Positions 1-64,000 of a DNA stretch of 64,000 bases are shown in pieces (position 1 is the first letter of the stretch; every line of letters starts with the position of its first letter). The notes beneath the pieces are model-generated. The model was not told where the DNA came from. It did no database searches and was given only the letters and a program-made list of their open reading frames with translations. Origin of the DNA: an uncultured Pelagibacteraceae bacterium (lineage in GTDB: Bacteria > Pseudomonadota > Alphaproteobacteria > Pelagibacterales > Pelagibacteraceae); the NCBI GenBank assembly GCA_902569735.1, contig CACFVE010000001.1, forward strand, positions 1 to 64,000. Direction: 5' to 3'. The translations under genes and the position numbers were made by a program.

Positions 1-2
1 AA

Positions 3-671
3 AATAAAAATTATGGTGAATATACTTTTCATTATTGGTTGTGGAAAAATTATTTAAAGGAAATTAATTCAGAATGGATTGGTTTTTGTCAGTATAGAAA
101 GTTTTTTTCACTTACGAATATTAATGAAAAAAATATTCCATTTGATTTATTAGAACAAAATGTGATTAAAGCAATTCCTTCGGAATTAAATATTTATGAT
201 TGTATTTTAGGTGAAAAATCTCCTGTAGACAATTATAGATTTAAATTTTTTAAAAAAAATTTAATTAAAATTATTCGGTCACCATCTGTAATTTTTTTTA
301 AAAAAAAAAGAAGTATAAAGTTTCATTTTGATGTTTTTCATGGAGAAGGAAATTTAGATTTAGCTATTGATTTACTTGAAAAAGAGAATAGAGAATCTTT
401 TAGGTATTATGTAAATACTAAAACCTCATTTCATCCACATAATATGTTTATCTGTAAAAAAAAATTTTTAATTGATTATTATGAATCCATTTTTCCTTGG
501 TTGAAAAAATGTGAGAGTATTTTTGGATTTTCAGATTTAAAGGGGTATGGAATGAAAAGAATTTATGGTTTTCTTGCTGAACGGTATTTGTCTTATTGGT
601 TTCAAAAAAATAGTAGAGTTATTGAATATCCAATCGTGTTTAAAGACTTATCAGATTATAAAAATTTTTGA
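3..671 (+). CDS. DUF4422-like glycosyltransferase/capsule protein, 5' truncated by window edge
   Basis: Frame stays open upstream of the listed TTG start to the window edge (NKNYGEYTFHYWLWKNYLKEINSEWIGFCQYRKFF), matching the DUF4422 style of 'W.W.N.....yiGfcqYRr.F'. Confidence 0.6.
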   Translation, partial: NKNYGEYTFHYWLWKNYLKEINSEWIGFCQYRKFFSLTNINEKNIPFDLLEQNVIKAIPSELNIYDCILGEKSPVDNYRFKFFKKNLIKIIRSPSVIFFKKKRSIKFHFDVFHGEGNLDLAIDLLEKENRESFRYYVNTKTSFHPHNMFICKKKFLIDYYESIFPWLKKCESIFGFSDLKGYGMKRIYGFLAERYLSYWFQKNSRVIEYPIVFKDLSDYKNF

Positions 672-1192
672 GAGTTACAAAATTCTTTAAAAGTCATTAA
701 ATTTTTATCTTTTTTTGATAAAAAGAATCTTTTTTTAGGCCATTTAATTTTTAAATCTTTGTCCATTACATTAATTCCATTTTCAAATTGAGGTTTATAA
801 TAGTTACTAAGCTTATAATAGATGATATTTACTGTATTAAAGCTATAATAAGCATGCCCGAAACCTTCTGGTATGTATAAACTTGTAGCATTTTCAGAGG
901 ACAAAATAATTTTAAAAGACTTACCAAAAGTTTTTGATTTTTTTCTTAAATCTATCACTACATCAAGAATTTTCCCTTTTAGGACATTTACATATTTTGC
1001 CTGCTGAAATTTTGTTTGAAAATGAAATCCTCTTGCAACATTTTTTTTGGATGTTGTGCAATATTCAAAAATAAACTTTTTATTATTAAAAAATTTTTTA
1101 TTATAAGTTTCTCTTAAAGATCCTCTTTTATCTAAATTATTCTTTTGTTTAATAATCAATAAATCTTTTATTTTTGTTTTATAAATTTTCAT
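656..1192 (-). CDS. rfbC: dTDP-4-dehydrorhamnose 3,5-epimerase-like (RmlC family)
   Basis: Motifs RGSLRETY, ARGFHFQ, GKILDVVIDLRKKSKTFGK, YIPEGFGHAYYS typical of RmlC. Confidence 0.8.
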   Translation of the reverse strand: MKIYKTKIKDLLIIKQKNNLDKRGSLRETYNKKFFNNKKFIFEYCTTSKKNVARGFHFQTKFQQAKYVNVLKGKILDVVIDLRKKSKTFGKSFKIILSSENATSLYIPEGFGHAYYSFNTVNIIYYKLSNYYKPQFENGINVMDKDLKIKWPKKRFFLSKKDKNLMTFKEFCNSQKFL

Positions 1193-1884
1193 TTCAGATA
1201 TTTTGTAATTTTTTTTAAATTCATATCCATTTTTAATGGAAGCTCGCCTTTTGAAAATATCTTTTTTATATTTTTATTTTCTTTTTTTGCAAACTGATAC
1301 ACAGTTTGTGGTTTTCCCCCAATATTGAATATCCCCTTTTTGTCTAATATTTTTAAAAGAATTTTTATAAAATCATCATGGTAAATAAAATTAGTTTTTA
1401 CATTTGAAAAGGCAGATTTGTGAACAAAAGGTCTTTCTGTCATACAAGTTCTTAAAATTAGAGAATTTTTATACATTTGAACAGCACATTCTGCTCCAAG
1501 TTTTGACCATCCATAGTTATTCCAAGGTAATAGAGGGTCTGTTTCTTTGTAATTCCCTTTTTGTCCTTGATAAACATAACTTGTAGAAAAGTGAATTATC
1601 TTTAAATTTTTTTCAACACATACTTTAATAATATTTGCAGTGCCAATTATATTTAAATCGATACTTTTTTTTACATTTTTTTCATGAATCATCATAGGTC
1701 TAGATAACCCGGCCAAATGCATGAGATAATCTGGTTTAAATTTTTTTATATTATTTCTGATAGATTTATCGCTTAAAATATTAAGTTGTTTTTTATTTCT
1801 AAAAATAAACTTAAATTTACTTTTTTTATTTTTTAAAATTTTTGCAAATCTGCCTTCACCACCTGTGACTAAAATTCTTTTCAT
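1189..1884 (-). CDS. NAD-dependent epimerase/dTDP-4-dehydrorhamnose reductase-like
   Basis: N-terminal VTGGEGRFAK Rossmann motif, HLAGLSRP, STSYVYQG, YGWSKLGAE (YxxxK). Confidence 0.7.
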   Translation of the reverse strand: MKRILVTGGEGRFAKILKNKKSKFKFIFRNKKQLNILSDKSIRNNIKKFKPDYLMHLAGLSRPMMIHEKNVKKSIDLNIIGTANIIKVCVEKNLKIIHFSTSYVYQGQKGNYKETDPLLPWNNYGWSKLGAECAVQMYKNSLILRTCMTERPFVHKSAFSNVKTNFIYHDDFIKILLKILDKKGIFNIGGKPQTVYQFAKKENKNIKKIFSKGELPLKMDMNLKKITKYLK

Positions 1885-2860
1885 TTAATTTTTTAAAATA
1901 TTCTTGATTTTTAATATACCAATCTACTGTTTTAGATATACCCTGATTTAGGTTTATTTTAGGCTTCCATTTTAATTTTTTTTTAATTTTATTACTATTA
2001 AGAGCATATCTAAAATCATGTCCCGGTCTATCTTTTACAAATATGATTTTTACTTTTTTCCCAATTTTAATTTTTTTATTAATAAATGATTTTAAAATTT
2101 TCTTTACAAGAAAAATATTACTACAATTAATTCCTGAACCTACATTATATTTCTCTCCTGATCGACCTTTAAAAAATAATTTTATAAGAGCTTCACAATG
2201 GTCATTTACATATATCCATTCTCTTAAATTTTTACCTTTCGAATATATCGGAAGAGGCTTATTGTTTAAAATATTGTAAATCATTTTCGGAATTAATTTT
2301 TCAGGAAATTGTCTTGGACCGTAGTTATTAGAACAATTTGAAATTACAGCATCGATTTTATGAGTTCTGACATAAGCATTAACTAAATGATCTGATGAGG
2401 CTTTGGAAGCAGAATAAGGAGAGCTTGGTATATATGGAAAGTTTTCGGTAGATCTTTTTGATCCTAAAATATCTCCATAAACTTCGTCAGTTGATATGTG
2501 AACAAGTCTAATCTTTTTTTTGTAATCTTTAATGGCTTCTAACAAGTTATAAATTCCATGGATATTATTCTTAATAAAGTTTGAGGAGTCACTTATCGAT
2601 CTATCTACATGGGTATCAGCAGCAAGATTAAAAATTCCATGTGGTTTAAATTTCTTAAAAATTTTTATAATTTCTTTTTTATTATTTATATCAAGTTTTT
2701 TAAATAAGTAATTTTTGCTTTTAACATCCCTTAAATTATATTTTTGAGCAGAGTATGATAGTTTGTCGATGTTAAAGACTTTAAATTTTTTTTTAAGCAA
2801 TAGCTTTATTAGACTACTTCCAATAAAACCATAACCTCCAGTTACAATAAACCTTTTCAT
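1856..2860 (-). CDS. rfbB: dTDP-glucose 4,6-dehydratase
   Basis: VTGGYGFIGSSLI, NLAADTHVDRSI, HISTDEVYGDI, YSASKASSDHLV, NCSNNYGPRQFPEKLIP; diagnostic RmlB motifs. Confidence 0.9.
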   Translation of the reverse strand: MKRFIVTGGYGFIGSSLIKLLLKKKFKVFNIDKLSYSAQKYNLRDVKSKNYLFKKLDINNKKEIIKIFKKFKPHGIFNLAADTHVDRSISDSSNFIKNNIHGIYNLLEAIKDYKKKIRLVHISTDEVYGDILGSKRSTENFPYIPSSPYSASKASSDHLVNAYVRTHKIDAVISNCSNNYGPRQFPEKLIPKMIYNILNNKPLPIYSKGKNLREWIYVNDHCEALIKLFFKGRSGEKYNVGSGINCSNIFLVKKILKSFINKKIKIGKKVKIIFVKDRPGHDFRYALNSNKIKKKLKWKPKINLNQGISKTVDWYIKNQEYFKKLNEKNFSHRW

Positions 2861-2922
2861 TTGTTATTATTTATATTATTTATGTTTGTAAGTACACTTT
2901 CTATCATAATGAAGGCACTTTT

Positions 2923-3786
2923 TTGATGCAAATAACAAAAGAAAATTTAACAATAATTATAGTTACAATAAAAAGTCAAAATATTATTGATGATTGTTTA
3001 AAATCAATTGATCCTGACATAAAAAAAATTATAGTTGAAAATTCTTCTGACCAAGAATTTATAGATTCTTTAAAAAAAAAATATAAAAACATTGAATGTT
3101 ATCTCACTGGTAATAATTTAGGAATGGGAGCGGGTAATAATTTTGGAATAAAAAAATCAAATACTAGATATGTTATGATTTTAAATCCAGACACTATCTT
3201 AAAACCAAATACATTAAGTCAGATCTTTGATGCTTCGAAAGATTTAGATTTTGCGATTCTGAGTCCAATAAGTGATAACAAACATTATCCAAACTACAAG
3301 ATAGATAAAGATTCAAAACAGGATAATAACGATTTATTTGAAGTTGATCAAATTGATGGTTATGCCATGATTTTGGATAAAAAACAATTTAATGATAAAT
3401 TTTTTGATGAAAAAATATTTATGTATTTAGAAAATGACGATCTTTGTTTGAGAAGTAAAAAAGATAATAAAAAGATTTATATTTACAGTAAATCTCTTAT
3501 CTCACATCTTGGGGCAAAAGCAGTAGATGAAAAATATTTTGATCAATTAGAGTTTTCAAGAAATTGGCATTGGAATTGGTCAAAGTTTTATTTTAGAAAA
3601 AAACATTATGGATTTATAAAAGCCTTTTCTTTTGGAATTTTAGTGTTCATTAAATCAATTTTTAAAAGCCTTTGTTTTTTAATAATTAATAATAAATTTA
3701 AGAGTAAATTGTATTATTACAGAGCATCAGGATTTATGAACGCAGCATTAAACAAAAGTTCATGGTTTAGGCCAAGATTAGATTGA
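2923..3786 (+). CDS. Glycosyltransferase family 2 (rhamnosyltransferase-like)
   Basis: IIIVTIKSQNIIDDCLKSI, GNNLGMGAGNNFGIKKSN, YVMILNPDT, ENDDLCLR; GT2 fold motifs. Confidence 0.8.
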   Translation: MMQITKENLTIIIVTIKSQNIIDDCLKSIDPDIKKIIVENSSDQEFIDSLKKKYKNIECYLTGNNLGMGAGNNFGIKKSNTRYVMILNPDTILKPNTLSQIFDASKDLDFAILSPISDNKHYPNYKIDKDSKQDNNDLFEVDQIDGYAMILDKKQFNDKFFDEKIFMYLENDDLCLRSKKDNKKIYIYSKSLISHLGAKAVDEKYFDQLEFSRNWHWNWSKFYFRKKHYGFIKAFSFGILVFIKSIFKSLCFLIINNKFKSKLYYYRASGFMNAALNKSSWFRPRLD

Positions 3787-3811
3787 TTTACTTATTTCAA
3801 AGATATATTTA

Positions 3812-4708
3812 GTGCTAATGTTAAAAAGCAAAAAAAGAATTTTGGTTACAGGTGGCGCAGGATTTGTTGGCACAAATTTGATTAAATTTTTTTTGAAAAA
3901 AACAAATTTTTATATCATTAGTTTAGACAATTATTCATCAGGAGATAAAAAAAATCATATTAAAAACAAAAGAGTAAAATATATAAGAGGCAATACAAAA
4001 CATATAGATCATTTGATTAAAAATCCTGAAAGTATTCATTCAATTTTCCATTTTGGTGAATTTGCAAGAATTTATCAAAGCTTTATCAAAATGAACGAAT
4101 GTGTTGAATCAAACTTTACAGGTTCTAATGCTGTGTTTAATTTTTGTTTAAAAAATAATATCAAACTTATTTACTCAGCTACATCTGCTTCATTAGGGAA
4201 TAAAGGAGAGGACAAGAATTTATCTCCTTATGCTTTCTCTAAAGCCACTAATCTTGAGCAATTAGAATTTTTTAAAAAATCTTTCAAATTTAAATATGAG
4301 ATTATATATTTTTATAATGTTTATGGACCTCATCAAATATCAAGAGGATTTATGTCAACGGTAATAGGTATTTTTGAAGATCATTTTTTGAGAAAAAAAC
4401 CTTTACCAGTTGTTAAACCTGGTTCTCAAACAAGAAGATTTACACATATAGATGACACAATTGAAACTTGTTATTTAGCTTGGAAAAAAAATTTAAATAG
4501 GCATTATATAATTTCAAATACTGAGTCATACTCGATAAATGAAGTAGCTAGAATGTTTAGGTCAAAAATTAAATATTTGCCTAAAAGAAGTGGGGAAAGA
4601 TACATTTCTTCTCTGGTAGATAAAAATTTATCAAACAAAATTTATAAATATTTTGGAAAACGAAAATTGAAAGAGTACATTCATAATTTTATTAATCGTA
4701 ATTCTTAA
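3812..4708 (+). CDS. NAD-dependent epimerase/dehydratase (sugar nucleotide); likely ATG at 3818
   Basis: ILVTGGAGFVGTNLIKFF, HFGEFARIYQS, YAFSKATNLEQ, YNVYGPHQ. Confidence 0.8.
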   Translation: MLMLKSKKRILVTGGAGFVGTNLIKFFLKKTNFYIISLDNYSSGDKKNHIKNKRVKYIRGNTKHIDHLIKNPESIHSIFHFGEFARIYQSFIKMNECVESNFTGSNAVFNFCLKNNIKLIYSATSASLGNKGEDKNLSPYAFSKATNLEQLEFFKKSFKFKYEIIYFYNVYGPHQISRGFMSTVIGIFEDHFLRKKPLPVVKPGSQTRRFTHIDDTIETCYLAWKKNLNRHYIISNTESYSINEVARMFRSKIKYLPKRSGERYISSLVDKNLSNKIYKYFGKRKLKEYIHNFINRNS

Positions 4709-5244
4709 TGGCCAGGAAATTCGATTAAGCACTCAGTTTTATAGCCTTTTTTTTTGAGAAGATTGCTGCCTGGTAAATCAAAGAGATTAATTACAAAAAT
4801 AAATCCAGCAACTATTCCACCAGATATTTCAATCAACTTAGCCGCTGCCTCTGCTGTTCCTCCAGTGGCAATTAAATCATCAATTACAAGAATTCTTTCT
4901 CCTTTGGATATAGAATCTTTATGAACTTCGATTGTCGCTTCACCATACTCGAGTTTAAAATCAACCGAATGAGTTTCAGCTGGAAGCTTATTTTTTTTTC
5001 TAAGTAAAATAAATGGTTTATTTAAAACATAAGACACTGTCGAGGCAAACACAAAGCCTCTAGACTCAATAGCTGAAACTTTATCAAATTCTAATTTTTT
5101 TGAAATTTCGATTATTTTGTTATTTGTATATTTAAAAGCATCGGGATTTTTTATTAAAGTAGTTATATCTCGAAATAATATACCTTTTTTTGGATAATCC
5201 TGAATTGATCTGATATGTTTTTTTAAATCCATATTTAGCTTCAA
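4705..5244 (-). CDS. apt: Adenine phosphoribosyltransferase
   Basis: DYPKKGILFRDITTL, IESRGFVFAS, FILLRKKNKLPAET, RILVIDDLIATGGTAEA PRPP-binding motif. Confidence 0.93.
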   Translation of the reverse strand: MKLNMDLKKHIRSIQDYPKKGILFRDITTLIKNPDAFKYTNNKIIEISKKLEFDKVSAIESRGFVFASTVSYVLNKPFILLRKKNKLPAETHSVDFKLEYGEATIEVHKDSISKGERILVIDDLIATGGTAEAAAKLIEISGGIVAGFIFVINLFDLPGSNLLKKKGYKTECLIEFPGH

Positions 5245-5275
5245 GTTTTAACAAAAAAGGATTAATAATTAAATA

Positions 5276-6148
5276 ATGAAAAAAAGAAAACTTGGGATAA
5301 TTGGTGGAAGCGGTCTCTACAAAATGGATGGTTTTCAGAAAAATAAATGGAAAAAAGTGAATACTGCCTGGGGTAAACCATCAGATGAAGTTTTAATAGC
5401 TGAACTGGACAGGGAAGAAGTTTATTTTATGCCAAGGCATTCTAGAGGACATAAAATTAACCCAACTAATATAAATTTTAGAGCTAATATAGATGTAATG
5501 AAACAATTAGGAGTTACAGATATAATTTCCGTCTCTGCAGTGGGCTCTCTTAAAGAAAATTTAGAACCAGGTAAATTTGTGATAGTTGATCAATTCATAG
5601 ATAGAACTTTTGCAAGGGTTAAAACTTTTTTTGATGAAGAGATTGTCGCACACGTTTCAATGGCTAAACCAATTAGTCCAGGTTTATCAAGATGTTGTGA
5701 GGAAGCCTTAAAAAAATTAAATATTACTTATCAAAAGGGAGGCACTTATATTGTGATGGAGGGGCCACAATTTTCTACTTTAGCAGAGTCAAATTTATAC
5801 AGATCTTGGAATGCAGATGTTATTGGAATGACAAATATGCCTGAAGCAAAATTGGCTAGAGAAGCAGAAATTAGATATTGCACCGTTGCTATGGTTACCG
5901 ATTACGATTGTTGGCATCCAGATCATGAAGAAGTCGATGTATCAATTGTGATTAAAACTTTAAAGCAAAATGCATCTAATGCACAAAATATGATAAAGGA
6001 AGTAATTAAAACTTTTAAAGATTATTCGGTGGAAAAAGATCCTGCCAATAATTGCTTAGATGTTGCAGTAATAACTGACCCAAAAATTAGATCTAAAAAG
6101 ACGATTAAAAAACTAAAATATATTGCAGGTAGAGTCTTAAAAAAATGA
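5276..6148 (+). CDS. mtnP: S-methyl-5'-thioadenosine phosphorylase
   Basis: GIIGGSGLY, MPRHSRGHKINPTNINFRANI, EGPQFSTLAES, GMTNMPEAKLAREAE; MTAP/PNP family type 2. Confidence 0.93.
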   Translation: MKKRKLGIIGGSGLYKMDGFQKNKWKKVNTAWGKPSDEVLIAELDREEVYFMPRHSRGHKINPTNINFRANIDVMKQLGVTDIISVSAVGSLKENLEPGKFVIVDQFIDRTFARVKTFFDEEIVAHVSMAKPISPGLSRCCEEALKKLNITYQKGGTYIVMEGPQFSTLAESNLYRSWNADVIGMTNMPEAKLAREAEIRYCTVAMVTDYDCWHPDHEEVDVSIVIKTLKQNASNAQNMIKEVIKTFKDYSVEKDPANNCLDVAVITDPKIRSKKTIKKLKYIAGRVLKK

Positions 6149-7044
6149 AAAATTTTTTTTCTAAAATTTTTAATAAAAATAAACATAAAAAAATTAAAAT
6201 TGACTTACAACAAAAAAAAGACGTTGAAATTTTTAGAAGTAAATATGAAAGCTATATAAATAGTATACAAAAAACATTAAAAAAGAAAAAAGAAATCAGT
6301 TTTCTTCATTCGGGACATATAGGAGATATAATTAATATTTTACCAATTATTAAAGAAATTTCAAAAACTCATCAATGCACACTTTTTATTGGTATAAATG
6401 TTCCATTACCAGTTCAATATAATGATCATCCAGGTGGAAAATTTTTTCTTAATAAAAAAATTTACGATATGCTATATCCATTATTAAAATCTCAAAAGTA
6501 TATTTATAAAATTGACATATTTAATAAACAAGAAATTGATATAAATTTTGATTTAATTAGAGAACTACCAATTAATTTACTATTTGATAATGCCAGATAT
6601 GGCTTTCATATAGCTGGTGTACAAGTAGATTTGAGTAAAAAATTTTTAGATGTAGAAGAACATTCCAGTTTAAAAAATAAAATCACAATATTGAGATCAC
6701 CAAGATATCAAAATCCTTTCATAAGCTATAGTTTTCTTGAAAAAATGGAAGATCCTTATTATTTGGGGACCTTAGAAGAATATAATCATTTAAAAAAAGA
6801 ACTAAAAAATTTGAAATTTTATGAATGTAAAGATTTTTTAGAAATGGCATCAATAATAAAATCAAGCAAAGTTTTTATTGGAAATTCTTCTTTAGGCATA
6901 GATATAGCTGATGGACTAAAAACTCCAAGATTATTAGAGGGTTCACCTTATTTCCCTGCAAGACAAGTGCATGGAGAAAATGGTTTTGATTTTTATTTTC
7001 AATCTCATTTCGAAAAATACTTTAATTTTTTTAATAATAAATAA
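6145..7044 (+). CDS. Glycosyltransferase family 9-like hypothetical protein
   Basis: HSGHIGDIINILPIIKEI near the N-terminus and SSKVFIGNSSLGIDIADGL near the C-terminus resemble GT9 motifs; weak overall. Confidence 0.45.
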   Translation: MKNFFSKIFNKNKHKKIKIDLQQKKDVEIFRSKYESYINSIQKTLKKKKEISFLHSGHIGDIINILPIIKEISKTHQCTLFIGINVPLPVQYNDHPGGKFFLNKKIYDMLYPLLKSQKYIYKIDIFNKQEIDINFDLIRELPINLLFDNARYGFHIAGVQVDLSKKFLDVEEHSSLKNKITILRSPRYQNPFISYSFLEKMEDPYYLGTLEEYNHLKKELKNLKFYECKDFLEMASIIKSSKVFIGNSSLGIDIADGLKTPRLLEGSPYFPARQVHGENGFDFYFQSHFEKYFNFFNNK

Positions 7045-7046
7045 TT

Positions 7047-7427
7047 TTAATATTTAGAATATTTTTTTACTTCTCTTACGTTTGACCCTGTTAATTTGTT
7101 AATTCTAAGTTTGATTTGAGCGCGATCATCATTATTTTTATAGACATCAATTGCAACTTCAGTAATTTTTTCTAAATGTTTTTGAGTTTCTCTTTTAAAA
7201 TTTTCCATTTCCCAAATTTTTAAATTAGTTTTATACAAATTTTTCCACAATTTTTTAACTTTCATGTCAATCTTAACGTTTCGTTTTAATGTCTTTTTTA
7301 GAGATGAGTATTCTTTATTAATTTGATTCAAATGGGACTTTTTAGAAATCTTTTTTTTTTTAATTTCTAATATGGTTAATTTATCAATTATGTCACCAAT
7401 AGGGGTTTCGATGTATACTTTTTTCAT
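7047..7427 (-). CDS. DUF6165-like hypothetical protein (paralogue of 14881..15276)
   Basis: GDIIDKLTILEIKKKKI ... NLKIWEMENFKR ... VYKNNDDRAQIKLRIN, matching the second copy in this window. Confidence 0.65.
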   Translation of the reverse strand: MKKVYIETPIGDIIDKLTILEIKKKKISKKSHLNQINKEYSSLKKTLKRNVKIDMKVKKLWKNLYKTNLKIWEMENFKRETQKHLEKITEVAIDVYKNNDDRAQIKLRINKLTGSNVREVKKYSKY

Positions 7428-7527
7428 TTTTTTTGTATAATTACCTTTATAAATAATTTTTTTTGCTCAATATAGCAATTAAATAAGTTTATTAAATATT
7501 AATATATTCAATTATCTTATCTAATAG

Positions 7528-8748
7528 ATGTCGAAAAAAATAAAGAAAGTTAAAAAATGCTTATTATGTGGAAGGAGTAAGCTTAGATCTCTATTTAACG
7601 TTGGAAATTTATATGTAAGTAATTTTGTAACTAAGAATAATATTTATAATGGAACGAAATCAAAACTCAATCTTCTTTATTGCAGTAATTGTACTTTAAT
7701 TCAACTCTCGCACTTAGCACCACAAGAAATAATGTATAGACGATTTTATTGGTATAAGTCAGGAGTAACAAAAACTATGAGAGAAGGTTTAAAAGAACTT
7801 TTTTTAGATTGTGTTAAAAAAGCTAAATTAAAAAAAAATGACGTTATTCTTGATATTGGTGCAAATGACGGAACTTTATTAAAATATTTTAAAATAAACA
7901 AATTTAAAACTATAGGCTGTGAGCCTGCAACCAATTTAAAATCTGAACTAAAAAAAAATTGTAATTATTTAATTAGTGATTTTTGGTCTAAAAAAACACT
8001 TTTCAAACTTTTAAAAAGAAAAAGAATAAAAAAACCAAAACTTATTACTGCAATTGGAATGTTTTATGATTTAGAAGATCCGAACAAATTTATTAAAGAT
8101 GCAGCAGACAGTTTAGATGATAGAGGTATTTTTGTAGCTCAACTTATGAGTTTAAAATCTATGATAGAAAAAAATGATTTAGGAAATATTTGTCATGAAC
8201 ACATAGAATTTTATTCATTTAAATCAATCAAATATTTATTTGAAAAAAATGGATTAGAGATATTTAAGATTTCAAGTAATGATATTAATGGTGGAAGTTA
8301 TAGATTTTATTGTAGAAAATTCAAAAGAGGTAGCATTCGCCTTCCAAAAGAAAATATTTTAAAGATGATGAAAAAATTTGTTAATAGAGTAAAAATGAAT
8401 AAAAGAATTACAGTGAATTTTATTAAAAAACAAATTGAGAATAATAAAAAGATATTTCTTTATGGAGCTTCTACTAAGGGAAACACAGTATTACAATATT
8501 ATGGTTTTAATAAAGAAATGATTCCCTATGCAGCAGAAAGATCACCCTTTAAATGGGGAAAATATACCATAGGAACAGGAATAAAGATTATTTCTGAAAA
8601 ACAAGCTAAAAAAATGAAGCCAGATTTCTTTTTTGTTACTCCATGGGGCTTTATAAAAGAATTTATTAAAAGAGAAAAAAATTGGCTAAATAAAGGTGGA
8701 AAGTTTATATTACCATTTCCAAAAATGAAAATAATTGGGAGAAAATGA
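7528..8748 (+). CDS. Class I SAM-dependent C-methyltransferase with N-terminal zinc-binding domain (NovU/TylCIII-type)
   Basis: N-terminal Cys motifs CLLCGRSKL ... LLYCSNCTLIQL, DIGANDGTLLKYF SAM motif, C-terminal LYGASTKGNTVLQYYG typical of sugar C-methyltransferases. Confidence 0.8.
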   Translation: MSKKIKKVKKCLLCGRSKLRSLFNVGNLYVSNFVTKNNIYNGTKSKLNLLYCSNCTLIQLSHLAPQEIMYRRFYWYKSGVTKTMREGLKELFLDCVKKAKLKKNDVILDIGANDGTLLKYFKINKFKTIGCEPATNLKSELKKNCNYLISDFWSKKTLFKLLKRKRIKKPKLITAIGMFYDLEDPNKFIKDAADSLDDRGIFVAQLMSLKSMIEKNDLGNICHEHIEFYSFKSIKYLFEKNGLEIFKISSNDINGGSYRFYCRKFKRGSIRLPKENILKMMKKFVNRVKMNKRITVNFIKKQIENNKKIFLYGASTKGNTVLQYYGFNKEMIPYAAERSPFKWGKYTIGTGIKIISEKQAKKMKPDFFFVTPWGFIKEFIKREKNWLNKGGKFILPFPKMKIIGRK

Positions 8749-9719
8749 CCAAAAAAAGAATACTAATTTTAGGTGCTACAGGTCAAGATGGATCTTTACT
8801 TTGTAAATATTTAGTCAAAAAAAAGTTTAAAGTATTTGGACTAGCAAGAAAATCTGCTACAGGAAATTTAAAGAATTTAAAAGAAATTATTGATCTGTCT
8901 AATTTTAAAATACTTCACGGCGATCTTCTTGACCTCATTTCTATTGAAAAGATTATAAGAAAAATTAAACCTCATGAAATTTATAATTTTGCAGATCAAG
9001 ACCATGTTAGATGGAGTTTTGAAGTACCTAGCTATTCTTTTGATGTTACTGGTTCTTCAGTGGTGAAATTGTTGGAGATAATTAAAAATCATTCTCCGAA
9101 ATCAAAATTTTTTCAACCTTTGTCATCCAATGTTTTTGGTGGAAACAAAAAAAATAAACAAAGTGAAAACGAAGAATTTACTCCTTTAAGCATTTATGCA
9201 CTTGGAAAAGTGTCTGCTTTTTACGCCTGTGAGATGTATAAAAAGATACATAATTTGAAAGTTTATAGCGCTATTTTTTATAATCATGAATCTGAAGTAA
9301 GACCAGAAGAATATGTAACTAGAAAAATTACAAAAAGTGCTGCTAGAATTTTTCTAGGAAAACAAAAAAAAATTTCCTTAGGAGACATTAAAGCTAAAAT
9401 TGATTGGGGTTATGCTCAAGATTATGTTGAAGCAGCTTATAATATTATGCAACTGAAAAAACCAGATTATTTTATTATTGGATCAGGCAAGGCTTATACA
9501 GTTGAATATTTTCTAAAAAAATCATTTAAGTATGTCGGTTTAAACTATAAAAAATATCTAAAGATTAATCGGAAATTAATAAGACCTATTAAAAATTCTA
9601 CACTCGTTGCTAATACTTCAAAAGCTAGAAAAGTTTTTAAATTTAAAAATAAAACAAATATAAATAAGATTATTTCTATAATGATGGAGAATGATCTTAA
9701 AATAGAGAGCAATAACTAA
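8745..9719 (+). CDS. GDP-mannose 4,6-dehydratase-like SDR (divergent)
   Basis: ILGATGQDGSLLCKYL, YNFADQDHVRWSFEVP, SIYALGKVSAFYACEMYK, FYNHESEVRPEEYVTRKI resemble GMD with substitutions. Confidence 0.7.
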   Translation: MTKKRILILGATGQDGSLLCKYLVKKKFKVFGLARKSATGNLKNLKEIIDLSNFKILHGDLLDLISIEKIIRKIKPHEIYNFADQDHVRWSFEVPSYSFDVTGSSVVKLLEIIKNHSPKSKFFQPLSSNVFGGNKKNKQSENEEFTPLSIYALGKVSAFYACEMYKKIHNLKVYSAIFYNHESEVRPEEYVTRKITKSAARIFLGKQKKISLGDIKAKIDWGYAQDYVEAAYNIMQLKKPDYFIIGSGKAYTVEYFLKKSFKYVGLNYKKYLKINRKLIRPIKNSTLVANTSKARKVFKFKNKTNINKIISIMMENDLKIESNN

Positions 9720-9722
9720 GGA

Positions 9723-10154
9723 ATGATTCAAAAAATTTTATATAAAAAAAAACTTTTAGCGATGATAGTTCAAGAAAATAAATTTTATAAACCAGGTGTT
9801 AAATTTATTACTCCTAATAATTTAACATTGCAATTAGGTTTTATGCATCACAAGTCTCAAACTTATATAAAACCTCATACACATAAAAATTATTTAAGAA
9901 AAATAAAAAAGACTACAGAAATTTTATTAATAAAAAAAGGATCACTAAGAGTAGATTTTTATTCGAAGAAAAAGTATTTGTTTAGTAAAGTTGTTAACAA
10001 GGGAAAGATATTAATTCTTCTAGAAGGATCACATGGTTTTAAAATGTTAGAGAATTGCTCTATGTTAGAAATCAAACAAGGACCTTTTAACCTAGCCATG
10101 GATAAAGAAAGATTTGATAAAGTTAATGAAAAATATATCAAAATTAGAAAATAG
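9723..10154 (+). CDS. Cupin-domain protein
   Basis: KPHTHKN, TTEILLIKKGSLRVDFYSK, ILLEGSHGFKML cupin-like beta-barrel pattern. Confidence 0.55.
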   Translation: MIQKILYKKKLLAMIVQENKFYKPGVKFITPNNLTLQLGFMHHKSQTYIKPHTHKNYLRKIKKTTEILLIKKGSLRVDFYSKKKYLFSKVVNKGKILILLEGSHGFKMLENCSMLEIKQGPFNLAMDKERFDKVNEKYIKIRK

Positions 10155-10198
10155 ATCAGATTCGATAATTAATCACAATTAAATTGTTTTAGGATTAA

Positions 10199-11269
10199 AT
10201 GAAAATAAAAGGCAAAGAGTATAGAACTATATGGTTTGAAAATAATGTTGTTAAAATCATTGATCAAACAAAGCTGCCTCATCAATTTATTATAAAAGAT
10301 TTAAAAACAGTTAAAGACTCTATTAACGCTATAAAGACAATGGAAGTTAGAGGAGCTCCATTAATAGGAGCTACCGCAGCTTATGGATTAGTTTTATCAA
10401 TCCTTGAAAAAAATGATCAATCTTTTTTAAAAAAGTCAGCTGAAGATTTAATAGCGTCTAGACCTACGGCTATTAACTTAAAATGGGCTGTCGATAGATT
10501 GATGAAGAGAATATCAGGCATAAATAGCAATGAAGTTTTTAAGATAGCTTTAAATGAAGCTAAAAAAATTGTAGAGGAAGACGTAACATTTTGCAAAAAC
10601 ATCGGTGAAAATGGTCTTAAAATTATAGAAGAAATATCAAACAAAAAAAAAGATAAGGTAAATATTTTAACTCATTGCAATGCAGGCTGGCTTGCAACAA
10701 TAAATTGGGGAACAGCGACTTCTCCTATTTATCATGCACATCAAAAAGGAATTAAAGTTCATGTATGGGTAGATGAAACGAGACCAAGAAATCAAGGCGC
10801 TAATTTAACTTCCTATGAACTTAACGAAGAAGGAATTTCTAATACTATAATAACTGATAACGCTGGAGGTATTTTAATGCAAAGAGGCCAAGTAGATATG
10901 TGCATTGTTGGAACTGACAGAACTTTATCTAATGGCGATGTTTGTAATAAAATTGGAACTTATTTAAAAGCTTTATCTGCAAAAGATAATAACGTTCCAT
11001 TTTATGTTGCTTTACCAAGTTCAACAATAGATTGGAGCATTAAAGACCACAAACAAATTCCCATTGAAGAGCGAAATTCAGAAGAGTTATCCCATGTTGA
11101 AGGAGTTGATGAAAATAATGAAATTAAAAAGGTAAGAATTTACCCACAAAAAAGTAAGTCACTAAACCTAGCCTTTGATGTAACTCCTGCTAAACTGGTA
11201 ACAGGATTAATTACAGAAAAAGGAATTTGCGAAGCATCAGAAAAAGGATTGAAAGGATTATTTAAATGA
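10199..11269 (+). CDS. mtnA: S-methyl-5-thioribose-1-phosphate isomerase
   Basis: EVRGAPLIGATAAYG, NILTHCNAGWLAT, DETRPRNQGANLTSYEL, IVGTDRTLSNGDVCNKIGTY. Confidence 0.95.
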   Translation: MKIKGKEYRTIWFENNVVKIIDQTKLPHQFIIKDLKTVKDSINAIKTMEVRGAPLIGATAAYGLVLSILEKNDQSFLKKSAEDLIASRPTAINLKWAVDRLMKRISGINSNEVFKIALNEAKKIVEEDVTFCKNIGENGLKIIEEISNKKKDKVNILTHCNAGWLATINWGTATSPIYHAHQKGIKVHVWVDETRPRNQGANLTSYELNEEGISNTIITDNAGGILMQRGQVDMCIVGTDRTLSNGDVCNKIGTYLKALSAKDNNVPFYVALPSSTIDWSIKDHKQIPIEERNSEELSHVEGVDENNEIKKVRIYPQKSKSLNLAFDVTPAKLVTGLITEKGICEASEKGLKGLFK

Positions 11270-12396
11270 AAAAAATACTATTAATTTTATTTGCAGTTTT
11301 ATTTACAACTAGCCTCCTAGCTCATTCATCTCCACAATTTAATTCCAAAGACAATTGTAGAAAGAAATTGTCAATGCTTAAAGGTATCTCAAAATTAAAA
11401 GGTTATGGAGGGGGAGAAATTATTAAATTTAATTCTTACACTGGATTTGACCAAAGAACAGTTTTGATAGACGGTCATTTGAATAATCCTATCGAAATTA
11501 CTGGATATCTTCGATTGCCAGAGGGAACAGGCAAAGTTCCTATAGTAATTTATACTCACAGTAGCGGAGGACCTGGAGATTATGTTTGGGACGATTTTGT
11601 ATATCATGCTGCACAAAATCTTCTGAAAGAGGGCATAGGGGTTATGTATATTGATAATTTTTGTCCAAGAGGCGCTAGAGAAACTTGGAGAGATCAATCA
11701 AGAGTTCCTCTGATAAATGGTGCAATTGATGCACTTATGGCTCTAAAACTTTTACAATCTCATCCAAGATCTAATGGAAAATTTGGAACAACTGGTCATT
11801 CAAGAGGTGGAACTAATTCTTTTTTCTTAGCAGATGTAAAACTAACTTCTAAGTTTCTTGGAGGCACAAAAGGTTTTGATGCAATTCTCCCAGAAGCAGC
11901 AGAATGTAGGATGGCTGGTTTTTTTGCAGAACCAGAATTAACTTCTAATACAACAATGCTTGTAGTGCATGGTGGCGCAGATGATTACACATTAGCTAAG
12001 TTTTGCAAAGAGCATGCAGAGAGAATTAAAGCTCCACCAGGAAAAGTAAAAATTGATATTAAAGAGGGCTGGTACCATGCATGGCATGCAGGTAAAAAAC
12101 CTTGGAGAGAAAAAATGGCAATGACTGTTCATGAGTGTCCTGATTTTTACGTTGATAATGAAGGTCGATTTACTAATCCTACATGGGTAGAGTGGATGGT
12201 AAATAAACATAAAGTTTACCCTTCAGTAGAAGCGTTTTATGAGATGGCTCAAAAGAATCCAAGAAAAGCATGGAAATCTGGTTTTAAAATTATGAAAAAA
12301 GAAAAATGCATTTCTAAAGGAGTTACTATAGGCGGAGATAATGCCGACGTTTATATGCCTCAATTTATAAATTTCTTTAAAAATAATTTATTATAG
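11266..12396 (+). CDS. Exported alpha/beta hydrolase (dienelactone-hydrolase-like)
   Basis: Signal peptide MKKILLILFAVLFTTSLLAHS; PIVIYTHSSGGPGDYVW, GTTGHSRGGTNSF nucleophile elbow, VVHGGADDYT, WYHAWH. Confidence 0.75.
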   Translation: MKKILLILFAVLFTTSLLAHSSPQFNSKDNCRKKLSMLKGISKLKGYGGGEIIKFNSYTGFDQRTVLIDGHLNNPIEITGYLRLPEGTGKVPIVIYTHSSGGPGDYVWDDFVYHAAQNLLKEGIGVMYIDNFCPRGARETWRDQSRVPLINGAIDALMALKLLQSHPRSNGKFGTTGHSRGGTNSFFLADVKLTSKFLGGTKGFDAILPEAAECRMAGFFAEPELTSNTTMLVVHGGADDYTLAKFCKEHAERIKAPPGKVKIDIKEGWYHAWHAGKKPWREKMAMTVHECPDFYVDNEGRFTNPTWVEWMVNKHKVYPSVEAFYEMAQKNPRKAWKSGFKIMKKEKCISKGVTIGGDNADVYMPQFINFFKNNLL

Positions 12397-13040
12397 TGAG
12401 TAAATTAAGAGCTGAAGTAATAAAATATTCTAAAAAATTAAATATAACTAATTTATCTGCGTTAAGATCAGGAAATATTTCAGTAAGAGCAAAAGAAAAA
12501 GGAGTTGATGGATTCTATATTACTCCATCTGGAAGAAAGTACTCAACCTTAAAACCTAAAAATATAGTTTTTGTTTCTTTAAAAGGAATTTTTGATAAAA
12601 AAAAAGGAAAACCATCCTCAGAATGGAGATTTCATCAAGATATATATGTGAATAAAAAAGATGCTAAAGCTATAGTTCATGCACATTCTACTTGTGCAAC
12701 AGCTATATCAACTCATCAAAAAGATATTCCAGCCTTTCACTATATGGTTGCAGTTGCTGGAGGAGAAGACATAAAATGTACTAAATACGCTACATTTGGG
12801 ACTAAAAACTTATCAAGAAATATTATCAAAGCACTCAAAAATAGATCAGCTTGTCTAATAGCAAATCACGGTCAAGTTGCTTTTGGAAATAATTTAGAGC
12901 AAACTTTTGAGCTTGCTCAAGAGGTCGAAAATATTTGCCATCAATACATTAATGCCCTAAGAATTGGAATACCTAAGATTCTTTCAAAAAAAGAAATGAA
13001 AATAGTTTTAGGTAAATTTAAAAATTATAAAAAAGGATAG
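12396..13040 (+). CDS. Class II aldolase/adducin family protein (candidate 5-methylthioribulose-1-P aldolase)
   Basis: SGNISVRAK, ITPSGRKYSTL, PSSEWRFHQDIY, AIVHAHSTCATAIS, LIANHGQVAFG; GTG start sharing a base with the previous stop. Confidence 0.85.
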   Translation: MSKLRAEVIKYSKKLNITNLSALRSGNISVRAKEKGVDGFYITPSGRKYSTLKPKNIVFVSLKGIFDKKKGKPSSEWRFHQDIYVNKKDAKAIVHAHSTCATAISTHQKDIPAFHYMVAVAGGEDIKCTKYATFGTKNLSRNIIKALKNRSACLIANHGQVAFGNNLEQTFELAQEVENICHQYINALRIGIPKILSKKEMKIVLGKFKNYKKG

Positions 13041-13046
13041 TTTTTA

Positions 13047-14087
13047 ATGATTAAGGTAGGCGAGCATATAACTATAGATTTCTTAGGTGTTAAAAAAGAT
13101 TATTTACCAGAATTTTACGAAAAAGTAATTTATAAAATCGCTAAAGCAGCAAAAGTTGAAATTTTAAATGTTTCTTCTCATAAATTCGAACCTCAAGGCT
13201 TTACACTAGTTGCATTATTAGCAGAAAGTCACTTTAGCTTTCATACATTTCCGGAAAAAGGAGTAATTAGTTTTGATTTCTTTACATGCGGTAAAGTTAA
13301 CCCAAAAGTTGCTCTTAAAATACTTAGAAAAGAAATCGATCATACCAGAGTAGTTACCCATGCATTTGATAGAAGCAGTGTAGGTTTATATGATGATATT
13401 TATAGCACTCCTGGTCAAAAGAAATTTTATGTAGTTAAAGATGTTTTAGAAAAGTTTACTTCTAAAGTAGGTCAATTTGTAGAAATAATGGATTTAGAAG
13501 AATTTGGACATGCTTTATTTATTGATCATGAAATACAAGTCGCTGAAAAAGATGAAAAAATTTATAGTTCAAACTTCTTTAAATCGAGCTACGATCTAAG
13601 CAAAAAAAATAATAATGTAGCAATTATTGGTGGTGGAGACGGAGGAGTTGCACGAGCTTGCCTAGAAAATAATTCTAATTATATAGACTGGTTTGAACTT
13701 GATCCAGAAATAGTTGATGTTTGTTACCGTCATTTACCAAAAGTTTGTTCCAAAGTAAAAAAAAGTAATAAGATAAAAACATTTTGGGGCGATGCATTTA
13801 AAAGCATAAAAGAAATAGAAGACTCTAAATATGACAAAATTTTTGTAGATTTAAATGATGATCAATATTGTATCGATTTAGCTAGAAAAAACATGAAAGG
13901 TCTTAAAAGAATTTTAAAAAAAGGCGGAGTTATTACCGCACAAGTAGGCAGTAAAGATAAAAAACCTAAACAAGTAGATAATTGGTGTAAGGTACTGGAT
14001 AAAAGCTTTGGAAATGTTAGAGTTTCGGGAACGTATATACCTAGTTTTGACTGTAATTGGAATTTTGCTTCATCTATAATGAAGTAA
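13047..14087 (+). CDS. Fused S-adenosylmethionine decarboxylase (SpeD) - spermidine synthase (SpeE)
   Basis: N-terminal SpeD pyruvoyl-site motif AESHFSFHTFPEKGVISFDFFTCG; C-terminal aminopropyltransferase motifs NNVAIIGGGDGGVARACL, WFELDPEIVDVCYRHLP, FWGDAFK, DKIFVDLND. Confidence 0.92.
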   Translation: MIKVGEHITIDFLGVKKDYLPEFYEKVIYKIAKAAKVEILNVSSHKFEPQGFTLVALLAESHFSFHTFPEKGVISFDFFTCGKVNPKVALKILRKEIDHTRVVTHAFDRSSVGLYDDIYSTPGQKKFYVVKDVLEKFTSKVGQFVEIMDLEEFGHALFIDHEIQVAEKDEKIYSSNFFKSSYDLSKKNNNVAIIGGGDGGVARACLENNSNYIDWFELDPEIVDVCYRHLPKVCSKVKKSNKIKTFWGDAFKSIKEIEDSKYDKIFVDLNDDQYCIDLARKNMKGLKRILKKGGVITAQVGSKDKKPKQVDNWCKVLDKSFGNVRVSGTYIPSFDCNWNFASSIMK

Positions 14088-14884
14088 TGTTTCGGGTTTC
14101 TTGCATTCAGCTTTGCTCAAGTGACAATGTTGAATATAATTTAATAAAAACAAAAAGACTTATTCTCAAAGCTGTTAAACAGAGAACAAATTTCATTTTA
14201 ACTCCCGAAGTTTCATCAAAAATTTCTTTAAACAAAAAAAAACTTTTAAGAACCGCTACATCTATGGATAAAGATTTGTATTTACATGAAATTAGAAGTT
14301 TAGCTAAAAAATATAAAAAGTGGATTTTAATTGGATCATTAATTCTTAAGATAGGTAAAAATAAATTAGTTAATAGATCAATTTTGATTTCACCGAAAGG
14401 AAGAATAAAATGTTACTATGATAAAATTCATATGTACGATGCAAAATTAAGTAAAAATGAAAAATATTTTGAGTCAAAATTATTTAAATCAGGTAATAAA
14501 ATTAAGTTAGCAAAATTACCCTGGGGGAAATTAGGTCTTTCAATTTGTTATGACTTGAGATTTCCAGGGATGTATAAAAAAATGTCAAAACTTGGAGCTA
14601 TGTTTATAAGTGTACCGTCAGCATTTACAGAAACAACAGGTAGAAAACATTGGCACACTCTTTTAAAAGCAAGAGCAATAGAAAATATTTCATACGTATT
14701 TGCACCCGGTCAAGCTGGAAAACATTGCAACGGCAGAAAAACTTATGGACATTCCCTTATCGTATCTCCAGACGGTAAAATTTTGAAAGAATTGGGGAAA
14801 AAGGAAGGGGTTATAACTACTACAGTCAATCCAAAATTAGTGATTAAATTAAGAAAAATTATACCAAGTGTTAGCTTTCATTAG
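14087..14884 (+). CDS. Carbon-nitrogen hydrolase (nitrilase/omega-amidase-like)
   Basis: Listed ORF starts at 14057 inside speDE; better start ATG at 14087 (MFRVSCIQLCSSDNVEYN). Catalytic triad context LTPEVSS, YDKIHMYDA, GLSICYDLRFPGMYK. Confidence 0.85.
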   Translation: MFRVSCIQLCSSDNVEYNLIKTKRLILKAVKQRTNFILTPEVSSKISLNKKKLLRTATSMDKDLYLHEIRSLAKKYKKWILIGSLILKIGKNKLVNRSILISPKGRIKCYYDKIHMYDAKLSKNEKYFESKLFKSGNKIKLAKLPWGKLGLSICYDLRFPGMYKKMSKLGAMFISVPSAFTETTGRKHWHTLLKARAIENISYVFAPGQAGKHCNGRKTYGHSLIVSPDGKILKELGKKEGVITTTVNPKLVIKLRKIIPSVSFH

Positions 14885-15276
14885 AAATGAGATTTAACTT
14901 CTTTAATATTAGAGTTAAGAATTTGATTTATCTTTAACTTTAATTTAGCTCTTTCATCGTTAAACTTGTAAACATTTCTAGCTAATTCAATAAATTCTTT
15001 TCCGAATTGATTATTTTTTTCTGCTTTTCTTTTTCCATTTTCGATATCCCAAAGTTTTAAATTTATATTTTTTAGTTTTTCCTTTAATTCAATGATATTT
15101 GTTTTGTCTTTAATAAATTGATTCATAGTGCTATTTAAAGAAATTAGTTCTTTATCTACTTCTTTTAGCTTTTCTTTATCATTAATTTTTATTTTTTTAA
15201 TCTCTAAAATGGTTATCTTATCAACTAATTCTCCTGCTGAAATTTCTGCCAATATTTTGTCTAATTTTGTATTCAT
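14881..15276 (-). CDS. DUF6165-like hypothetical protein (paralogue of 7047..7427)
   Basis: GELVDKITILEIKKIKI ... NLKLWDIENGKRK ... VYKFNDERAKLKLKIN. Confidence 0.65.
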   Translation of the reverse strand: MNTKLDKILAEISAGELVDKITILEIKKIKINDKEKLKEVDKELISLNSTMNQFIKDKTNIIELKEKLKNINLKLWDIENGKRKAEKNNQFGKEFIELARNVYKFNDERAKLKLKINQILNSNIKEVKSHF

Positions 15277-15324
15277 TATATTTTTTTTAGCTATACTACA
15301 TAATAAATATACTCGGGCGAAATA

Positions 15325-16257
15325 ATGTCAAACATATTAATAATTAAACACGGTTCTCTTGGAGATTTAATACAAGCTAATGGTGCTATAAAAGATATTA
15401 AGAATTTTTACTCTAATAGGAAAGTTTTCCTACTAACCTCAAAACCATATTCTTTGTTTATGTCTGAATGTCCGTACATTGATGGAGTAATTATTGATAA
15501 AAGATTACCACGGTGGAACTTATTTTTTTTATACAATCTAAAAAAACTATTATTAAAATATAATTTTAGTAAAGTATTTGATCTACAAAATTCAAGTAGA
15601 ACAAAATTTTATAAAAATTTTATTATTAAAAATGCCGATTGGTGCTCTTCTGAAACCACATTAGAACCTGGACAAAGAAAGAAAGACTTTGATGAAGATC
15701 CGGTTTTGGACCGTATGGAAGTTCAGCTTAAAAAAAGTGGAGTTCCCACTAAGTATGTAAAAAATGTTGACTTAAGTTGGGCCCAAGATGACCTATCAAA
15801 TATCACACAGCAATTTACAAACAGAGACTATATTTTACTTTTTCCCTTTTGTTCAAAAAAGCATCAAAATAAAAAATGGCCTTTTTTTAAAGATTTAATT
15901 TCAAGAATAAGAAGAGATTATAAAAATAAATATTCTGTTTTAATTGCTCCCGGTCCAGATGAAATAAAAGAAGCTAAACAGTTAAATGCGAAAATAATAA
16001 TGAATGGTGAAAAGCCTATTAACATTAAAATGTTAATTTCGTTAGTTAATGATGCAAAATTTATTATCTCTAATGATACAGGACCAGCTCACATTGCTTC
16101 TCATCTAAATAAAAAAGGATTAGCTCTATTTGGGAGCCATACTTCAGCAAAAAAAGTTAGCATTGAAAACTCAAATTTTAAAACTTTAAGTGTAAAAAAC
16201 TTAGCTGATTTAAACGTAGATACAGTTATTGGAGAAATAAAAAAAAGACTAAATTAA
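15325..16257 (+). CDS. Glycosyltransferase family 9 (heptosyltransferase-like)
   Basis: ILIIKHGSLGDLIQANGAIKDI, ISNDTGPAHIASHLNKKGLALFGSHT. Confidence 0.85.
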   Translation: MSNILIIKHGSLGDLIQANGAIKDIKNFYSNRKVFLLTSKPYSLFMSECPYIDGVIIDKRLPRWNLFFLYNLKKLLLKYNFSKVFDLQNSSRTKFYKNFIIKNADWCSSETTLEPGQRKKDFDEDPVLDRMEVQLKKSGVPTKYVKNVDLSWAQDDLSNITQQFTNRDYILLFPFCSKKHQNKKWPFFKDLISRIRRDYKNKYSVLIAPGPDEIKEAKQLNAKIIMNGEKPINIKMLISLVNDAKFIISNDTGPAHIASHLNKKGLALFGSHTSAKKVSIENSNFKTLSVKNLADLNVDTVIGEIKKRLN

Positions 16258-17340
16258 TTCTATATATTTTTTCACAATTTTATCCCAGCTAAAATTTTTT
16301 GAAAATTCTAAAGCGTTAGCACCTAATTTTTTATAATGATCATTATCTAAAGTTTTTATCAATATGTCATAAAGTGCATTTAAATCATTACCATCACATA
16401 AATAACCTGTTTCCCCATCAAGTATTGCATCACCTTCACCTCCGAATATGCCACCAATTGAAGGCTTTCCATAAGAAGCAGCTTCAATAAAAGTAATCCC
16501 AAATCCTTCTACTGATTTTTTATAAAGTATTGATGGCATCACTAAGATATCTGATTTTTCTAATAAGCCAATTTTTTCTTGTTCAGTAGATTTGTAAATA
16601 AAAGTTACTTCTTTAGTTAAGCCCAGTTGTTTTGTTAATTTTTCTAAATTATTTTTTTCATCTCCAGTCCCAATTGAAACATATTTTAATTTTGGAAATT
16701 TAGGTAAAAGATTTTTAATAGTCATCAAAATATTCTGATGACTTTTTCGACCATCCAATCTGGAGATTGTAATTAATTTTGGAAAAGAATCACCGTAAAT
16801 CGTTTCGGCAAATTTCTTGCCTTCGTTGTTCACATTAATAGGATAATTACAACCAGGATTAATAACTTTAATATTTTTATTTTGAAAACCTAATTTAATG
16901 ACTAATTTTTTTGTGAAATTTGAATTTGCAATCACAAAAGTTGCTTTATTTAATGCATTAAGCATTCTTTTATTCAATGAAGTCCCTGGAGTATGATTAA
17001 TTTCTTTAGAATGTATTAAGCAAAAAGTTTTTGTCTTATTTAAAATACTGGAGTCTAAATTTTCTATACTTTTCCAGTGATCAAAAAAAGCAGCTCTCAA
17101 ATTATTATTATTTATAAATTCCTTTACAAGATTTGCTTTTCTGTATTTTTTAAAAATTTTAAAACCAGATATTCTTTCTATATTTAGTTTAGAGTTTTGG
17201 TCGTAACTTTCAGAATTTTCAAAACTATCTGCAAAAACTTTTACAGGACCATGATTGAGAAGAGCGATAGATAGTCCTTCCATCAAGTTTTGAATCCCAC
17301 CAATATCGGGGGGAAAGTTTCTAGTTGAAATTAAAAACAT
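16249..17340 (-). CDS. Glycosyltransferase family 4
   Basis: FPPDIGGIQNLMEGLS, LITISRLDGRKSHQNIL, ILVMPSILYKKSVEGFGITFIEAASYGKPSIGG. Confidence 0.88.
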   Translation of the reverse strand: MFLISTRNFPPDIGGIQNLMEGLSIALLNHGPVKVFADSFENSESYDQNSKLNIERISGFKIFKKYRKANLVKEFINNNNLRAAFFDHWKSIENLDSSILNKTKTFCLIHSKEINHTPGTSLNKRMLNALNKATFVIANSNFTKKLVIKLGFQNKNIKVINPGCNYPINVNNEGKKFAETIYGDSFPKLITISRLDGRKSHQNILMTIKNLLPKFPKLKYVSIGTGDEKNNLEKLTKQLGLTKEVTFIYKSTEQEKIGLLEKSDILVMPSILYKKSVEGFGITFIEAASYGKPSIGGIFGGEGDAILDGETGYLCDGNDLNALYDILIKTLDNDHYKKLGANALEFSKNFSWDKIVKKYIELI

Positions 17341-17897
17341 TATTTAAACCACTTAATATTACATCCCATACTTGGAATTTGTTCTAAAGGACCCTTTTGA
17401 GTCTTAGCTATCATTTTCATAGCTAATTTTAAATCGCTATCTCCATCTCTTACAGGCTTCAAATCTTTAAGCTCTCTAATTCTACCTCTATATTGAAGTT
17501 CTAATTTTTTATTGTAGCCAAAAAAGTCAGGTGTACAAACTGCTCCATACTTTTTTGCAACTTCTTGCGTTTCATCTATTAGATAATCTAAATCACCAAA
17601 TTGATTATCTTTTGCAAATTCAATCATTTTACCGAACGAATCTTCCGGGTAATTTTTAGTATCATTTGACATAATAGCTACAGAGTTAATTCCTTCATTC
17701 TTTAAATCTTGGCAATCTTCAACTAAATCTTTAATAATTGCTTTTACATATGGGCAATGATTGCAAATAAACATTACCAAAGTCCCATTCTTACCTTTGA
17801 TATCCTCTAATGAGACCGATTTGTTATTTATAGATAGTAGCTTAAAATCTTCAGCTTTTTTACCGAAGTCACAGATTGGTGTTTTTGTTAAAGCCAT
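17340..17897 (-). CDS. Thioredoxin-like/AhpC-TSA family protein
   Basis: GTLVMFICNHCPYVKAI active-site-like motif, CTPDFFGYNKKLELQYRGRI. Confidence 0.8.
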   Translation of the reverse strand: MALTKTPICDFGKKAEDFKLLSINNKSVSLEDIKGKNGTLVMFICNHCPYVKAIIKDLVEDCQDLKNEGINSVAIMSNDTKNYPEDSFGKMIEFAKDNQFGDLDYLIDETQEVAKKYGAVCTPDFFGYNKKLELQYRGRIRELKDLKPVRDGDSDLKLAMKMIAKTQKGPLEQIPSMGCNIKWFK

Positions 17898-17938
17898 AAT
17901 ATATTATAAGAGTTATAAATTAATTATACAGCAATTTT

Positions 17939-18442
17939 ATGATTTATGATTTTGAAGGCAAATCACCCAAACTAGACCCAAACAGTTGGGTTGCACCTAA
18001 TGCGGTAGTTATTGGAAACGTAGATTTAAAAAAAGACTCGAATATTTGGTTTAATGTTACCCTTAGAGGTGATGTAGAAACTATTACAATAGGAGAGGGT
18101 TCAAACATCCAAGATGGCAGTGTGATTCATACAGACCCAGGTTGCCCGGCAATCATAGGAAAGAATGTTACTGTGGGTCACTTAGTAATGCTTCATGGAT
18201 GTGTTATTGAAGATGATTGTTTAATTGGAATAGGAAGTACTATTTTAAACAAAGCTAAGATAGGAAAAAATTCTATTATAGGAGCTAATGCTCTTATAAC
18301 AGAAAATAAAGTAATTCCAGAAAGATCATTAGTGCTCGGTAGTCCTGGTAAGATTATTAGACAAGTAACAGATGAAGAAATAAAAAGCATTAAAGAAAAC
18401 GCTCAACATTACGTTGCAAATTATAAAAAGTATAAAAAATAG
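17939..18442 (+). CDS. Gamma-carbonic anhydrase-like hexapeptide-repeat protein
   Basis: FNVTLRGDVETITIGEGSNIQDGSVIHTDPGCPAIIGKNVTVGHLVMLHGC hexapeptide repeats with His ligands. Confidence 0.85.
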   Translation: MIYDFEGKSPKLDPNSWVAPNAVVIGNVDLKKDSNIWFNVTLRGDVETITIGEGSNIQDGSVIHTDPGCPAIIGKNVTVGHLVMLHGCVIEDDCLIGIGSTILNKAKIGKNSIIGANALITENKVIPERSLVLGSPGKIIRQVTDEEIKSIKENAQHYVANYKKYKK

Positions 18443-18459
18443 ATTTTAAACAATTATTA

Positions 18460-19449
18460 ATGAAAAAATTAATTATTTTTCTATTAACTTTTTCCTTATT
18501 TAATTTCAAAAGTATTAATGCCGACACTATTTATAATGGAATATTAATAGACGCTCATAGTCAGGTTGGTATCTTAATATCCAATGAAGAGGTGTCTAAA
18601 GAAATAAATAATAATGATGTTTATTTAACTTTATTATCAATGAGGGGAAAACATGAAAATGCCACCAAAAGATACAAATCAATTCAAAAACAAACACAAG
18701 GTAAAGTAAGGTATTTAATTTCAACAAAATTAAAAGGTTTTGCCAGGAAAAAAAGGGACGCAAATGAAGCTATAAGAGGAATTAAGGAATTAAAAAGACA
18801 AGCAATCGATAGTAAAATTAACTATGTAGGTTATGGAGAAATTATAGTCCAACATGCTCCCCATGATCATGAAAAACTTAAATATGAAGGAATCAACCTT
18901 AATTTAAAGTCTTATAGAATAAAAAAGGCAATCGATATTGTTCTCGAAGATGATGCACCTATAATTTTACATGTAGAGTTAAATGATTACGAAAAAGATT
19001 CAAAAAAAATATTAAATCAATTAGTTGAAATAAGCAATGAACATCCTGACAAAAATTTTCTACTAATGCATATGGCACAAATTGAGATCAAAGAAGCAAA
19101 GTTTATTTTAAAAAATACAAATAATGTTCATTTCATTACTTCTCACTCAGATCCCTATAGAGCAAAAAATGAAAAACGTAAAAGATTAGGTACAGCACAA
19201 ACAGGATGGATAACTTTATTTAACAAAAAAGATAATTTAAAAAAAAAATGGAAAAATTTGATGAATGAAAACCCTCATCGTTTTGTATTTGCATTGGATA
19301 ATGTATTTGACCATCATTGGAAGAAAAAATACAAGGAAAGGATATATTTTTGGCGCAAAGCTCTAGCCTCTTTGAATAAAGGTACCGCATTACTTATAGC
19401 ATGTGGAAATGCTAATAATTACTTTAAGCTTGAAGTGAAATGTAAGTAA
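18460..19449 (+). CDS. Exported amidohydrolase-like (TIM-barrel) protein of unknown function
   Basis: Signal peptide MKKLIIFLLTFSLFNFKSINA; ILIDAHSQVG, IILHVELND, LLMHMAQI, FALDNVFDHHW pattern. Confidence 0.5.
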   Translation: MKKLIIFLLTFSLFNFKSINADTIYNGILIDAHSQVGILISNEEVSKEINNNDVYLTLLSMRGKHENATKRYKSIQKQTQGKVRYLISTKLKGFARKKRDANEAIRGIKELKRQAIDSKINYVGYGEIIVQHAPHDHEKLKYEGINLNLKSYRIKKAIDIVLEDDAPIILHVELNDYEKDSKKILNQLVEISNEHPDKNFLLMHMAQIEIKEAKFILKNTNNVHFITSHSDPYRAKNEKRKRLGTAQTGWITLFNKKDNLKKKWKNLMNENPHRFVFALDNVFDHHWKKKYKERIYFWRKALASLNKGTALLIACGNANNYFKLEVKCK

Positions 19450-19464
19450 AAACAATTAAAATTT

Positions 19465-20064
19465 TTAGGGAACTAACCAACTATTTTTTTTATTATCTAA
19501 ATCAAATATAGCTCTTCGATGACCTTTAGCAGCTAAGTATAGCCATTCAATAGATTTAATATTACATTTAATTACCGTAAAATTTTCATAACCTTTTTCA
19601 CTTTGCTCCATCGTATAATCAAAATCCTCTAATTTTGAAATCATACCTGATGTCGGTTTCTCTGATGCAGAACCAGGCGCATCATCTGTAAGGTAACATC
19701 GTCTACTGATATGTTGAGTTTTTTTCCAAGACTCTTCAGATAATGAATTTTTATTATTAATTTCGCAAATGACTTTAACTCTTAATTGAATTTTTTCTTC
19801 TTTATCGTAAAAAACCAAAGAAGCATTTTTATTTTTTTTAAGGATATTTACTTTTTGAGACCTAAGATCAGTATGAAATTGTAATACATTATTATTCTTA
19901 TCCGATTTTCTTAAAACAACTATCCTTCCATCAATTTCATTTTGATCAGCACAAATAAAAACTGGTATTCTAAAAGGAGAGCTCCTATTGATTACCGCCT
20001 CATCCAACAAGGACCATAATTTTTTTTTAATTTCTTCTAAATTTTCATAGTATGCAGGTTGCAT
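19465..20064 (-). CDS. Pyridoxamine 5'-phosphate oxidase-like FMN-binding protein
   Basis: PVFICADQNEIDGRIVVLRKSDK, LQFHTDLRSQKVNILKKNKNASLVFYD, C-terminal IKSIEWLYLAAKGHRRAIFD. Confidence 0.75.
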   Translation of the reverse strand: MQPAYYENLEEIKKKLWSLLDEAVINRSSPFRIPVFICADQNEIDGRIVVLRKSDKNNNVLQFHTDLRSQKVNILKKNKNASLVFYDKEEKIQLRVKVICEINNKNSLSEESWKKTQHISRRCYLTDDAPGSASEKPTSGMISKLEDFDYTMEQSEKGYENFTVIKCNIKSIEWLYLAAKGHRRAIFDLDNKKNSWLVP

Positions 20065-20067
20065 ACT

Positions 20068-20937
20068 CTACTTCCTAAATCTTTTAATTAAGCTCGATGT
20101 ATCCCATCTTTGTCCACCCATTTTTTGTATCTCGGCATAATATTCATCAATAATTTTTGTGATAGGAAGAGGAGAGTTACTTTTTTTTGCTTCGTGCATT
20201 GCCATTTTTAGATCTTTTCTCATCCAATCAACCGCAAAGCCATAATCAAACTTACCTTCAATCATAGTTTTATGTCTATTATCCATTTGCCAAGACTGTG
20301 CAGCACCCTTTGATATTACCTCAATAACATCATGCATATTTAATCCTGCATTAATACCAAAATTGATAGCTTCAGATAATCCTTGAACTAAACCTGCAAT
20401 GCAAATTTGATTTACCATTTTGGTTAACTGTCCATTACCTGCAGGACCCATGAGTTTTACTTTTTTACTATAACAATTAATTATAGGTTCAGCTTTTTTA
20501 TAATCATCTTGATCGCCTCCAACCATAACAGTTAAAGCTCCTCCCTCAGCTCCTGCTTGACCTCCTGAAACTGGAGCGTCTAAAAATCCCCATCCATGTG
20601 CTTTAGATGAAGCATATAGTTTTCTTGCAACCATAGCTGAAGCTGTAGTGTTATCAATGTGAATAGATCCTTTTTTAATTGAATGATAGACACCTTGTTT
20701 TCCTATTGTTACTTCTTCCAAATCATCATCGTTTCCAACACAAGTGAATACAAAGTCAGAATCTTTAGCAGCTTCTTTAGGTGTTTCTGCTAAATTTCCT
20801 TTGAATTCTTTAATCCATTTTTCTGCTTTAGATTTTGTTCTATTATAAACGGTTACATTATGACCTGCTTTTGATATATAACCAGCCATAGGATAACCCA
20901 TTACACCTAAACCTATGAAAGAAACTTTACAACTCAT
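20068..20937 (-). CDS. 3-hydroxyisobutyrate dehydrogenase / tartronate semialdehyde reductase-like
   Basis: VSFIGLGVMGYPMAGYISKAGH, FLDAPVSGGQAGAEGGALTVMVGG, GPAGNGQLTKMVNQICIAG. Confidence 0.88.
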   Translation of the reverse strand: MSCKVSFIGLGVMGYPMAGYISKAGHNVTVYNRTKSKAEKWIKEFKGNLAETPKEAAKDSDFVFTCVGNDDDLEEVTIGKQGVYHSIKKGSIHIDNTTASAMVARKLYASSKAHGWGFLDAPVSGGQAGAEGGALTVMVGGDQDDYKKAEPIINCYSKKVKLMGPAGNGQLTKMVNQICIAGLVQGLSEAINFGINAGLNMHDVIEVISKGAAQSWQMDNRHKTMIEGKFDYGFAVDWMRKDLKMAMHEAKKSNSPLPITKIIDEYYAEIQKMGGQRWDTSSLIKRFRK

Positions 20938-20939
20938 AA

Positions 20940-22160
20940 ATGATTAATCTCAATTTAAATAAAAAAGTAATTATATTTGGTTTTATTTTTACATTTTTTT
21001 CAAGTTTTGGACAGAGTTTTTTTTTAGGATTATTTAACGCACCAATTAGAAATGAATTAGGTATATCGCATGGCCAATTTGGTAGTATTTATGCTATATC
21101 AACAATTTGTTCTAGTTTGTTACTTATATGGGTTGGTAAAAAAATTGATGATTATAAAATATTAAATTATTCTTTTTTTGTAATTATTTTGTTGTTTATT
21201 TCATCATTATTTTTTTCAATGCTAAATAGCATTTATCTTTTTGCTATTGGAATTTTTTTAATGAGATTCTCTGGCCAAGGATTAATGAGTCATACTTCTA
21301 CTACTGTTATTTCAAGATTTTTTGAAAAATCAAGAGGAAAAGCTCTTAGCACTATCTGGCTTGGCTTGTCTGCTGCTGAATTTATTTTACCAATTTTCAT
21401 TACTTATTTATTTTTATTTTATTCTTGGAGAACAGTTTGGCAAGGAATTGCAATATTGATTATTATTTTTTTACCTTTTGTAATTTTGAAAACAGTAAGA
21501 TCTATTAATGTAAATTCAAGAGAAAAAGAAAATTTTGATAAAAATAATAATAGGACAAAAATTAAAAACTGGCGGAGAATTGAAGTAATTAAAGATTATA
21601 GATTTTATATTGTTTCTCTAAATATGTTAGCCATGCCAATGATAATTACAGGAATTTTTGTATATCAATCTTTTATCACTGATTCAAAAATGTGGGATCT
21701 TTATATAATTCCAAAATCTTTTATGATTTACTCAGTTTTTTCTATAATTACCTTGTTTTTATCTGGTTTTTTAGTAGATAAATTTACAAGTCGTAAATTA
21801 ATCCCAATAATGAACATTCCTTTGTTGTTGGCTATGATAATATTGTTTTATTTTCAAAATGAAAATTTTGCTTATTTATTGTTTGGATTGGCTGGAATTT
21901 CAAATGGTTTTGGAAATGTTTTAGGCTCGTCAACTTGGGCTGAGATATATGGAGTTAAATTTATTGGCAGCATTAAAGCTTTAACAACTGCTTTTATGGT
22001 ATTTTCAACGGCTTTCGGAACAGCTGTATTTGGAGTTTTAATTGATAGTAGTTTTACCATTGAAGACATAGCCTTCTTGGCAGGCGCTTACATCTTAGTA
22101 TCTTTAGTCTTGTTAATGATTTTTAGAAAAAATTTAGAGCCAATGAAATTATCAAATTAA
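20940..22160 (+). CDS. Major facilitator superfamily transporter
   Basis: About 12 hydrophobic segments; GQSFFLGLFNAPIRNELGISHGQFGSIYA, KSRGKALSTIWLGLSAAEF. Confidence 0.85.
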   Translation: MINLNLNKKVIIFGFIFTFFSSFGQSFFLGLFNAPIRNELGISHGQFGSIYAISTICSSLLLIWVGKKIDDYKILNYSFFVIILLFISSLFFSMLNSIYLFAIGIFLMRFSGQGLMSHTSTTVISRFFEKSRGKALSTIWLGLSAAEFILPIFITYLFLFYSWRTVWQGIAILIIIFLPFVILKTVRSINVNSREKENFDKNNNRTKIKNWRRIEVIKDYRFYIVSLNMLAMPMIITGIFVYQSFITDSKMWDLYIIPKSFMIYSVFSIITLFLSGFLVDKFTSRKLIPIMNIPLLLAMIILFYFQNENFAYLLFGLAGISNGFGNVLGSSTWAEIYGVKFIGSIKALTTAFMVFSTAFGTAVFGVLIDSSFTIEDIAFLAGAYILVSLVLLMIFRKNLEPMKLSN

Positions 22161-22200
22161 GCTTGATTTATTATAATTATTTGAATAAATAGCAATTTAT

Positions 22201-22707
22201 ATGGCCAGAATTACCGTAGAAGACTGTTTAGAAAAAGTTGATAATCAATATGACCTAGTCCTATTAGCTAAGGAAAGAACAGTACAATTAAATTCAGGGG
22301 CACCTATTCTGGTAGAGGAAGATAACGATAAAAGAACAATTATATCTCTCAGAGAAATTGGTGATGGTAAAATTTCTGTAGATGAATTAGAACAAAATGC
22401 AATCAAAAGACTTCGAAAAGAGCCTGATGAAGATGAACAACAGGAGGATGTAGAAGAAGAAACTAATGATGATTTTGAAAATTTATACAAAGGCCAAATT
22501 TCTAAAAGCGGAGTGGCCATTTTACCTTCTAAAAGAACACGAAGAGTGCCAGAAATTAAAAAACCAGCTTCGAGTAATTTAGCCAAAGAGGCACTTTCAG
22601 AATTAAAATCAGAACAACCTCAAATAAAAGAAGAAAATTTAGAAAAAGAAGAAGCTCCTCTCGAATTAAAAGAAGAGGCATCCGAAGAAGAAAATAAATC
22701 AGAGTAA
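22201..22707 (+). CDS. rpoZ: RNA polymerase omega subunit with long acidic C-terminal extension
   Basis: MARITVEDCLEKVDNQYDLVLLAKERTVQLNSG ... ISLREIGDGKI omega core, followed by about 95 residues of Glu/Lys-rich tail. Confidence 0.88.
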   Translation: MARITVEDCLEKVDNQYDLVLLAKERTVQLNSGAPILVEEDNDKRTIISLREIGDGKISVDELEQNAIKRLRKEPDEDEQQEDVEEETNDDFENLYKGQISKSGVAILPSKRTRRVPEIKKPASSNLAKEALSELKSEQPQIKEENLEKEEAPLELKEEASEEENKSE

Positions 22708-22710
22708 GTT

Positions 22711-23694
22711 ATGATAAAGACCGTCTCAGTCGCACCTATGATGGATTGCACTGATAAGCATGAAATATATTTTTTAAGTTTAATCAGTAAGAATATTCAT
22801 CTTTATACCGAAATGATTGTAGCTAATGCTATTGTAAAAGGAGATCGTAATAAACTTTTATCATTTAAAAATATATCTAATCCAGTAATTCTACAAATTG
22901 GAGGTTCAGATCCAGAGCAATTAGCTGAAGCTTGTAAAATTTCAGAAGACTATGGTTACAAGGAAATAAATTTAAATCTTGGCTGTCCAAGCAAGAAAGT
23001 GCAAAAAAATAAATTTGGAGCTTGCTTAATGCAAGAACCAGATCTTGTAGGTAAATGTATTGAAGCAATGACAAAAGCAACTAAGCTTCCTATAACAATT
23101 AAAACAAGGATAGGATATAATGAAATTGAAAATTTTGAATTTTTAAGATCTTTTATACAAACTACTAAAGATGCAGGATCAAAAAAATTTATTATTCATG
23201 CTAGAAAAGCATTGCTACAAAAACTCAGTCCTAAAGAAAATTTAAACATACCACCATTAAAATATGAATTTGTTTACAAATTAAAAGAATATTTTAAAAA
23301 TGATGAAATTATTATTAATGGAGGAATTAAAACAATAGAAGATATTAAGTATCATTTATTAAAAGTAGATGGAGCGATGATTGGAAGAGCAATATACCAT
23401 TCTCCATATTTTTTAGCAGACATAGAGAGAGATATTTTTAATAATAAAAACATTCCTACAAGAACTGAAGTAATGGAAAAACTAATTCCATATATACAAG
23501 AACAAACTTCTAAAGGTGTACAATTAAATCATATAATGAGGCATACTGTTGGTTTGTTTCATGGACAAAATGGATCAAAAACTTGGAAACAATATCTTTC
23601 TAAAAATATGTGTATCAGAAATGCTGATCTACAAAAAGTGAATCATATTATGGATCAGGTTAAAAACACCAATCTTGCATCAATAGAAAGATAA
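22711..23694 (+). CDS. dusA: tRNA-dihydrouridine synthase (DusA type)
   Basis: SVAPMMDCTDKHEIYF, INLNLGCPSKKVQKNKFGACLM, IHARKALLQKLSPKENLNIPPL, HGQNGSKTWKQYLS. Confidence 0.9.
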   Translation: MIKTVSVAPMMDCTDKHEIYFLSLISKNIHLYTEMIVANAIVKGDRNKLLSFKNISNPVILQIGGSDPEQLAEACKISEDYGYKEINLNLGCPSKKVQKNKFGACLMQEPDLVGKCIEAMTKATKLPITIKTRIGYNEIENFEFLRSFIQTTKDAGSKKFIIHARKALLQKLSPKENLNIPPLKYEFVYKLKEYFKNDEIIINGGIKTIEDIKYHLLKVDGAMIGRAIYHSPYFLADIERDIFNNKNIPTRTEVMEKLIPYIQEQTSKGVQLNHIMRHTVGLFHGQNGSKTWKQYLSKNMCIRNADLQKVNHIMDQVKNTNLASIER

Positions 23695-23696
23695 TT

Positions 23697-24527
23697 TTGG
23701 ATATTCTTTCACAGTCAGAAATTATCTATTTAATTTTCATAATGGTAATAACAGCAATTCCTGCAGGCTTTGCTGCTGGTTTGTTTGGAATTGGCGGTGG
23801 ACTAATTACTGTTCCAATTTTATTTTATATTTTCAGCGCGTCAGGCATTGAACCTGATTACTTAATGCACTTAGCTGTTGGAACATCTTTTGGAATTATC
23901 ATTCCAACTTCAGTTGTTTCTGTTTTAACTCATCATCAACATAAAGCTGTAGATTTTGGTATTGTTAAAGGGTATGGCTTTTTTGTAGCTACTGGAGTGA
24001 TTTTGGGGACTATTTTGGCTGCGAGTTTAAAAACAAAACCTTTGATCTTATTTTTTACAGTTGTTGTTTATATTTTAGCTTTCTATTTGCTATTTCTTAA
24101 ACAAAAAGAGGAAAATTTAGAAATAAAAATGAGTTTATTAGCTAAGGGGGTATCAGGTATCATAAGTGGTTTTATCTCTGCACCAATGGGAATAGGGGGA
24201 GCAGTAATGAACGTTCCAATTCTTAAATTTTTTGGCTATCCAATAAATAAAGCAATAGGTAGTGCTGCAGCTATTGGCTTTATAATAGCTCTATTTGGGG
24301 CGGCAGGTTTTTTAATTTCAGGATCATATTTAGGTGTAAAATTGCCATTGAGCTTGGGTTTCTTAAATATCCCAGCTTTTTTAATTTTTTTTCCAATTAC
24401 TACTTTTATGGCAAGGCTGGGAGCAAAAACTAGTCATAAAATTAATAAGAAAAAAATGACAAAGTATTTTGGTTTGTTTTTACTCGTTATCGGTACTAGA
24501 TTTTTATACGAATATTTTCAACTTTAA
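23697..24527 (+). CDS. Sulfite exporter TauE/SafE (TSUP) family protein; TTG start
   Basis: GFAAGLFGIGGGLITVPIL, HLAVGTSFGIIIPTS, SAPMGIGGAVMNVPIL duplicated TSUP motifs. Confidence 0.88.
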   Translation: MDILSQSEIIYLIFIMVITAIPAGFAAGLFGIGGGLITVPILFYIFSASGIEPDYLMHLAVGTSFGIIIPTSVVSVLTHHQHKAVDFGIVKGYGFFVATGVILGTILAASLKTKPLILFFTVVVYILAFYLLFLKQKEENLEIKMSLLAKGVSGIISGFISAPMGIGGAVMNVPILKFFGYPINKAIGSAAAIGFIIALFGAAGFLISGSYLGVKLPLSLGFLNIPAFLIFFPITTFMARLGAKTSHKINKKKMTKYFGLFLLVIGTRFLYEYFQL

Positions 24528-25966
24528 ATTTTTTGATCATAATCTCCAATTTTTTCAGTTTTTTGAAGTAAATTGTCAATAAAATCAAATATTTTTTTCT
24601 TTCTAGAATTTGATGTTGTGCTTTCCGTTACAACTACTAAAGATGGTTTATTGGAAGAGGCTCTTATTAACCCCCATGATCCATCTTCTAAAGAAAACCT
24701 TATTCCATTCACCTTCAGAACTTCTGTAATTAATTGACCGTCTATTTTAGTATCTTTTTGTTTTAATTTTTGAATTTCATCAATCATTGTTTCAACAATT
24801 TGATATTTCTCTTCGTCTTTACAAAATGGTGCCATAGTTGGAGATTGATAAGTAATAGGCAATTCTTTAATTATATCACTTATCTTTTTATTTTGTTTTA
24901 CTAAAAGATGACAAACTTGAATCGCAGAATTTATTCCATCGTCGTACCCATATCCTAAAGGATTATTGAAAAAGAAATGTCCGCTCTTTTCAAAACCAGC
25001 TAGTGCTTTTTCACTATTAACTTTTCTTTTGATATGAGAATGTCCCGTTTTCCAATATATAGTTTTACAGTTATTTTTTATAAGAATTTTATCATTTTTA
25101 AACAATCCAGTAGATTTTACATCTACAACAAACTTGGAATTTTTATAATTTTCAGATAGATTTCTTGCAATTAGCAAACCTACTTTATCTGAAAATATTT
25201 CATTTCCATTGTTATCTATAACACCACACCTATCTCCATCTCCATCAAAACCAAATCCTATATCAGCGTTATTCTTTTTAACTGCATTAGATATAGCATG
25301 AAGCATTTTAAGATCTTCAGGATTGGGATTATACTTAGGGAATGACCAGTCTAATTTACAGTCCAATTCTATTACTTCACATCCAATTCCTCTTAAAATA
25401 TCTGGAGCGAATACTCCAGCAGTACCATTTCCACAAGCAACTACAGCTTTTATCTTTTTATTAATTTTATTTTTTTTAATTAAATCTTGTATGTAAATAT
25501 TTTTAAAATTTTGAATTTTTTTAATATCACCTTTACCATTTTTGAAATTTTTGTTTAATGTTATATCTTTTAGTTCATGCATTTCTTCTGGGGCATGCGT
25601 TAAACCTTTTTTGATACCCATTTTCACACCAGTCCAACCATTTTCGTTGTGACTAGCAGTAACCATCGCAATAGCATCGGAATTTAAATTAAATTGTGCA
25701 AAATAAACCATCGGTGAAAGAGATAAACCCACATCTTCAACTTTACATCCTGTAGAAATCAAACCTTCTACAAGAGCTTTTTTAATTTTTTCGCTATAAG
25801 ATCTATAATCATGTCCAACTATTACTCTTGGATTGTTATTTTTGGTATGATTTATAATTTGAGTTCCTAAACCTTTGCCTAAATTAGCGATTCCCTCAAT
25901 ATCAATCTCTTTTTCAAAGATCCACCTTGCATCGTACTCTCTAAAACCATTTGGATTGATTTTCAT
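24524..25966 (-). CDS. Phosphomannomutase/phosphoglucomutase
   Basis: FREYDARWIFE, VTASHNENGWTGVKMG catalytic Ser loop, GFGFDGDGDRCGV metal loop, FEKSGHFFFNNPLGYGYDDGI. Confidence 0.92.
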   Translation of the reverse strand: MKINPNGFREYDARWIFEKEIDIEGIANLGKGLGTQIINHTKNNNPRVIVGHDYRSYSEKIKKALVEGLISTGCKVEDVGLSLSPMVYFAQFNLNSDAIAMVTASHNENGWTGVKMGIKKGLTHAPEEMHELKDITLNKNFKNGKGDIKKIQNFKNIYIQDLIKKNKINKKIKAVVACGNGTAGVFAPDILRGIGCEVIELDCKLDWSFPKYNPNPEDLKMLHAISNAVKKNNADIGFGFDGDGDRCGVIDNNGNEIFSDKVGLLIARNLSENYKNSKFVVDVKSTGLFKNDKILIKNNCKTIYWKTGHSHIKRKVNSEKALAGFEKSGHFFFNNPLGYGYDDGINSAIQVCHLLVKQNKKISDIIKELPITYQSPTMAPFCKDEEKYQIVETMIDEIQKLKQKDTKIDGQLITEVLKVNGIRFSLEDGSWGLIRASSNKPSLVVVTESTTSNSRKKKIFDFIDNLLQKTEKIGDYDQKI

Positions 25967-26029
25967 TAGCTATAAATACTAAAGAATATAGGCATTTGTT
26001 ATTAAATGTTTATTAACAAAACTTTCCAC

Positions 26030-26058
26030 TTGCAAAATTAATCAAATGTTCTTATAAT
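26030..26058 (+). promoter_or_regulatory. Candidate sigma70-type promoter of nrdAB
   Basis: TTGCAA (26030-26035) - 17 nt - TATAAT (26053-26058). Confidence 0.6.
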
Positions 26059-26071
26059 GTTCTATTGATTT

Positions 26072-26087
26072 CAATGTTATATAGTAT
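26072..26087 (+). promoter_or_regulatory. Candidate NrdR box 1 (imperfect)
   Basis: CAATGTTATATAGTAT versus recalled consensus acaCwAtATaTwGtgt; the right half matches well and it lies exactly 31 bp from box 2. Confidence 0.5.
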
Positions 26088-26102
26088 ACTAACATAACTG
26101 TA

Positions 26103-26118
26103 ACACAACATATAGTTG
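26103..26118 (+). promoter_or_regulatory. Candidate NrdR box 2
   Basis: ACACAACATATAGTTG closely matches recalled NrdR consensus acaCwAtATaTwGtgt; directly upstream of nrdA. Confidence 0.65.
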
Positions 26119-26151
26119 TTTTGTTAACAAATCGATTAAAATAAGGAAAAT

Positions 26152-28104
26152 ATGAACAAAAACGTATCATTGGCAATAAAGAAAGCTGTCGGCAGTATAA
26201 ACCATAAGAACCAAAATGAATTAAAAAATAATAATGGGCCCAAAAAACCAGATCTATTTTCATTGTCTGGTGATACCGAGCTATTTCAGAATGATAAAGG
26301 TATAACCATTAAAATTGATAGATCTAGAGACGTAAATCTTACCGATTTTGGAAAAGCAACTCTTAAAGATAGATATTTAGGGCAAAACGAAAGCTTCCAG
26401 GACTTGTTTGCAAGAGTAGCCAGCGTTTATGCCGACGATAATTTACATGCTCAAAGAATATATAACTATATAAGCAATCTTTGGTTTATGCCAGCAACAC
26501 CAGTTTTGTCTAATGGTGGAACTGAAAGAGGATTACCTATTTCATGTTTTTTAAACGAAGCAAATGATAGCCTTGAGGGAATTACTGATCTTTGGGAAGA
26601 GAATGTTTGGTTAGCAGCTAGAGGCGGAGGTATAGGGAGTTATTGGGGCAACCTAAGATCAATAGGTGAGAAAATAGGGAAAGTTGGAAAAACTTCTGGA
26701 ATAATTCCTTTTATTAAAGTTATGGACTCATTAACTTTAGCTATCAGCCAAGGCTCTTTAAGAAGAGGATCAGCTGCTTGTTATTTGCAAATAGATCATC
26801 CTGAAATAGAAGAATTCATTGAAATGAGAAGACCAACAGGTGGGGATGTAAACAGAAGATCATTAAATTTGCATCATGGTGTTTTAGTTACTGACGATTT
26901 TATGAGGGCTGTAGAAACTGATGGTCAATGGGCGCTTAGAAGTCCATATGACGGCTCTGTTCAATCTACCATTCCAGCTAGAAATTTATGGATTAGGCTT
27001 TTAACTGCTAGAATTGAAACAGGTGAGCCTTACATAGTTTATATAGATACAGTTAATAGACAAATACCCCAACATCATAAATTAGCAGGATTGAAAGTAA
27101 AAACCTCAAATTTATGCAGCGAGATAACTTTACCAACTGGACTAGATAATGATGGTAAACAACGAACAGCGGTTTGTTGTCTTTCTTCTCTTAATATAGA
27201 TACTTACGATCAGTGGAAAGATGATGCTCAATTCGTTGAAGATGTTATGAGATTTTTAGATAACGTTATGACAGATTTTATTGAAAGAGCTCCAGATGAG
27301 TTTGCTCATGCCAAATATTCAGCAATGAGAGAAAGAAGCGTAGGGCTTGGGGTTATGGGCTTACATTCCTATTTTCAACAAAAGAACATTCCTTTCGGTT
27401 CGGTTATGAGTAAAGTTTGGAATAAAAAGATATTTAAAAATATTCAAGAAAAAGTAGATTTAGCTTCAAAAACTCTTGCGGAAGAAAGAGGAGCGTGTCC
27501 TGATGCTGCAGAATACGGTATCAATGAAAGATTTTCAAACAAAACAGCTATAGCGCCAACTGCATCAATTTCAATTATTTGTGGAGGTTCGTCACCAGGA
27601 ATTGAACCAATCGCAGCTAATAGCTATACCCATAAAACTTTATCTGGATCATTTAATGTTAGAAATAAATATTTGAAAAAAGTCCTTCAAAAATATAGCA
27701 AGGATACAGACGAAGTCTGGTCAACTATAACAACTAACCAAGGTTCGGTTTCTCACTTAGACTTTTTAACTGCTGACGAAAAAGATACTTTCAAAACTGC
27801 TTTTGAAATTGATCAAAGATGGATCGTTGAGTTAGGCGCTGATAGAACGCCTCATATTTCTCAAGCACAATCGATAAATGTTTTTGTACCAGCAGATATA
27901 CATAAAAAAGAACTTCACGATATTCATTTTCAAGCATGGAAAAAAGGATTGAAAAGCCTTTATTATTGTAGATCTAAATCTATTCAAAGAGCAGAAAATG
28001 TAGAGGCAGGATCATCAACAGATGTGACGAAAAATGTTTATTCCAAATCAAATGAATCAAATAATAAAGACAACAATTATGAGGAGTGTTTATCATGTCA
28101 GTAG
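26152..28104 (+). CDS. nrdA: Ribonucleoside-diphosphate reductase alpha subunit
   Basis: MPATPVLSNGGTERGLPISCFL, ENVWLAARGGGIGSYWGNLRS, SLRRGSAACYLQIDHPEIEEF, NLCSEITLPT, C-terminal CLSC. Confidence 0.95.
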   Translation: MNKNVSLAIKKAVGSINHKNQNELKNNNGPKKPDLFSLSGDTELFQNDKGITIKIDRSRDVNLTDFGKATLKDRYLGQNESFQDLFARVASVYADDNLHAQRIYNYISNLWFMPATPVLSNGGTERGLPISCFLNEANDSLEGITDLWEENVWLAARGGGIGSYWGNLRSIGEKIGKVGKTSGIIPFIKVMDSLTLAISQGSLRRGSAACYLQIDHPEIEEFIEMRRPTGGDVNRRSLNLHHGVLVTDDFMRAVETDGQWALRSPYDGSVQSTIPARNLWIRLLTARIETGEPYIVYIDTVNRQIPQHHKLAGLKVKTSNLCSEITLPTGLDNDGKQRTAVCCLSSLNIDTYDQWKDDAQFVEDVMRFLDNVMTDFIERAPDEFAHAKYSAMRERSVGLGVMGLHSYFQQKNIPFGSVMSKVWNKKIFKNIQEKVDLASKTLAEERGACPDAAEYGINERFSNKTAIAPTASISIICGGSSPGIEPIAANSYTHKTLSGSFNVRNKYLKKVLQKYSKDTDEVWSTITTNQGSVSHLDFLTADEKDTFKTAFEIDQRWIVELGADRTPHISQAQSINVFVPADIHKKELHDIHFQAWKKGLKSLYYCRSKSIQRAENVEAGSSTDVTKNVYSKSNESNNKDNNYEECLSCQ

Positions 28105-29102
28105 TTGAAAAAGCAAAGCCAGGAATAATTCAACCAAAAAAAATGGGCTTATTAGTGGAAAATCCAGTTTATAAACCGTTTAGATACCCATGGTGTTACG
28201 ATGCATGGTTAACTCAACAAAGAATTCATTGGTTGCCGGAAGAAGTTCCTCTAGGAGATGATGTAAGAGATTGGCAAAAAAACTTAACTATAGAAGAAAA
28301 AAATCTTTTAACACATATATTTAGATTTTTTACTCAAGCAGATGTTGAAGTTAACAACTGTTATTTAAGACATTACACAACTGTTTTTAAACCCACTGAG
28401 GTTTTAATGATGATGACAGCTTTTGCTGCAATGGAAACAGTTCATATTGCTGCTTACTCTCACCTTTTAGATACAATCGGAATGCCAGAAACAGAATACT
28501 CGGCTTTCTTACAATACAAAGAAATGAAGGATAAATATGATTACATGCAAGGATTTGATGTTAAGTCGAAACATAACATTGCTATGACAATGGCTGTATT
28601 CTCTGCTTTCACAGAAGGACTTCAACTTTTTGCAAGTTTTGCAATACTCTTAAACTTTCCAAGATTTAATAAAATGAAAGGAATGGGTCAAATAGTTACT
28701 TGGTCGGTAAGAGATGAAACTTTACATTGTAACTCTATGATTAGATTATTCAGAGATTTTGTGAAAGAAGAACCACAAATATGGAATGATAAATTAAAAA
28801 AAGAAATCTATGATGCATGCAAAACTATAGTAGAACATGAAGATGCATTCATTGATTTAGCTTTTCAAATGGGTCCTTTAGAAGGTTTAACTGCTGAGCA
28901 AGTTAAACAATATATCAGATTTATAGGAAACAGAAGATTAGAACAACTAGGACTAAATCCAATTTATGATGTTAAGAAAAATCCTCTAACATGGTTAGAC
29001 ACAATGTTAAACGGAGTAGAGCATATGAACTTTTTTGAAGGTCGTGCAACAGAATACTCTAAAGCTTCGACTAGAGGAACTTGGGGCGAAGTTTTTGCTT
29101 AA
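28095..29102 (+). CDS. nrdB: Ribonucleoside-diphosphate reductase beta subunit
   Basis: Internal ATG at 28095 preceded by GAGGAG; overlaps the nrdA end by 10 nt. RFFTQADVEVNNCYLRHYTTVF, AAMETVHIAAYSHLLD, WSVRDETLHCNSMIRLF. Confidence 0.95.
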   Translation: MSVVEKAKPGIIQPKKMGLLVENPVYKPFRYPWCYDAWLTQQRIHWLPEEVPLGDDVRDWQKNLTIEEKNLLTHIFRFFTQADVEVNNCYLRHYTTVFKPTEVLMMMTAFAAMETVHIAAYSHLLDTIGMPETEYSAFLQYKEMKDKYDYMQGFDVKSKHNIAMTMAVFSAFTEGLQLFASFAILLNFPRFNKMKGMGQIVTWSVRDETLHCNSMIRLFRDFVKEEPQIWNDKLKKEIYDACKTIVEHEDAFIDLAFQMGPLEGLTAEQVKQYIRFIGNRRLEQLGLNPIYDVKKNPLTWLDTMLNGVEHMNFFEGRATEYSKASTRGTWGEVFA

Positions 29103-29109
29103 GAAAACT

Positions 29110-29132
29110 AAGTAAAATATAGTTTTACTTTT
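29110..29132 (+). terminator. Weak candidate intrinsic terminator after nrdB
   Basis: AAGTAAAA-TATAG-TTTTACTT perfect 8-bp stem followed by TTCC; AT-rich with a short U tail. Confidence 0.4.
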
Positions 29133-29161
29133 CCTAATTAAATAAAGTATCATAATGCTTA

Positions 29162-29911
29162 ATGAGCATAGTTATCAAGCACTATGATGCGAAATTCAAA
29201 AAAGAATTAAATCCAAAAGTCGGTTTAATAGCTTTATCGACAGACCAAACTATTGAAAATGATTTTCAAAATATTTGTAATAATTTACCAGTAGATATTT
29301 TTATAAACCGTATTCATAATAAAAATCCTTTAACAAAAGAAAATCTTTTAAAAATGCGAGAAGATTTAGCTTCTGTAACAAAGAAAATACTCCCTGATGA
29401 AAAATTAAATACGATCGCATATGGTTGCACATCTGGAACTATAACTATTGGGGAAGATAGTGTGAAAGAAAAGATATTATCAGCTAAACCTGGCAGTTAT
29501 GTTACAACTCCAGTAACTTCTGCAATTAAAGCTTTTAAACTAATGAATATTAAAAAAATTGCTTTATTTACTCCATATCCAGATCCGGTAAACAAAATAA
29601 TTCTAGAATATTTTACCAAAAAGAATATCGAAGTTTTATCATTTGCGAGTTTAAATTTAAATTTAGACTCAGAGTTTGCCAATGTTGATCCAAATTATAT
29701 TTTAGAAATATCATCAAAATTGGAAACAAAAAATGCAGATGCATTATTTATATCTTGTACGGCTTTACCAGTTCTTAATATTCTTGATAAATTAGAAAAA
29801 AAAATAAAAAAACCGGTGCTATCAAGTAATCAAACTTTAATATGGGATACGATAAGATCAATTGGGTATAAATCTCCGATAAGAGGATATGGCAAACTTT
29901 TAGAAAATTAA
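29162..29911 (+). CDS. Asp/Glu racemase / maleate isomerase / EutA-like family protein
   Basis: Two catalytic-Cys contexts typical of the superfamily: IAYGCTSGTITIGE and ALFISCTALPVLNIL; VTTPVTSAIKAFKLMNIKKIALFTPY. Confidence 0.75.
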   Translation: MSIVIKHYDAKFKKELNPKVGLIALSTDQTIENDFQNICNNLPVDIFINRIHNKNPLTKENLLKMREDLASVTKKILPDEKLNTIAYGCTSGTITIGEDSVKEKILSAKPGSYVTTPVTSAIKAFKLMNIKKIALFTPYPDPVNKIILEYFTKKNIEVLSFASLNLNLDSEFANVDPNYILEISSKLETKNADALFISCTALPVLNILDKLEKKIKKPVLSSNQTLIWDTIRSIGYKSPIRGYGKLLEN

Positions 29912-31078
29912 ATGCTTTTTGAAAAACAAGAATACAAAGAACGTTTAAAAAAAGTAAAGATCAGTATGCAAAAAAAAGGCATTGATCTATTAGTTTCTCA
30001 AGACCCAGCTAATATGAATTACCTAACAGGTTATGATGCTTGGTCTTTTTATTATGCCCAATGTGTCTTAGTTCACATAAATGAAGACGAGCCTATTTGC
30101 TTTGTAAGAGCGCAGGATGGTGGAGGCGCATACATTAAAACATATTTACAGGATAAAAATATTATAGAGTACGATGAAAAGTATATTCATACTTGGCCTC
30201 TACATCCTTATCAGTATTTAGCTGAAATAATAACAAACAGAAAATGGGATAGTTTAAATATTGGTTTAGAAATGGACAGTCATTACTTTACAGCTTTTTG
30301 CTATGAAACACTTAAAAAAGGCTTACCTAACGCAAAACTCCTAGATGCTGAACGATTAGTTAACTGGGTACGAGTTGTTAAATCAAATGAAGAAATTAAA
30401 TTAATGCAATCAGCCGCTCGTATTGTTGAAAACGGAATGAGAGCAGCTTTTAAAAGTATTAATCCTGGAGTAAGACAATGCGATGCTGTAGCAGATATTC
30501 AAAAAGCTTTATTTAATGGAACAAAGGAATTTGGAGGAGATTATCCAAGTATTGCAACTTTATTACCTACAGGAAAAGGAACTTCGGCCTCTCATTTAAC
30601 CGCTACAGATGAAAAGTTTGTTTCAGGTGAGGCAACAATTATTGAAATTGCCGGTGCTTATAAAAGATATCACTGTCCTATGGCTCGTACGATTTTATTA
30701 GGTGAAAAGGATCAAAAAAAAATAGATACTATGAAAGCTACCAATGAAGCTTTAGATACAGGCATTGCTGTTACAAAACCCGGTAATACAGTTGATGATG
30801 TTGCTCAAAAATTTTGGAGCGTTTTAGATAAATATAAAATTAAAAAACACTCAAGAACAGGATATTCTATTGGGATTGGATATCCTCCAGATTGGGGAGA
30901 ACAAACATTCAATATATTAAAAGGAGATAAAACTATTTTACAACCTAACGTTACTTTTCATATGATTGCAGTAATGCAGTTTGGAGATTGGGGCGTAGAA
31001 GCTAGTGAAGCGGTGAGGGTAACAGAAACAGGATCAGAATTATTCTGCAATTTATCTAGAGAATTACATATTAAATAA
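29912..31078 (+). CDS. Peptidase M24 family hydrolase, EutD/DoeA (ectoine hydrolase)-like
   Basis: DPANMNYLTGYDAWSFYYAQCV, FGGDYPSIATLLPTGKG, IEIAGAYKRYHCPMARTILLG, SRTGYSIGIGYPPDWGE resemble ectoine hydrolase sequences recalled from memory. Confidence 0.7.
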   Translation: MLFEKQEYKERLKKVKISMQKKGIDLLVSQDPANMNYLTGYDAWSFYYAQCVLVHINEDEPICFVRAQDGGGAYIKTYLQDKNIIEYDEKYIHTWPLHPYQYLAEIITNRKWDSLNIGLEMDSHYFTAFCYETLKKGLPNAKLLDAERLVNWVRVVKSNEEIKLMQSAARIVENGMRAAFKSINPGVRQCDAVADIQKALFNGTKEFGGDYPSIATLLPTGKGTSASHLTATDEKFVSGEATIIEIAGAYKRYHCPMARTILLGEKDQKKIDTMKATNEALDTGIAVTKPGNTVDDVAQKFWSVLDKYKIKKHSRTGYSIGIGYPPDWGEQTFNILKGDKTILQPNVTFHMIAVMQFGDWGVEASEAVRVTETGSELFCNLSRELHIK

Positions 31079-31125
31079 TAAAAACCTTGAAATAAATTTT
31101 CTTAAATGCTTTAAATAATCATTAT

Positions 31126-32220
31126 ATGACGTCTTCAAAAAGCTTTGTAAAATTTGATAAAGTAGACAAAAGTTATGATGGTAAAGTTTTAGTCGTTAAA
31201 GACTTAAATCTTGATATCAATGAAGGTGAATTTATTACAATGTTGGGACCATCTGGTTCTGGAAAAACAACTTGCTTAATGATGTTAGCAGGTTTTGAAA
31301 CACCAACTAATGGTGAAATTTATTTAGATTCAAAACCTATTTCTCGAATTCCTCCACACAAAAGAGGAATAGGAATGGTTTTTCAAAATTATGCTTTGTT
31401 TCCTCACTTAACAGTTTTCGAAAATTTAGCTTTCCCATTAAAAGTAAGAAAACTTTCTCAAGATGATATTATAAAAAAAGTAGACAAAGCTTTATCTATG
31501 GTTTCTTTATCAGGTTTTGAAAAAAGAATGCCTAATCAGTTATCAGGTGGTCAACAACAGAGAGTTGCTGTTGCAAGATCTTTAGTTTTCGATCCCCAAC
31601 TAGTTTTAATGGATGAGCCCTTAGGAGCTTTAGATAAAAATTTAAGAGAAAGCATGCAATATGAAATTAAACACATTCACGAAAATATTGGAGTAACAGT
31701 GGTTTATGTTACCCACGATCAAAGTGAAGCTCTTACTATGTCTAGTAGAATAGCAGTTTTTAATGATGGGAAAGTACAGCAATTATCTAGCCCAGACAAA
31801 CTATACGAAGAACCAGTAAATTCATTTGTTGCAGAATTTATAGGTGAAAATAATACTTTTTCTGGGCAAGTTACAGATATTTCAGGAGGTAAATGTAAAG
31901 TAAAATTAGATACTGGCGCTGAAATAATTTCTAATCCTATAAGAGTAAAAACAAAAGGAGAAAAAACTAAAGTTTCTCTAAGACCTGAGAGAGCGATTAT
32001 AGATCCAGAAGAAAAAATGGACAATAAGCACAAAGGAAAAATAGAAGAAGTTATCTACCACGGAGATCATGCAAGAGTTAGATTAAATTTATTAGGTAAT
32101 AAAGAATTTATTTTAAAAGTTCCAAACAGTTCTGCAAGAATGGATATAAAACCAGGTAATGAAATTAACGTTGGTTGGAATAGCAATGACGCTAGAGCTT
32201 TAGATCCAAAATCAATCTGA
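31126..32220 (+). CDS. ABC transporter ATP-binding protein (PotA-like)
   Basis: Walker A GPSGSGKTT, signature LSGGQQQRVAVARSL, Walker B LVLMDEPLGALD, C-terminal TOBE domain. Confidence 0.92.
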   Translation: MTSSKSFVKFDKVDKSYDGKVLVVKDLNLDINEGEFITMLGPSGSGKTTCLMMLAGFETPTNGEIYLDSKPISRIPPHKRGIGMVFQNYALFPHLTVFENLAFPLKVRKLSQDDIIKKVDKALSMVSLSGFEKRMPNQLSGGQQQRVAVARSLVFDPQLVLMDEPLGALDKNLRESMQYEIKHIHENIGVTVVYVTHDQSEALTMSSRIAVFNDGKVQQLSSPDKLYEEPVNSFVAEFIGENNTFSGQVTDISGGKCKVKLDTGAEIISNPIRVKTKGEKTKVSLRPERAIIDPEEKMDNKHKGKIEEVIYHGDHARVRLNLLGNKEFILKVPNSSARMDIKPGNEINVGWNSNDARALDPKSI

Positions 32221-32275
32221 GATTGATTCAATCAAAAAATCCTAATTTTAAACAATAATTAGCTTAAATCAGAGG

Positions 32276-32304
32276 TTGACTTAATTTTTGTTAATTGTTG
32301 TAAT
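32276..32304 (+). promoter_or_regulatory. Candidate sigma70-type promoter in front of the solute-binding protein gene
   Basis: TTGACT (32276-32281) - 17 nt - TGTAAT (32299-32304). Confidence 0.6.
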
Positions 32305-32339
32305 AAATAATTAATAAACGTTTAAACGAAGGGGAATAA

Positions 32340-33458
32340 ATGAGAAAATTAAGTAAACTATTACTTACGTTAGTTTTTGCTCTTTCAATTTCTTCAACTT
32401 CATATGCAGTTACAGTTGCATCATGGGGTGGAGCTTATACTGAAAGTCAAAAATTAGGTTATGGTGATCCATCCGCAAAAAAATTAGGCATACCTATTAA
32501 CTGGGTAGACTATTCAGGAGGATTATCTGAAGTTAAAGCTCAAAAAGCAGCTGGAAAAATTACTTGGGACATAATGGATGTTTTCGCTATGGACACCATC
32601 AATGGATGTGACGAAGGTCTATTTGTTAAATTTGATTTTGACAAAGACTTTCCGCCAGCTCCAGATGGAACTAAAGCGAGTAAAGATTTCTTTACATCAA
32701 TGCCAAGTGAATGTGCTGTAGGGAATATTTTATATTCTTGGACATATGCTTACAATGACTCAAACATTGGTAGCAAAAAACCAAAAACTATAAAAGATTT
32801 CTTTGACACTAAAACATGGCCAGGTAAAAGAGGCGTATACAAAAGTGCTATGCACAATCTAGAGATGGCATTAGCAGCTTCTGGAACTAAGCCAGGTAAA
32901 GGTGGAAAGAAAATTTACAAACAACTTTCAAAGGAAAAAGGTCTAAAAAAAGCAATGGATAAGATGGAAGCTCTTTGCAAGGACCCTAACGGCGGATGTG
33001 TATTTTGGTCAGCTGGTGCAAAACCACCTGAACTACTTATGCAGGGTGAAGTTGTAATGGCAACAGGTTGGAATGGTAGATTCTTTAACGCAGAAGTTGG
33101 AGAAGGCGCACCATTAAAACAAGTTTGGGATGCTCAAGGTTTAGATTACCAATACATGGTAGTTGTAAAAGGTGGACCAAATGAATCTGATGCTATGAAA
33201 GCAATTGCAGAAATGACTAGCACAGAAGGTTTAGCTGGTTCAGCAAAATATATTGCTTACGCACCTTGGAGAAAATCATCTCTAAAAATTATTGAAGCAG
33301 GTGAGCCTTGGTATAAAGATGGCAAGACAAACATGATGACTCAAATGCCAACTCATCCACAAAATACAAAAAGCTATATCCTAATTGATGCATTATTCTG
33401 GGCTGACAACGGTACAGAAATTGGCGAAAAATGGGAAGCTATGAAATCTGGTCTTTAA
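32340..33458 (+). CDS. Extracellular solute-binding protein (PotD/PotF-like)
   Basis: Signal peptide MRKLSKLLLTLVFALSISSTSYA; VASWGGAYTESQK, WDIMDVFAMD, YSWTYAYNDSNIGSKKPKTIKDFFDTKTWPGKRG. Confidence 0.9.
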   Translation: MRKLSKLLLTLVFALSISSTSYAVTVASWGGAYTESQKLGYGDPSAKKLGIPINWVDYSGGLSEVKAQKAAGKITWDIMDVFAMDTINGCDEGLFVKFDFDKDFPPAPDGTKASKDFFTSMPSECAVGNILYSWTYAYNDSNIGSKKPKTIKDFFDTKTWPGKRGVYKSAMHNLEMALAASGTKPGKGGKKIYKQLSKEKGLKKAMDKMEALCKDPNGGCVFWSAGAKPPELLMQGEVVMATGWNGRFFNAEVGEGAPLKQVWDAQGLDYQYMVVVKGGPNESDAMKAIAEMTSTEGLAGSAKYIAYAPWRKSSLKIIEAGEPWYKDGKTNMMTQMPTHPQNTKSYILIDALFWADNGTEIGEKWEAMKSGL

Positions 33459-33493
33459 TTAAGTTTTAAAGACTTAGATGATATATTATATTT

Positions 33494-33522
33494 AGGGCGG
33501 TTATTAACTAACCGCCCTTTTT
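33494..33522 (+). terminator. Intrinsic terminator after the solute-binding protein gene
   Basis: AGGGCGGTTA-TTAAC-TAACCGCCCT perfect 10-bp stem, 5-nt loop, followed by a T tract. Confidence 0.92.
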
Positions 33523-33526
33523 ATTT

Positions 33527-34780
33527 ATGAGCAGTGAAACACAACAAATTTTAACAACTGATGGAATACCTCTAGAGGTAAGTCTTAAAAAAGTTGAAAG
33601 AAGAAATAAATTAAAAGCTTTTCTTCTTGTTGCCCCCTTATTATTTTTTTTATTAATTGTATATATTTCTCCAATAGTTGGAATGCTTTTTAATAGCGTT
33701 GATGATCGAATGGTAACCAATGCACTTCCAAAAACATTCAAAGCAATGGAAGATTGGAATGGAAAAGAACTTCCACCAGAAAAAGTATTCGAAGCTTTTC
33801 ATATTGATTTTCAAAAATTAATTGAAGAAGAGAGAGAAGGAAAATTATCAACCCAGCTTAACTATGAAAAAAATGGTTTCAAAAGTATTATTAAAAAATT
33901 AAGACGAAAATCAAAATCTTTTGAGGAAGGAAATTACAAAGAACAAATAATGGCTGTTCATGAAAGATGGGCTGACGTTGAATATTGGAGAGCAATAAAA
34001 CGAAGAGCTCCTGCATATACCTACTCTAAATATTTAAAAGGTGTAGACATGTATCAAAATGAAGATGGTAGATTAGTTCAAGTAGAGGAAGATCGTAGAA
34101 TTTATAAAAAATTATGGGTTAGAACACTTAAAATAGCTTTTTACGTAACCCTTTTCTGTTTTTTAATGGCTTACCCAATAGCTCACTTATTAGCAACTCT
34201 TCCAATGAAGTATAGTAATCTACTGATGATTTGTGTTCTTTTACCTTTCTGGACTTCATTACTTGTCAGAACTGCAAGTTGGATGATTTTACTTCAACAG
34301 CAAGGAGTAGTTAATGATTTTTTAGTTTGGATTGGTCTTGTAGCAGACGACAAAAGATTGGTGATGATGTACAATGAAACAGGAACTTATATTGCCATGA
34401 CTCAAATTTTGTTACCATTTATGGTTTTACCTCTTTATAGTGTAATGAAAACTATTTCACCAAGTTTAGTTCGAGCAGGTAAATCTCTTGGAGGAACGCC
34501 ATTTATTACATTTTGGAAGGTGTATTTTCCATTAACAATTCCAGGAATAGGTGCTGGTTCTCTTTTAGTTTTTATTCTTGCGATAGGGTACTACATTACT
34601 CCAGAATTAGTTGGAGGAGCTTCAGGAACACTTATAAGCAATCAAATTGCTTATCATATGAAATATACTTTAGATTGGAGTTTTGCATCGGCAATGGGGT
34701 TAATGCTATTAGTTGGCGTGTTAGCTGTTTACTGGGTTTACAATAAACTAGTAGGAATTGATAATATAAAATTAGGATAA
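33527..34780 (+). CDS. ABC transporter permease (PotB-like) with large insertion after TM1
   Basis: APLLFFLLIVYISPIVGML, ... SLGGTPFITFWKVYFPLTIPGIGAGSLLVF EAA-type loop. Confidence 0.9.
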   Translation: MSSETQQILTTDGIPLEVSLKKVERRNKLKAFLLVAPLLFFLLIVYISPIVGMLFNSVDDRMVTNALPKTFKAMEDWNGKELPPEKVFEAFHIDFQKLIEEEREGKLSTQLNYEKNGFKSIIKKLRRKSKSFEEGNYKEQIMAVHERWADVEYWRAIKRRAPAYTYSKYLKGVDMYQNEDGRLVQVEEDRRIYKKLWVRTLKIAFYVTLFCFLMAYPIAHLLATLPMKYSNLLMICVLLPFWTSLLVRTASWMILLQQQGVVNDFLVWIGLVADDKRLVMMYNETGTYIAMTQILLPFMVLPLYSVMKTISPSLVRAGKSLGGTPFITFWKVYFPLTIPGIGAGSLLVFILAIGYYITPELVGGASGTLISNQIAYHMKYTLDWSFASAMGLMLLVGVLAVYWVYNKLVGIDNIKLG

Positions 34781-34782
34781 AT

Positions 34783-35637
34783 ATGGCTTTACCAAAATAT
34801 ACAGAACCACATTATAGAGTATGGCATTACTTTTATCTTTTTATATGCGGTTGCGTTTTTTTCTTTTTAATTGCACCTTTGTTTGTAATTTTTCCATTAT
34901 CATTTAATGCAGAAGAATTTTTAGTAATAACAGACGGAATGAAAAGATTAGATCCAGATGCTTTCTCTTTAAGATGGTATAAGGACATGGTCTATGGAAC
35001 AAAGAATCCATGGGGACTAGCAGCAAAAAATAGTTTTTTCATAGCAATATTTGCAACAATAGGAGCTGTTATTCTTGGAACAGTTGCAGCCCTGGGATTA
35101 AGTAGCAGATATATGCCTTACAAAGGAATAATAATGGCTACTTTAATTTCTCCTATGATTGTTCCATTAATTATTTCAGGAGTAGCAATTTTCTTTTTTA
35201 TGGCCAAAGCAGGTTTAGCTGCTACACACACAGGAATAGTTTTAGCACATATAATATTGGGAACTCCATTCGTAGTAATTACAGTTACTGCTACATTATC
35301 AGGATTTGATCATAGCGTTACTAGAGCTGCAGCCAGTCTTGGAAGTAACCCTGTAAACACATTTATGAAAATAACGCTACCGCTTATTTTACCTGGAGTT
35401 ATTTCTGGAGCTTTATTTGCATTTGTTACATCTTTTGACGAAGTTGTGATTGTTTTATTCTTAGCTGGATTAGATAATACAACTATTCCAATTCAAATGT
35501 GGACTGGGCTGAGAGAACAGCTAAGTCCAACAATATTATCTGTAGCGACTTGTTTAATTCTTCTATCAACTTTAGTCTTGGTTGCTGCAGAACTTTTGAG
35601 AAGAAGATCTGAAAGAATAAGAGGAATAAATAGATAA
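34783..35637 (+). CDS. ABC transporter permease (PotC-like)
   Basis: FPLSFNAEEF, AASLGSNPVNTFMKITLPLILPGVISGALFAFVTSFDEVVIVLFL. Confidence 0.92.
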   Translation: MALPKYTEPHYRVWHYFYLFICGCVFFFLIAPLFVIFPLSFNAEEFLVITDGMKRLDPDAFSLRWYKDMVYGTKNPWGLAAKNSFFIAIFATIGAVILGTVAALGLSSRYMPYKGIIMATLISPMIVPLIISGVAIFFFMAKAGLAATHTGIVLAHIILGTPFVVITVTATLSGFDHSVTRAAASLGSNPVNTFMKITLPLILPGVISGALFAFVTSFDEVVIVLFLAGLDNTTIPIQMWTGLREQLSPTILSVATCLILLSTLVLVAAELLRRRSERIRGINR

Positions 35638-36285
35638 TTAATTTAAAAGTAACTTAAAGCTATTAATAAAGTCTGGCCGTAGTACATAGTCAGATTTATC
35701 ATTGTTCTTAATTTTCTTTAAAACTTCAATACCATAAAGAACCTTTCCAACTGGAGTATATCTACCATCAAAAGTTGGAGAATCTTGAAGTAAAATAAAA
35801 AACTGGCTGTCCTCGGTATCTTTTTTATTTAATTTTACCATGGCTACAGTACCTTTTTTGAATTTAAATGTTTTGTTAAACTCTGATTTAATGGTGCCAA
35901 ATCCAGATTTTCCTGATCCAATATAGGTATAGTTAATATTATCTTTTTTCCCAAATTCTAAATCTCCTGCTTGAACTAAGACGTCTTTTATTACTCTGTG
36001 AAAAGCAATATTATTATATTTACCAGATTGAATTAACATTTTAAATCTTTTTACTGCAAGCGGAGAAATATCTGGGTAAAGTTCTATAATCACATTTCCA
36101 CAACCAACGTTTAAAACTGAAATATTTTCAGGTTTTTCAAAATTTATTTTTTTTGGATCATAATCTTTTACAAATAAACATTTATTGGGTAAAATTACAA
36201 AAATATAAAAAATTAATATAATTAATATTAATATTAAACCTACAAGAAATTTTTCAGATTTACTTTGTTTAATTTCTTCAACCAT
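35638..36285 (-). CDS. Membrane-anchored cyclophilin-type peptidyl-prolyl isomerase
   Basis: N-terminal TM segment; IELYPDISPLAVKRFKML, NIAFHRVIKDVLVQAGD, DTEDSQFFILLQD, GKVLYGIEVLKKI. Confidence 0.88.
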   Translation of the reverse strand: MVEEIKQSKSEKFLVGLILILIILIFYIFVILPNKCLFVKDYDPKKINFEKPENISVLNVGCGNVIIELYPDISPLAVKRFKMLIQSGKYNNIAFHRVIKDVLVQAGDLEFGKKDNINYTYIGSGKSGFGTIKSEFNKTFKFKKGTVAMVKLNKKDTEDSQFFILLQDSPTFDGRYTPVGKVLYGIEVLKKIKNNDKSDYVLRPDFINSFKLLLN

Positions 36286-36302
36286 AAATATAAAATTAAG
36301 TT

Positions 36303-37481
36303 TTATATACTTTCAATTCTTTTTTGGAGGTTAATCAACATTTTTAAACACTGTTTAAGTTGATCATAGGAAATATATTCATCTACTGTGTGTGCTTGTT
36401 CGATAGACCCTGGGCCACAAATTACTGTGCTAATTCCAGAATTTTGAAATAAACCTGCTTCAGTTCCAAACGACATAGTATTTTTAGAATTATCACCAGT
36501 TAAGTTAGAAATAAGATTTACAGCTTCTGATGTCTCTTCTTTATTAAAACCAACTACCTCTCCAATTATTTCTTTCTTTATATTTCCCTTAGGATTATTC
36601 TTTTTTATCTTTGGTATTAAAATATCTTTTGCAAAAGCGTCAATATTATTACTAATGAACTCACCATCTTCTTTATTAATTGGTCTAACTTCCCATTCAA
36701 GGGAACATTGATCTGCAATTACGTTTGCACCTATTCCTCCAGAAATTTTGCCTATTTGAAGGGTTGAATACGATGGAGAAAAAATAGTTTTTTTAGAATT
36801 TCTCTTTTTTAATTCATCTCTTAATTCTAAAAGCTTATTACTGTATTGAATTGCATATTCTATAGCACTAACACCACTTTCAGGATTTGAGGCGTGTCCA
36901 GATAATCCGGTAAAATGAGTTATATATTCATTATAACCTTTATGGGCGTTTATTGCTTTCATATTTGTTGGTTCACCAATTATACAAGCTGAGAAACTAA
37001 TATTTCTTTTTTTTAAATCAGCTAAGACTAATGGAGCTCCTAAACAACCAGTTTCTTCATCAAATGTATAAGAAAAATGTATAGGTGCCTTCAATTTTTT
37101 AGAAACAAACAAAGGTGCAACTGCTAAAGTACAAGCAATAAAACCTTTCATATCACACGCTCCTCGACCATAAACTTTATTGTCTTTTTTTCTCGCTATA
37201 AAGGGATCAGAAGTCCATTCGCTAGATACAGCAGGAACTACATCTGTATGTCCTGATAAAATAATTCCTTTTTCATTAGAATTATTTTTACCTCTAATTG
37301 TTGAAAATAAATTAGCTTGGGATTTAGACTCATTAAAAGTTTTAAAGGATTTTGCGCCAGCATCTTCTAATTTTTTTTCACAATATTTAATTAATTCAAG
37401 ATTTGAATTACCAGATGTTGTTTGAAATTTTATAAGGGTAGATAAAATTTTTAACGTCTCAGAAAATATTTGATCGATCAT
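36303..37481 (-). CDS. argE: Acetylornithine deacetylase / M20 family amidohydrolase
   Basis: ILSGHTDVVPAVSSEWTSDPF, YGRGACDMKGFIAC, SYTFDEETGCLGA, GEPTNMKAINAHKGYNE. Confidence 0.82.
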   Translation of the reverse strand: MIDQIFSETLKILSTLIKFQTTSGNSNLELIKYCEKKLEDAGAKSFKTFNESKSQANLFSTIRGKNNSNEKGIILSGHTDVVPAVSSEWTSDPFIARKKDNKVYGRGACDMKGFIACTLAVAPLFVSKKLKAPIHFSYTFDEETGCLGAPLVLADLKKRNISFSACIIGEPTNMKAINAHKGYNEYITHFTGLSGHASNPESGVSAIEYAIQYSNKLLELRDELKKRNSKKTIFSPSYSTLQIGKISGGIGANVIADQCSLEWEVRPINKEDGEFISNNIDAFAKDILIPKIKKNNPKGNIKKEIIGEVVGFNKEETSEAVNLISNLTGDNSKNTMSFGTEAGLFQNSGISTVICGPGSIEQAHTVDEYISYDQLKQCLKMLINLQKRIESI

Positions 37482-38606
37482 TTATCTTTGGTTTAACAAC
37501 ATTACTTCTCTTACTTCTTTTCCTTTATATTTAGACAAAGGTCTAATTAACTTGTTCGAAGTATGTTGTTCCATGATATGAGCTGACCAGCCAGTAATTC
37601 GAGACATCACAAATATTGGAGTATAAAAGTCTATATCGATTCCCATCATATAATAAGTAGGACCACACGGAAAATCTACATTAGGATGTATGTTTTTTCT
37701 TTCTATCATTACTTTTTCTAAAATTTCATACATTTTAGTATAATTTTCTTTTTTCAAAAGTTTTGCTACTTTAAACATATAATGTTTCATTGTTGGAACT
37801 CTTGAGTCTCCTGTTCTATAAACCCTATGCCCAAAACCCATTACCACTTTTTTCTTTGCCAAAGCATTTTCTATCCAAGCTTTAGCTTTTTCTGGTTTAC
37901 CTATCTCTTTCATCATGTGCATAACAGCCTCATTTGCTCCTCCATGCAAAGGTCCTTTTAGTGAAGCTATAGCTCCAGTAATTGCTCCATGTAAATCAGA
38001 CAAGCTGCTCGTTATAGTTCTAGCAGTAAAAGTTGAAACGTTAAAACTATGTTCTGCATACAAAATTAAAGATATATCAAAAGCTCTGACAATTTCTTTA
38101 TCAGGTACTTTATTAAACATCATTTTGAAAAAGTTTTCCGAAAATGATAAATTTTTGCTAGGTGAAATTATTTTTTTGCCTTTTCTATACCTAAAATAAG
38201 CTGCAACCGCTGTAGGAGTCTTAGCAAAAATTCTCATAGTTTTTTTCATATTTGCTTTAGGAGAATTATTTCTAGTATCTTTATCTTCCAATGCCATGAG
38301 ACTTACACAAGTTCTAATAACATCCATAGGATGAGCATTTTTTGGCATTGATTGAATATTTTTTAAAATTTGTTTTGATAGTTTTCTTTCTGATCTCTCC
38401 TCTTTAATAAATTTCTTTAATTGTTTTTTATTAGGTAAATCTCCATTTAAAACTAAGTAAGCGACTTCTTCGAAATCACATTTGTCACATAGTTCTTGGA
38501 CTGTGTATCCTCGATAAGTAAGAGTACTTAGTTCTGGCACGACATGAGAAATAGTTGTTTCGTCAACAACAATACCTAATAGACCTTTTTTAATTTCTTC
38601 ACTCAT
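37482..38606 (-). CDS. prpC: 2-methylcitrate synthase / citrate synthase family
   Basis: KGLLGIVVDETTISHVVPELSTLTYRGYTVQEL, LYAEHSFNVSTFTARTI, GALKGPLHGGANEAVM-type motif, MGFGHRVYRTGDSRV; next to a prpB-like gene. Confidence 0.85.
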   Translation of the reverse strand: MSEEIKKGLLGIVVDETTISHVVPELSTLTYRGYTVQELCDKCDFEEVAYLVLNGDLPNKKQLKKFIKEERSERKLSKQILKNIQSMPKNAHPMDVIRTCVSLMALEDKDTRNNSPKANMKKTMRIFAKTPTAVAAYFRYRKGKKIISPSKNLSFSENFFKMMFNKVPDKEIVRAFDISLILYAEHSFNVSTFTARTITSSLSDLHGAITGAIASLKGPLHGGANEAVMHMMKEIGKPEKAKAWIENALAKKKVVMGFGHRVYRTGDSRVPTMKHYMFKVAKLLKKENYTKMYEILEKVMIERKNIHPNVDFPCGPTYYMMGIDIDFYTPIFVMSRITGWSAHIMEQHTSNKLIRPLSKYKGKEVREVMLLNQR

Positions 38607-39502
38607 TATTCATGCCCTTCAGTTGAAAAATCTGTAATCTTTTTTCCTGGGATGTTGTACTTCTCATATTCTACTAATTCGTACAACCTTTTTCTAGTTT
38701 GCATTTTGTCTATTATATTATTTTGGTGTCCATCATTAAATATTGATTTTAGTCCCATCTCGACATTTTGCATTGCTAGTCTTTGTGTGGAGACAGGATA
38801 AATAACTAAATTATATCCTAAATTTTCTAATTGACTTTTATTTAAAAGTTTAGATTTTCCAAATTCAGTCATATTAGCTAATAAGTATCTCTTTGAAATC
38901 TTCCTTACTTTTTCAAACTCTTTTTCATCTTTCATAGCTTCTGGAAAAATCATATCTGCCCCAGCGTCTTCATAAGCTTTAATTCTATCTAATGTTTTAT
39001 CGATACCTTCGACAGTATTTGCATCAGTTCGTACAATGATTAAAAAATTTTTATCAGATCTTGAGCTAACAGATTCTTTAATTTTTTTAACCATCTCATC
39101 TTTTGTAATTAATTCTTTATTATCAAGATGACCACATCTTTTTTCAGCAATTTGATCTTCAATGTGACATCCTGCTAATCCTTTGCTTTCAAATGTAGAT
39201 ATTGTTTTTTTACAACTACCAAAACCTGTGTCGGCATCCACTATTGTAGGTAAGTCCGTTACACGTGCGATTTGATTAGCTCTATAGCTTACGTGATCTA
39301 AAGTAGTAAGCCCAATATCAGGCAATCCTAAATCGTTAGACATAACTCCACCTGAAATATAAACTCCATCAAAACCAATTTCAGAAATTAATTTTGCACA
39401 TAATGGATTATATGCACCAGGAAATCTTAATAATTTTTTAGATTGTAATTGTTTTACAAAATTTGACCTTTTTTCTAATGCGTTTTTTTTTGTGAAATGC
39501 AT
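38606..39502 (-). CDS. prpB: Methylisocitrate lyase / isocitrate lyase-PEP mutase family
   Basis: RFPGAYNPLCAKLISEIGFDGVYISGGVMSNDLGLPDIGLTTL, DADTGFGSCKKTI, HIEDQIAEKRCGHLDNKELI. Confidence 0.88.
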   Translation of the reverse strand: MHFTKKNALEKRSNFVKQLQSKKLLRFPGAYNPLCAKLISEIGFDGVYISGGVMSNDLGLPDIGLTTLDHVSYRANQIARVTDLPTIVDADTGFGSCKKTISTFESKGLAGCHIEDQIAEKRCGHLDNKELITKDEMVKKIKESVSSRSDKNFLIIVRTDANTVEGIDKTLDRIKAYEDAGADMIFPEAMKDEKEFEKVRKISKRYLLANMTEFGKSKLLNKSQLENLGYNLVIYPVSTQRLAMQNVEMGLKSIFNDGHQNNIIDKMQTRKRLYELVEYEKYNIPGKKITDFSTEGHE

Positions 39503-39543
39503 TTCCTCAGACTTATATTAGAGGGGGTTATAAAAATCAAAGA

Positions 39544-40143
39544 TTATTTAATTAAAATAAATAATCCAGTTAAAACTAACAACAACGCAAGAAAATATTC
39601 TGTTATTTTTTTTGTCTTTTGATTATTAATAAATGTTCTTAATCCGCTACCAAAAAGAGCCCATAAACTTATAGACGGGAAGCATATGACTGCAGCAGTA
39701 ATGGTTACAAACGCTACACCAATAAAGATGTTTTCTTCTGTTGGAAAAAACCCTGAGGCCACTGCTATTGCTATAGACCATGCTTTAGGATTTATGAACT
39801 GAAAGAGCGATGCTTCATATAACTTTAAAGGTCTTCCAGATTCTTTTTTATCTAAACTGAAAGACCCAATCATTTTCCAACTCAAATAAAGCAAATATAA
39901 AAAACACAATATTTTCATATAAATTTGTATTTGTGGATAGAGAAGAAAAAGATTTGCCAAACCAAAACATACTAAAGCAATTTGAAATATGTGACCTAAA
40001 GGAATACCTATCAAATGAGGCAATGTTCTGATAAATCCAAACTTCATTCCTGAAGCTGTTAGCATTGCATTGTTTGGTCCTGGAGTTATAAACATCGTAA
40101 AATAGAAAGTAGATAAAGCAGAAAACAAAGCAAAATTAATCAT
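39544..40143 (-). CDS. LysE family translocator
   Basis: FITPGPNNAMLTASGMKFGFIRTLPHLIGIPLGH, LYEASLFQFINPKAW. Confidence 0.88.
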   Translation of the reverse strand: MINFALFSALSTFYFTMFITPGPNNAMLTASGMKFGFIRTLPHLIGIPLGHIFQIALVCFGLANLFLLYPQIQIYMKILCFLYLLYLSWKMIGSFSLDKKESGRPLKLYEASLFQFINPKAWSIAIAVASGFFPTEENIFIGVAFVTITAAVICFPSISLWALFGSGLRTFINNQKTKKITEYFLALLLVLTGLFILIK

Positions 40144-40802
40144 AAATATTTTTTAATAACTTTATCAAAATTTTTAAAATCTTTAATTAATTCGTTGTGT
40201 TTAATTTCATTTGTAGATTTTTCGGTATAGCCATCTTTTACTAATACAAAAGGAATTTTTGCATTCTCTGCTGATTTTCCATCAACTTCGCTATCCCCAA
40301 CCATTATTGTTTTTTTTAAGTCTCCTTGAATAATTTCTACTACATTTGTTAAATGTCTAGGATCAGGTTTATTAAAAGGAAAAGTATCTGAACCAGCAAC
40401 GTATTCAAAATAATCATACATTTTTAATTTTTTTAACAAATCAATTGCCAAACGTTCTTGTTTATTAGTACAAACTGCCATGGAGATATCTTTGGTTTTT
40501 GCCCATTTTAAAAATTCTATTATTCCATTAATTGGTTTACTACCTCGATCTATATTTTGAGAATAAAAATCTATAAACTCTTTTGTCATTTCTTTTTTTA
40601 ACTTCTCATTATTTATTTCTTCTCTAAAAGATCTTTGCATCATTACCCACGCACCTTTACCGGCTAAAGACTTAATATCGGACAATTTCTTTTCTTTATG
40701 ACCGAATTTTTTCATTACATGGTTATGAGCATTCATTAAATCAGGCGCGGTATCTACTATTGTCCCATCTAAATCAAAAAGAATTGTGTAAATTTGAGTC
40801 AT
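40140..40802 (-). CDS. gph: HAD hydrolase, phosphoglycolate phosphatase-like
   Basis: LFDLDGTIVDTAPDLMNAHN, AVCTNKQERLAIDLL, FNKPDPRHL, MVGDSEVDGKSAENA. Confidence 0.85.
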   Translation of the reverse strand: MTQIYTILFDLDGTIVDTAPDLMNAHNHVMKKFGHKEKKLSDIKSLAGKGAWVMMQRSFREEINNEKLKKEMTKEFIDFYSQNIDRGSKPINGIIEFLKWAKTKDISMAVCTNKQERLAIDLLKKLKMYDYFEYVAGSDTFPFNKPDPRHLTNVVEIIQGDLKKTIMVGDSEVDGKSAENAKIPFVLVKDGYTEKSTNEIKHNELIKDFKNFDKVIKKYL

Positions 40803-40872
40803 TTTTAAAGTATTAAAAAGAAATATTTTGTGACTTATTTCAAAAGCATTATTAATGTAAAGAGAAATTTTT

Positions 40873-41520
40873 ATGAATACAAATAATAAATTAAAAAAAG
40901 TTAGGGCTTATAGACTTAAACAAGAAAAACTCAGAAATAAAGCTCTCTCTAAAGGAGTTAATTTAGTTGCTCCAGAAACAATTTATTTATCTAACGATAC
41001 AATTTTTGGAAAAAACGTGACTGTTGAACCTTACGTTGTTATTGGATCAAAAGTAAAAATTGGAAATAATTCTCATATAAAATCTTTTAGTCATATTGAA
41101 GGAACAAAAATTCAAAATAACGTAGTAGTCGGTCCATATGCCAGATTAAGAGAGGGTACTGTTTTAAAATCAAATACTAAGATTGGTAATTTTGTAGAGA
41201 CAAAAAAATCAAGCATCAATAGTAATTCAAAGATTAATCATCTTTCTTATATTGGTGATACTCTAATAGGGAAAAATTCTAATATTGGAGCAGGCACAAT
41301 AACTTGTAATTATGATGGTGTTAAAAAATCAAAAACTAAAATATCTGATAATGTCTTTGTAGGATCTAATTCTGCTCTGGTGGCTCCAGTCAAATTAGAA
41401 AAAAACTCCATTGTTGGCGCTGGTTCAGTTATTACTAAAAAGGTTAAAAAAAATTCATTAGCTTTAACGAGATCTTCACAAATTGAAATCAAAAATTATA
41501 AACAGAAAAAGAAAAAATAA
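40873..41520 (+). CDS. Stand-alone GlmU C-terminal (LbH acetyltransferase) domain protein
   Basis: [91 protein letters not shown]; no N-terminal uridyltransferase domain. Confidence 0.88.
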
Positions 41521-43337
41521 TGTGTGGAATTATAGGAATAGCTAGCAATAAACCAGTTTCAATGAATATTATTAATTCATTAAAAAAATTAGAATATCGA
41601 GGATATGATTCTGCTGGTTTAGCAACATTAAATAAAAATGAAATAGATGAAAAAAAATGCTCAGGTAGGGTAGAGGAATTAGAAAAAATTTTATTTAAGA
41701 ACCCATCAAAAGGTAATCTTGGTATAGGGCATGTTAGATGGGCAACTCATGGCATACCAAATGTAGTTAATGCCCATCCTCATTCATCAGAAATTGTTTC
41801 TGTCGTTCATAATGGCATTATTGAAAACTCAGATGAAATAAAAAGAAAATTAGAGTCTAAAGGATTAAAATTTAAGTCTCAGACAGACACAGAGGTTATA
41901 ACACTGTTAATTACCGAGTCTTTAAAAAACAAAGAGCCATTAGATTCAGTTTTTAATACATTAAAACAATTGAAAGGAAGTTTTGCTTTAGGAATTATCT
42001 TTAAAAACTATGAAAATATCATCATAGGAGCTCGAAGGGGTAGTCCTTTAGCTGTAGGTTATTCGAATAAAGAAAATTATATTGGTTCAGACTCTTATGC
42101 GCTTAAGTCTATGACTAATAAAATTTCCTATTTAGATGACGGTGACTTGTGTGTTTTATCTAAAGATAAAGTTGAATTTTATGATGTAAATAGAAAAAAA
42201 ATTAATAAAAAGGTTTACACATTATCTGAGGATAAAAATACTAGCGACAAAGGAGATTATAGAAATTTTATGTCAAAAGAGATATTTGAACAACCTACAA
42301 CAGCCAAAACTTGTATAAGTGAATACATTGATAGTTTAAAAAAAGATATTAATATTTATAATTTTCCTATTAAACCTGAAAAAATAAACAAGATCGTTTT
42401 AATTGGGTGTGGAACAGCTTATCATTCTTGCCTAGTTGCAAAATATTGGTTTGAAGAACTTACAAGCATTGAGGTTGAAATTGATATAGCTTCTGAGTTC
42501 AGATATAGAAAATTAAAATTTAATAAAGATAATTTATATATTTTTGTTTCTCAATCAGGAGAGACTGCAGATACAGCCGCAGCATTGGAGATATGTAAAA
42601 AAAATAAAGTAAAAACCTGTTCTATAGTAAATGTAGTGGAAAGCTCAATTGCTAGAAACTCAGATTGGGTTTTACCTATACATGCTGGTCCTGAAATTGG
42701 TGTAGCTTCTACAAAAGCATTCCTAGGACAAATGCTTGTACTTTATATTTTAAGCTTAAAATTAGCTCAAACTCGAAGAGATATAAGCGATACTGATTAT
42801 CAAACTAATTTAAAAAATTTAAAAGTTCTTCCAGAAGCAATTAAGAAAAGTTTAAAAGTAGAAAACAATGTTCAAGCTATGGCTAAAGAATTTATTGATG
42901 CAAAAGGATCCATGTTTTTAGGAAGAGGATTGTCATTTCCAATTGCGTTAGAAGGAGCATTAAAACTTAAAGAATTATCTTATTTACATGCAGAAGGTTA
43001 TCCAGCAGGTGAAATGAAGCATGGACCTCTCGCTTTAATTGAAGAAGGTTTACCGGTGATAGTTATAGCTCCAAAAGATAAATATTTCGAAAAAACTCTT
43101 TCTAATATGCAAGAGGTTATTGCAAGAGGAGGAAAAATTTTATTTATTACTGACAACAAAAAAGAATTATTGAATGAAAATATAAGATTTGGAATTAGAG
43201 TTCCTTCATTAGACAATTTACTTTCACCCATATTGTTAACCATACCAATTCAATTATTAGCTTATCATGTGGCCTTATTAAAAGGATGTGATATAGATAA
43301 ACCGAGAAATTTAGCAAAATCAGTCACTGTTGAGTAA
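41520..43337 (+). CDS. glmS: Glutamine-fructose-6-phosphate aminotransferase (isomerizing)
   Basis: [73 protein letters not shown]. Confidence 0.97.
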   Translation: MCGIIGIASNKPVSMNIINSLKKLEYRGYDSAGLATLNKNEIDEKKCSGRVEELEKILFKNPSKGNLGIGHVRWATHGIPNVVNAHPHSSEIVSVVHNGIIENSDEIKRKLESKGLKFKSQTDTEVITLLITESLKNKEPLDSVFNTLKQLKGSFALGIIFKNYENIIIGARRGSPLAVGYSNKENYIGSDSYALKSMTNKISYLDDGDLCVLSKDKVEFYDVNRKKINKKVYTLSEDKNTSDKGDYRNFMSKEIFEQPTTAKTCISEYIDSLKKDINIYNFPIKPEKINKIVLIGCGTAYHSCLVAKYWFEELTSIEVEIDIASEFRYRKLKFNKDNLYIFVSQSGETADTAAALEICKKNKVKTCSIVNVVESSIARNSDWVLPIHAGPEIGVASTKAFLGQMLVLYILSLKLAQTRRDISDTDYQTNLKNLKVLPEAIKKSLKVENNVQAMAKEFIDAKGSMFLGRGLSFPIALEGALKLKELSYLHAEGYPAGEMKHGPLALIEEGLPVIVIAPKDKYFEKTLSNMQEVIARGGKILFITDNKKELLNENIRFGIRVPSLDNLLSPILLTIPIQLLAYHVALLKGCDIDKPRNLAKSVTVE

Positions 43338-43398
43338 TTTTTTTTTCTAAAGTCTTTAAAAAGTTTGTTTTATAACTTATATATATCTCAGGTTGAAT

Positions 43399-44775
43399 AT
43401 GAAAAAATGGAATTTAAATAGTTGGACTAAATATCCTGCAAAACACTTGCCTGTGTATGAGGATAAAAAAGAATTAGATTTAGTTTTAAGTAAAGTTAAA
43501 AAATATCCTCCACTTGTTTTTGCTGGTGAAACACGATCATTAAAAAAAGCTTTAGCAGATGTTGTTAAAGGAAAAGCTTTTTTATTACAAGGAGGAGACT
43601 GCGCCGAAAGTTTTGAAGAATTTAATCCTGACAATATTCGCGACACTTTTAAAGCTATACTTCAAATGTCATTAGTTTTAACTCATTCAGCCTCTTTACC
43701 AGTTGTAAAGATTGGAAGAATTGCTGGTCAATTTTCAAAACCAAGAAGTTCACCTGTAGAGAAAAAGGATGGTAAAGAATTACCTAGTTATCTAGGAGAT
43801 AATATAAATGGTATGGAATTTTCTGAAAAGGCTAGAGTACCAGATGCAAAAAGATTGTTCAGAGCTTATTCTCAATCAGCATCTACTTTAAATCTAATTA
43901 GAGCATTTTCACAAGGAGGATTTGCAGATCTAAGACAAGTCCATTTGTGGAATTTAGGTTTTATAAATAAAAAAACAAAAGGTAAGTATAAAGAAATAGA
44001 AGATAAGATTAGCGATGCATTATCTTTTATGGAAGCATGCGGAATTAATCCAGAAAATAATAGAAGATTAAGAACAGTTAATTTTTACACATCTCACGAA
44101 GCTCTCTTGCTTCCATTTGAGGAAGCTATGACTAGAGTGGACTCAACTACGGGAGAGTACCATGATACTTCTGCTCACTTTGTTTGGATTGGAGATAGAA
44201 CCAGACAGCCAGATGGAGCTCATGTTGAATTTTGCAGAGGTATTAAAAATCCAATAGGATTAAAATGTGGCCCATCTCTTAAAGCTGATGAACTTATAAA
44301 GCTTTGCAATATTTTAAATCCTGATAATGAAGCAGGGAGATTAACTTTAATTTCAAGATTCGGAGCTAATAAAGCAGAAGAGTTTTTACCAAAATTAATT
44401 AAAGCAGTTAAAAAAGAGGGTTTGAATGTAATTTGGTCTTGTGACCCAATGCACGGGAATACTATAAAAGCAACTAGTGGATTAAAAACTAGACCTTTTG
44501 ATAATGTTTTAAAAGAAGTGAAGAATGTATTTGCTATCCATCAATCTGAAGGAAGTTATGCGGGGGGATTACATGTGGAGATGACAGGCCAAGATGTTAC
44601 CGAATGTACTGGTGGAGCTCAAAAAATTACAGATAATGATTTATCTAATAGATATAGAACTCATTGCGATCCGAGATTAAATGCCTCACAGGCTTTAGAG
44701 CTAGCTTTCTTGATTTCTGAAGAAATAAAGAAAAATTCTAAATATTCAAAAAATATTATTAAAGAAGCGTCTTAA
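43399..44775 (+). CDS. aroG: Class II 3-deoxy-7-phosphoheptulonate (DAHP) synthase; ATG at 43399 preferred over listed 43393
   Basis: WTKYPAKHLPVYED, KAFLLQGGDCAESFEEF, GRIAGQFSKPRSSP, YTSHEALLLPFEEAMTR, WSCDPMHGNT. Confidence 0.93.
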   Translation: MKKWNLNSWTKYPAKHLPVYEDKKELDLVLSKVKKYPPLVFAGETRSLKKALADVVKGKAFLLQGGDCAESFEEFNPDNIRDTFKAILQMSLVLTHSASLPVVKIGRIAGQFSKPRSSPVEKKDGKELPSYLGDNINGMEFSEKARVPDAKRLFRAYSQSASTLNLIRAFSQGGFADLRQVHLWNLGFINKKTKGKYKEIEDKISDALSFMEACGINPENNRRLRTVNFYTSHEALLLPFEEAMTRVDSTTGEYHDTSAHFVWIGDRTRQPDGAHVEFCRGIKNPIGLKCGPSLKADELIKLCNILNPDNEAGRLTLISRFGANKAEEFLPKLIKAVKKEGLNVIWSCDPMHGNTIKATSGLKTRPFDNVLKEVKNVFAIHQSEGSYAGGLHVEMTGQDVTECTGGAQKITDNDLSNRYRTHCDPRLNASQALELAFLISEEIKKNSKYSKNIIKEAS

Positions 44776-44827
44776 TAGTTATTGTAATTATTAAGACCAA
44801 ACCTTAAAAGAGAGGTAGGTATTAATT

Positions 44828-45565
44828 ATGGATGTAAAAAAAAGAGCAAAAATTATCATTGATTGGATCAATAATTATTGTGACTCGGCTTCTTATAAAC
44901 CGAAAGCTTTGATTATAGGAATTTCAGGAGGAATTGACTCTTCTGTAGTTAGTACATTATGTGCAAATACTGGACGTAAAACAATTGTGTTAACAATGCC
45001 AATTAAACAAATCAAATCTCAACATGATCTAAGCATGTCTCATGCTAAATGGTTAAAAGCAAAATATAAAAATGTAGAACACCATTTATTAGAGATGGAT
45101 AAAATTTTTACTTCATTTTCTCAAGTTTTAAATAAATTTGACAATGAACATGGATATGCAAATTCAAGAGCAAGATTGAGGATGGCAACTTTATATCAAG
45201 TAGCAGCTGCTAATAATGGAATAGTAGTGGGTACAGGAAATAAAGTTGAAGATTTTGGAGTTGGTTTTTATACTAAATATGGTGACGGAGGCGTTGATAT
45301 TTCCCCAATAGCTGATTGTACTAAAACTCAAGTTTGGGAACTCGGAAGACATTTGGGTGTTTCAGATGATATAATAAATACCCCACCAACTGATGGTTTA
45401 TGGGACGACGGAAGAAACGATGTTCAACAACTTGGGATGAGCTATGAAGATCTTGAAAAAGCTATGGAAGATAAAAATGATCCTAATTATAAAAAATATT
45501 TAGAAATAAGAGAAAAAAATTTACACAAGATGAATCCTATACCAGTTTGCAAATTTAATGAGTAA
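44828..45565 (+). CDS. nadE: NAD synthetase (ammonia-dependent-type domain only)
   Basis: IIGISGGIDSSVVSTLC P-loop, VGTGNKVEDFGVGFYTKYGDGGVDISPIAD, TPPTDGLWDDGRND. Confidence 0.93.
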   Translation: MDVKKRAKIIIDWINNYCDSASYKPKALIIGISGGIDSSVVSTLCANTGRKTIVLTMPIKQIKSQHDLSMSHAKWLKAKYKNVEHHLLEMDKIFTSFSQVLNKFDNEHGYANSRARLRMATLYQVAAANNGIVVGTGNKVEDFGVGFYTKYGDGGVDISPIADCTKTQVWELGRHLGVSDDIINTPPTDGLWDDGRNDVQQLGMSYEDLEKAMEDKNDPNYKKYLEIREKNLHKMNPIPVCKFNE

Positions 45566-46907
45566 TCTTCAACTTACTAATTCCTTATCAAGAAAAAAAG
45601 AGATTTTTAAACCAATAGACCCAAAAAAAATTTCTTTATACGCTTGCGGCCCTACAGTTTATGATAATCCTCATGTAGGTAATGCTCGTAGTCTTGTGGT
45701 GTTCGATGTTTTGTTTAGATTATTAAGAGCAATCTACGGACCAAATGTTAATTATGTTAGAAACATTACCGATGTAGACGATAAAATAATTGAAGCTTCT
45801 AAAAAGAATAAGAAAAATATAAATGAAATCACTCATGAAGTTACAAAAGTTTTTCATGAAAATTGCAAAAGTTTAAATTGTTTAAAACCTACTGTTGAAC
45901 CTAAAGCTACAGATCATATTAAAGAAATGATTGAAATGTCTTCCTCTCTAATTTCTAAAGGTTATGCCTATGAAAATAAAGGTCATGTCTACTTTTCTGT
46001 AAGTTCATTTAAAAATTATGGAAAATTATCAAACAAAAATTTAGAAGAGTTAAAAGCAGGAAGTAGAGTAGAAATTTCAGATCTTAAGAAAAATCCAATG
46101 GATTTTGTTTTATGGAAACCATCAGAAGATAATGATCCTGGATGGGATTCGCCATGGGGCAAGGGAAGACCAGGCTGGCATTTAGAATGCTCTGTCATGA
46201 GTGAAAAGTATTTAGGAAAGAATTTTGATATTCATGGTGGAGGTCTAGATTTGATTTTTCCACATCATGAAAATGAAATAGCACAATCATGTTGTAACAA
46301 TTCTACTGATAGTTTTGCAAATTACTGGATACATAATGGGTTTGTGACAATTAATAAAGAAAAAATGTCTAAGTCATTAGGAAATATTATTACTATTTCA
46401 GACGCAGTTAAAAAATATTCTGGTCAAGTAGTAAGACTATCATTATTAAGTGCTCACTACAGTCAGCCACTTGATTGGAATGATGAGTTATTGCAAAACC
46501 ACAAAAATACTATCAACAAATGGTATAATCTTTACGAAAAAACAAAAGAAGAAAATATTTTAAATATTTCTGATACTTTGCTTGATGATTTAAATACGCC
46601 AGGTTTTATAGCTAAAATACACGAATTATATAATAACGCAAATAATGGTGAACAAAAAAGTAGATCTTTATTTAATAGTGCATGTAGATTAATAGGTTTG
46701 TTTAATATCAGCAAAGAACAATGGGAACAATTTAAAAAATCAAATATACAAGTTTCTGAAGAGTATATTTTAAAACAAATAGCTGAGAGAACAAAAGCTA
46801 AAAAAGATAAAAATTTTGATCTTGCGGATAAAATAAGGAAAGATTTATTGGATCAAGGCATTATAATAGAAGATCAACAAGATAAAACACTTTGGAAATT
46901 AAAATGA
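45558..46907 (+). CDS. cysS: Cysteinyl-tRNA synthetase
   Basis: YACGPTVYDNPHVGNARSLVVFDVL, NITDVDDKII, GWHLECSVMS, HGGGLDLIFPHHENEIAQS, KMSKSLGN. Confidence 0.97.
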   Translation: MSNLQLTNSLSRKKEIFKPIDPKKISLYACGPTVYDNPHVGNARSLVVFDVLFRLLRAIYGPNVNYVRNITDVDDKIIEASKKNKKNINEITHEVTKVFHENCKSLNCLKPTVEPKATDHIKEMIEMSSSLISKGYAYENKGHVYFSVSSFKNYGKLSNKNLEELKAGSRVEISDLKKNPMDFVLWKPSEDNDPGWDSPWGKGRPGWHLECSVMSEKYLGKNFDIHGGGLDLIFPHHENEIAQSCCNNSTDSFANYWIHNGFVTINKEKMSKSLGNIITISDAVKKYSGQVVRLSLLSAHYSQPLDWNDELLQNHKNTINKWYNLYEKTKEENILNISDTLLDDLNTPGFIAKIHELYNNANNGEQKSRSLFNSACRLIGLFNISKEQWEQFKKSNIQVSEEYILKQIAERTKAKKDKNFDLADKIRKDLLDQGIIIEDQQDKTLWKLK

Positions 46908-48508
46908 GCAAAGATAAAGTTTATATATTTGATACAACTCTTAGAGATGGTGCTCAAACCGAAGGAGTTGATTTTTCTATTGAGGATAAGAACAAAATTG
47001 CAAATGTTTTAACAGACATTGGTGTTGATTATATCGAAGGTGGTTGGCCTGGTGCAAATCCTATAGATACTAAGTTTTTTTCAAATCCCCCAAAATTAGA
47101 AAAAACGATCTTTACAGCTTTTGGAATGACTAAAAAAACTGGAAGAAGTGCAGATAATGATCCTGGTTTAGCCCCATTAATGAATGCAAATTCTCCTGCA
47201 GTTTGCGTAGTTGGTAAGGCTTGGGATTTTCATGTGAAAGTAGCTTTAGGAATAAAAAATGAAGAAAACTTAGAAAATATTAGAGAAACTACAAAACATT
47301 TTGTTAAAAATAAAAAAGAATTTTTATTTGATGCTGAACATTTTTTTGATGGCTATAAAGCCAATCCCAATTATGCATTAGATTGTTTAAAACAAGCTTA
47401 TGATTCAGGTGCAAGATGGGTAGTTTTATGCGATACAAACGGAGGCACCTTACCTCATGAAATAGGAGAAATTGTTTCTAAAGTATCCAAAGTAATACCT
47501 GGAAAAAGTCTTGGTATTCATGCACATAATGATACTGAAAATGCAGTAGCTAATTCCCTAGCAGCAATTGAATCTGGCGCAAGACAAATACAAGGCACTA
47601 TTAATGGATTAGGCGAAAGATGTGGTAACGCTAATTTAATGTCTATCATACCAACATTATTTTTAAAAAAATATTTTAAAGATAAATATGAAATTAATAT
47701 TAAGAAGGATAAATTATCTTCACTAACTGAATGTTCTAGACTTTTAGATGAAATTTTAAATAGAAAGCCTAATAAAAATATGGCTTATGTAGGAGCTTCA
47801 GCGTTTTCTCATAAAGGAGGATTGCACGTATCAGCAGTAAAAAAGGATCCTAAAACTTATGAACATGTAGATCCTAAACTAGTCGGAAATCATAGAAATA
47901 TAATTGTTTCTAATCAAGCTGGTAGATCAAATATTCTATCTCGGTTAGAGAAATATGGAGTCAAAATAGACTCTAAAGATCCTAAAGTTCAAAAAATTTT
48001 AGATGAAGTTAAAGATAGAGAATTCAGCGGATACTCTTATGATGGTGCAGATGCTTCGTTTGAATTGTTAGCTAATAGACTTTTAGGGAAGGTTCCTGAG
48101 TATCTAAAGGTTAAAAGTTATAATGTAAGTGTTGCAAAATCCGATACAATTAAAACAAAAGCCAATGTTATCTTCTTAATCGATGGTAAGAATATTGAAT
48201 GTAATGGTGAAGGTAACGGTCCAGTTAATGCACTTGATAATGCTATCAGATCAAATTTCAAAAAGGTTGAAAAATATTATAATTTTTTCTCTGACTTAAA
48301 ATTATTGGACTACAAAGTAAGAATTTTAAATACTGGAACTGAAGCTACTACTAGAGTTTTAATAGAGAGCACGGATAAAACTGGTGTGAGCTGGTTTACT
48401 GTAGGTGTTTCTCCTAACATAATTGAAGCTTCTTTTAAGGCTCTAATTGATAGTTTAGATTATAAGCTATATAAAGAAAAAGCTCCTCCTAACTTAAATG
48501 AAAAATAA
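46904..48508 (+). CDS. cimA: (R)-citramalate synthase
   Basis: ATGA overlap with cysS gives ATG at 46904; FDTTLRDGAQTEGVDFSIEDKNKIANVL, YIEGGWPGANPIDTKFF, HAHNDTENAVANSLAAIESGARQIQGTINGLGERCGNANL, C-terminal regulatory-like domain. Confidence 0.92.
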   Translation: MSKDKVYIFDTTLRDGAQTEGVDFSIEDKNKIANVLTDIGVDYIEGGWPGANPIDTKFFSNPPKLEKTIFTAFGMTKKTGRSADNDPGLAPLMNANSPAVCVVGKAWDFHVKVALGIKNEENLENIRETTKHFVKNKKEFLFDAEHFFDGYKANPNYALDCLKQAYDSGARWVVLCDTNGGTLPHEIGEIVSKVSKVIPGKSLGIHAHNDTENAVANSLAAIESGARQIQGTINGLGERCGNANLMSIIPTLFLKKYFKDKYEINIKKDKLSSLTECSRLLDEILNRKPNKNMAYVGASAFSHKGGLHVSAVKKDPKTYEHVDPKLVGNHRNIIVSNQAGRSNILSRLEKYGVKIDSKDPKVQKILDEVKDREFSGYSYDGADASFELLANRLLGKVPEYLKVKSYNVSVAKSDTIKTKANVIFLIDGKNIECNGEGNGPVNALDNAIRSNFKKVEKYYNFFSDLKLLDYKVRILNTGTEATTRVLIESTDKTGVSWFTVGVSPNIIEASFKALIDSLDYKLYKEKAPPNLNEK

Positions 48509-49226
48509 GTTCGGTTTCATTTTAGTAAAACCACAACTAGGTGAAAATATCGGAGCTTGTGCAAGATCTTTAAAAAATTTTGGATTTTCAAAACTACATA
48601 TAGTTTCTCCAAAACAATCTTGGCCTAACAATAAAGCAAAAATTACTTCTGTTGGAGCATATGATATAATTAAAAAGGCAAAAATTTATAGTAATACTTA
48701 TGATGCACTAAATGATTTTAATTTAATTATATCTTTGAGTGCTAGAAAAAGAGATATTAATAAAAGACATATTTCTATCGACAAATTTTTAAAAATTATT
48801 AAATCAAAAAAAAATTCAAAAATTGGTCTTATGTTTGGTTCAGAAGCATCAGGTTTATCAAATGATGATTTATCCCTATCAAATTTCGTTTTACAAATCC
48901 CAACTTCAAAAAAATTTAAATCATTAAATTTATCTCATTCTTTGACTGTAGTATGTTATGAAATTTTTAAATTGATAAACTTTAAGAAATTTCAAAAAGA
49001 CACAAAAAATATAAAAATTTCTTCTAAGAGAAACATTACATCTCTTGTTTTACATCTTAAAAAACTACTTGAAAAAAAAGGTTTTTTTATACCAAATGAA
49101 AAAAAACACTCTATGTTAATGAATATTAACAATTTAATTTATAGATTAGAGCCTAGTGATAAAGAAGTAAGGATTTTGGCTAGTATTATTAGCTCTTTGG
49201 GTAAAAAAAATATTAACCATAATTGA
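48498..49226 (+). CDS. trmJ: tRNA/rRNA methyltransferase, SpoU family (TrmJ-like)
   Basis: FILVKPQLGENIGACARSLKNFGFSKLHIVSP, LMFGSEASGLSNDDLSL, SLNLSHSLTVVCYEIF. Confidence 0.85.
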   Translation: MKNKFGFILVKPQLGENIGACARSLKNFGFSKLHIVSPKQSWPNNKAKITSVGAYDIIKKAKIYSNTYDALNDFNLIISLSARKRDINKRHISIDKFLKIIKSKKNSKIGLMFGSEASGLSNDDLSLSNFVLQIPTSKKFKSLNLSHSLTVVCYEIFKLINFKKFQKDTKNIKISSKRNITSLVLHLKKLLEKKGFFIPNEKKHSMLMNINNLIYRLEPSDKEVRILASIISSLGKKNINHN

Positions 49227-49250
49227 CAATTGCCTATGAAACCTTATAAA
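49223..49250 (+). promoter_or_regulatory. Candidate sigma70-type promoter of rpsD
   Basis: TTGACA (49223-49228) - 16 nt - TATAAA (49245-49250), 17 nt upstream of rpsD ATG. Confidence 0.6.
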
Positions 49251-49266
49251 AACTCATCAATTAAAT

Positions 49267-49884
49267 ATGACAAAAAGACTTAAATCTAAACACAAGGTTG
49301 ATCGTAGGTTAAAAGCTAATCTATGGGGAAGACCTAAAAGTCCTTTTAACTCAAGAGCTTATCCACCAGGACAGCACGGACAAAATAAAAAAGGCAAACC
49401 AACTGATTACGGAATTCAATTACAAGCTAAACAAAAACTTAAAGCTTATTATGGAAATATAAATGAACGACAATTTAGAAATATTTATAGAAAAGCGCTT
49501 GCTAAAAGAGGTGATACTACGGAAAATTTGATTGCTTTACTTGAAAGCAGATTAGATACGGTAATTTATAGAGCAAAATTTGCTACTACTGTTTTTTCTG
49601 CAAGACAAATGATTAATCATGGTCATATCAAAGTTAATAAAAAAAGAGTAAACATTTCCAGTTATCTGGTAAAAGAATCTGATTTGATTGAAGTAAGAGA
49701 GAAATCAAAAAAACTTACGGTCATAGATGGCGCTCTTCAAAGCAAGGAAAGAGATGTTCCAGAATATATTCAATTAGACGATAAAAATAAAACTGCAAAA
49801 TTAGTTAGAGTTCCAAAATTTGCAGAGGTTCCTTATCCAATAATAATGGAACCAAATCTTGTAATAGAATATTACTCTAGATAA
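49267..49884 (+). CDS. rpsD: 30S ribosomal protein S4
   Basis: [88 protein letters not shown]. Confidence 0.98.
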
Positions 49885-50628
49885 TTGAATTTCTTTAGTT
49901 TATTTAAGAGAAAAATATTATATAAGCTAAAAAAAAAAATTAATATAGATCAAGATAATATTAATAATGATTCTTTAGATAAATTATTTCATTATTACGG
50001 CAGTGATAAAGCAAACATTTTCAAAATAACACAAAATCAGGGTCATGGTTTCTCAGAATTTTATTCTAAACAATTAGATCATCTAAGAAAAAAAGATATA
50101 AAAATTTTAGAAATAGGTTCTTATTCTGGAGCCTCAGCGAGTGCATTTATAAAGTATTTTGCTAATTCAAAAGTTTATTGTTTTGATATAAATATTTCAA
50201 ATTTTATTTACTATTCTAAAAATATAAAAGTTTTTGGTTTAGATATTAACGATAGGAAAAATGTAGAGAAAGTTTTAAGTCAAATAAGTGTCCAGTCAAA
50301 CTCAAATTTTTTTGATATTATAATTGATGATGGTTCTCATTATTTAAGTGATATTTTAATTAGTTTTAACTTTTTATTTAGATATATAAAAAAAGGAGGT
50401 ATTTATATTATTGAAGATTTCAAACATCCCAACTATTATGGATATAACAAAAATATAGATCATATTTTGGTTGATCAAATGTTAACAAACTTAAAAGAAA
50501 AAAAATTATTTAATTCAAACATAGTCAGTAAGAACGATCAAATTTACTTCCATGAAAATATTGAAGATATTACTATTTACAAAGGTAATTTAGAGCTTTC
50601 AGATATATGTTTTATAAAAAAAAAATAA
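49885..50628 (+). CDS. Class I SAM-dependent methyltransferase (TTG start abutting rpsD stop)
   Basis: LFHYYGSDKAN, ILEIGSYSGASASAFIKYF, IIIDDGSHYLSDILISF, GGIYIIEDFK. Confidence 0.75.
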   Translation: MNFFSLFKRKILYKLKKKINIDQDNINNDSLDKLFHYYGSDKANIFKITQNQGHGFSEFYSKQLDHLRKKDIKILEIGSYSGASASAFIKYFANSKVYCFDINISNFIYYSKNIKVFGLDINDRKNVEKVLSQISVQSNSNFFDIIIDDGSHYLSDILISFNFLFRYIKKGGIYIIEDFKHPNYYGYNKNIDHILVDQMLTNLKEKKLFNSNIVSKNDQIYFHENIEDITIYKGNLELSDICFIKKK

Positions 50629-50665
50629 ATATCAAATTACCGTTAGGTAAATATTTTGTATCAAA

Positions 50666-52261
50666 ATGAAAAATTTAAAAAAAAACTTATTTAAATTCTT
50701 TTTATTAATATATCTATTAATAGGATCATATAATTCTATTAACACAGGAATTTCATTTGATGAAAAACATGAGGAATTCAATTGGAATTTTAACATTAAG
50801 CTAGTGAAAGATTTAACAAATGTTTTTGTTCTCGGAGACTCATTTGATAGAGAAGAATTTGACCAAGAAGTAAAATTATATGTAGGTTATGGAATCGGTT
50901 CTCAATTTGTATCTCAACCAATACAATTTTTTTTAAAGGATTTTTTACTTTCAGATAAAAATTTAGATTTATATGGAGCCAAACTATTAGCTAAACACTT
51001 TGTAATATTTTTATTTTTCTTTGTGTCAGGAATTTTCTTTTATCTTATATTAAAAAAATTAATTGATAACGAGATTTTTTGTATCACTGGTTCAATCTTT
51101 TATTTGACATATCCTTATTTGTTTGGACAAGCGATGTTTAGCCCAAAAGATATTCCTTTTTTAAGTATCTGGTTAGTTTGCACCTACGTAAGTTTTAAAA
51201 TTATTGAAAAACTCATAAATGAAAAAATAATTAGAAATAAAGATATTTTTATTTTTTCTTTGGTCACTGCATTTTTAATTTCTATTAGAATTGCAGGATT
51301 TTTAATTTTTCTACAATATTTTATATTACTTCTTTTATTCTTAAACACATATAAAGAAAAGTTTGTATTTTTTTTAAAAAGTTATTATAAAAAAATTTTT
51401 TTCTTTTTTTTTAATTTATTAATACTAATCTTTATTCTAAATCCAATTTTTTTAGTAGATCCTTTTTTATTTTTTGAATCTATTAATGTAAGCGCTAATC
51501 ACTTTAATAATGTTGGAACAAATACATTAGGGGAGACGATGTATTCAACTGATCTGCCTTCAACTTATTTACCTATTTGGCTGTCTGTAAAGATACCATT
51601 AATCATAATTTTGGGTTTAATCATTTTACCTTTTACAGAAAAAAAAATTTTCAATAGAAAGAAAATATCAATTTATTTTGGCACAATTTTAATAACAGTT
51701 ATTTTAATACCTTTAATTTTGATTATTAAAAAAGTTCATTTATACGATGAATTGAGACAAGTAATGTTTTTGATACCATTAATAGTTATTTTAGGTCTTG
51801 TATCTTTATATACAATTTCAAAATTATTATTTTTTACTCTTAGTATTTTAACTATTTCTTTTTTTATTTTAGAAAATATAAAAATTAATCCTTATCAATA
51901 CGTTTGGTTTAATCTTCCATCAAGATACTTAGATTTAACAAATAAATTTGAATTGGAGTATCAAGGAATAAGCGGAAAAGAAATTGCACATTACTTGACG
52001 AACATGGAAAATCAAAATGATTGTATTTTAGCCAATCCAATACATGGCGTAAAACCATTTTTGAATAACACAAATTTTACATGTTTTGATATTTGGCAAA
52101 AAGTTGATACTGATTTTCCAAGACCTTTTTTAGCAGTACAAAATGTAAGAAATCTTAAAAAAAGTTTACCTTATAATTGTAAATCTATTTACGAAACTGG
52201 TTTTAAACTTTTATTTCATAAAGAAAAATTTGTTACTGGAAAATTATTATTATGTGATTGA
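50666..52261 (+). CDS. Multi-pass membrane glycosyltransferase-like (GT39/ArnT-type) protein
   Basis: N-terminal TM then NTGISFDEKHEEFN luminal acidic motif; many hydrophobic helices; FSPKDIPFLSIWLV. Confidence 0.5.
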   Translation: MKNLKKNLFKFFLLIYLLIGSYNSINTGISFDEKHEEFNWNFNIKLVKDLTNVFVLGDSFDREEFDQEVKLYVGYGIGSQFVSQPIQFFLKDFLLSDKNLDLYGAKLLAKHFVIFLFFFVSGIFFYLILKKLIDNEIFCITGSIFYLTYPYLFGQAMFSPKDIPFLSIWLVCTYVSFKIIEKLINEKIIRNKDIFIFSLVTAFLISIRIAGFLIFLQYFILLLLFLNTYKEKFVFFLKSYYKKIFFFFFNLLILIFILNPIFLVDPFLFFESINVSANHFNNVGTNTLGETMYSTDLPSTYLPIWLSVKIPLIIILGLIILPFTEKKIFNRKKISIYFGTILITVILIPLILIIKKVHLYDELRQVMFLIPLIVILGLVSLYTISKLLFFTLSILTISFFILENIKINPYQYVWFNLPSRYLDLTNKFELEYQGISGKEIAHYLTNMENQNDCILANPIHGVKPFLNNTNFTCFDIWQKVDTDFPRPFLAVQNVRNLKKSLPYNCKSIYETGFKLLFHKEKFVTGKLLLCD

Positions 52262-52272
52262 GTATATTTTAT

Positions 52273-52950
52273 TTAATTAATAAATATATGACCCCAATTT
52301 GATTTACTGGACCAAACTAATTTGTATTTTTTATCCAACAAAAATTTATAAGTTTCTGATTTTAATATATTTTTATCTGTTATTTCTATACAAATTATTT
52401 TAGGTTTATAAATTTCAAAATTTAAGGATTTTAAGGCTTCTAAATCAGCTCCTTCTAAATCTATATTTAAAAAATCTATTTTTCTATTTTTGTAATTACT
52501 ATTATCTAGAATTGTGTTCAGTTTAAAAGATTTTATTTTTTTTTCTTTTATAAGTCCTTGAAATCTTATTTTAGAAATATCTTTTTTTATAGTTGAAAGC
52601 TGACTTAATTTTTTTTGATAATAAAAAGTAATTTCATCGTCAGTGTTAGAAACGGCAGAATTAATATTTAAATCATTTGGTCTCATAAAATTAAATAAAT
52701 CTACAGAAAATTCACTTATGTCTACATTAATCCCACTCCAGCTATTTTTATATAATAAATAGGTATTACTAAGATGCAATGGATGATAGCAACCAAGATC
52801 AACGTAAAAGCCTTTTTTAATATTTTTTGTATAATCTTTTATTACTAAATCCTCTCCTTCCATCGAATAAGATTTTTTTTTAATTAAATATTTGTGTTTA
52901 ATATAAATGTTATGAAAGATATGAATTTTTTTGAGAAAATTTTTTAACAA
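52273..52950 (-). CDS. FkbM family methyltransferase
   Basis: GFYVDLGCYHPLHLSNTYLLYKNSWSGINVDIS, NRKIDFLNIDLEGADLEALKSLNF, ICIEITD. Confidence 0.85.
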   Translation of the reverse strand: MLKNFLKKIHIFHNIYIKHKYLIKKKSYSMEGEDLVIKDYTKNIKKGFYVDLGCYHPLHLSNTYLLYKNSWSGINVDISEFSVDLFNFMRPNDLNINSAVSNTDDEITFYYQKKLSQLSTIKKDISKIRFQGLIKEKKIKSFKLNTILDNSNYKNRKIDFLNIDLEGADLEALKSLNFEIYKPKIICIEITDKNILKSETYKFLLDKKYKLVWSSKSNWGHIFIN

Positions 52951-52951
52951 T

Positions 52952-53215
52952 TTACTCTATGGTATTTAGTTCGTTTTTAATTTTGTTTATAAAATTATTT
53001 ATTAAAATTCTCTCATCTTTTTTTAAATAGTTTTCTCTTTTTACAGCTTTTTCCATTTCGATTTTTATAGAATCTACCATTCCTTTTCTGCCTTCTTTAG
53101 TTAAAAGTATATCAGTTTGTTTTGTAATTTTATTTAGAGTTCTACCTATAGTAAATTCAAATACAGCTATTAACGCAATTACAGCAATTAATATTTTATA
53201 TATATAATTTCTCAA
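52952..53215 (-). CDS. Small hypothetical protein with N-terminal TM segment
   Basis: MRNYIYKILIAVIALIAVFEFTIG followed by a charged helix; compactly placed between genes. Confidence 0.5.
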   Translation of the reverse strand: MRNYIYKILIAVIALIAVFEFTIGRTLNKITKQTDILLTKEGRKGMVDSIKIEMEKAVKRENYLKKDERILINNFINKIKNELNTIE

Positions 53216-53533
53216 TTAAATAATTCCTTTATTACTAAACATTTTTTTTAGTTCGCCTTTTTCAAACATTTCTTTGACTATGTCGCAACCGCCAATAAAT
53301 TCATTTTTAATATAAAGTTGAGGTATTGTTGGCCAATCACTATAATCTTTAATTCCTTGCCTAAGAATTTCATCCTCTAGAACATTAATGCCTTTAAATT
53401 CAACTTTTAAATGTTTAAGCACGTTTACTACAGCCATTGAAAACCCACATTGCGGATTATCAGGCGTACCTTTCATAAATAAACATACCTTATTTTCACT
53501 TATTAAATTTTTAATTTTTTCTTTTATTTCCAT
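53216..53533 (-). CDS. grxD: Monothiol glutaredoxin (Grx4/GrxD family)
   Basis: VCLFMKGTPDNPQCGFSMAVVNVL (CGFS), DWPTIPQLYIKNEFIGGCDIVKEM. Confidence 0.96.
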   Translation of the reverse strand: MEIKEKIKNLISENKVCLFMKGTPDNPQCGFSMAVVNVLKHLKVEFKGINVLEDEILRQGIKDYSDWPTIPQLYIKNEFIGGCDIVKEMFEKGELKKMFSNKGII

Positions 53534-53763
53534 TATATTGCCTCTGTAGTTATGGAGAATGCATGTAACTCATTACCCATCTTACCTTTAAGAGATTTGT
53601 ACACTAATTTATGTTGTTCAATTTTGTTTAAACCTTTAAACATTTTAGATTTAATAATAGCCGAATAATGATTATTGTCACCCATCAGATCTTTAATTTC
53701 TATGGACGCATCAGGAATTGATGAAATAATAAGTTTTTTAATTTCCTCTATTGGTAATGGCAT
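53533..53763 (-). CDS. bolA: BolA family protein
   Basis: DASIEIKDLMGDNNHYSAIIKSKMFKGLNKIEQHKLVYKSL. Confidence 0.92.
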   Translation of the reverse strand: MPLPIEEIKKLIISSIPDASIEIKDLMGDNNHYSAIIKSKMFKGLNKIEQHKLVYKSLKGKMGNELHAFSITTEAI

Positions 53764-55946
53764 TAGTAATTATTGTACCATTGATTATTAATTTTATACA
53801 GTTCTTTAATGTCAATTTTTAATTCTTTTTGAATTTCAAAATAATCTTTTTGAGTAAATCCAATATTTTCATAAAAAACATTGTTGTTCTTTAATATGTT
53901 TTCAACTTTTTTTAAATTATTTCTATCTATTTCTAGAACATATCTACCTTGATCTTCACCAAAAAAATATTTAAATAAATCTGTTAATTTTTTTGGTTTG
54001 TCTATTCTAACTCCATAATTTGATCCCATAGACATTTCAGCTAACGTGATAATCAAACCACCACTAGAAATATCATGAACAGAATTGACTAAATCTTTAT
54101 TTATTATTTCTAAGACACTTTCCCCATTATTTTTTTCATTAATTAAGTTAATTTCTGGTGGTTGTCCTTCTAAAATCGAATGAATTTCTTCTAAAAAAAT
54201 ACTTTGTTCTAAATGTCCAAAAGTTTTACCGATTAAAAGCAAAACACTATCATTTTTTTTTAGTTGATGGTTCATAGATCTCTTCAGTTTTGAAATTAAT
54301 CCAACTCCTCCTATAACTGGAGTAGGAGAGATATTTTTTTTATTTGTTCCGTTATAAAAAGAAACATTTCCTGAAACTACAGGATAGTTTAAAAACTCAC
54401 AGGATTCTTTTATGCCGGCTAAACATTCTACAAATTCACCCATGATTTTAGGATCTTCAGGATTACCAAAGTTTAAACAATTTGTTATCGCTATTGGTTT
54501 GGCACCTACAGAAATTAAATTTCTCCAATTTTCACATACAATTTGTTTTCCACCAGTTAAGGGATGTGATTTACAATAATTTGATGAGGAGTCCACAGAA
54601 ACAGCTATTGCTTTTTCCTTCTTATGAATTCTGATTATTGCAGCATCCGCTCCAGATTTTTGAGCCGTATCACACATTACCATTTGATCATACTGACTTG
54701 TAATCCAATTTTTGTTTGAATGGTTGGCAGATGATAAAATTTTTATCAAAGCATCTTCAATTTTAATTTTTTTTAATTTTTTTAAATCAATCTTACTTTT
54801 AGTTAATTTTTTTTTTACCCATTTTCTATCGTAGATAGGTGCTTTTGATGCTAAAGCATCCAAAGGAATTTCTCCTTCAATTTTATTATTATATTTAAGA
54901 GTTAGTTTATTTGTATCAGTGGTTTTTCCAATGATTACAAAATCAAGATCCCATTTATTAAATATTTTTTTTGCATGCTGTTCTTTTCCATCTTCAAGAA
55001 TAATTAACATTCTTTCTTGACTTTCGGACAGCATCATTTCGTATGGGGTCATATTTTCTTCTCTACAAGGAACTTTATCCAAATTAAGTTCTATTCCTAA
55101 TTCTCCTTTTGATGCCATTTCAACACTAGATGAAGTAAGTCCAGCAGCACCCATATCTTGAATTGAAATAATAGAATTGTCTTTCATTAATTCTAAGCAA
55201 GCTTCCATTAATAATTTTTCAGTAAAAGGATCTCCTACTTGCACGGTGGGTTTTTTTTCTTCGGAGTCATCATCAAACTCAGCTGAGGCCATCGAAGCAC
55301 CATGAATACCATCTCTACCTGTTTTTGAGCCAACATAAACAACTGATTTATTAAGACCTTTTGCTTTAGAATAAAAAATCTTATTTTTTTTAGCATGCCC
55401 AATTGCCATAGCATTGACTAAAATATTTTCATTGTAAGTGCTATTAAATTTTGTCTCTCCGGCCACTGTAGGTATACCAATACAATTTCCATATCCTCCA
55501 ATACCTGAGACCACTCCATTTAATAAGCTTCTTGTTTTAAAATGATCGGGTGAACCAAAATGTATAGAGTTAAGAAGTGCTATTGGTCTTGCGCCCATAG
55601 TAAATACATCTCTTAATATACCTCCAACTCCAGTAGCTGCGCCTTGATATGGTTCAATATAAGAGGGGTGATTGTGACTTTCTATTTTAAAAATAATTGC
55701 ATCTTCGTCGCCAATATCTATGACGCCAGCATTTTCACCAGGACCTTGAATCACTTGTTTTCCTTTTGTAGGTAAATTTTTTAGATGTTTTCTTGAGGAC
55801 TTATAGGAACAGTGTTCATTCCACATAGCTGAAAAAATCCCCAGTTCTAATAAATTAGGCTCTCTTTTTAAAAGTTTTTTAATTGTAGAGTATTCTTCTA
55901 GTTTCAAACCATGTTGCTCTATTACTTTTTTAGTAATTGTTTTCAT
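53763..55946 (-). CDS. purL: Phosphoribosylformylglycinamidine synthase subunit PurL
   Basis: [64 protein letters not shown]. Confidence 0.97.
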
Positions 55947-55948
55947 AT

Positions 55949-56626
55949 TTAGTTGAGCAAACTTGAAAATAAGTTAACACCATCAGTATTAGAAACTAAA
56001 TTATCTATCATTCTTTCAGGATGTGGCATCATTCCTAAAATATTTTTTTTTGAATTAAATATTCCAGCAATATTTTCTAAAGAACCATTAGGATTTGAGT
56101 CTTCATCAGTGCTACCCGTGGTATTACAGTATTTAAATGCTATTAAATTTTCATTTTTTAATTTTTGCAAATGTTCTGAATTGGTAAAATAATTTCCTTC
56201 ATTATGAGCAATATTAATCTTTAAAATCTGATCTTTTTTGTATTTATTAGAAAATTTAGTTTGATTATTAATTACCTTAATATTAACGTCTTTATTAATA
56301 AACTTTAATTTTTTATTCCTTAATAAAACTCCTTGCAATAATCCAGTTTCTGTTAAAATTTGAAAACCATTACAAATTCCAAGTATTAAACAGCCTTCAT
56401 TTGCGGCTTTTATAACTTCATTAATTATTAATGATTTTCCCGCAATAGCTCCTGATCTTAAATAATCCCCATAAGAGAATCCCCCTGGTATTACAATAAG
56501 ATCTGATTTGGGTAATTTTGTTTCTTTATGCCAAACCATTTGATTTTTAAATTGCATTTTTTCTAATGCAACAGCTATGTCTCTATCACAATTTGAACCG
56601 GGAAAAACTATAACTGATGATTTCAT
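55949..56626 (-). CDS. purQ: Phosphoribosylformylglycinamidine synthase subunit PurQ
   Basis: [60 protein letters not shown]. Confidence 0.97.
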
Positions 56627-56865
56627 TAAATCTTTTTTATCTTGTAATCTTCTATAATCAAATTAGCTAAAAGTTTTTTACACATTTCATCAATTTTTTT
56701 TTCTGCTTTTTTTTGATCACTATCATCTAATTCAATTTCGAAATATTTACCTTGTCTTATGCTTTTTAAGTTATCCATTCCAAGATTTTTTAAAGTATTT
56801 TGTACAACTTTGCCTTGTGGATCTAGCACATCTTTCTTTAAAGTAACTGTGACTGAAAATTTCAA
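56626..56865 (-). CDS. purS: Phosphoribosylformylglycinamidine synthase subunit PurS
   Basis: VTVTLKKDVLDPQGKVVQNTLKNLG, VRQGK-like IRQGKYFEIEL; 79 aa, adjacent to purQ. Confidence 0.93.
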   Translation of the reverse strand: MKFSVTVTLKKDVLDPQGKVVQNTLKNLGMDNLKSIRQGKYFEIELDDSDQKKAEKKIDEMCKKLLANLIIEDYKIKKI

Positions 56866-56866
56866 T

Positions 56867-57661
56867 TTATTTTTTTTTAAATTTAATTGAAGTTGTTTTG
56901 CCGAAATTTACCTCACTTATATTAGCTACTTCCGGCATAATATTTAATCTCCTAGCTACTTCTTGATATCCTTGAATAATGTTACCTAAATCTTTTCTAA
57001 ATCTGTCTTTATCTAATTTTTTTTCAGTTTTTACGTCCCAAAGCCTACAAGTATCTGGGCTAATTTCATCCGCAAGAACAATCTCTTTTTTTTCAGTGTC
57101 CTTATTCCATGCTTTACCGTACTCAATTTTAAAATCTACTAATTTAATCCCAATGCCTCTAAACATGCCTAACAATAAATCATTAATTCTTAAAGTGGTT
57201 TTGTCAATTTCAAGTATTTCTTTTTCAGTTGCCCAACCAAACGAATAAATATGTTCTTTTGATATTAAAGGATCTTGAAGTTCATCTTTTTTATAGCAAT
57301 ATTCTAACAATGGTTTTTCTAAAACAGTTCCTTCTGAAATATCTAATCTTTTGGTTAAAGACCCTGTAGCAATATTTCTAACTATAAACTCAATAGGAAA
57401 TATTTCTGCTTTTCTTATTAGCTGTTCTCTCATATTAAGTCTTTTGATTAAGTGAGTTTTTATTCCACATTGAGCTAAATTAGTTAAAATGTATTCAGAA
57501 ATACGATTATTCAAAACACCTTTTCCTTCTACTTTTGATTTTTTTAAATTATTAAAAGCAGTCGCATCATCTTTAAAATGTTGAATCACTAAATTTTTAT
57601 CTTTTGTTTCATAGATAATCTTAGCTTTACCTTCGTATAGTTTATTGCCTTTATTCATCAA
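56867..57661 (-). CDS. purC: Phosphoribosylaminoimidazole-succinocarboxamide synthase
   Basis: LYEGKAKIIYET, KDDATAFNN, PIEFIVRNIATGSLTKR, LADEISPDTCRLWD. Confidence 0.97.
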   Translation of the reverse strand: MMNKGNKLYEGKAKIIYETKDKNLVIQHFKDDATAFNNLKKSKVEGKGVLNNRISEYILTNLAQCGIKTHLIKRLNMREQLIRKAEIFPIEFIVRNIATGSLTKRLDISEGTVLEKPLLEYCYKKDELQDPLISKEHIYSFGWATEKEILEIDKTTLRINDLLLGMFRGIGIKLVDFKIEYGKAWNKDTEKKEIVLADEISPDTCRLWDVKTEKKLDKDRFRKDLGNIIQGYQEVARRLNIMPEVANISEVNFGKTTSIKFKKK

Positions 57662-57667
57662 TTTTTT

Positions 57668-58966
57668 TTAATTTTTTTTTAAACTTCTTTTGAAAATTAT
57701 ATTAATTTTTTTAGTATGATAACTAAAATTAAATAGTTTTTTAAGCTTATTAACAGGTATTTTATTTGTTATTTTTTTATCATTAGTGATATTTTCATAA
57801 AATAAAGAATTATTGTTCCAAGTTTTCATAGCATTTCTTTGAACTATTTTATAAGCATCTTCTCTTGAAAAACCAACATTGGTTAATTCTAACAAAATTC
57901 TTTGAGAAAAAAAAATACCCTTAGTAATATTTAAATTCTTAATCATATTTTTTGGAAAAATGTTAAGATTTTTTACTAAATTAGTTAACCTACATAGTGC
58001 AAAATCTAAAGCAATTGTTGAGTCTGGTCCAATATTTCTTTCCACAGCTGAATGTGAGATATCTCTTTCGTGCCACAAAGCAACATTTTCTAAAGCAGGC
58101 ATTACAGTTGATCTTATTAATCTTGCTAAACCGGTTAAGTTTTCACTTAAAATTGGATTTTTTTTATGAGGCATGGCCGAAGATCCTTTTTGTTTTTTTC
58201 CAAAAAATTCTTCTACTTCTAAAACTTCTGTTCTTTGTAGATGTCTAATTTCTACTGCAAATCTCTCAATTGAACTTGCTATAACTCCTAGAGTCGAAAA
58301 AAATTGAGCATGTCTATCTCTTGGAATAATTTGTGTTGAAATAGGTTCAACGCTTAATTTTAATTTTCTAGCTACATATATTTCTATTCGTGGGTCTATA
58401 TTTGCAAATGTTCCAACTGCTCCTGAAATTGCACAGGTAGATATTTCTTTAATGGCGTTTTCTAATCTTCTCTTATTTCTAAGAAATTCTTGATAAAAAG
58501 TTAACATTTTTAAACCAAAAGTAATTGGTTCTGCATGTATCCCATGACTTCTACCTATACATAAAGTAAATTTATGTTTAATAGCTTGTTGTTTTATTGA
58601 CCTTAATAACTCATCAATATCTTTTAATAAAATCTCACCAGATTGTTTTAATTGTAGATTAAAACAAGTATCTAAAACATCAGAAGATGTCATGCCTTTG
58701 TGAAGATATCTTCCTTCTTTACCAACTTTTTCTGTAATAGAAGTTAAGAATGCAATAACATCGTGTTTAACTTTGTTTTCTATATCTAAAATTCTTTTTA
58801 CGTTAATTTTAGCTCTCGATTTAACTTTTTTAACAACACCTTTTGGGATGATTTTTAGCTTTTCCATTGATTCAGCAGCAGCTAATTCAATTTCAAGCCA
58901 AATAGAATATTTATTATAATCCTCCCAAATGGCCTTCAGTTCTTTTCTAGAGTATCTTTCAATCAT
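57668..58966 (-). CDS. purB: Adenylosuccinate lyase
   Basis: MIERYSRKELKAIWED, GMTSSDVLDTCFNLQL, GRSHGIHAEPITFG, GSSAMPHKKNPILSENLTG, ERDISHSAVER. Confidence 0.96.
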   Translation of the reverse strand: MIERYSRKELKAIWEDYNKYSIWLEIELAAAESMEKLKIIPKGVVKKVKSRAKINVKRILDIENKVKHDVIAFLTSITEKVGKEGRYLHKGMTSSDVLDTCFNLQLKQSGEILLKDIDELLRSIKQQAIKHKFTLCIGRSHGIHAEPITFGLKMLTFYQEFLRNKRRLENAIKEISTCAISGAVGTFANIDPRIEIYVARKLKLSVEPISTQIIPRDRHAQFFSTLGVIASSIERFAVEIRHLQRTEVLEVEEFFGKKQKGSSAMPHKKNPILSENLTGLARLIRSTVMPALENVALWHERDISHSAVERNIGPDSTIALDFALCRLTNLVKNLNIFPKNMIKNLNITKGIFFSQRILLELTNVGFSREDAYKIVQRNAMKTWNNNSLFYENITNDKKITNKIPVNKLKKLFNFSYHTKKINIIFKRSLKKN

Positions 58967-58978
58967 TTTATAGATTAA

Positions 58979-59728
58979 CTAATTTTTTGACTCAGTAAAA
59001 ATTTCGTATCCATCTTTTGTTATACCAACAGTATGTTCAAATTGTGCAGATAGTGACTTGTCTTTTGTAACAGCTGTCCAACCATCTTTTAATGTTTTTG
59101 TTTCATAATTACCAAAGTTAATCATTGGCTCAATAGTAAAAATCATACCAGCTTTTATTTTTTCTCCAGTTCCCTGTTTTCCATAGTGTAAAATACTGGG
59201 TTGTTCATGAAATTTTTTACCGATACCATGACCACAAAAATCTTGAACAACAGAAAATCCCTTAGCCTCAACATGTTTTTGTATAGTTGAACCGATATCA
59301 CCTAATTGAATGTCTTCTTTCAAAATTTTAATTGCTTTCATCATTGCTTCATAAGTTGTTTCAATTAATTTTTTTGCTTTTACAGATATATTACCTACCT
59401 GAAACATCCTACTAGTGTCACCATGCCATCCATCTTTATAAGCTGTTACATCAACATTCAAGATATCTCCTTCTTTCAAAACTTTATCAGATGGTATGCC
59501 GTGACAAACAACATGATTTGCTGAAGTACAGCTTGATCTAGGGAAACCTCTATAAAACAGTGGAGCAGAGTAAGCTCCATGATCATTTATAAATTCATAA
59601 CACAAATAATCAATTTCATTAGTTGTAATACCAGGTCTAATTATTTTAAAAACTTCATCAAGAGCACCTGCAGCAATTAATCCTGCCGCTCTAGTTCTTT
59701 CAAATGACTCTTTAATATCTCTATTCAT
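58979..59728 (-). CDS. map: Type I methionine aminopeptidase
   Basis: FPRSSCTSANHVVCHGIPSD, GDILNVDVTAYKDGWHGDTSRMF, GHGIGKKFHEQPSILHYG, GMIFTIEPMIN. Confidence 0.96.
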   Translation of the reverse strand: MNRDIKESFERTRAAGLIAAGALDEVFKIIRPGITTNEIDYLCYEFINDHGAYSAPLFYRGFPRSSCTSANHVVCHGIPSDKVLKEGDILNVDVTAYKDGWHGDTSRMFQVGNISVKAKKLIETTYEAMMKAIKILKEDIQLGDIGSTIQKHVEAKGFSVVQDFCGHGIGKKFHEQPSILHYGKQGTGEKIKAGMIFTIEPMINFGNYETKTLKDGWTAVTKDKSLSAQFEHTVGITKDGYEIFTESKN

Positions 59729-60423
59729 TAAATTTTGAATTTTATTTTATTATTAAGTTTTATTCCTTTTGATGAAAATTTACAATCATAGCAAAGTACA
59801 TTTAGTTTTTTTTTAACCGCATTGGATAATAATTTTGAATATTCTGGATCTATATCTTCTGCAATAGTAAATTGATCACAATCTTCACGCTGAATAACAA
59901 AAGCAATGAAAACCTTATAACCTTTTTTGCTTGCTTTAATCAACTCATCAATATGTTTAGCGCCTCTAGAAGTTATTGCGTCTGGAAATTCTGCTATTTT
60001 AGATTTTCTTTTTAAAGTAACATTTTTAACTTCTATCAGGGCTTTGTAATTTTTTTTACTAATTAAAAAATCAAATCTTGTATTTTGACCAAATTTTATT
60101 TCAGGTTTTATTTTAATATCATTATCGAATTCTTTAATCATATTGCTTTCTAAAGCATTTTGAAAAATTTTATTTGTGAGATGGGTATTCACCCCAACTT
60201 TTGATCCGTTACTCTCTATTATTTGGACAGTGTATTTTAGTTTTCTATTAGGGTTATTTGATTCACTTAACCAAATTTTGTTTCCTTTATCTAAGAGACC
60301 CTGCATAGAGCCTGTATTCGGACAATGTGCTGTGACTAATTTATCTTTAATTTGAGCATCTATAAAAAAACGCTTATATCTTTTTATAAACACACCTGAT
60401 ATTAATTTATTTTCAAAGTTCAT
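59728..60423 (-). CDS. sfsA: Sugar fermentation stimulation protein SfsA family
   Basis: GVFIKRYKRFFIDA, AHCPNTGSMQGLLDKGNKIWLSES, FPDAITSRGAKHIDELI, FTIAEDIDPEY. Confidence 0.94.
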   Translation of the reverse strand: MNFENKLISGVFIKRYKRFFIDAQIKDKLVTAHCPNTGSMQGLLDKGNKIWLSESNNPNRKLKYTVQIIESNGSKVGVNTHLTNKIFQNALESNMIKEFDNDIKIKPEIKFGQNTRFDFLISKKNYKALIEVKNVTLKRKSKIAEFPDAITSRGAKHIDELIKASKKGYKVFIAFVIQREDCDQFTIAEDIDPEYSKLLSNAVKKKLNVLCYDCKFSSKGIKLNNKIKFKI

Positions 60424-60439
60424 ATATAATTGTTAATCT

Positions 60440-61198
60440 ATGAAGAAAAAAAACAAAAAAGTAAATGCTGGAATTTTAATTATAGGAAATGAAATACTTT
60501 CTGGCAGGACTCAAGATAAAAATGTTGCTTTTATATCCAATTGGTTGAATTCAAAGTGTGGCATATCAGTTAATGAAGTAAGAGTTGTTCCAGATTTAGA
60601 GAAAATAATAATTAAAAACATATTAGAATTATCAAAAAAATTTAATTACGTTTTTACTACCGGAGGCATTGGTCCTACACATGACGATATAACTTCACAA
60701 TCAATTTCGAAAGCATTTAAAGTTAAATATGAATATCACAAAGAAGCATTTCAAATTTTAGAAAATTATTATGGTAAATCAAATTTTAATGACGGTAGAA
60801 GAAAAATGGCAAAAATGCCTAGAGGAGCAAAATTGATTTATAATCCTTCAAGCGCTGCTCCAGGATTTATTATCAAAAATGTAATTTCATTACCTGGTGT
60901 ACCATCCATATTAAATTCAATGATTGAAAATTGTAAACAATACTTAATCAAAGGTTTAAAAGTTTATAGCAAGACTTTAAATCTTTTTACTGTTGAAAGT
61001 AATATTTCAAAACAATTAAGCCTCATTCAAAAAAAATATAAAAAATTTGTCGAGATAGGGAGCTATCCTTTTTTTAGATTAGGAAAGATAGGTGTTTCAA
61101 TTGTAATTAGATCGACATCAAAAATAAAAATACAAAATGTAAATCAAGACTTAATTAAATTAGTTAAAATTAAAAAAATTAAAATATTAAAAGCCTAA
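60440..61198 (+). CDS. Molybdopterin-binding/CinA N-terminal domain family protein
   Basis: AGILIIGNEILSGRTQDKN, YVFTTGGIGPTHDDITSQSISKAF, LPGVPSIL. Confidence 0.9.
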   Translation: MKKKNKKVNAGILIIGNEILSGRTQDKNVAFISNWLNSKCGISVNEVRVVPDLEKIIIKNILELSKKFNYVFTTGGIGPTHDDITSQSISKAFKVKYEYHKEAFQILENYYGKSNFNDGRRKMAKMPRGAKLIYNPSSAAPGFIIKNVISLPGVPSILNSMIENCKQYLIKGLKVYSKTLNLFTVESNISKQLSLIQKKYKKFVEIGSYPFFRLGKIGVSIVIRSTSKIKIQNVNQDLIKLVKIKKIKILKA

Positions 61199-62148
61199 AT
61201 CAATTTAAAGACATCATACATAGTAATTGTATCAATATCTTTTGATTTATACATTTGTTTACTATCTAGGATTTTTATTGAATTAATCTTGGGAGCAAAT
61301 TTTTCTGAGTCAGTTGGTCCAAATAAAACTATCATTGGAACATTAGCTAAACCCATCATATGCATAACTCCATTATCTATAGATATAGCTAAATCTAATC
61401 TTGCAGCTAAGGCTGTTACAAGAGCAGGACATGAAAGATTAGATTGATATTCAGGAAATAAAGCATTTGGAACATGAGATTTAATTTTTTTTATTAATTC
61501 TGTGTTATCTTTTTCAATAAAAAATACTGGAATTTTATTTTTTTCATTAATTTTATTTGCAAGATCAATAAATTTATCAATTGACCAATTTTTTTTCCTA
61601 TAAACGTTTCCTTGTGTTAATGAAAATCCAATATAATTTTTATCAGGCAGTAATCTTTTTGCTTCTTTTTTATACTTTTCTGATAATTTTTTTGGATTAA
61701 AAAGAGATATTTTAATATTTGTGTTTAAAAATTTATCTAAATTTATGAGATGGTCCTTTGAGAAATATTCATCTTTTTTAGTACAAAACCTAAAATTTAA
61801 AGTAGATGAATAAAAATGATTATGAGGTATTCTTTTTAAAATCATTGTGTTTCTTAATTTAGATTGTAGATCAATAATTAAATCCATTTTATCTAAATTT
61901 TGATCTATAAATCTTTTTTTAGTTAAAAGTAAATGCCACCATCTGAAACCAAAATATTTTAAATCTAAATCTAATGTTTTTATATTAATTTCGAATTCTT
62001 TTAATTTACCTTTAAAGTGATTTGTATGAGCACCTAGATAAAAAAATTCTGAGGATTTAAAATGATTTTTAAGACTTAATATTAATGTGAATAACTGTAT
62101 GGAGTCACCTAAGCCTCCTCCAGAATTATATATTAAAATTTTTTTCAT
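61195..62148 (-). CDS. Glycosyltransferase family 9 (heptosyltransferase-like)
   Basis: ILIYNSGGGLGDSIQLFTLILSLK, GFSLTQGNVYRKKNWSIDKFIDLANKI, DLAISIDNGVMHMMGLANVPMIVLFGPTDSEKFAP. Confidence 0.82.
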   Translation of the reverse strand: MKKILIYNSGGGLGDSIQLFTLILSLKNHFKSSEFFYLGAHTNHFKGKLKEFEINIKTLDLDLKYFGFRWWHLLLTKKRFIDQNLDKMDLIIDLQSKLRNTMILKRIPHNHFYSSTLNFRFCTKKDEYFSKDHLINLDKFLNTNIKISLFNPKKLSEKYKKEAKRLLPDKNYIGFSLTQGNVYRKKNWSIDKFIDLANKINEKNKIPVFFIEKDNTELIKKIKSHVPNALFPEYQSNLSCPALVTALAARLDLAISIDNGVMHMMGLANVPMIVLFGPTDSEKFAPKINSIKILDSKQMYKSKDIDTITMYDVFKLI

Positions 62149-62168
62149 GTGGTACTTATATTTTATAA

Positions 62169-63995
62169 ATGACTTTGAAATATAAATTAATCTTATTCAT
62201 TATTTTTATAGCACTTTATATTTGTTTTATATCTTTTTTTTGGTCTAATATTCAAGTTCCACTTCAAATCAATAATAAAGCCATTGGTCTTTTAACTATA
62301 AAAAATATCAACCCAATCAATGATACGATAAGATTTATTTTTTTAATTTTTCCGCCTTTAATATTATATCTATTATTTTTAAAAATTAATTTTAAAAACG
62401 ATTTTATTAAAATAAAATCACTATCTTATTCTGAAAAATATCTAAAAAATAATTTAGAGTTAAGAGATCTAAAATTTGTTATTCCTTTATTTTGTATTCT
62501 AATTATGCTTGAGTTTTTTCAAACTGATTTTCCACCTACAAATTATTTAGATACTCTTCATGATGGAGATTATCTTGCAACAATATCAAATCACTTACAT
62601 TTTGGCGGTTATTGGAATTCTGCTTTTACTGTTCATGGTGGTGAAAATATTTTTTTACCTTTAATTGCCTTTAAATTTTTGAATCTAAATATTGCAAGTA
62701 TAAAATATACTCTTTATTTAGCAATTTTTTTAATAAAGTTTTTAACAATTCTTCTAGCTTATCAAATTTCAAAACTAGTCAATATTGAAAAAAATTATAA
62801 AATTATTTTTTTTATAATTCTTACTTTGTTTATGCTTTCGCTAAGTAGTTATGGAGCAGTAAATTATATTAATATTAGAGATATATTCGTATTAATTTTT
62901 TTTTCTATATTAATACAATTATACATTAATAAATTAAATACTTTGTTAATTTATTTTCTCTCACTAGCAACAGTCCTAAGCTTTATATTTCATTATGATA
63001 CAGGTGTTTATCTTCATGTTATAATTTTATTGATATTTTTTCATTTTTTATTTTCTAAAAAAGTTAAAGAATCTTTTTTTCTAATATTTTTTTTAATATT
63101 AAATTGGCTTATCGTATTTAGTTTGTTTGGTTACAGTGAAATTTATTCTATGTTTGAACAATTTTTACAAATTGCTATTAACATGGATAGAATGCATGGA
63201 ATTGAATATCCTCAGCCGTTTCTAAGCATTGGAGATGGTGACCATGGAACAAGAGGAACTAAAGCTTTAGTTTTCTTATTATTACTAGGATTTATTACTA
63301 CTACAATAGTTTTTTTTAAAAACAATTATTTTAAAATCAATGAAAAATTTTTATTAATAATTTTTTATGGATATTCAATTATTTCATTTAAAAATGCCCT
63401 TGGAAGATCTGATGGGCCTCATATTATGTTATCGAGTGACTGGATATCGATCTTGTTATGTTATTATTTTTTATATCTGATTTTTTTTTATTTACCAAAA
63501 AATATAAATTTTATTACAGCTAAAAAATACATAGAAAAAATTGGAGGTTTATTTTTAATAATATTAATATTGGTAAATACAGATTTTAAAAAAGTTTCAA
63601 ATTATAATAAAAATTTTGAAAATTATATAAATACTAGTGACAAAACTTTTATAAATAAGGACAGAGTAAAAATTATTGAAGAGATTTCTCAAATTATTAA
63701 CAACGAAAATTGTATTCAAAACTTTACTGCAGATTTATCTTTACCGTATTTATTGAAAAAACCAAATTGTACTCAATTTATTTCTGCTTGGTTAGGGAGT
63801 GGAGAGAAATTTGAAAAGAAATTCATTAATCAACTAAGAAATAATAATGTTAATTATATAATTTATAGCTCACCATTATATATAGTAGATAATATAAAAA
63901 CCTCCGACAGATTAAAAATTGCTAATCAATATATACAAAAAAACTACTCTATAATTTGGAAAAAAAATAATTACATTTTATTAAAAAGAATTTAA
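62169..63995 (+). CDS. Large multi-pass membrane protein, glycan-assembly-like, unknown function
   Basis: 608 aa, many hydrophobic helices, luminal LDTLHDGDYLATISNHLHFGGYWNSAFTVHGGENIFLPLIAFKFL; paired divergently with a GT9 gene. Confidence 0.45.
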   Translation: MTLKYKLILFIIFIALYICFISFFWSNIQVPLQINNKAIGLLTIKNINPINDTIRFIFLIFPPLILYLLFLKINFKNDFIKIKSLSYSEKYLKNNLELRDLKFVIPLFCILIMLEFFQTDFPPTNYLDTLHDGDYLATISNHLHFGGYWNSAFTVHGGENIFLPLIAFKFLNLNIASIKYTLYLAIFLIKFLTILLAYQISKLVNIEKNYKIIFFIILTLFMLSLSSYGAVNYINIRDIFVLIFFSILIQLYINKLNTLLIYFLSLATVLSFIFHYDTGVYLHVIILLIFFHFLFSKKVKESFFLIFFLILNWLIVFSLFGYSEIYSMFEQFLQIAINMDRMHGIEYPQPFLSIGDGDHGTRGTKALVFLLLLGFITTTIVFFKNNYFKINEKFLLIIFYGYSIISFKNALGRSDGPHIMLSSDWISILLCYYFLYLIFFYLPKNINFITAKKYIEKIGGLFLIILILVNTDFKKVSNYNKNFENYINTSDKTFINKDRVKIIEEISQIINNENCIQNFTADLSLPYLLKKPNCTQFISAWLGSGEKFEKKFINQLRNNNVNYIIYSSPLYIVDNIKTSDRLKIANQYIQKNYSIIWKKNNYILLKRI

Positions 63996-64000
63996 ATTGA

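Follow-up and report, generated by a model that had tools for sequence, protein, structure and literature searches.

What does SAR11 import and degrade with a gene pair that resembles two genes of ectoine catabolism and heads a transporter operon assigned to polyamines? In the surface ocean, no bacteria outnumber those of the SAR11 group, whose PotD is often one of the proteins detected in greatest abundance in surface seawater. The window, a stretch of 64,000 nucleotides analysed here, comes from a SAR11 genome (829 kb, 74% complete) with relatives in the Pelagibacteraceae. A preliminary description had proposed that a EutA-like protein and an M24 hydrolase encoded side by side degrade ectoine or a related solute. 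The potABCD-type transporter operon headed by this pair, absent from that description, is the more important part of the locus. On balance, we favour the reading that the eutA-M24-potABCD genes, together with an argE-like gene, form a streamlined module that takes up and breaks down ectoine, 5-hydroxyectoine or another carboxylated cyclic amidine very close to them. The locus is best interpreted, though by no means with assurance, as a novel form of the ectoine catabolic module.

The EutA-like gene (29162–29911, forward strand) encodes a protein of 249 amino acids that matches TIGR02990 (E 7e-64; 215.5 bits, below the cut-off of 318 bits) and the Amdase family PF17645 (E 9e-22). The two catalytic-type cysteine motifs expected of EutA are present, around Cys89 (AYGCTSGT) and Cys199 (FISCTALP), and both are invariant in 10 other SAR11 copies, in EutA of Sinorhizobium meliloti and in two more EutA-like proteins. 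The gene had thus been rightly described as a member of the Asp/Glu-racemase superfamily with two catalytic cysteine contexts. After a gap of 0 nt follows the M24 gene (29912–31078, forward strand), whose product of 388 amino acids carries Peptidase_M24 and Creatinase_N domains. All motifs previously quoted for it, including FGGDYPSI..LLPTG and CPMARTILLG, were found again.

The hydrolase matches the EutD model TIGR02993 with an E-value of 1.8e-141 and 471.8 bits, short of the equivalog cut-off of 613 bits, which is passed in none of 148 SAR11 genomes. Its best solved structure is DoeA (6twk/6twj, E 1e-102), the next family in the PDB ranking being prolidase (5e-19). Homology to EutD/DoeA (EC 3.5.4.44) of Halomonas elongata, S. 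meliloti and R. pomeroyi extends over the full length, with 44–49% identity (44% to the solved Halomonas DoeA). In a midpoint-rooted tree, whose root is arbitrary, the SAR11 M24 proteins form one group beside the DoeA group and a Priestia-type group, with moderate supports (91/100, 66/75); they appear as a sister clade to DoeA, within the DoeA-like portion of the tree. The preliminary description had named placement among creatinases or prolidases as evidence against its proposal. The protein grouped instead with EutD/DoeA in the PDB ranking and, with moderate support, in the tree, and an assignment to creatinase or prolidase was rejected on these grounds.

Despite this proximity, the SAR11 enzymes differ from DoeA in several respects, including their score under the equivalog cut-off, their separate clade and their partner genes. 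His228, Glu245, His254, His350 and Glu366 of the window protein are common to DoeA and kept in all SAR11 copies, so that the catalytic His/Glu set is present in the window protein, as are the DoeA signature motifs. However, of the 101 positions at which 16 DoeA sequences do not vary, every SAR11 copy retains the DoeA residue at 69, whereas the other 32 are not retained throughout. Fixed or frequent changes (Halomonas numbering first) are Trp367>Gln356, Trp241>Ala231, His54>Ala49, Trp67>Cys63 and Tyr129>His124, and some of the changed positions adjoin catalytic residues. Judging from these comparisons, the reaction type is likely the same as that of DoeA, and ectoine is a candidate substrate; since residues invariant in DoeA have changed, the actual substrate may differ. 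The proposal of ectoine degradation by the pair therefore stands as regards the class of chemistry, the nearest relatives being EutD/DoeA, and is no more than tentative for ectoine itself, given the score under the EutD cut-off and the 32 positions not kept in all SAR11 copies.

Other M24 genes were encountered in related settings. One Pelagibacterales MAG (L046) has an M24 gene at 6092 without eutA and potABCD. The gene that ends 5 nt before it (4980–6086, forward strand) is homologous to that of L-arginine:glycine amidinotransferase (PDB match with E 7e-83), a hint that the M24 enzyme there acts on a guanidino compound. A second, more divergent EutD-like M24 (L124:9191–10408, genome G013), 42% identical to that of the window and nearer the Priestia type, is encoded elsewhere in a SAR11 genome. 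At L045, a carbon-nitrogen hydrolase gene of the nitrilase superfamily (8523–9329) is inserted between eutA/second M24 and the EutD-like M24; a 261-amino-acid gene between doeA and doeB in L145 was considered as its counterpart and dropped for want of a match. Further divergent M24s, with about 20–26% identity to EutD, occur in clusters at L015:8039–9244, L045:7339–8514, L117:3625, L119:15590 and L133:10518, those of L117/L119 and L133 being 54–62% identical to that of L015. Mesorhizobium terrae (L167) encodes a divergent M24 with 61% identity to the latter next to a Pot-type operon.

In the window, the eutA-M24 pair is followed on the same strand by potA, the solute-binding protein gene, potB and potC. 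The potA-type ATPase (31126–32220, forward strand, 364 amino acids) scores 373.8 bits with TIGR01187, over the cut-off of 355.6. The potB-type (33527–34780, forward strand, 417 amino acids) and potC-type (34783–35637, forward strand, 284 amino acids) permeases belong to PF00528, and their best NCBIfam matches, under the cut-offs, are PotB/PotH and PotC/PotI, respectively. A peptidyl-prolyl isomerase-like gene separates potC from the ArgE-like gene. No enuR-like gene was found in the SAR11 operon, nor any Rfam element in positions 24000–40000.

Of 80 SAR11 loci, nearly all show the eutA-M24-potABCD order, indicating that this arrangement is not due to chance. eutA is present in 77 of the 80, usually a few bases from the M24 gene, and potA begins at most 150 nt after the latter in 75 of the 76 loci where this could be tested. 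Some loci harbour a diverged transporter (PotD about 41% identical) at the same place beside eutA-M24, which suggests that the pairing outlasts replacement of the transporter. Across the 148 SAR11 genomes, M24 and potD agree in 143 (59 with both, 84 with neither) and M24 and argE in 142 (59 with both, 83 with neither); potD and argE each occur in 59 of the 61 M24-positive genomes and in only 3–4 of the 87 M24-negative ones. Fisher p values are below 1e-29 for each pair among the three genes, although they overstate independence, as these genomes are related. Within the genus of the window, most sampled genomes are devoid of the module and the same six carry M24, potD and argE. Two SAR11 genomes (L139, L140) have kept potABCD, with eutA, M24 and argE all missing. 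Such a joint loss is expected if the three enzymes constitute one catabolic unit and import alone is still useful; the transporter thus has a use of its own. Upstream of potABCD, these two genomes carry ABC genes that resemble, by eye, those for zinc uptake. In two Pelagibacter-type genomes (L141, L142), genes for a 3-hydroxyacyl-CoA dehydrogenase, an agmatinase (over cut-off) and an aldehyde dehydrogenase are located between potC and argE.

The solute-binding protein (32340–33458, forward strand, 372 amino acids, PF13416) belongs to the same family as the published SAR11 PotD; aligned with 8jv1, deposited as 'SAR11 PotD in complex with GABA', it is 71% identical by Foldseek and 73% by MAFFT. 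Its identity to Escherichia coli PotF and PotD is 16–21%, as against 36% to a GABA sensor. Polyamine nitrogens are held by acidic residues, Asp168, Glu171 and Asp257 in PotD and Asp247 and Asp278 in PotF. The window protein has Ser, His and Gln at the former and Arg and Gln at the latter, a set unlike that of PotD and PotF. At the PotD Asp257 position, the other copies compared have Glu or Asp, while an arginine replaces PotF Asp247 in all 33 aligned SAR11 copies and in the DoeA-linked ones. This residue (Arg247, in an NGR motif) was present in every homologue compared and accordingly points to a carboxylate-type ligand rather than to ectoine as such. The predicted structure (alignment-based, pLDDT 85) matches first 8jv1, then opine and GABA binders; spermidine-binding PotDs appear only from rank 35 on. 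By its residues and predicted fold, the SAR11 'PotD' appears to be a GABA/opine-type protein and not a polyamine binder of the PotD/PotF type. Fold and carboxylate-binding-type Arg in NGR are shared with the GABA/opine binders Atu4243 and MotA, which, unlike SAR11 PotD, are not linked to EutD, EutA or ArgE as far as examined. In a tree, the SAR11 proteins join the DoeA-linked PotDs (support 0.89), apart from unlinked controls. The chain from the carboxylate to N1 of ectoine is the skeleton of GABA. Moreover, 2,4-diaminobutyrate (DABA), the precursor of ectoine, is a GABA analogue that lowers GABA uptake (PMC5320631).

The M20/argE-like gene previously noticed at 36303–37481 was confirmed on the reverse strand; its product of 392 amino acids exceeds the cut-offs of both PRK07522 (445 bits) and TIGR01892 (356.7 bits). 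The preliminary description had noted that EutE/DoeB is not at the locus, and a search for a copy hidden elsewhere found none in the genome of the window or in any of the 148 SAR11 genomes. EutB and EutC were each absent from the same 148 genomes at the thresholds used, as was EhuB over its cut-off, in a search confined to the Ehu type among the known importers (Ehu and the TRAP types UehABC and TeaABC). Judging from its presence in nearly the same genomes as M24 and potD, and from the homologues that adjoin doeA in four other lineages, the ArgE-like enzyme is probably the missing deacetylase, in place of DoeB/EutE. Class III aminotransferases, for which DABA is a possible substrate (at best about 35% identical to Atf), occurred in all 34 genomes tested; being present with or without M24, they do not provide a DABA aminotransferase specific to M24-positive genomes and are uninformative.

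How does this module compare with known ectoine systems? In the ehuABCD-eutABCDE cluster of S. meliloti, a single operon likewise holds eutA, eutD and the genes of an ABC importer. The earlier remark that these two genes are neighbours in known clusters needs correction here, since eutB and eutC lie between them. In contrast to S. meliloti, SAR11 has a Pot-type importer instead of Ehu and an ArgE-like M20 enzyme instead of EutE, and lacks eutB, eutC and eutE. Putative ectoine clusters of Gram-positive bacteria contain eutD-eutC-atf and the M20 gene abgB, without EutE (PMC13188858). They share with SAR11 the association of a EutD homologue with an M20 amidohydrolase in place of EutE, but the M20 type, operon and transporter are different, and EutB and EutC are present.

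Reading about 34 DoeA-family neighbourhoods in other alphaproteobacteria, we found Pot-type operons clustered with DoeA-family genes in four lineages (L117–119, L121, L133 and L134), the operons having about 61–69/35–42/51–53/56–62% identity to that of the window; the gene in L121 resembles DoeA without being DoeA proper, and L134 also has DoeB. In L133, eutA, an ArgE-like gene (45% to that of the window), doeA (607.7 bits against the cut-off of 613), the aminotransferase gene atf and potABCD all lie together. ArgE-like genes abut doeA, from a 4-nt overlap to a 9-nt gap, instead of doeB in L120, L133, L151 and L159; for the rest, L120 and L151 contain pieces of canonical clusters (atf and asnC, plus ssd or eutBC). 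Of these four genomes, three have distant EutE matches at most and the fourth none over the cut-off; the genome of L133 (G300) encodes a 240-bit EutE homologue elsewhere, under the cut-off. On a plasmid of Mesorhizobium sp. AR07 (L163:3305–11380), genes for a EutA-like protein, a divergent M24, an amidase and a Pot-type ABC importer are clustered; they may encode a related pathway that acts on a different amidine or amide.

From gene order, homology, co-occurrence, binding-site substitutions and the clustering of these transporter and deacetylase types with DoeA elsewhere, we infer a substrate and a succession of catalytic steps. 'PotD' would capture the ligand through its carboxylate, by means of Arg247, and PotABC would import it. 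The EutD-like M24 enzyme would then open the amidine ring to yield N-alpha-acetyl-2,4-diaminobutyrate, from which the ArgE-like M20 enzyme would remove the acetyl group, replacing EutE/DoeB; we propose this role because N-alpha-acetyl-DABA is N-alpha-acetylornithine shortened by one carbon. A housekeeping class III aminotransferase could finally deliver aspartate semialdehyde for biosynthesis, and EutA would probably deal with the stereochemistry of the hydroxylated form. Several observations weigh against this model: M24 and EutA score under the equivalog cut-offs, DoeA-invariant residues have changed, SAR11 lacks EutB and EutC and its operon an enuR-like gene, two genomes retain potABCD alone, Pelagibacter-type genomes carry an agmatinase gene between potC and argE, SAR11 cultures take up polyamines, and an amidinotransferase gene adjoins M24 in L046. 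More tentatively, as a possibility that we hold just short of probable, SAR11 PotABCD would primarily import ectoine or a close cyclic amidine, not polyamines, and feed this route of EutA, EutD-like M24 and ArgE-like M20 without EutB, EutC and EutE.

The published view is that PotABCD imports polyamines, which would make eutA and M24 mere genomic neighbours. SAR11 cultures take up five polyamines, and the assignment was made because no other candidate was found; its authors write that this role still has to be validated and do not mention an ectoine-type gene context, the word ectoine being absent from their paper (PMC8437039). The agmatinase and aldehyde dehydrogenase genes of Pelagibacter-type genomes and the two genomes with potABCD alone also fit this view. 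We nevertheless consider it improbable: the binding protein is remote from E. coli PotF and PotD, with Asp247 replaced by Arg, Asp168 and Glu171 lost and Asp257 a Gln in the window, in fold it is matched best by binders of GABA and opines, and the transporter co-occurs with M24 and ArgE. Still less can be said for the idea that the M24 enzyme is a common dipeptidase, prolidase or aminopeptidase P, encoded next to a transporter of peptides or amino acids. The M24 fold and weak prolidase matches would agree with it, yet the gulf between the DoeA and prolidase E-values, the place of the protein within the DoeA-like part of the tree and the replacement of the Asp metal ligands of prolidase by Glu245 and Cys255, as read from the alignment, make it very improbable indeed.

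A more serious competitor, although still an unlikely one, is that the operon takes up GABA or some other acid of the omega-amino, guanidino or lactam kind. Its M24 enzyme would then have shifted to that substrate, for instance to a cyclic derivative of GABA or, as in creatinase, to a guanidino acid, and the ArgE-like enzyme would deacylate a product. The crystal of SAR11 PotD with GABA, the SAR11-specific changes at DoeA-invariant positions, the Pot-type binding proteins that Mesorhizobium (L167) encodes close to M24s and a creatininase, and the amidinotransferase adjoining M24 in L046 all speak for it. However, the M24 enzyme is nearest to DoeA and shares its operon with EutA, the same transporter type and ArgE-like genes cluster with DoeA elsewhere, and GABA itself requires none of the three enzymes.

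Ectoine transport in marine SAR11 has been listed from annotation (PMC6018831, PMC10030771), and a link between the Pot operon and ectoine was not found in the literature searched, whose coverage did not extend to the Nature 2024 study of SAR11 binding proteins and the 2020 EutD/EutE structure paper. Our analysis challenges the polyamine assignment of a very abundant marine transporter, which may feed on ectoine-like osmolytes instead of, or besides, polyamines. The ligand of the importer and the type of deacetylase are both directly testable with purified proteins. If our favoured reading is true, ectoine importers of the Ehu and TRAP types would be joined by a further one, and a second kind of N-acetyl-DABA deacetylase would be known. 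If the ligand of PotABCD is ectoine-like, the flux now attributed to polyamines would have to be revised, and a marine osmolyte would have a major sink in SAR11.
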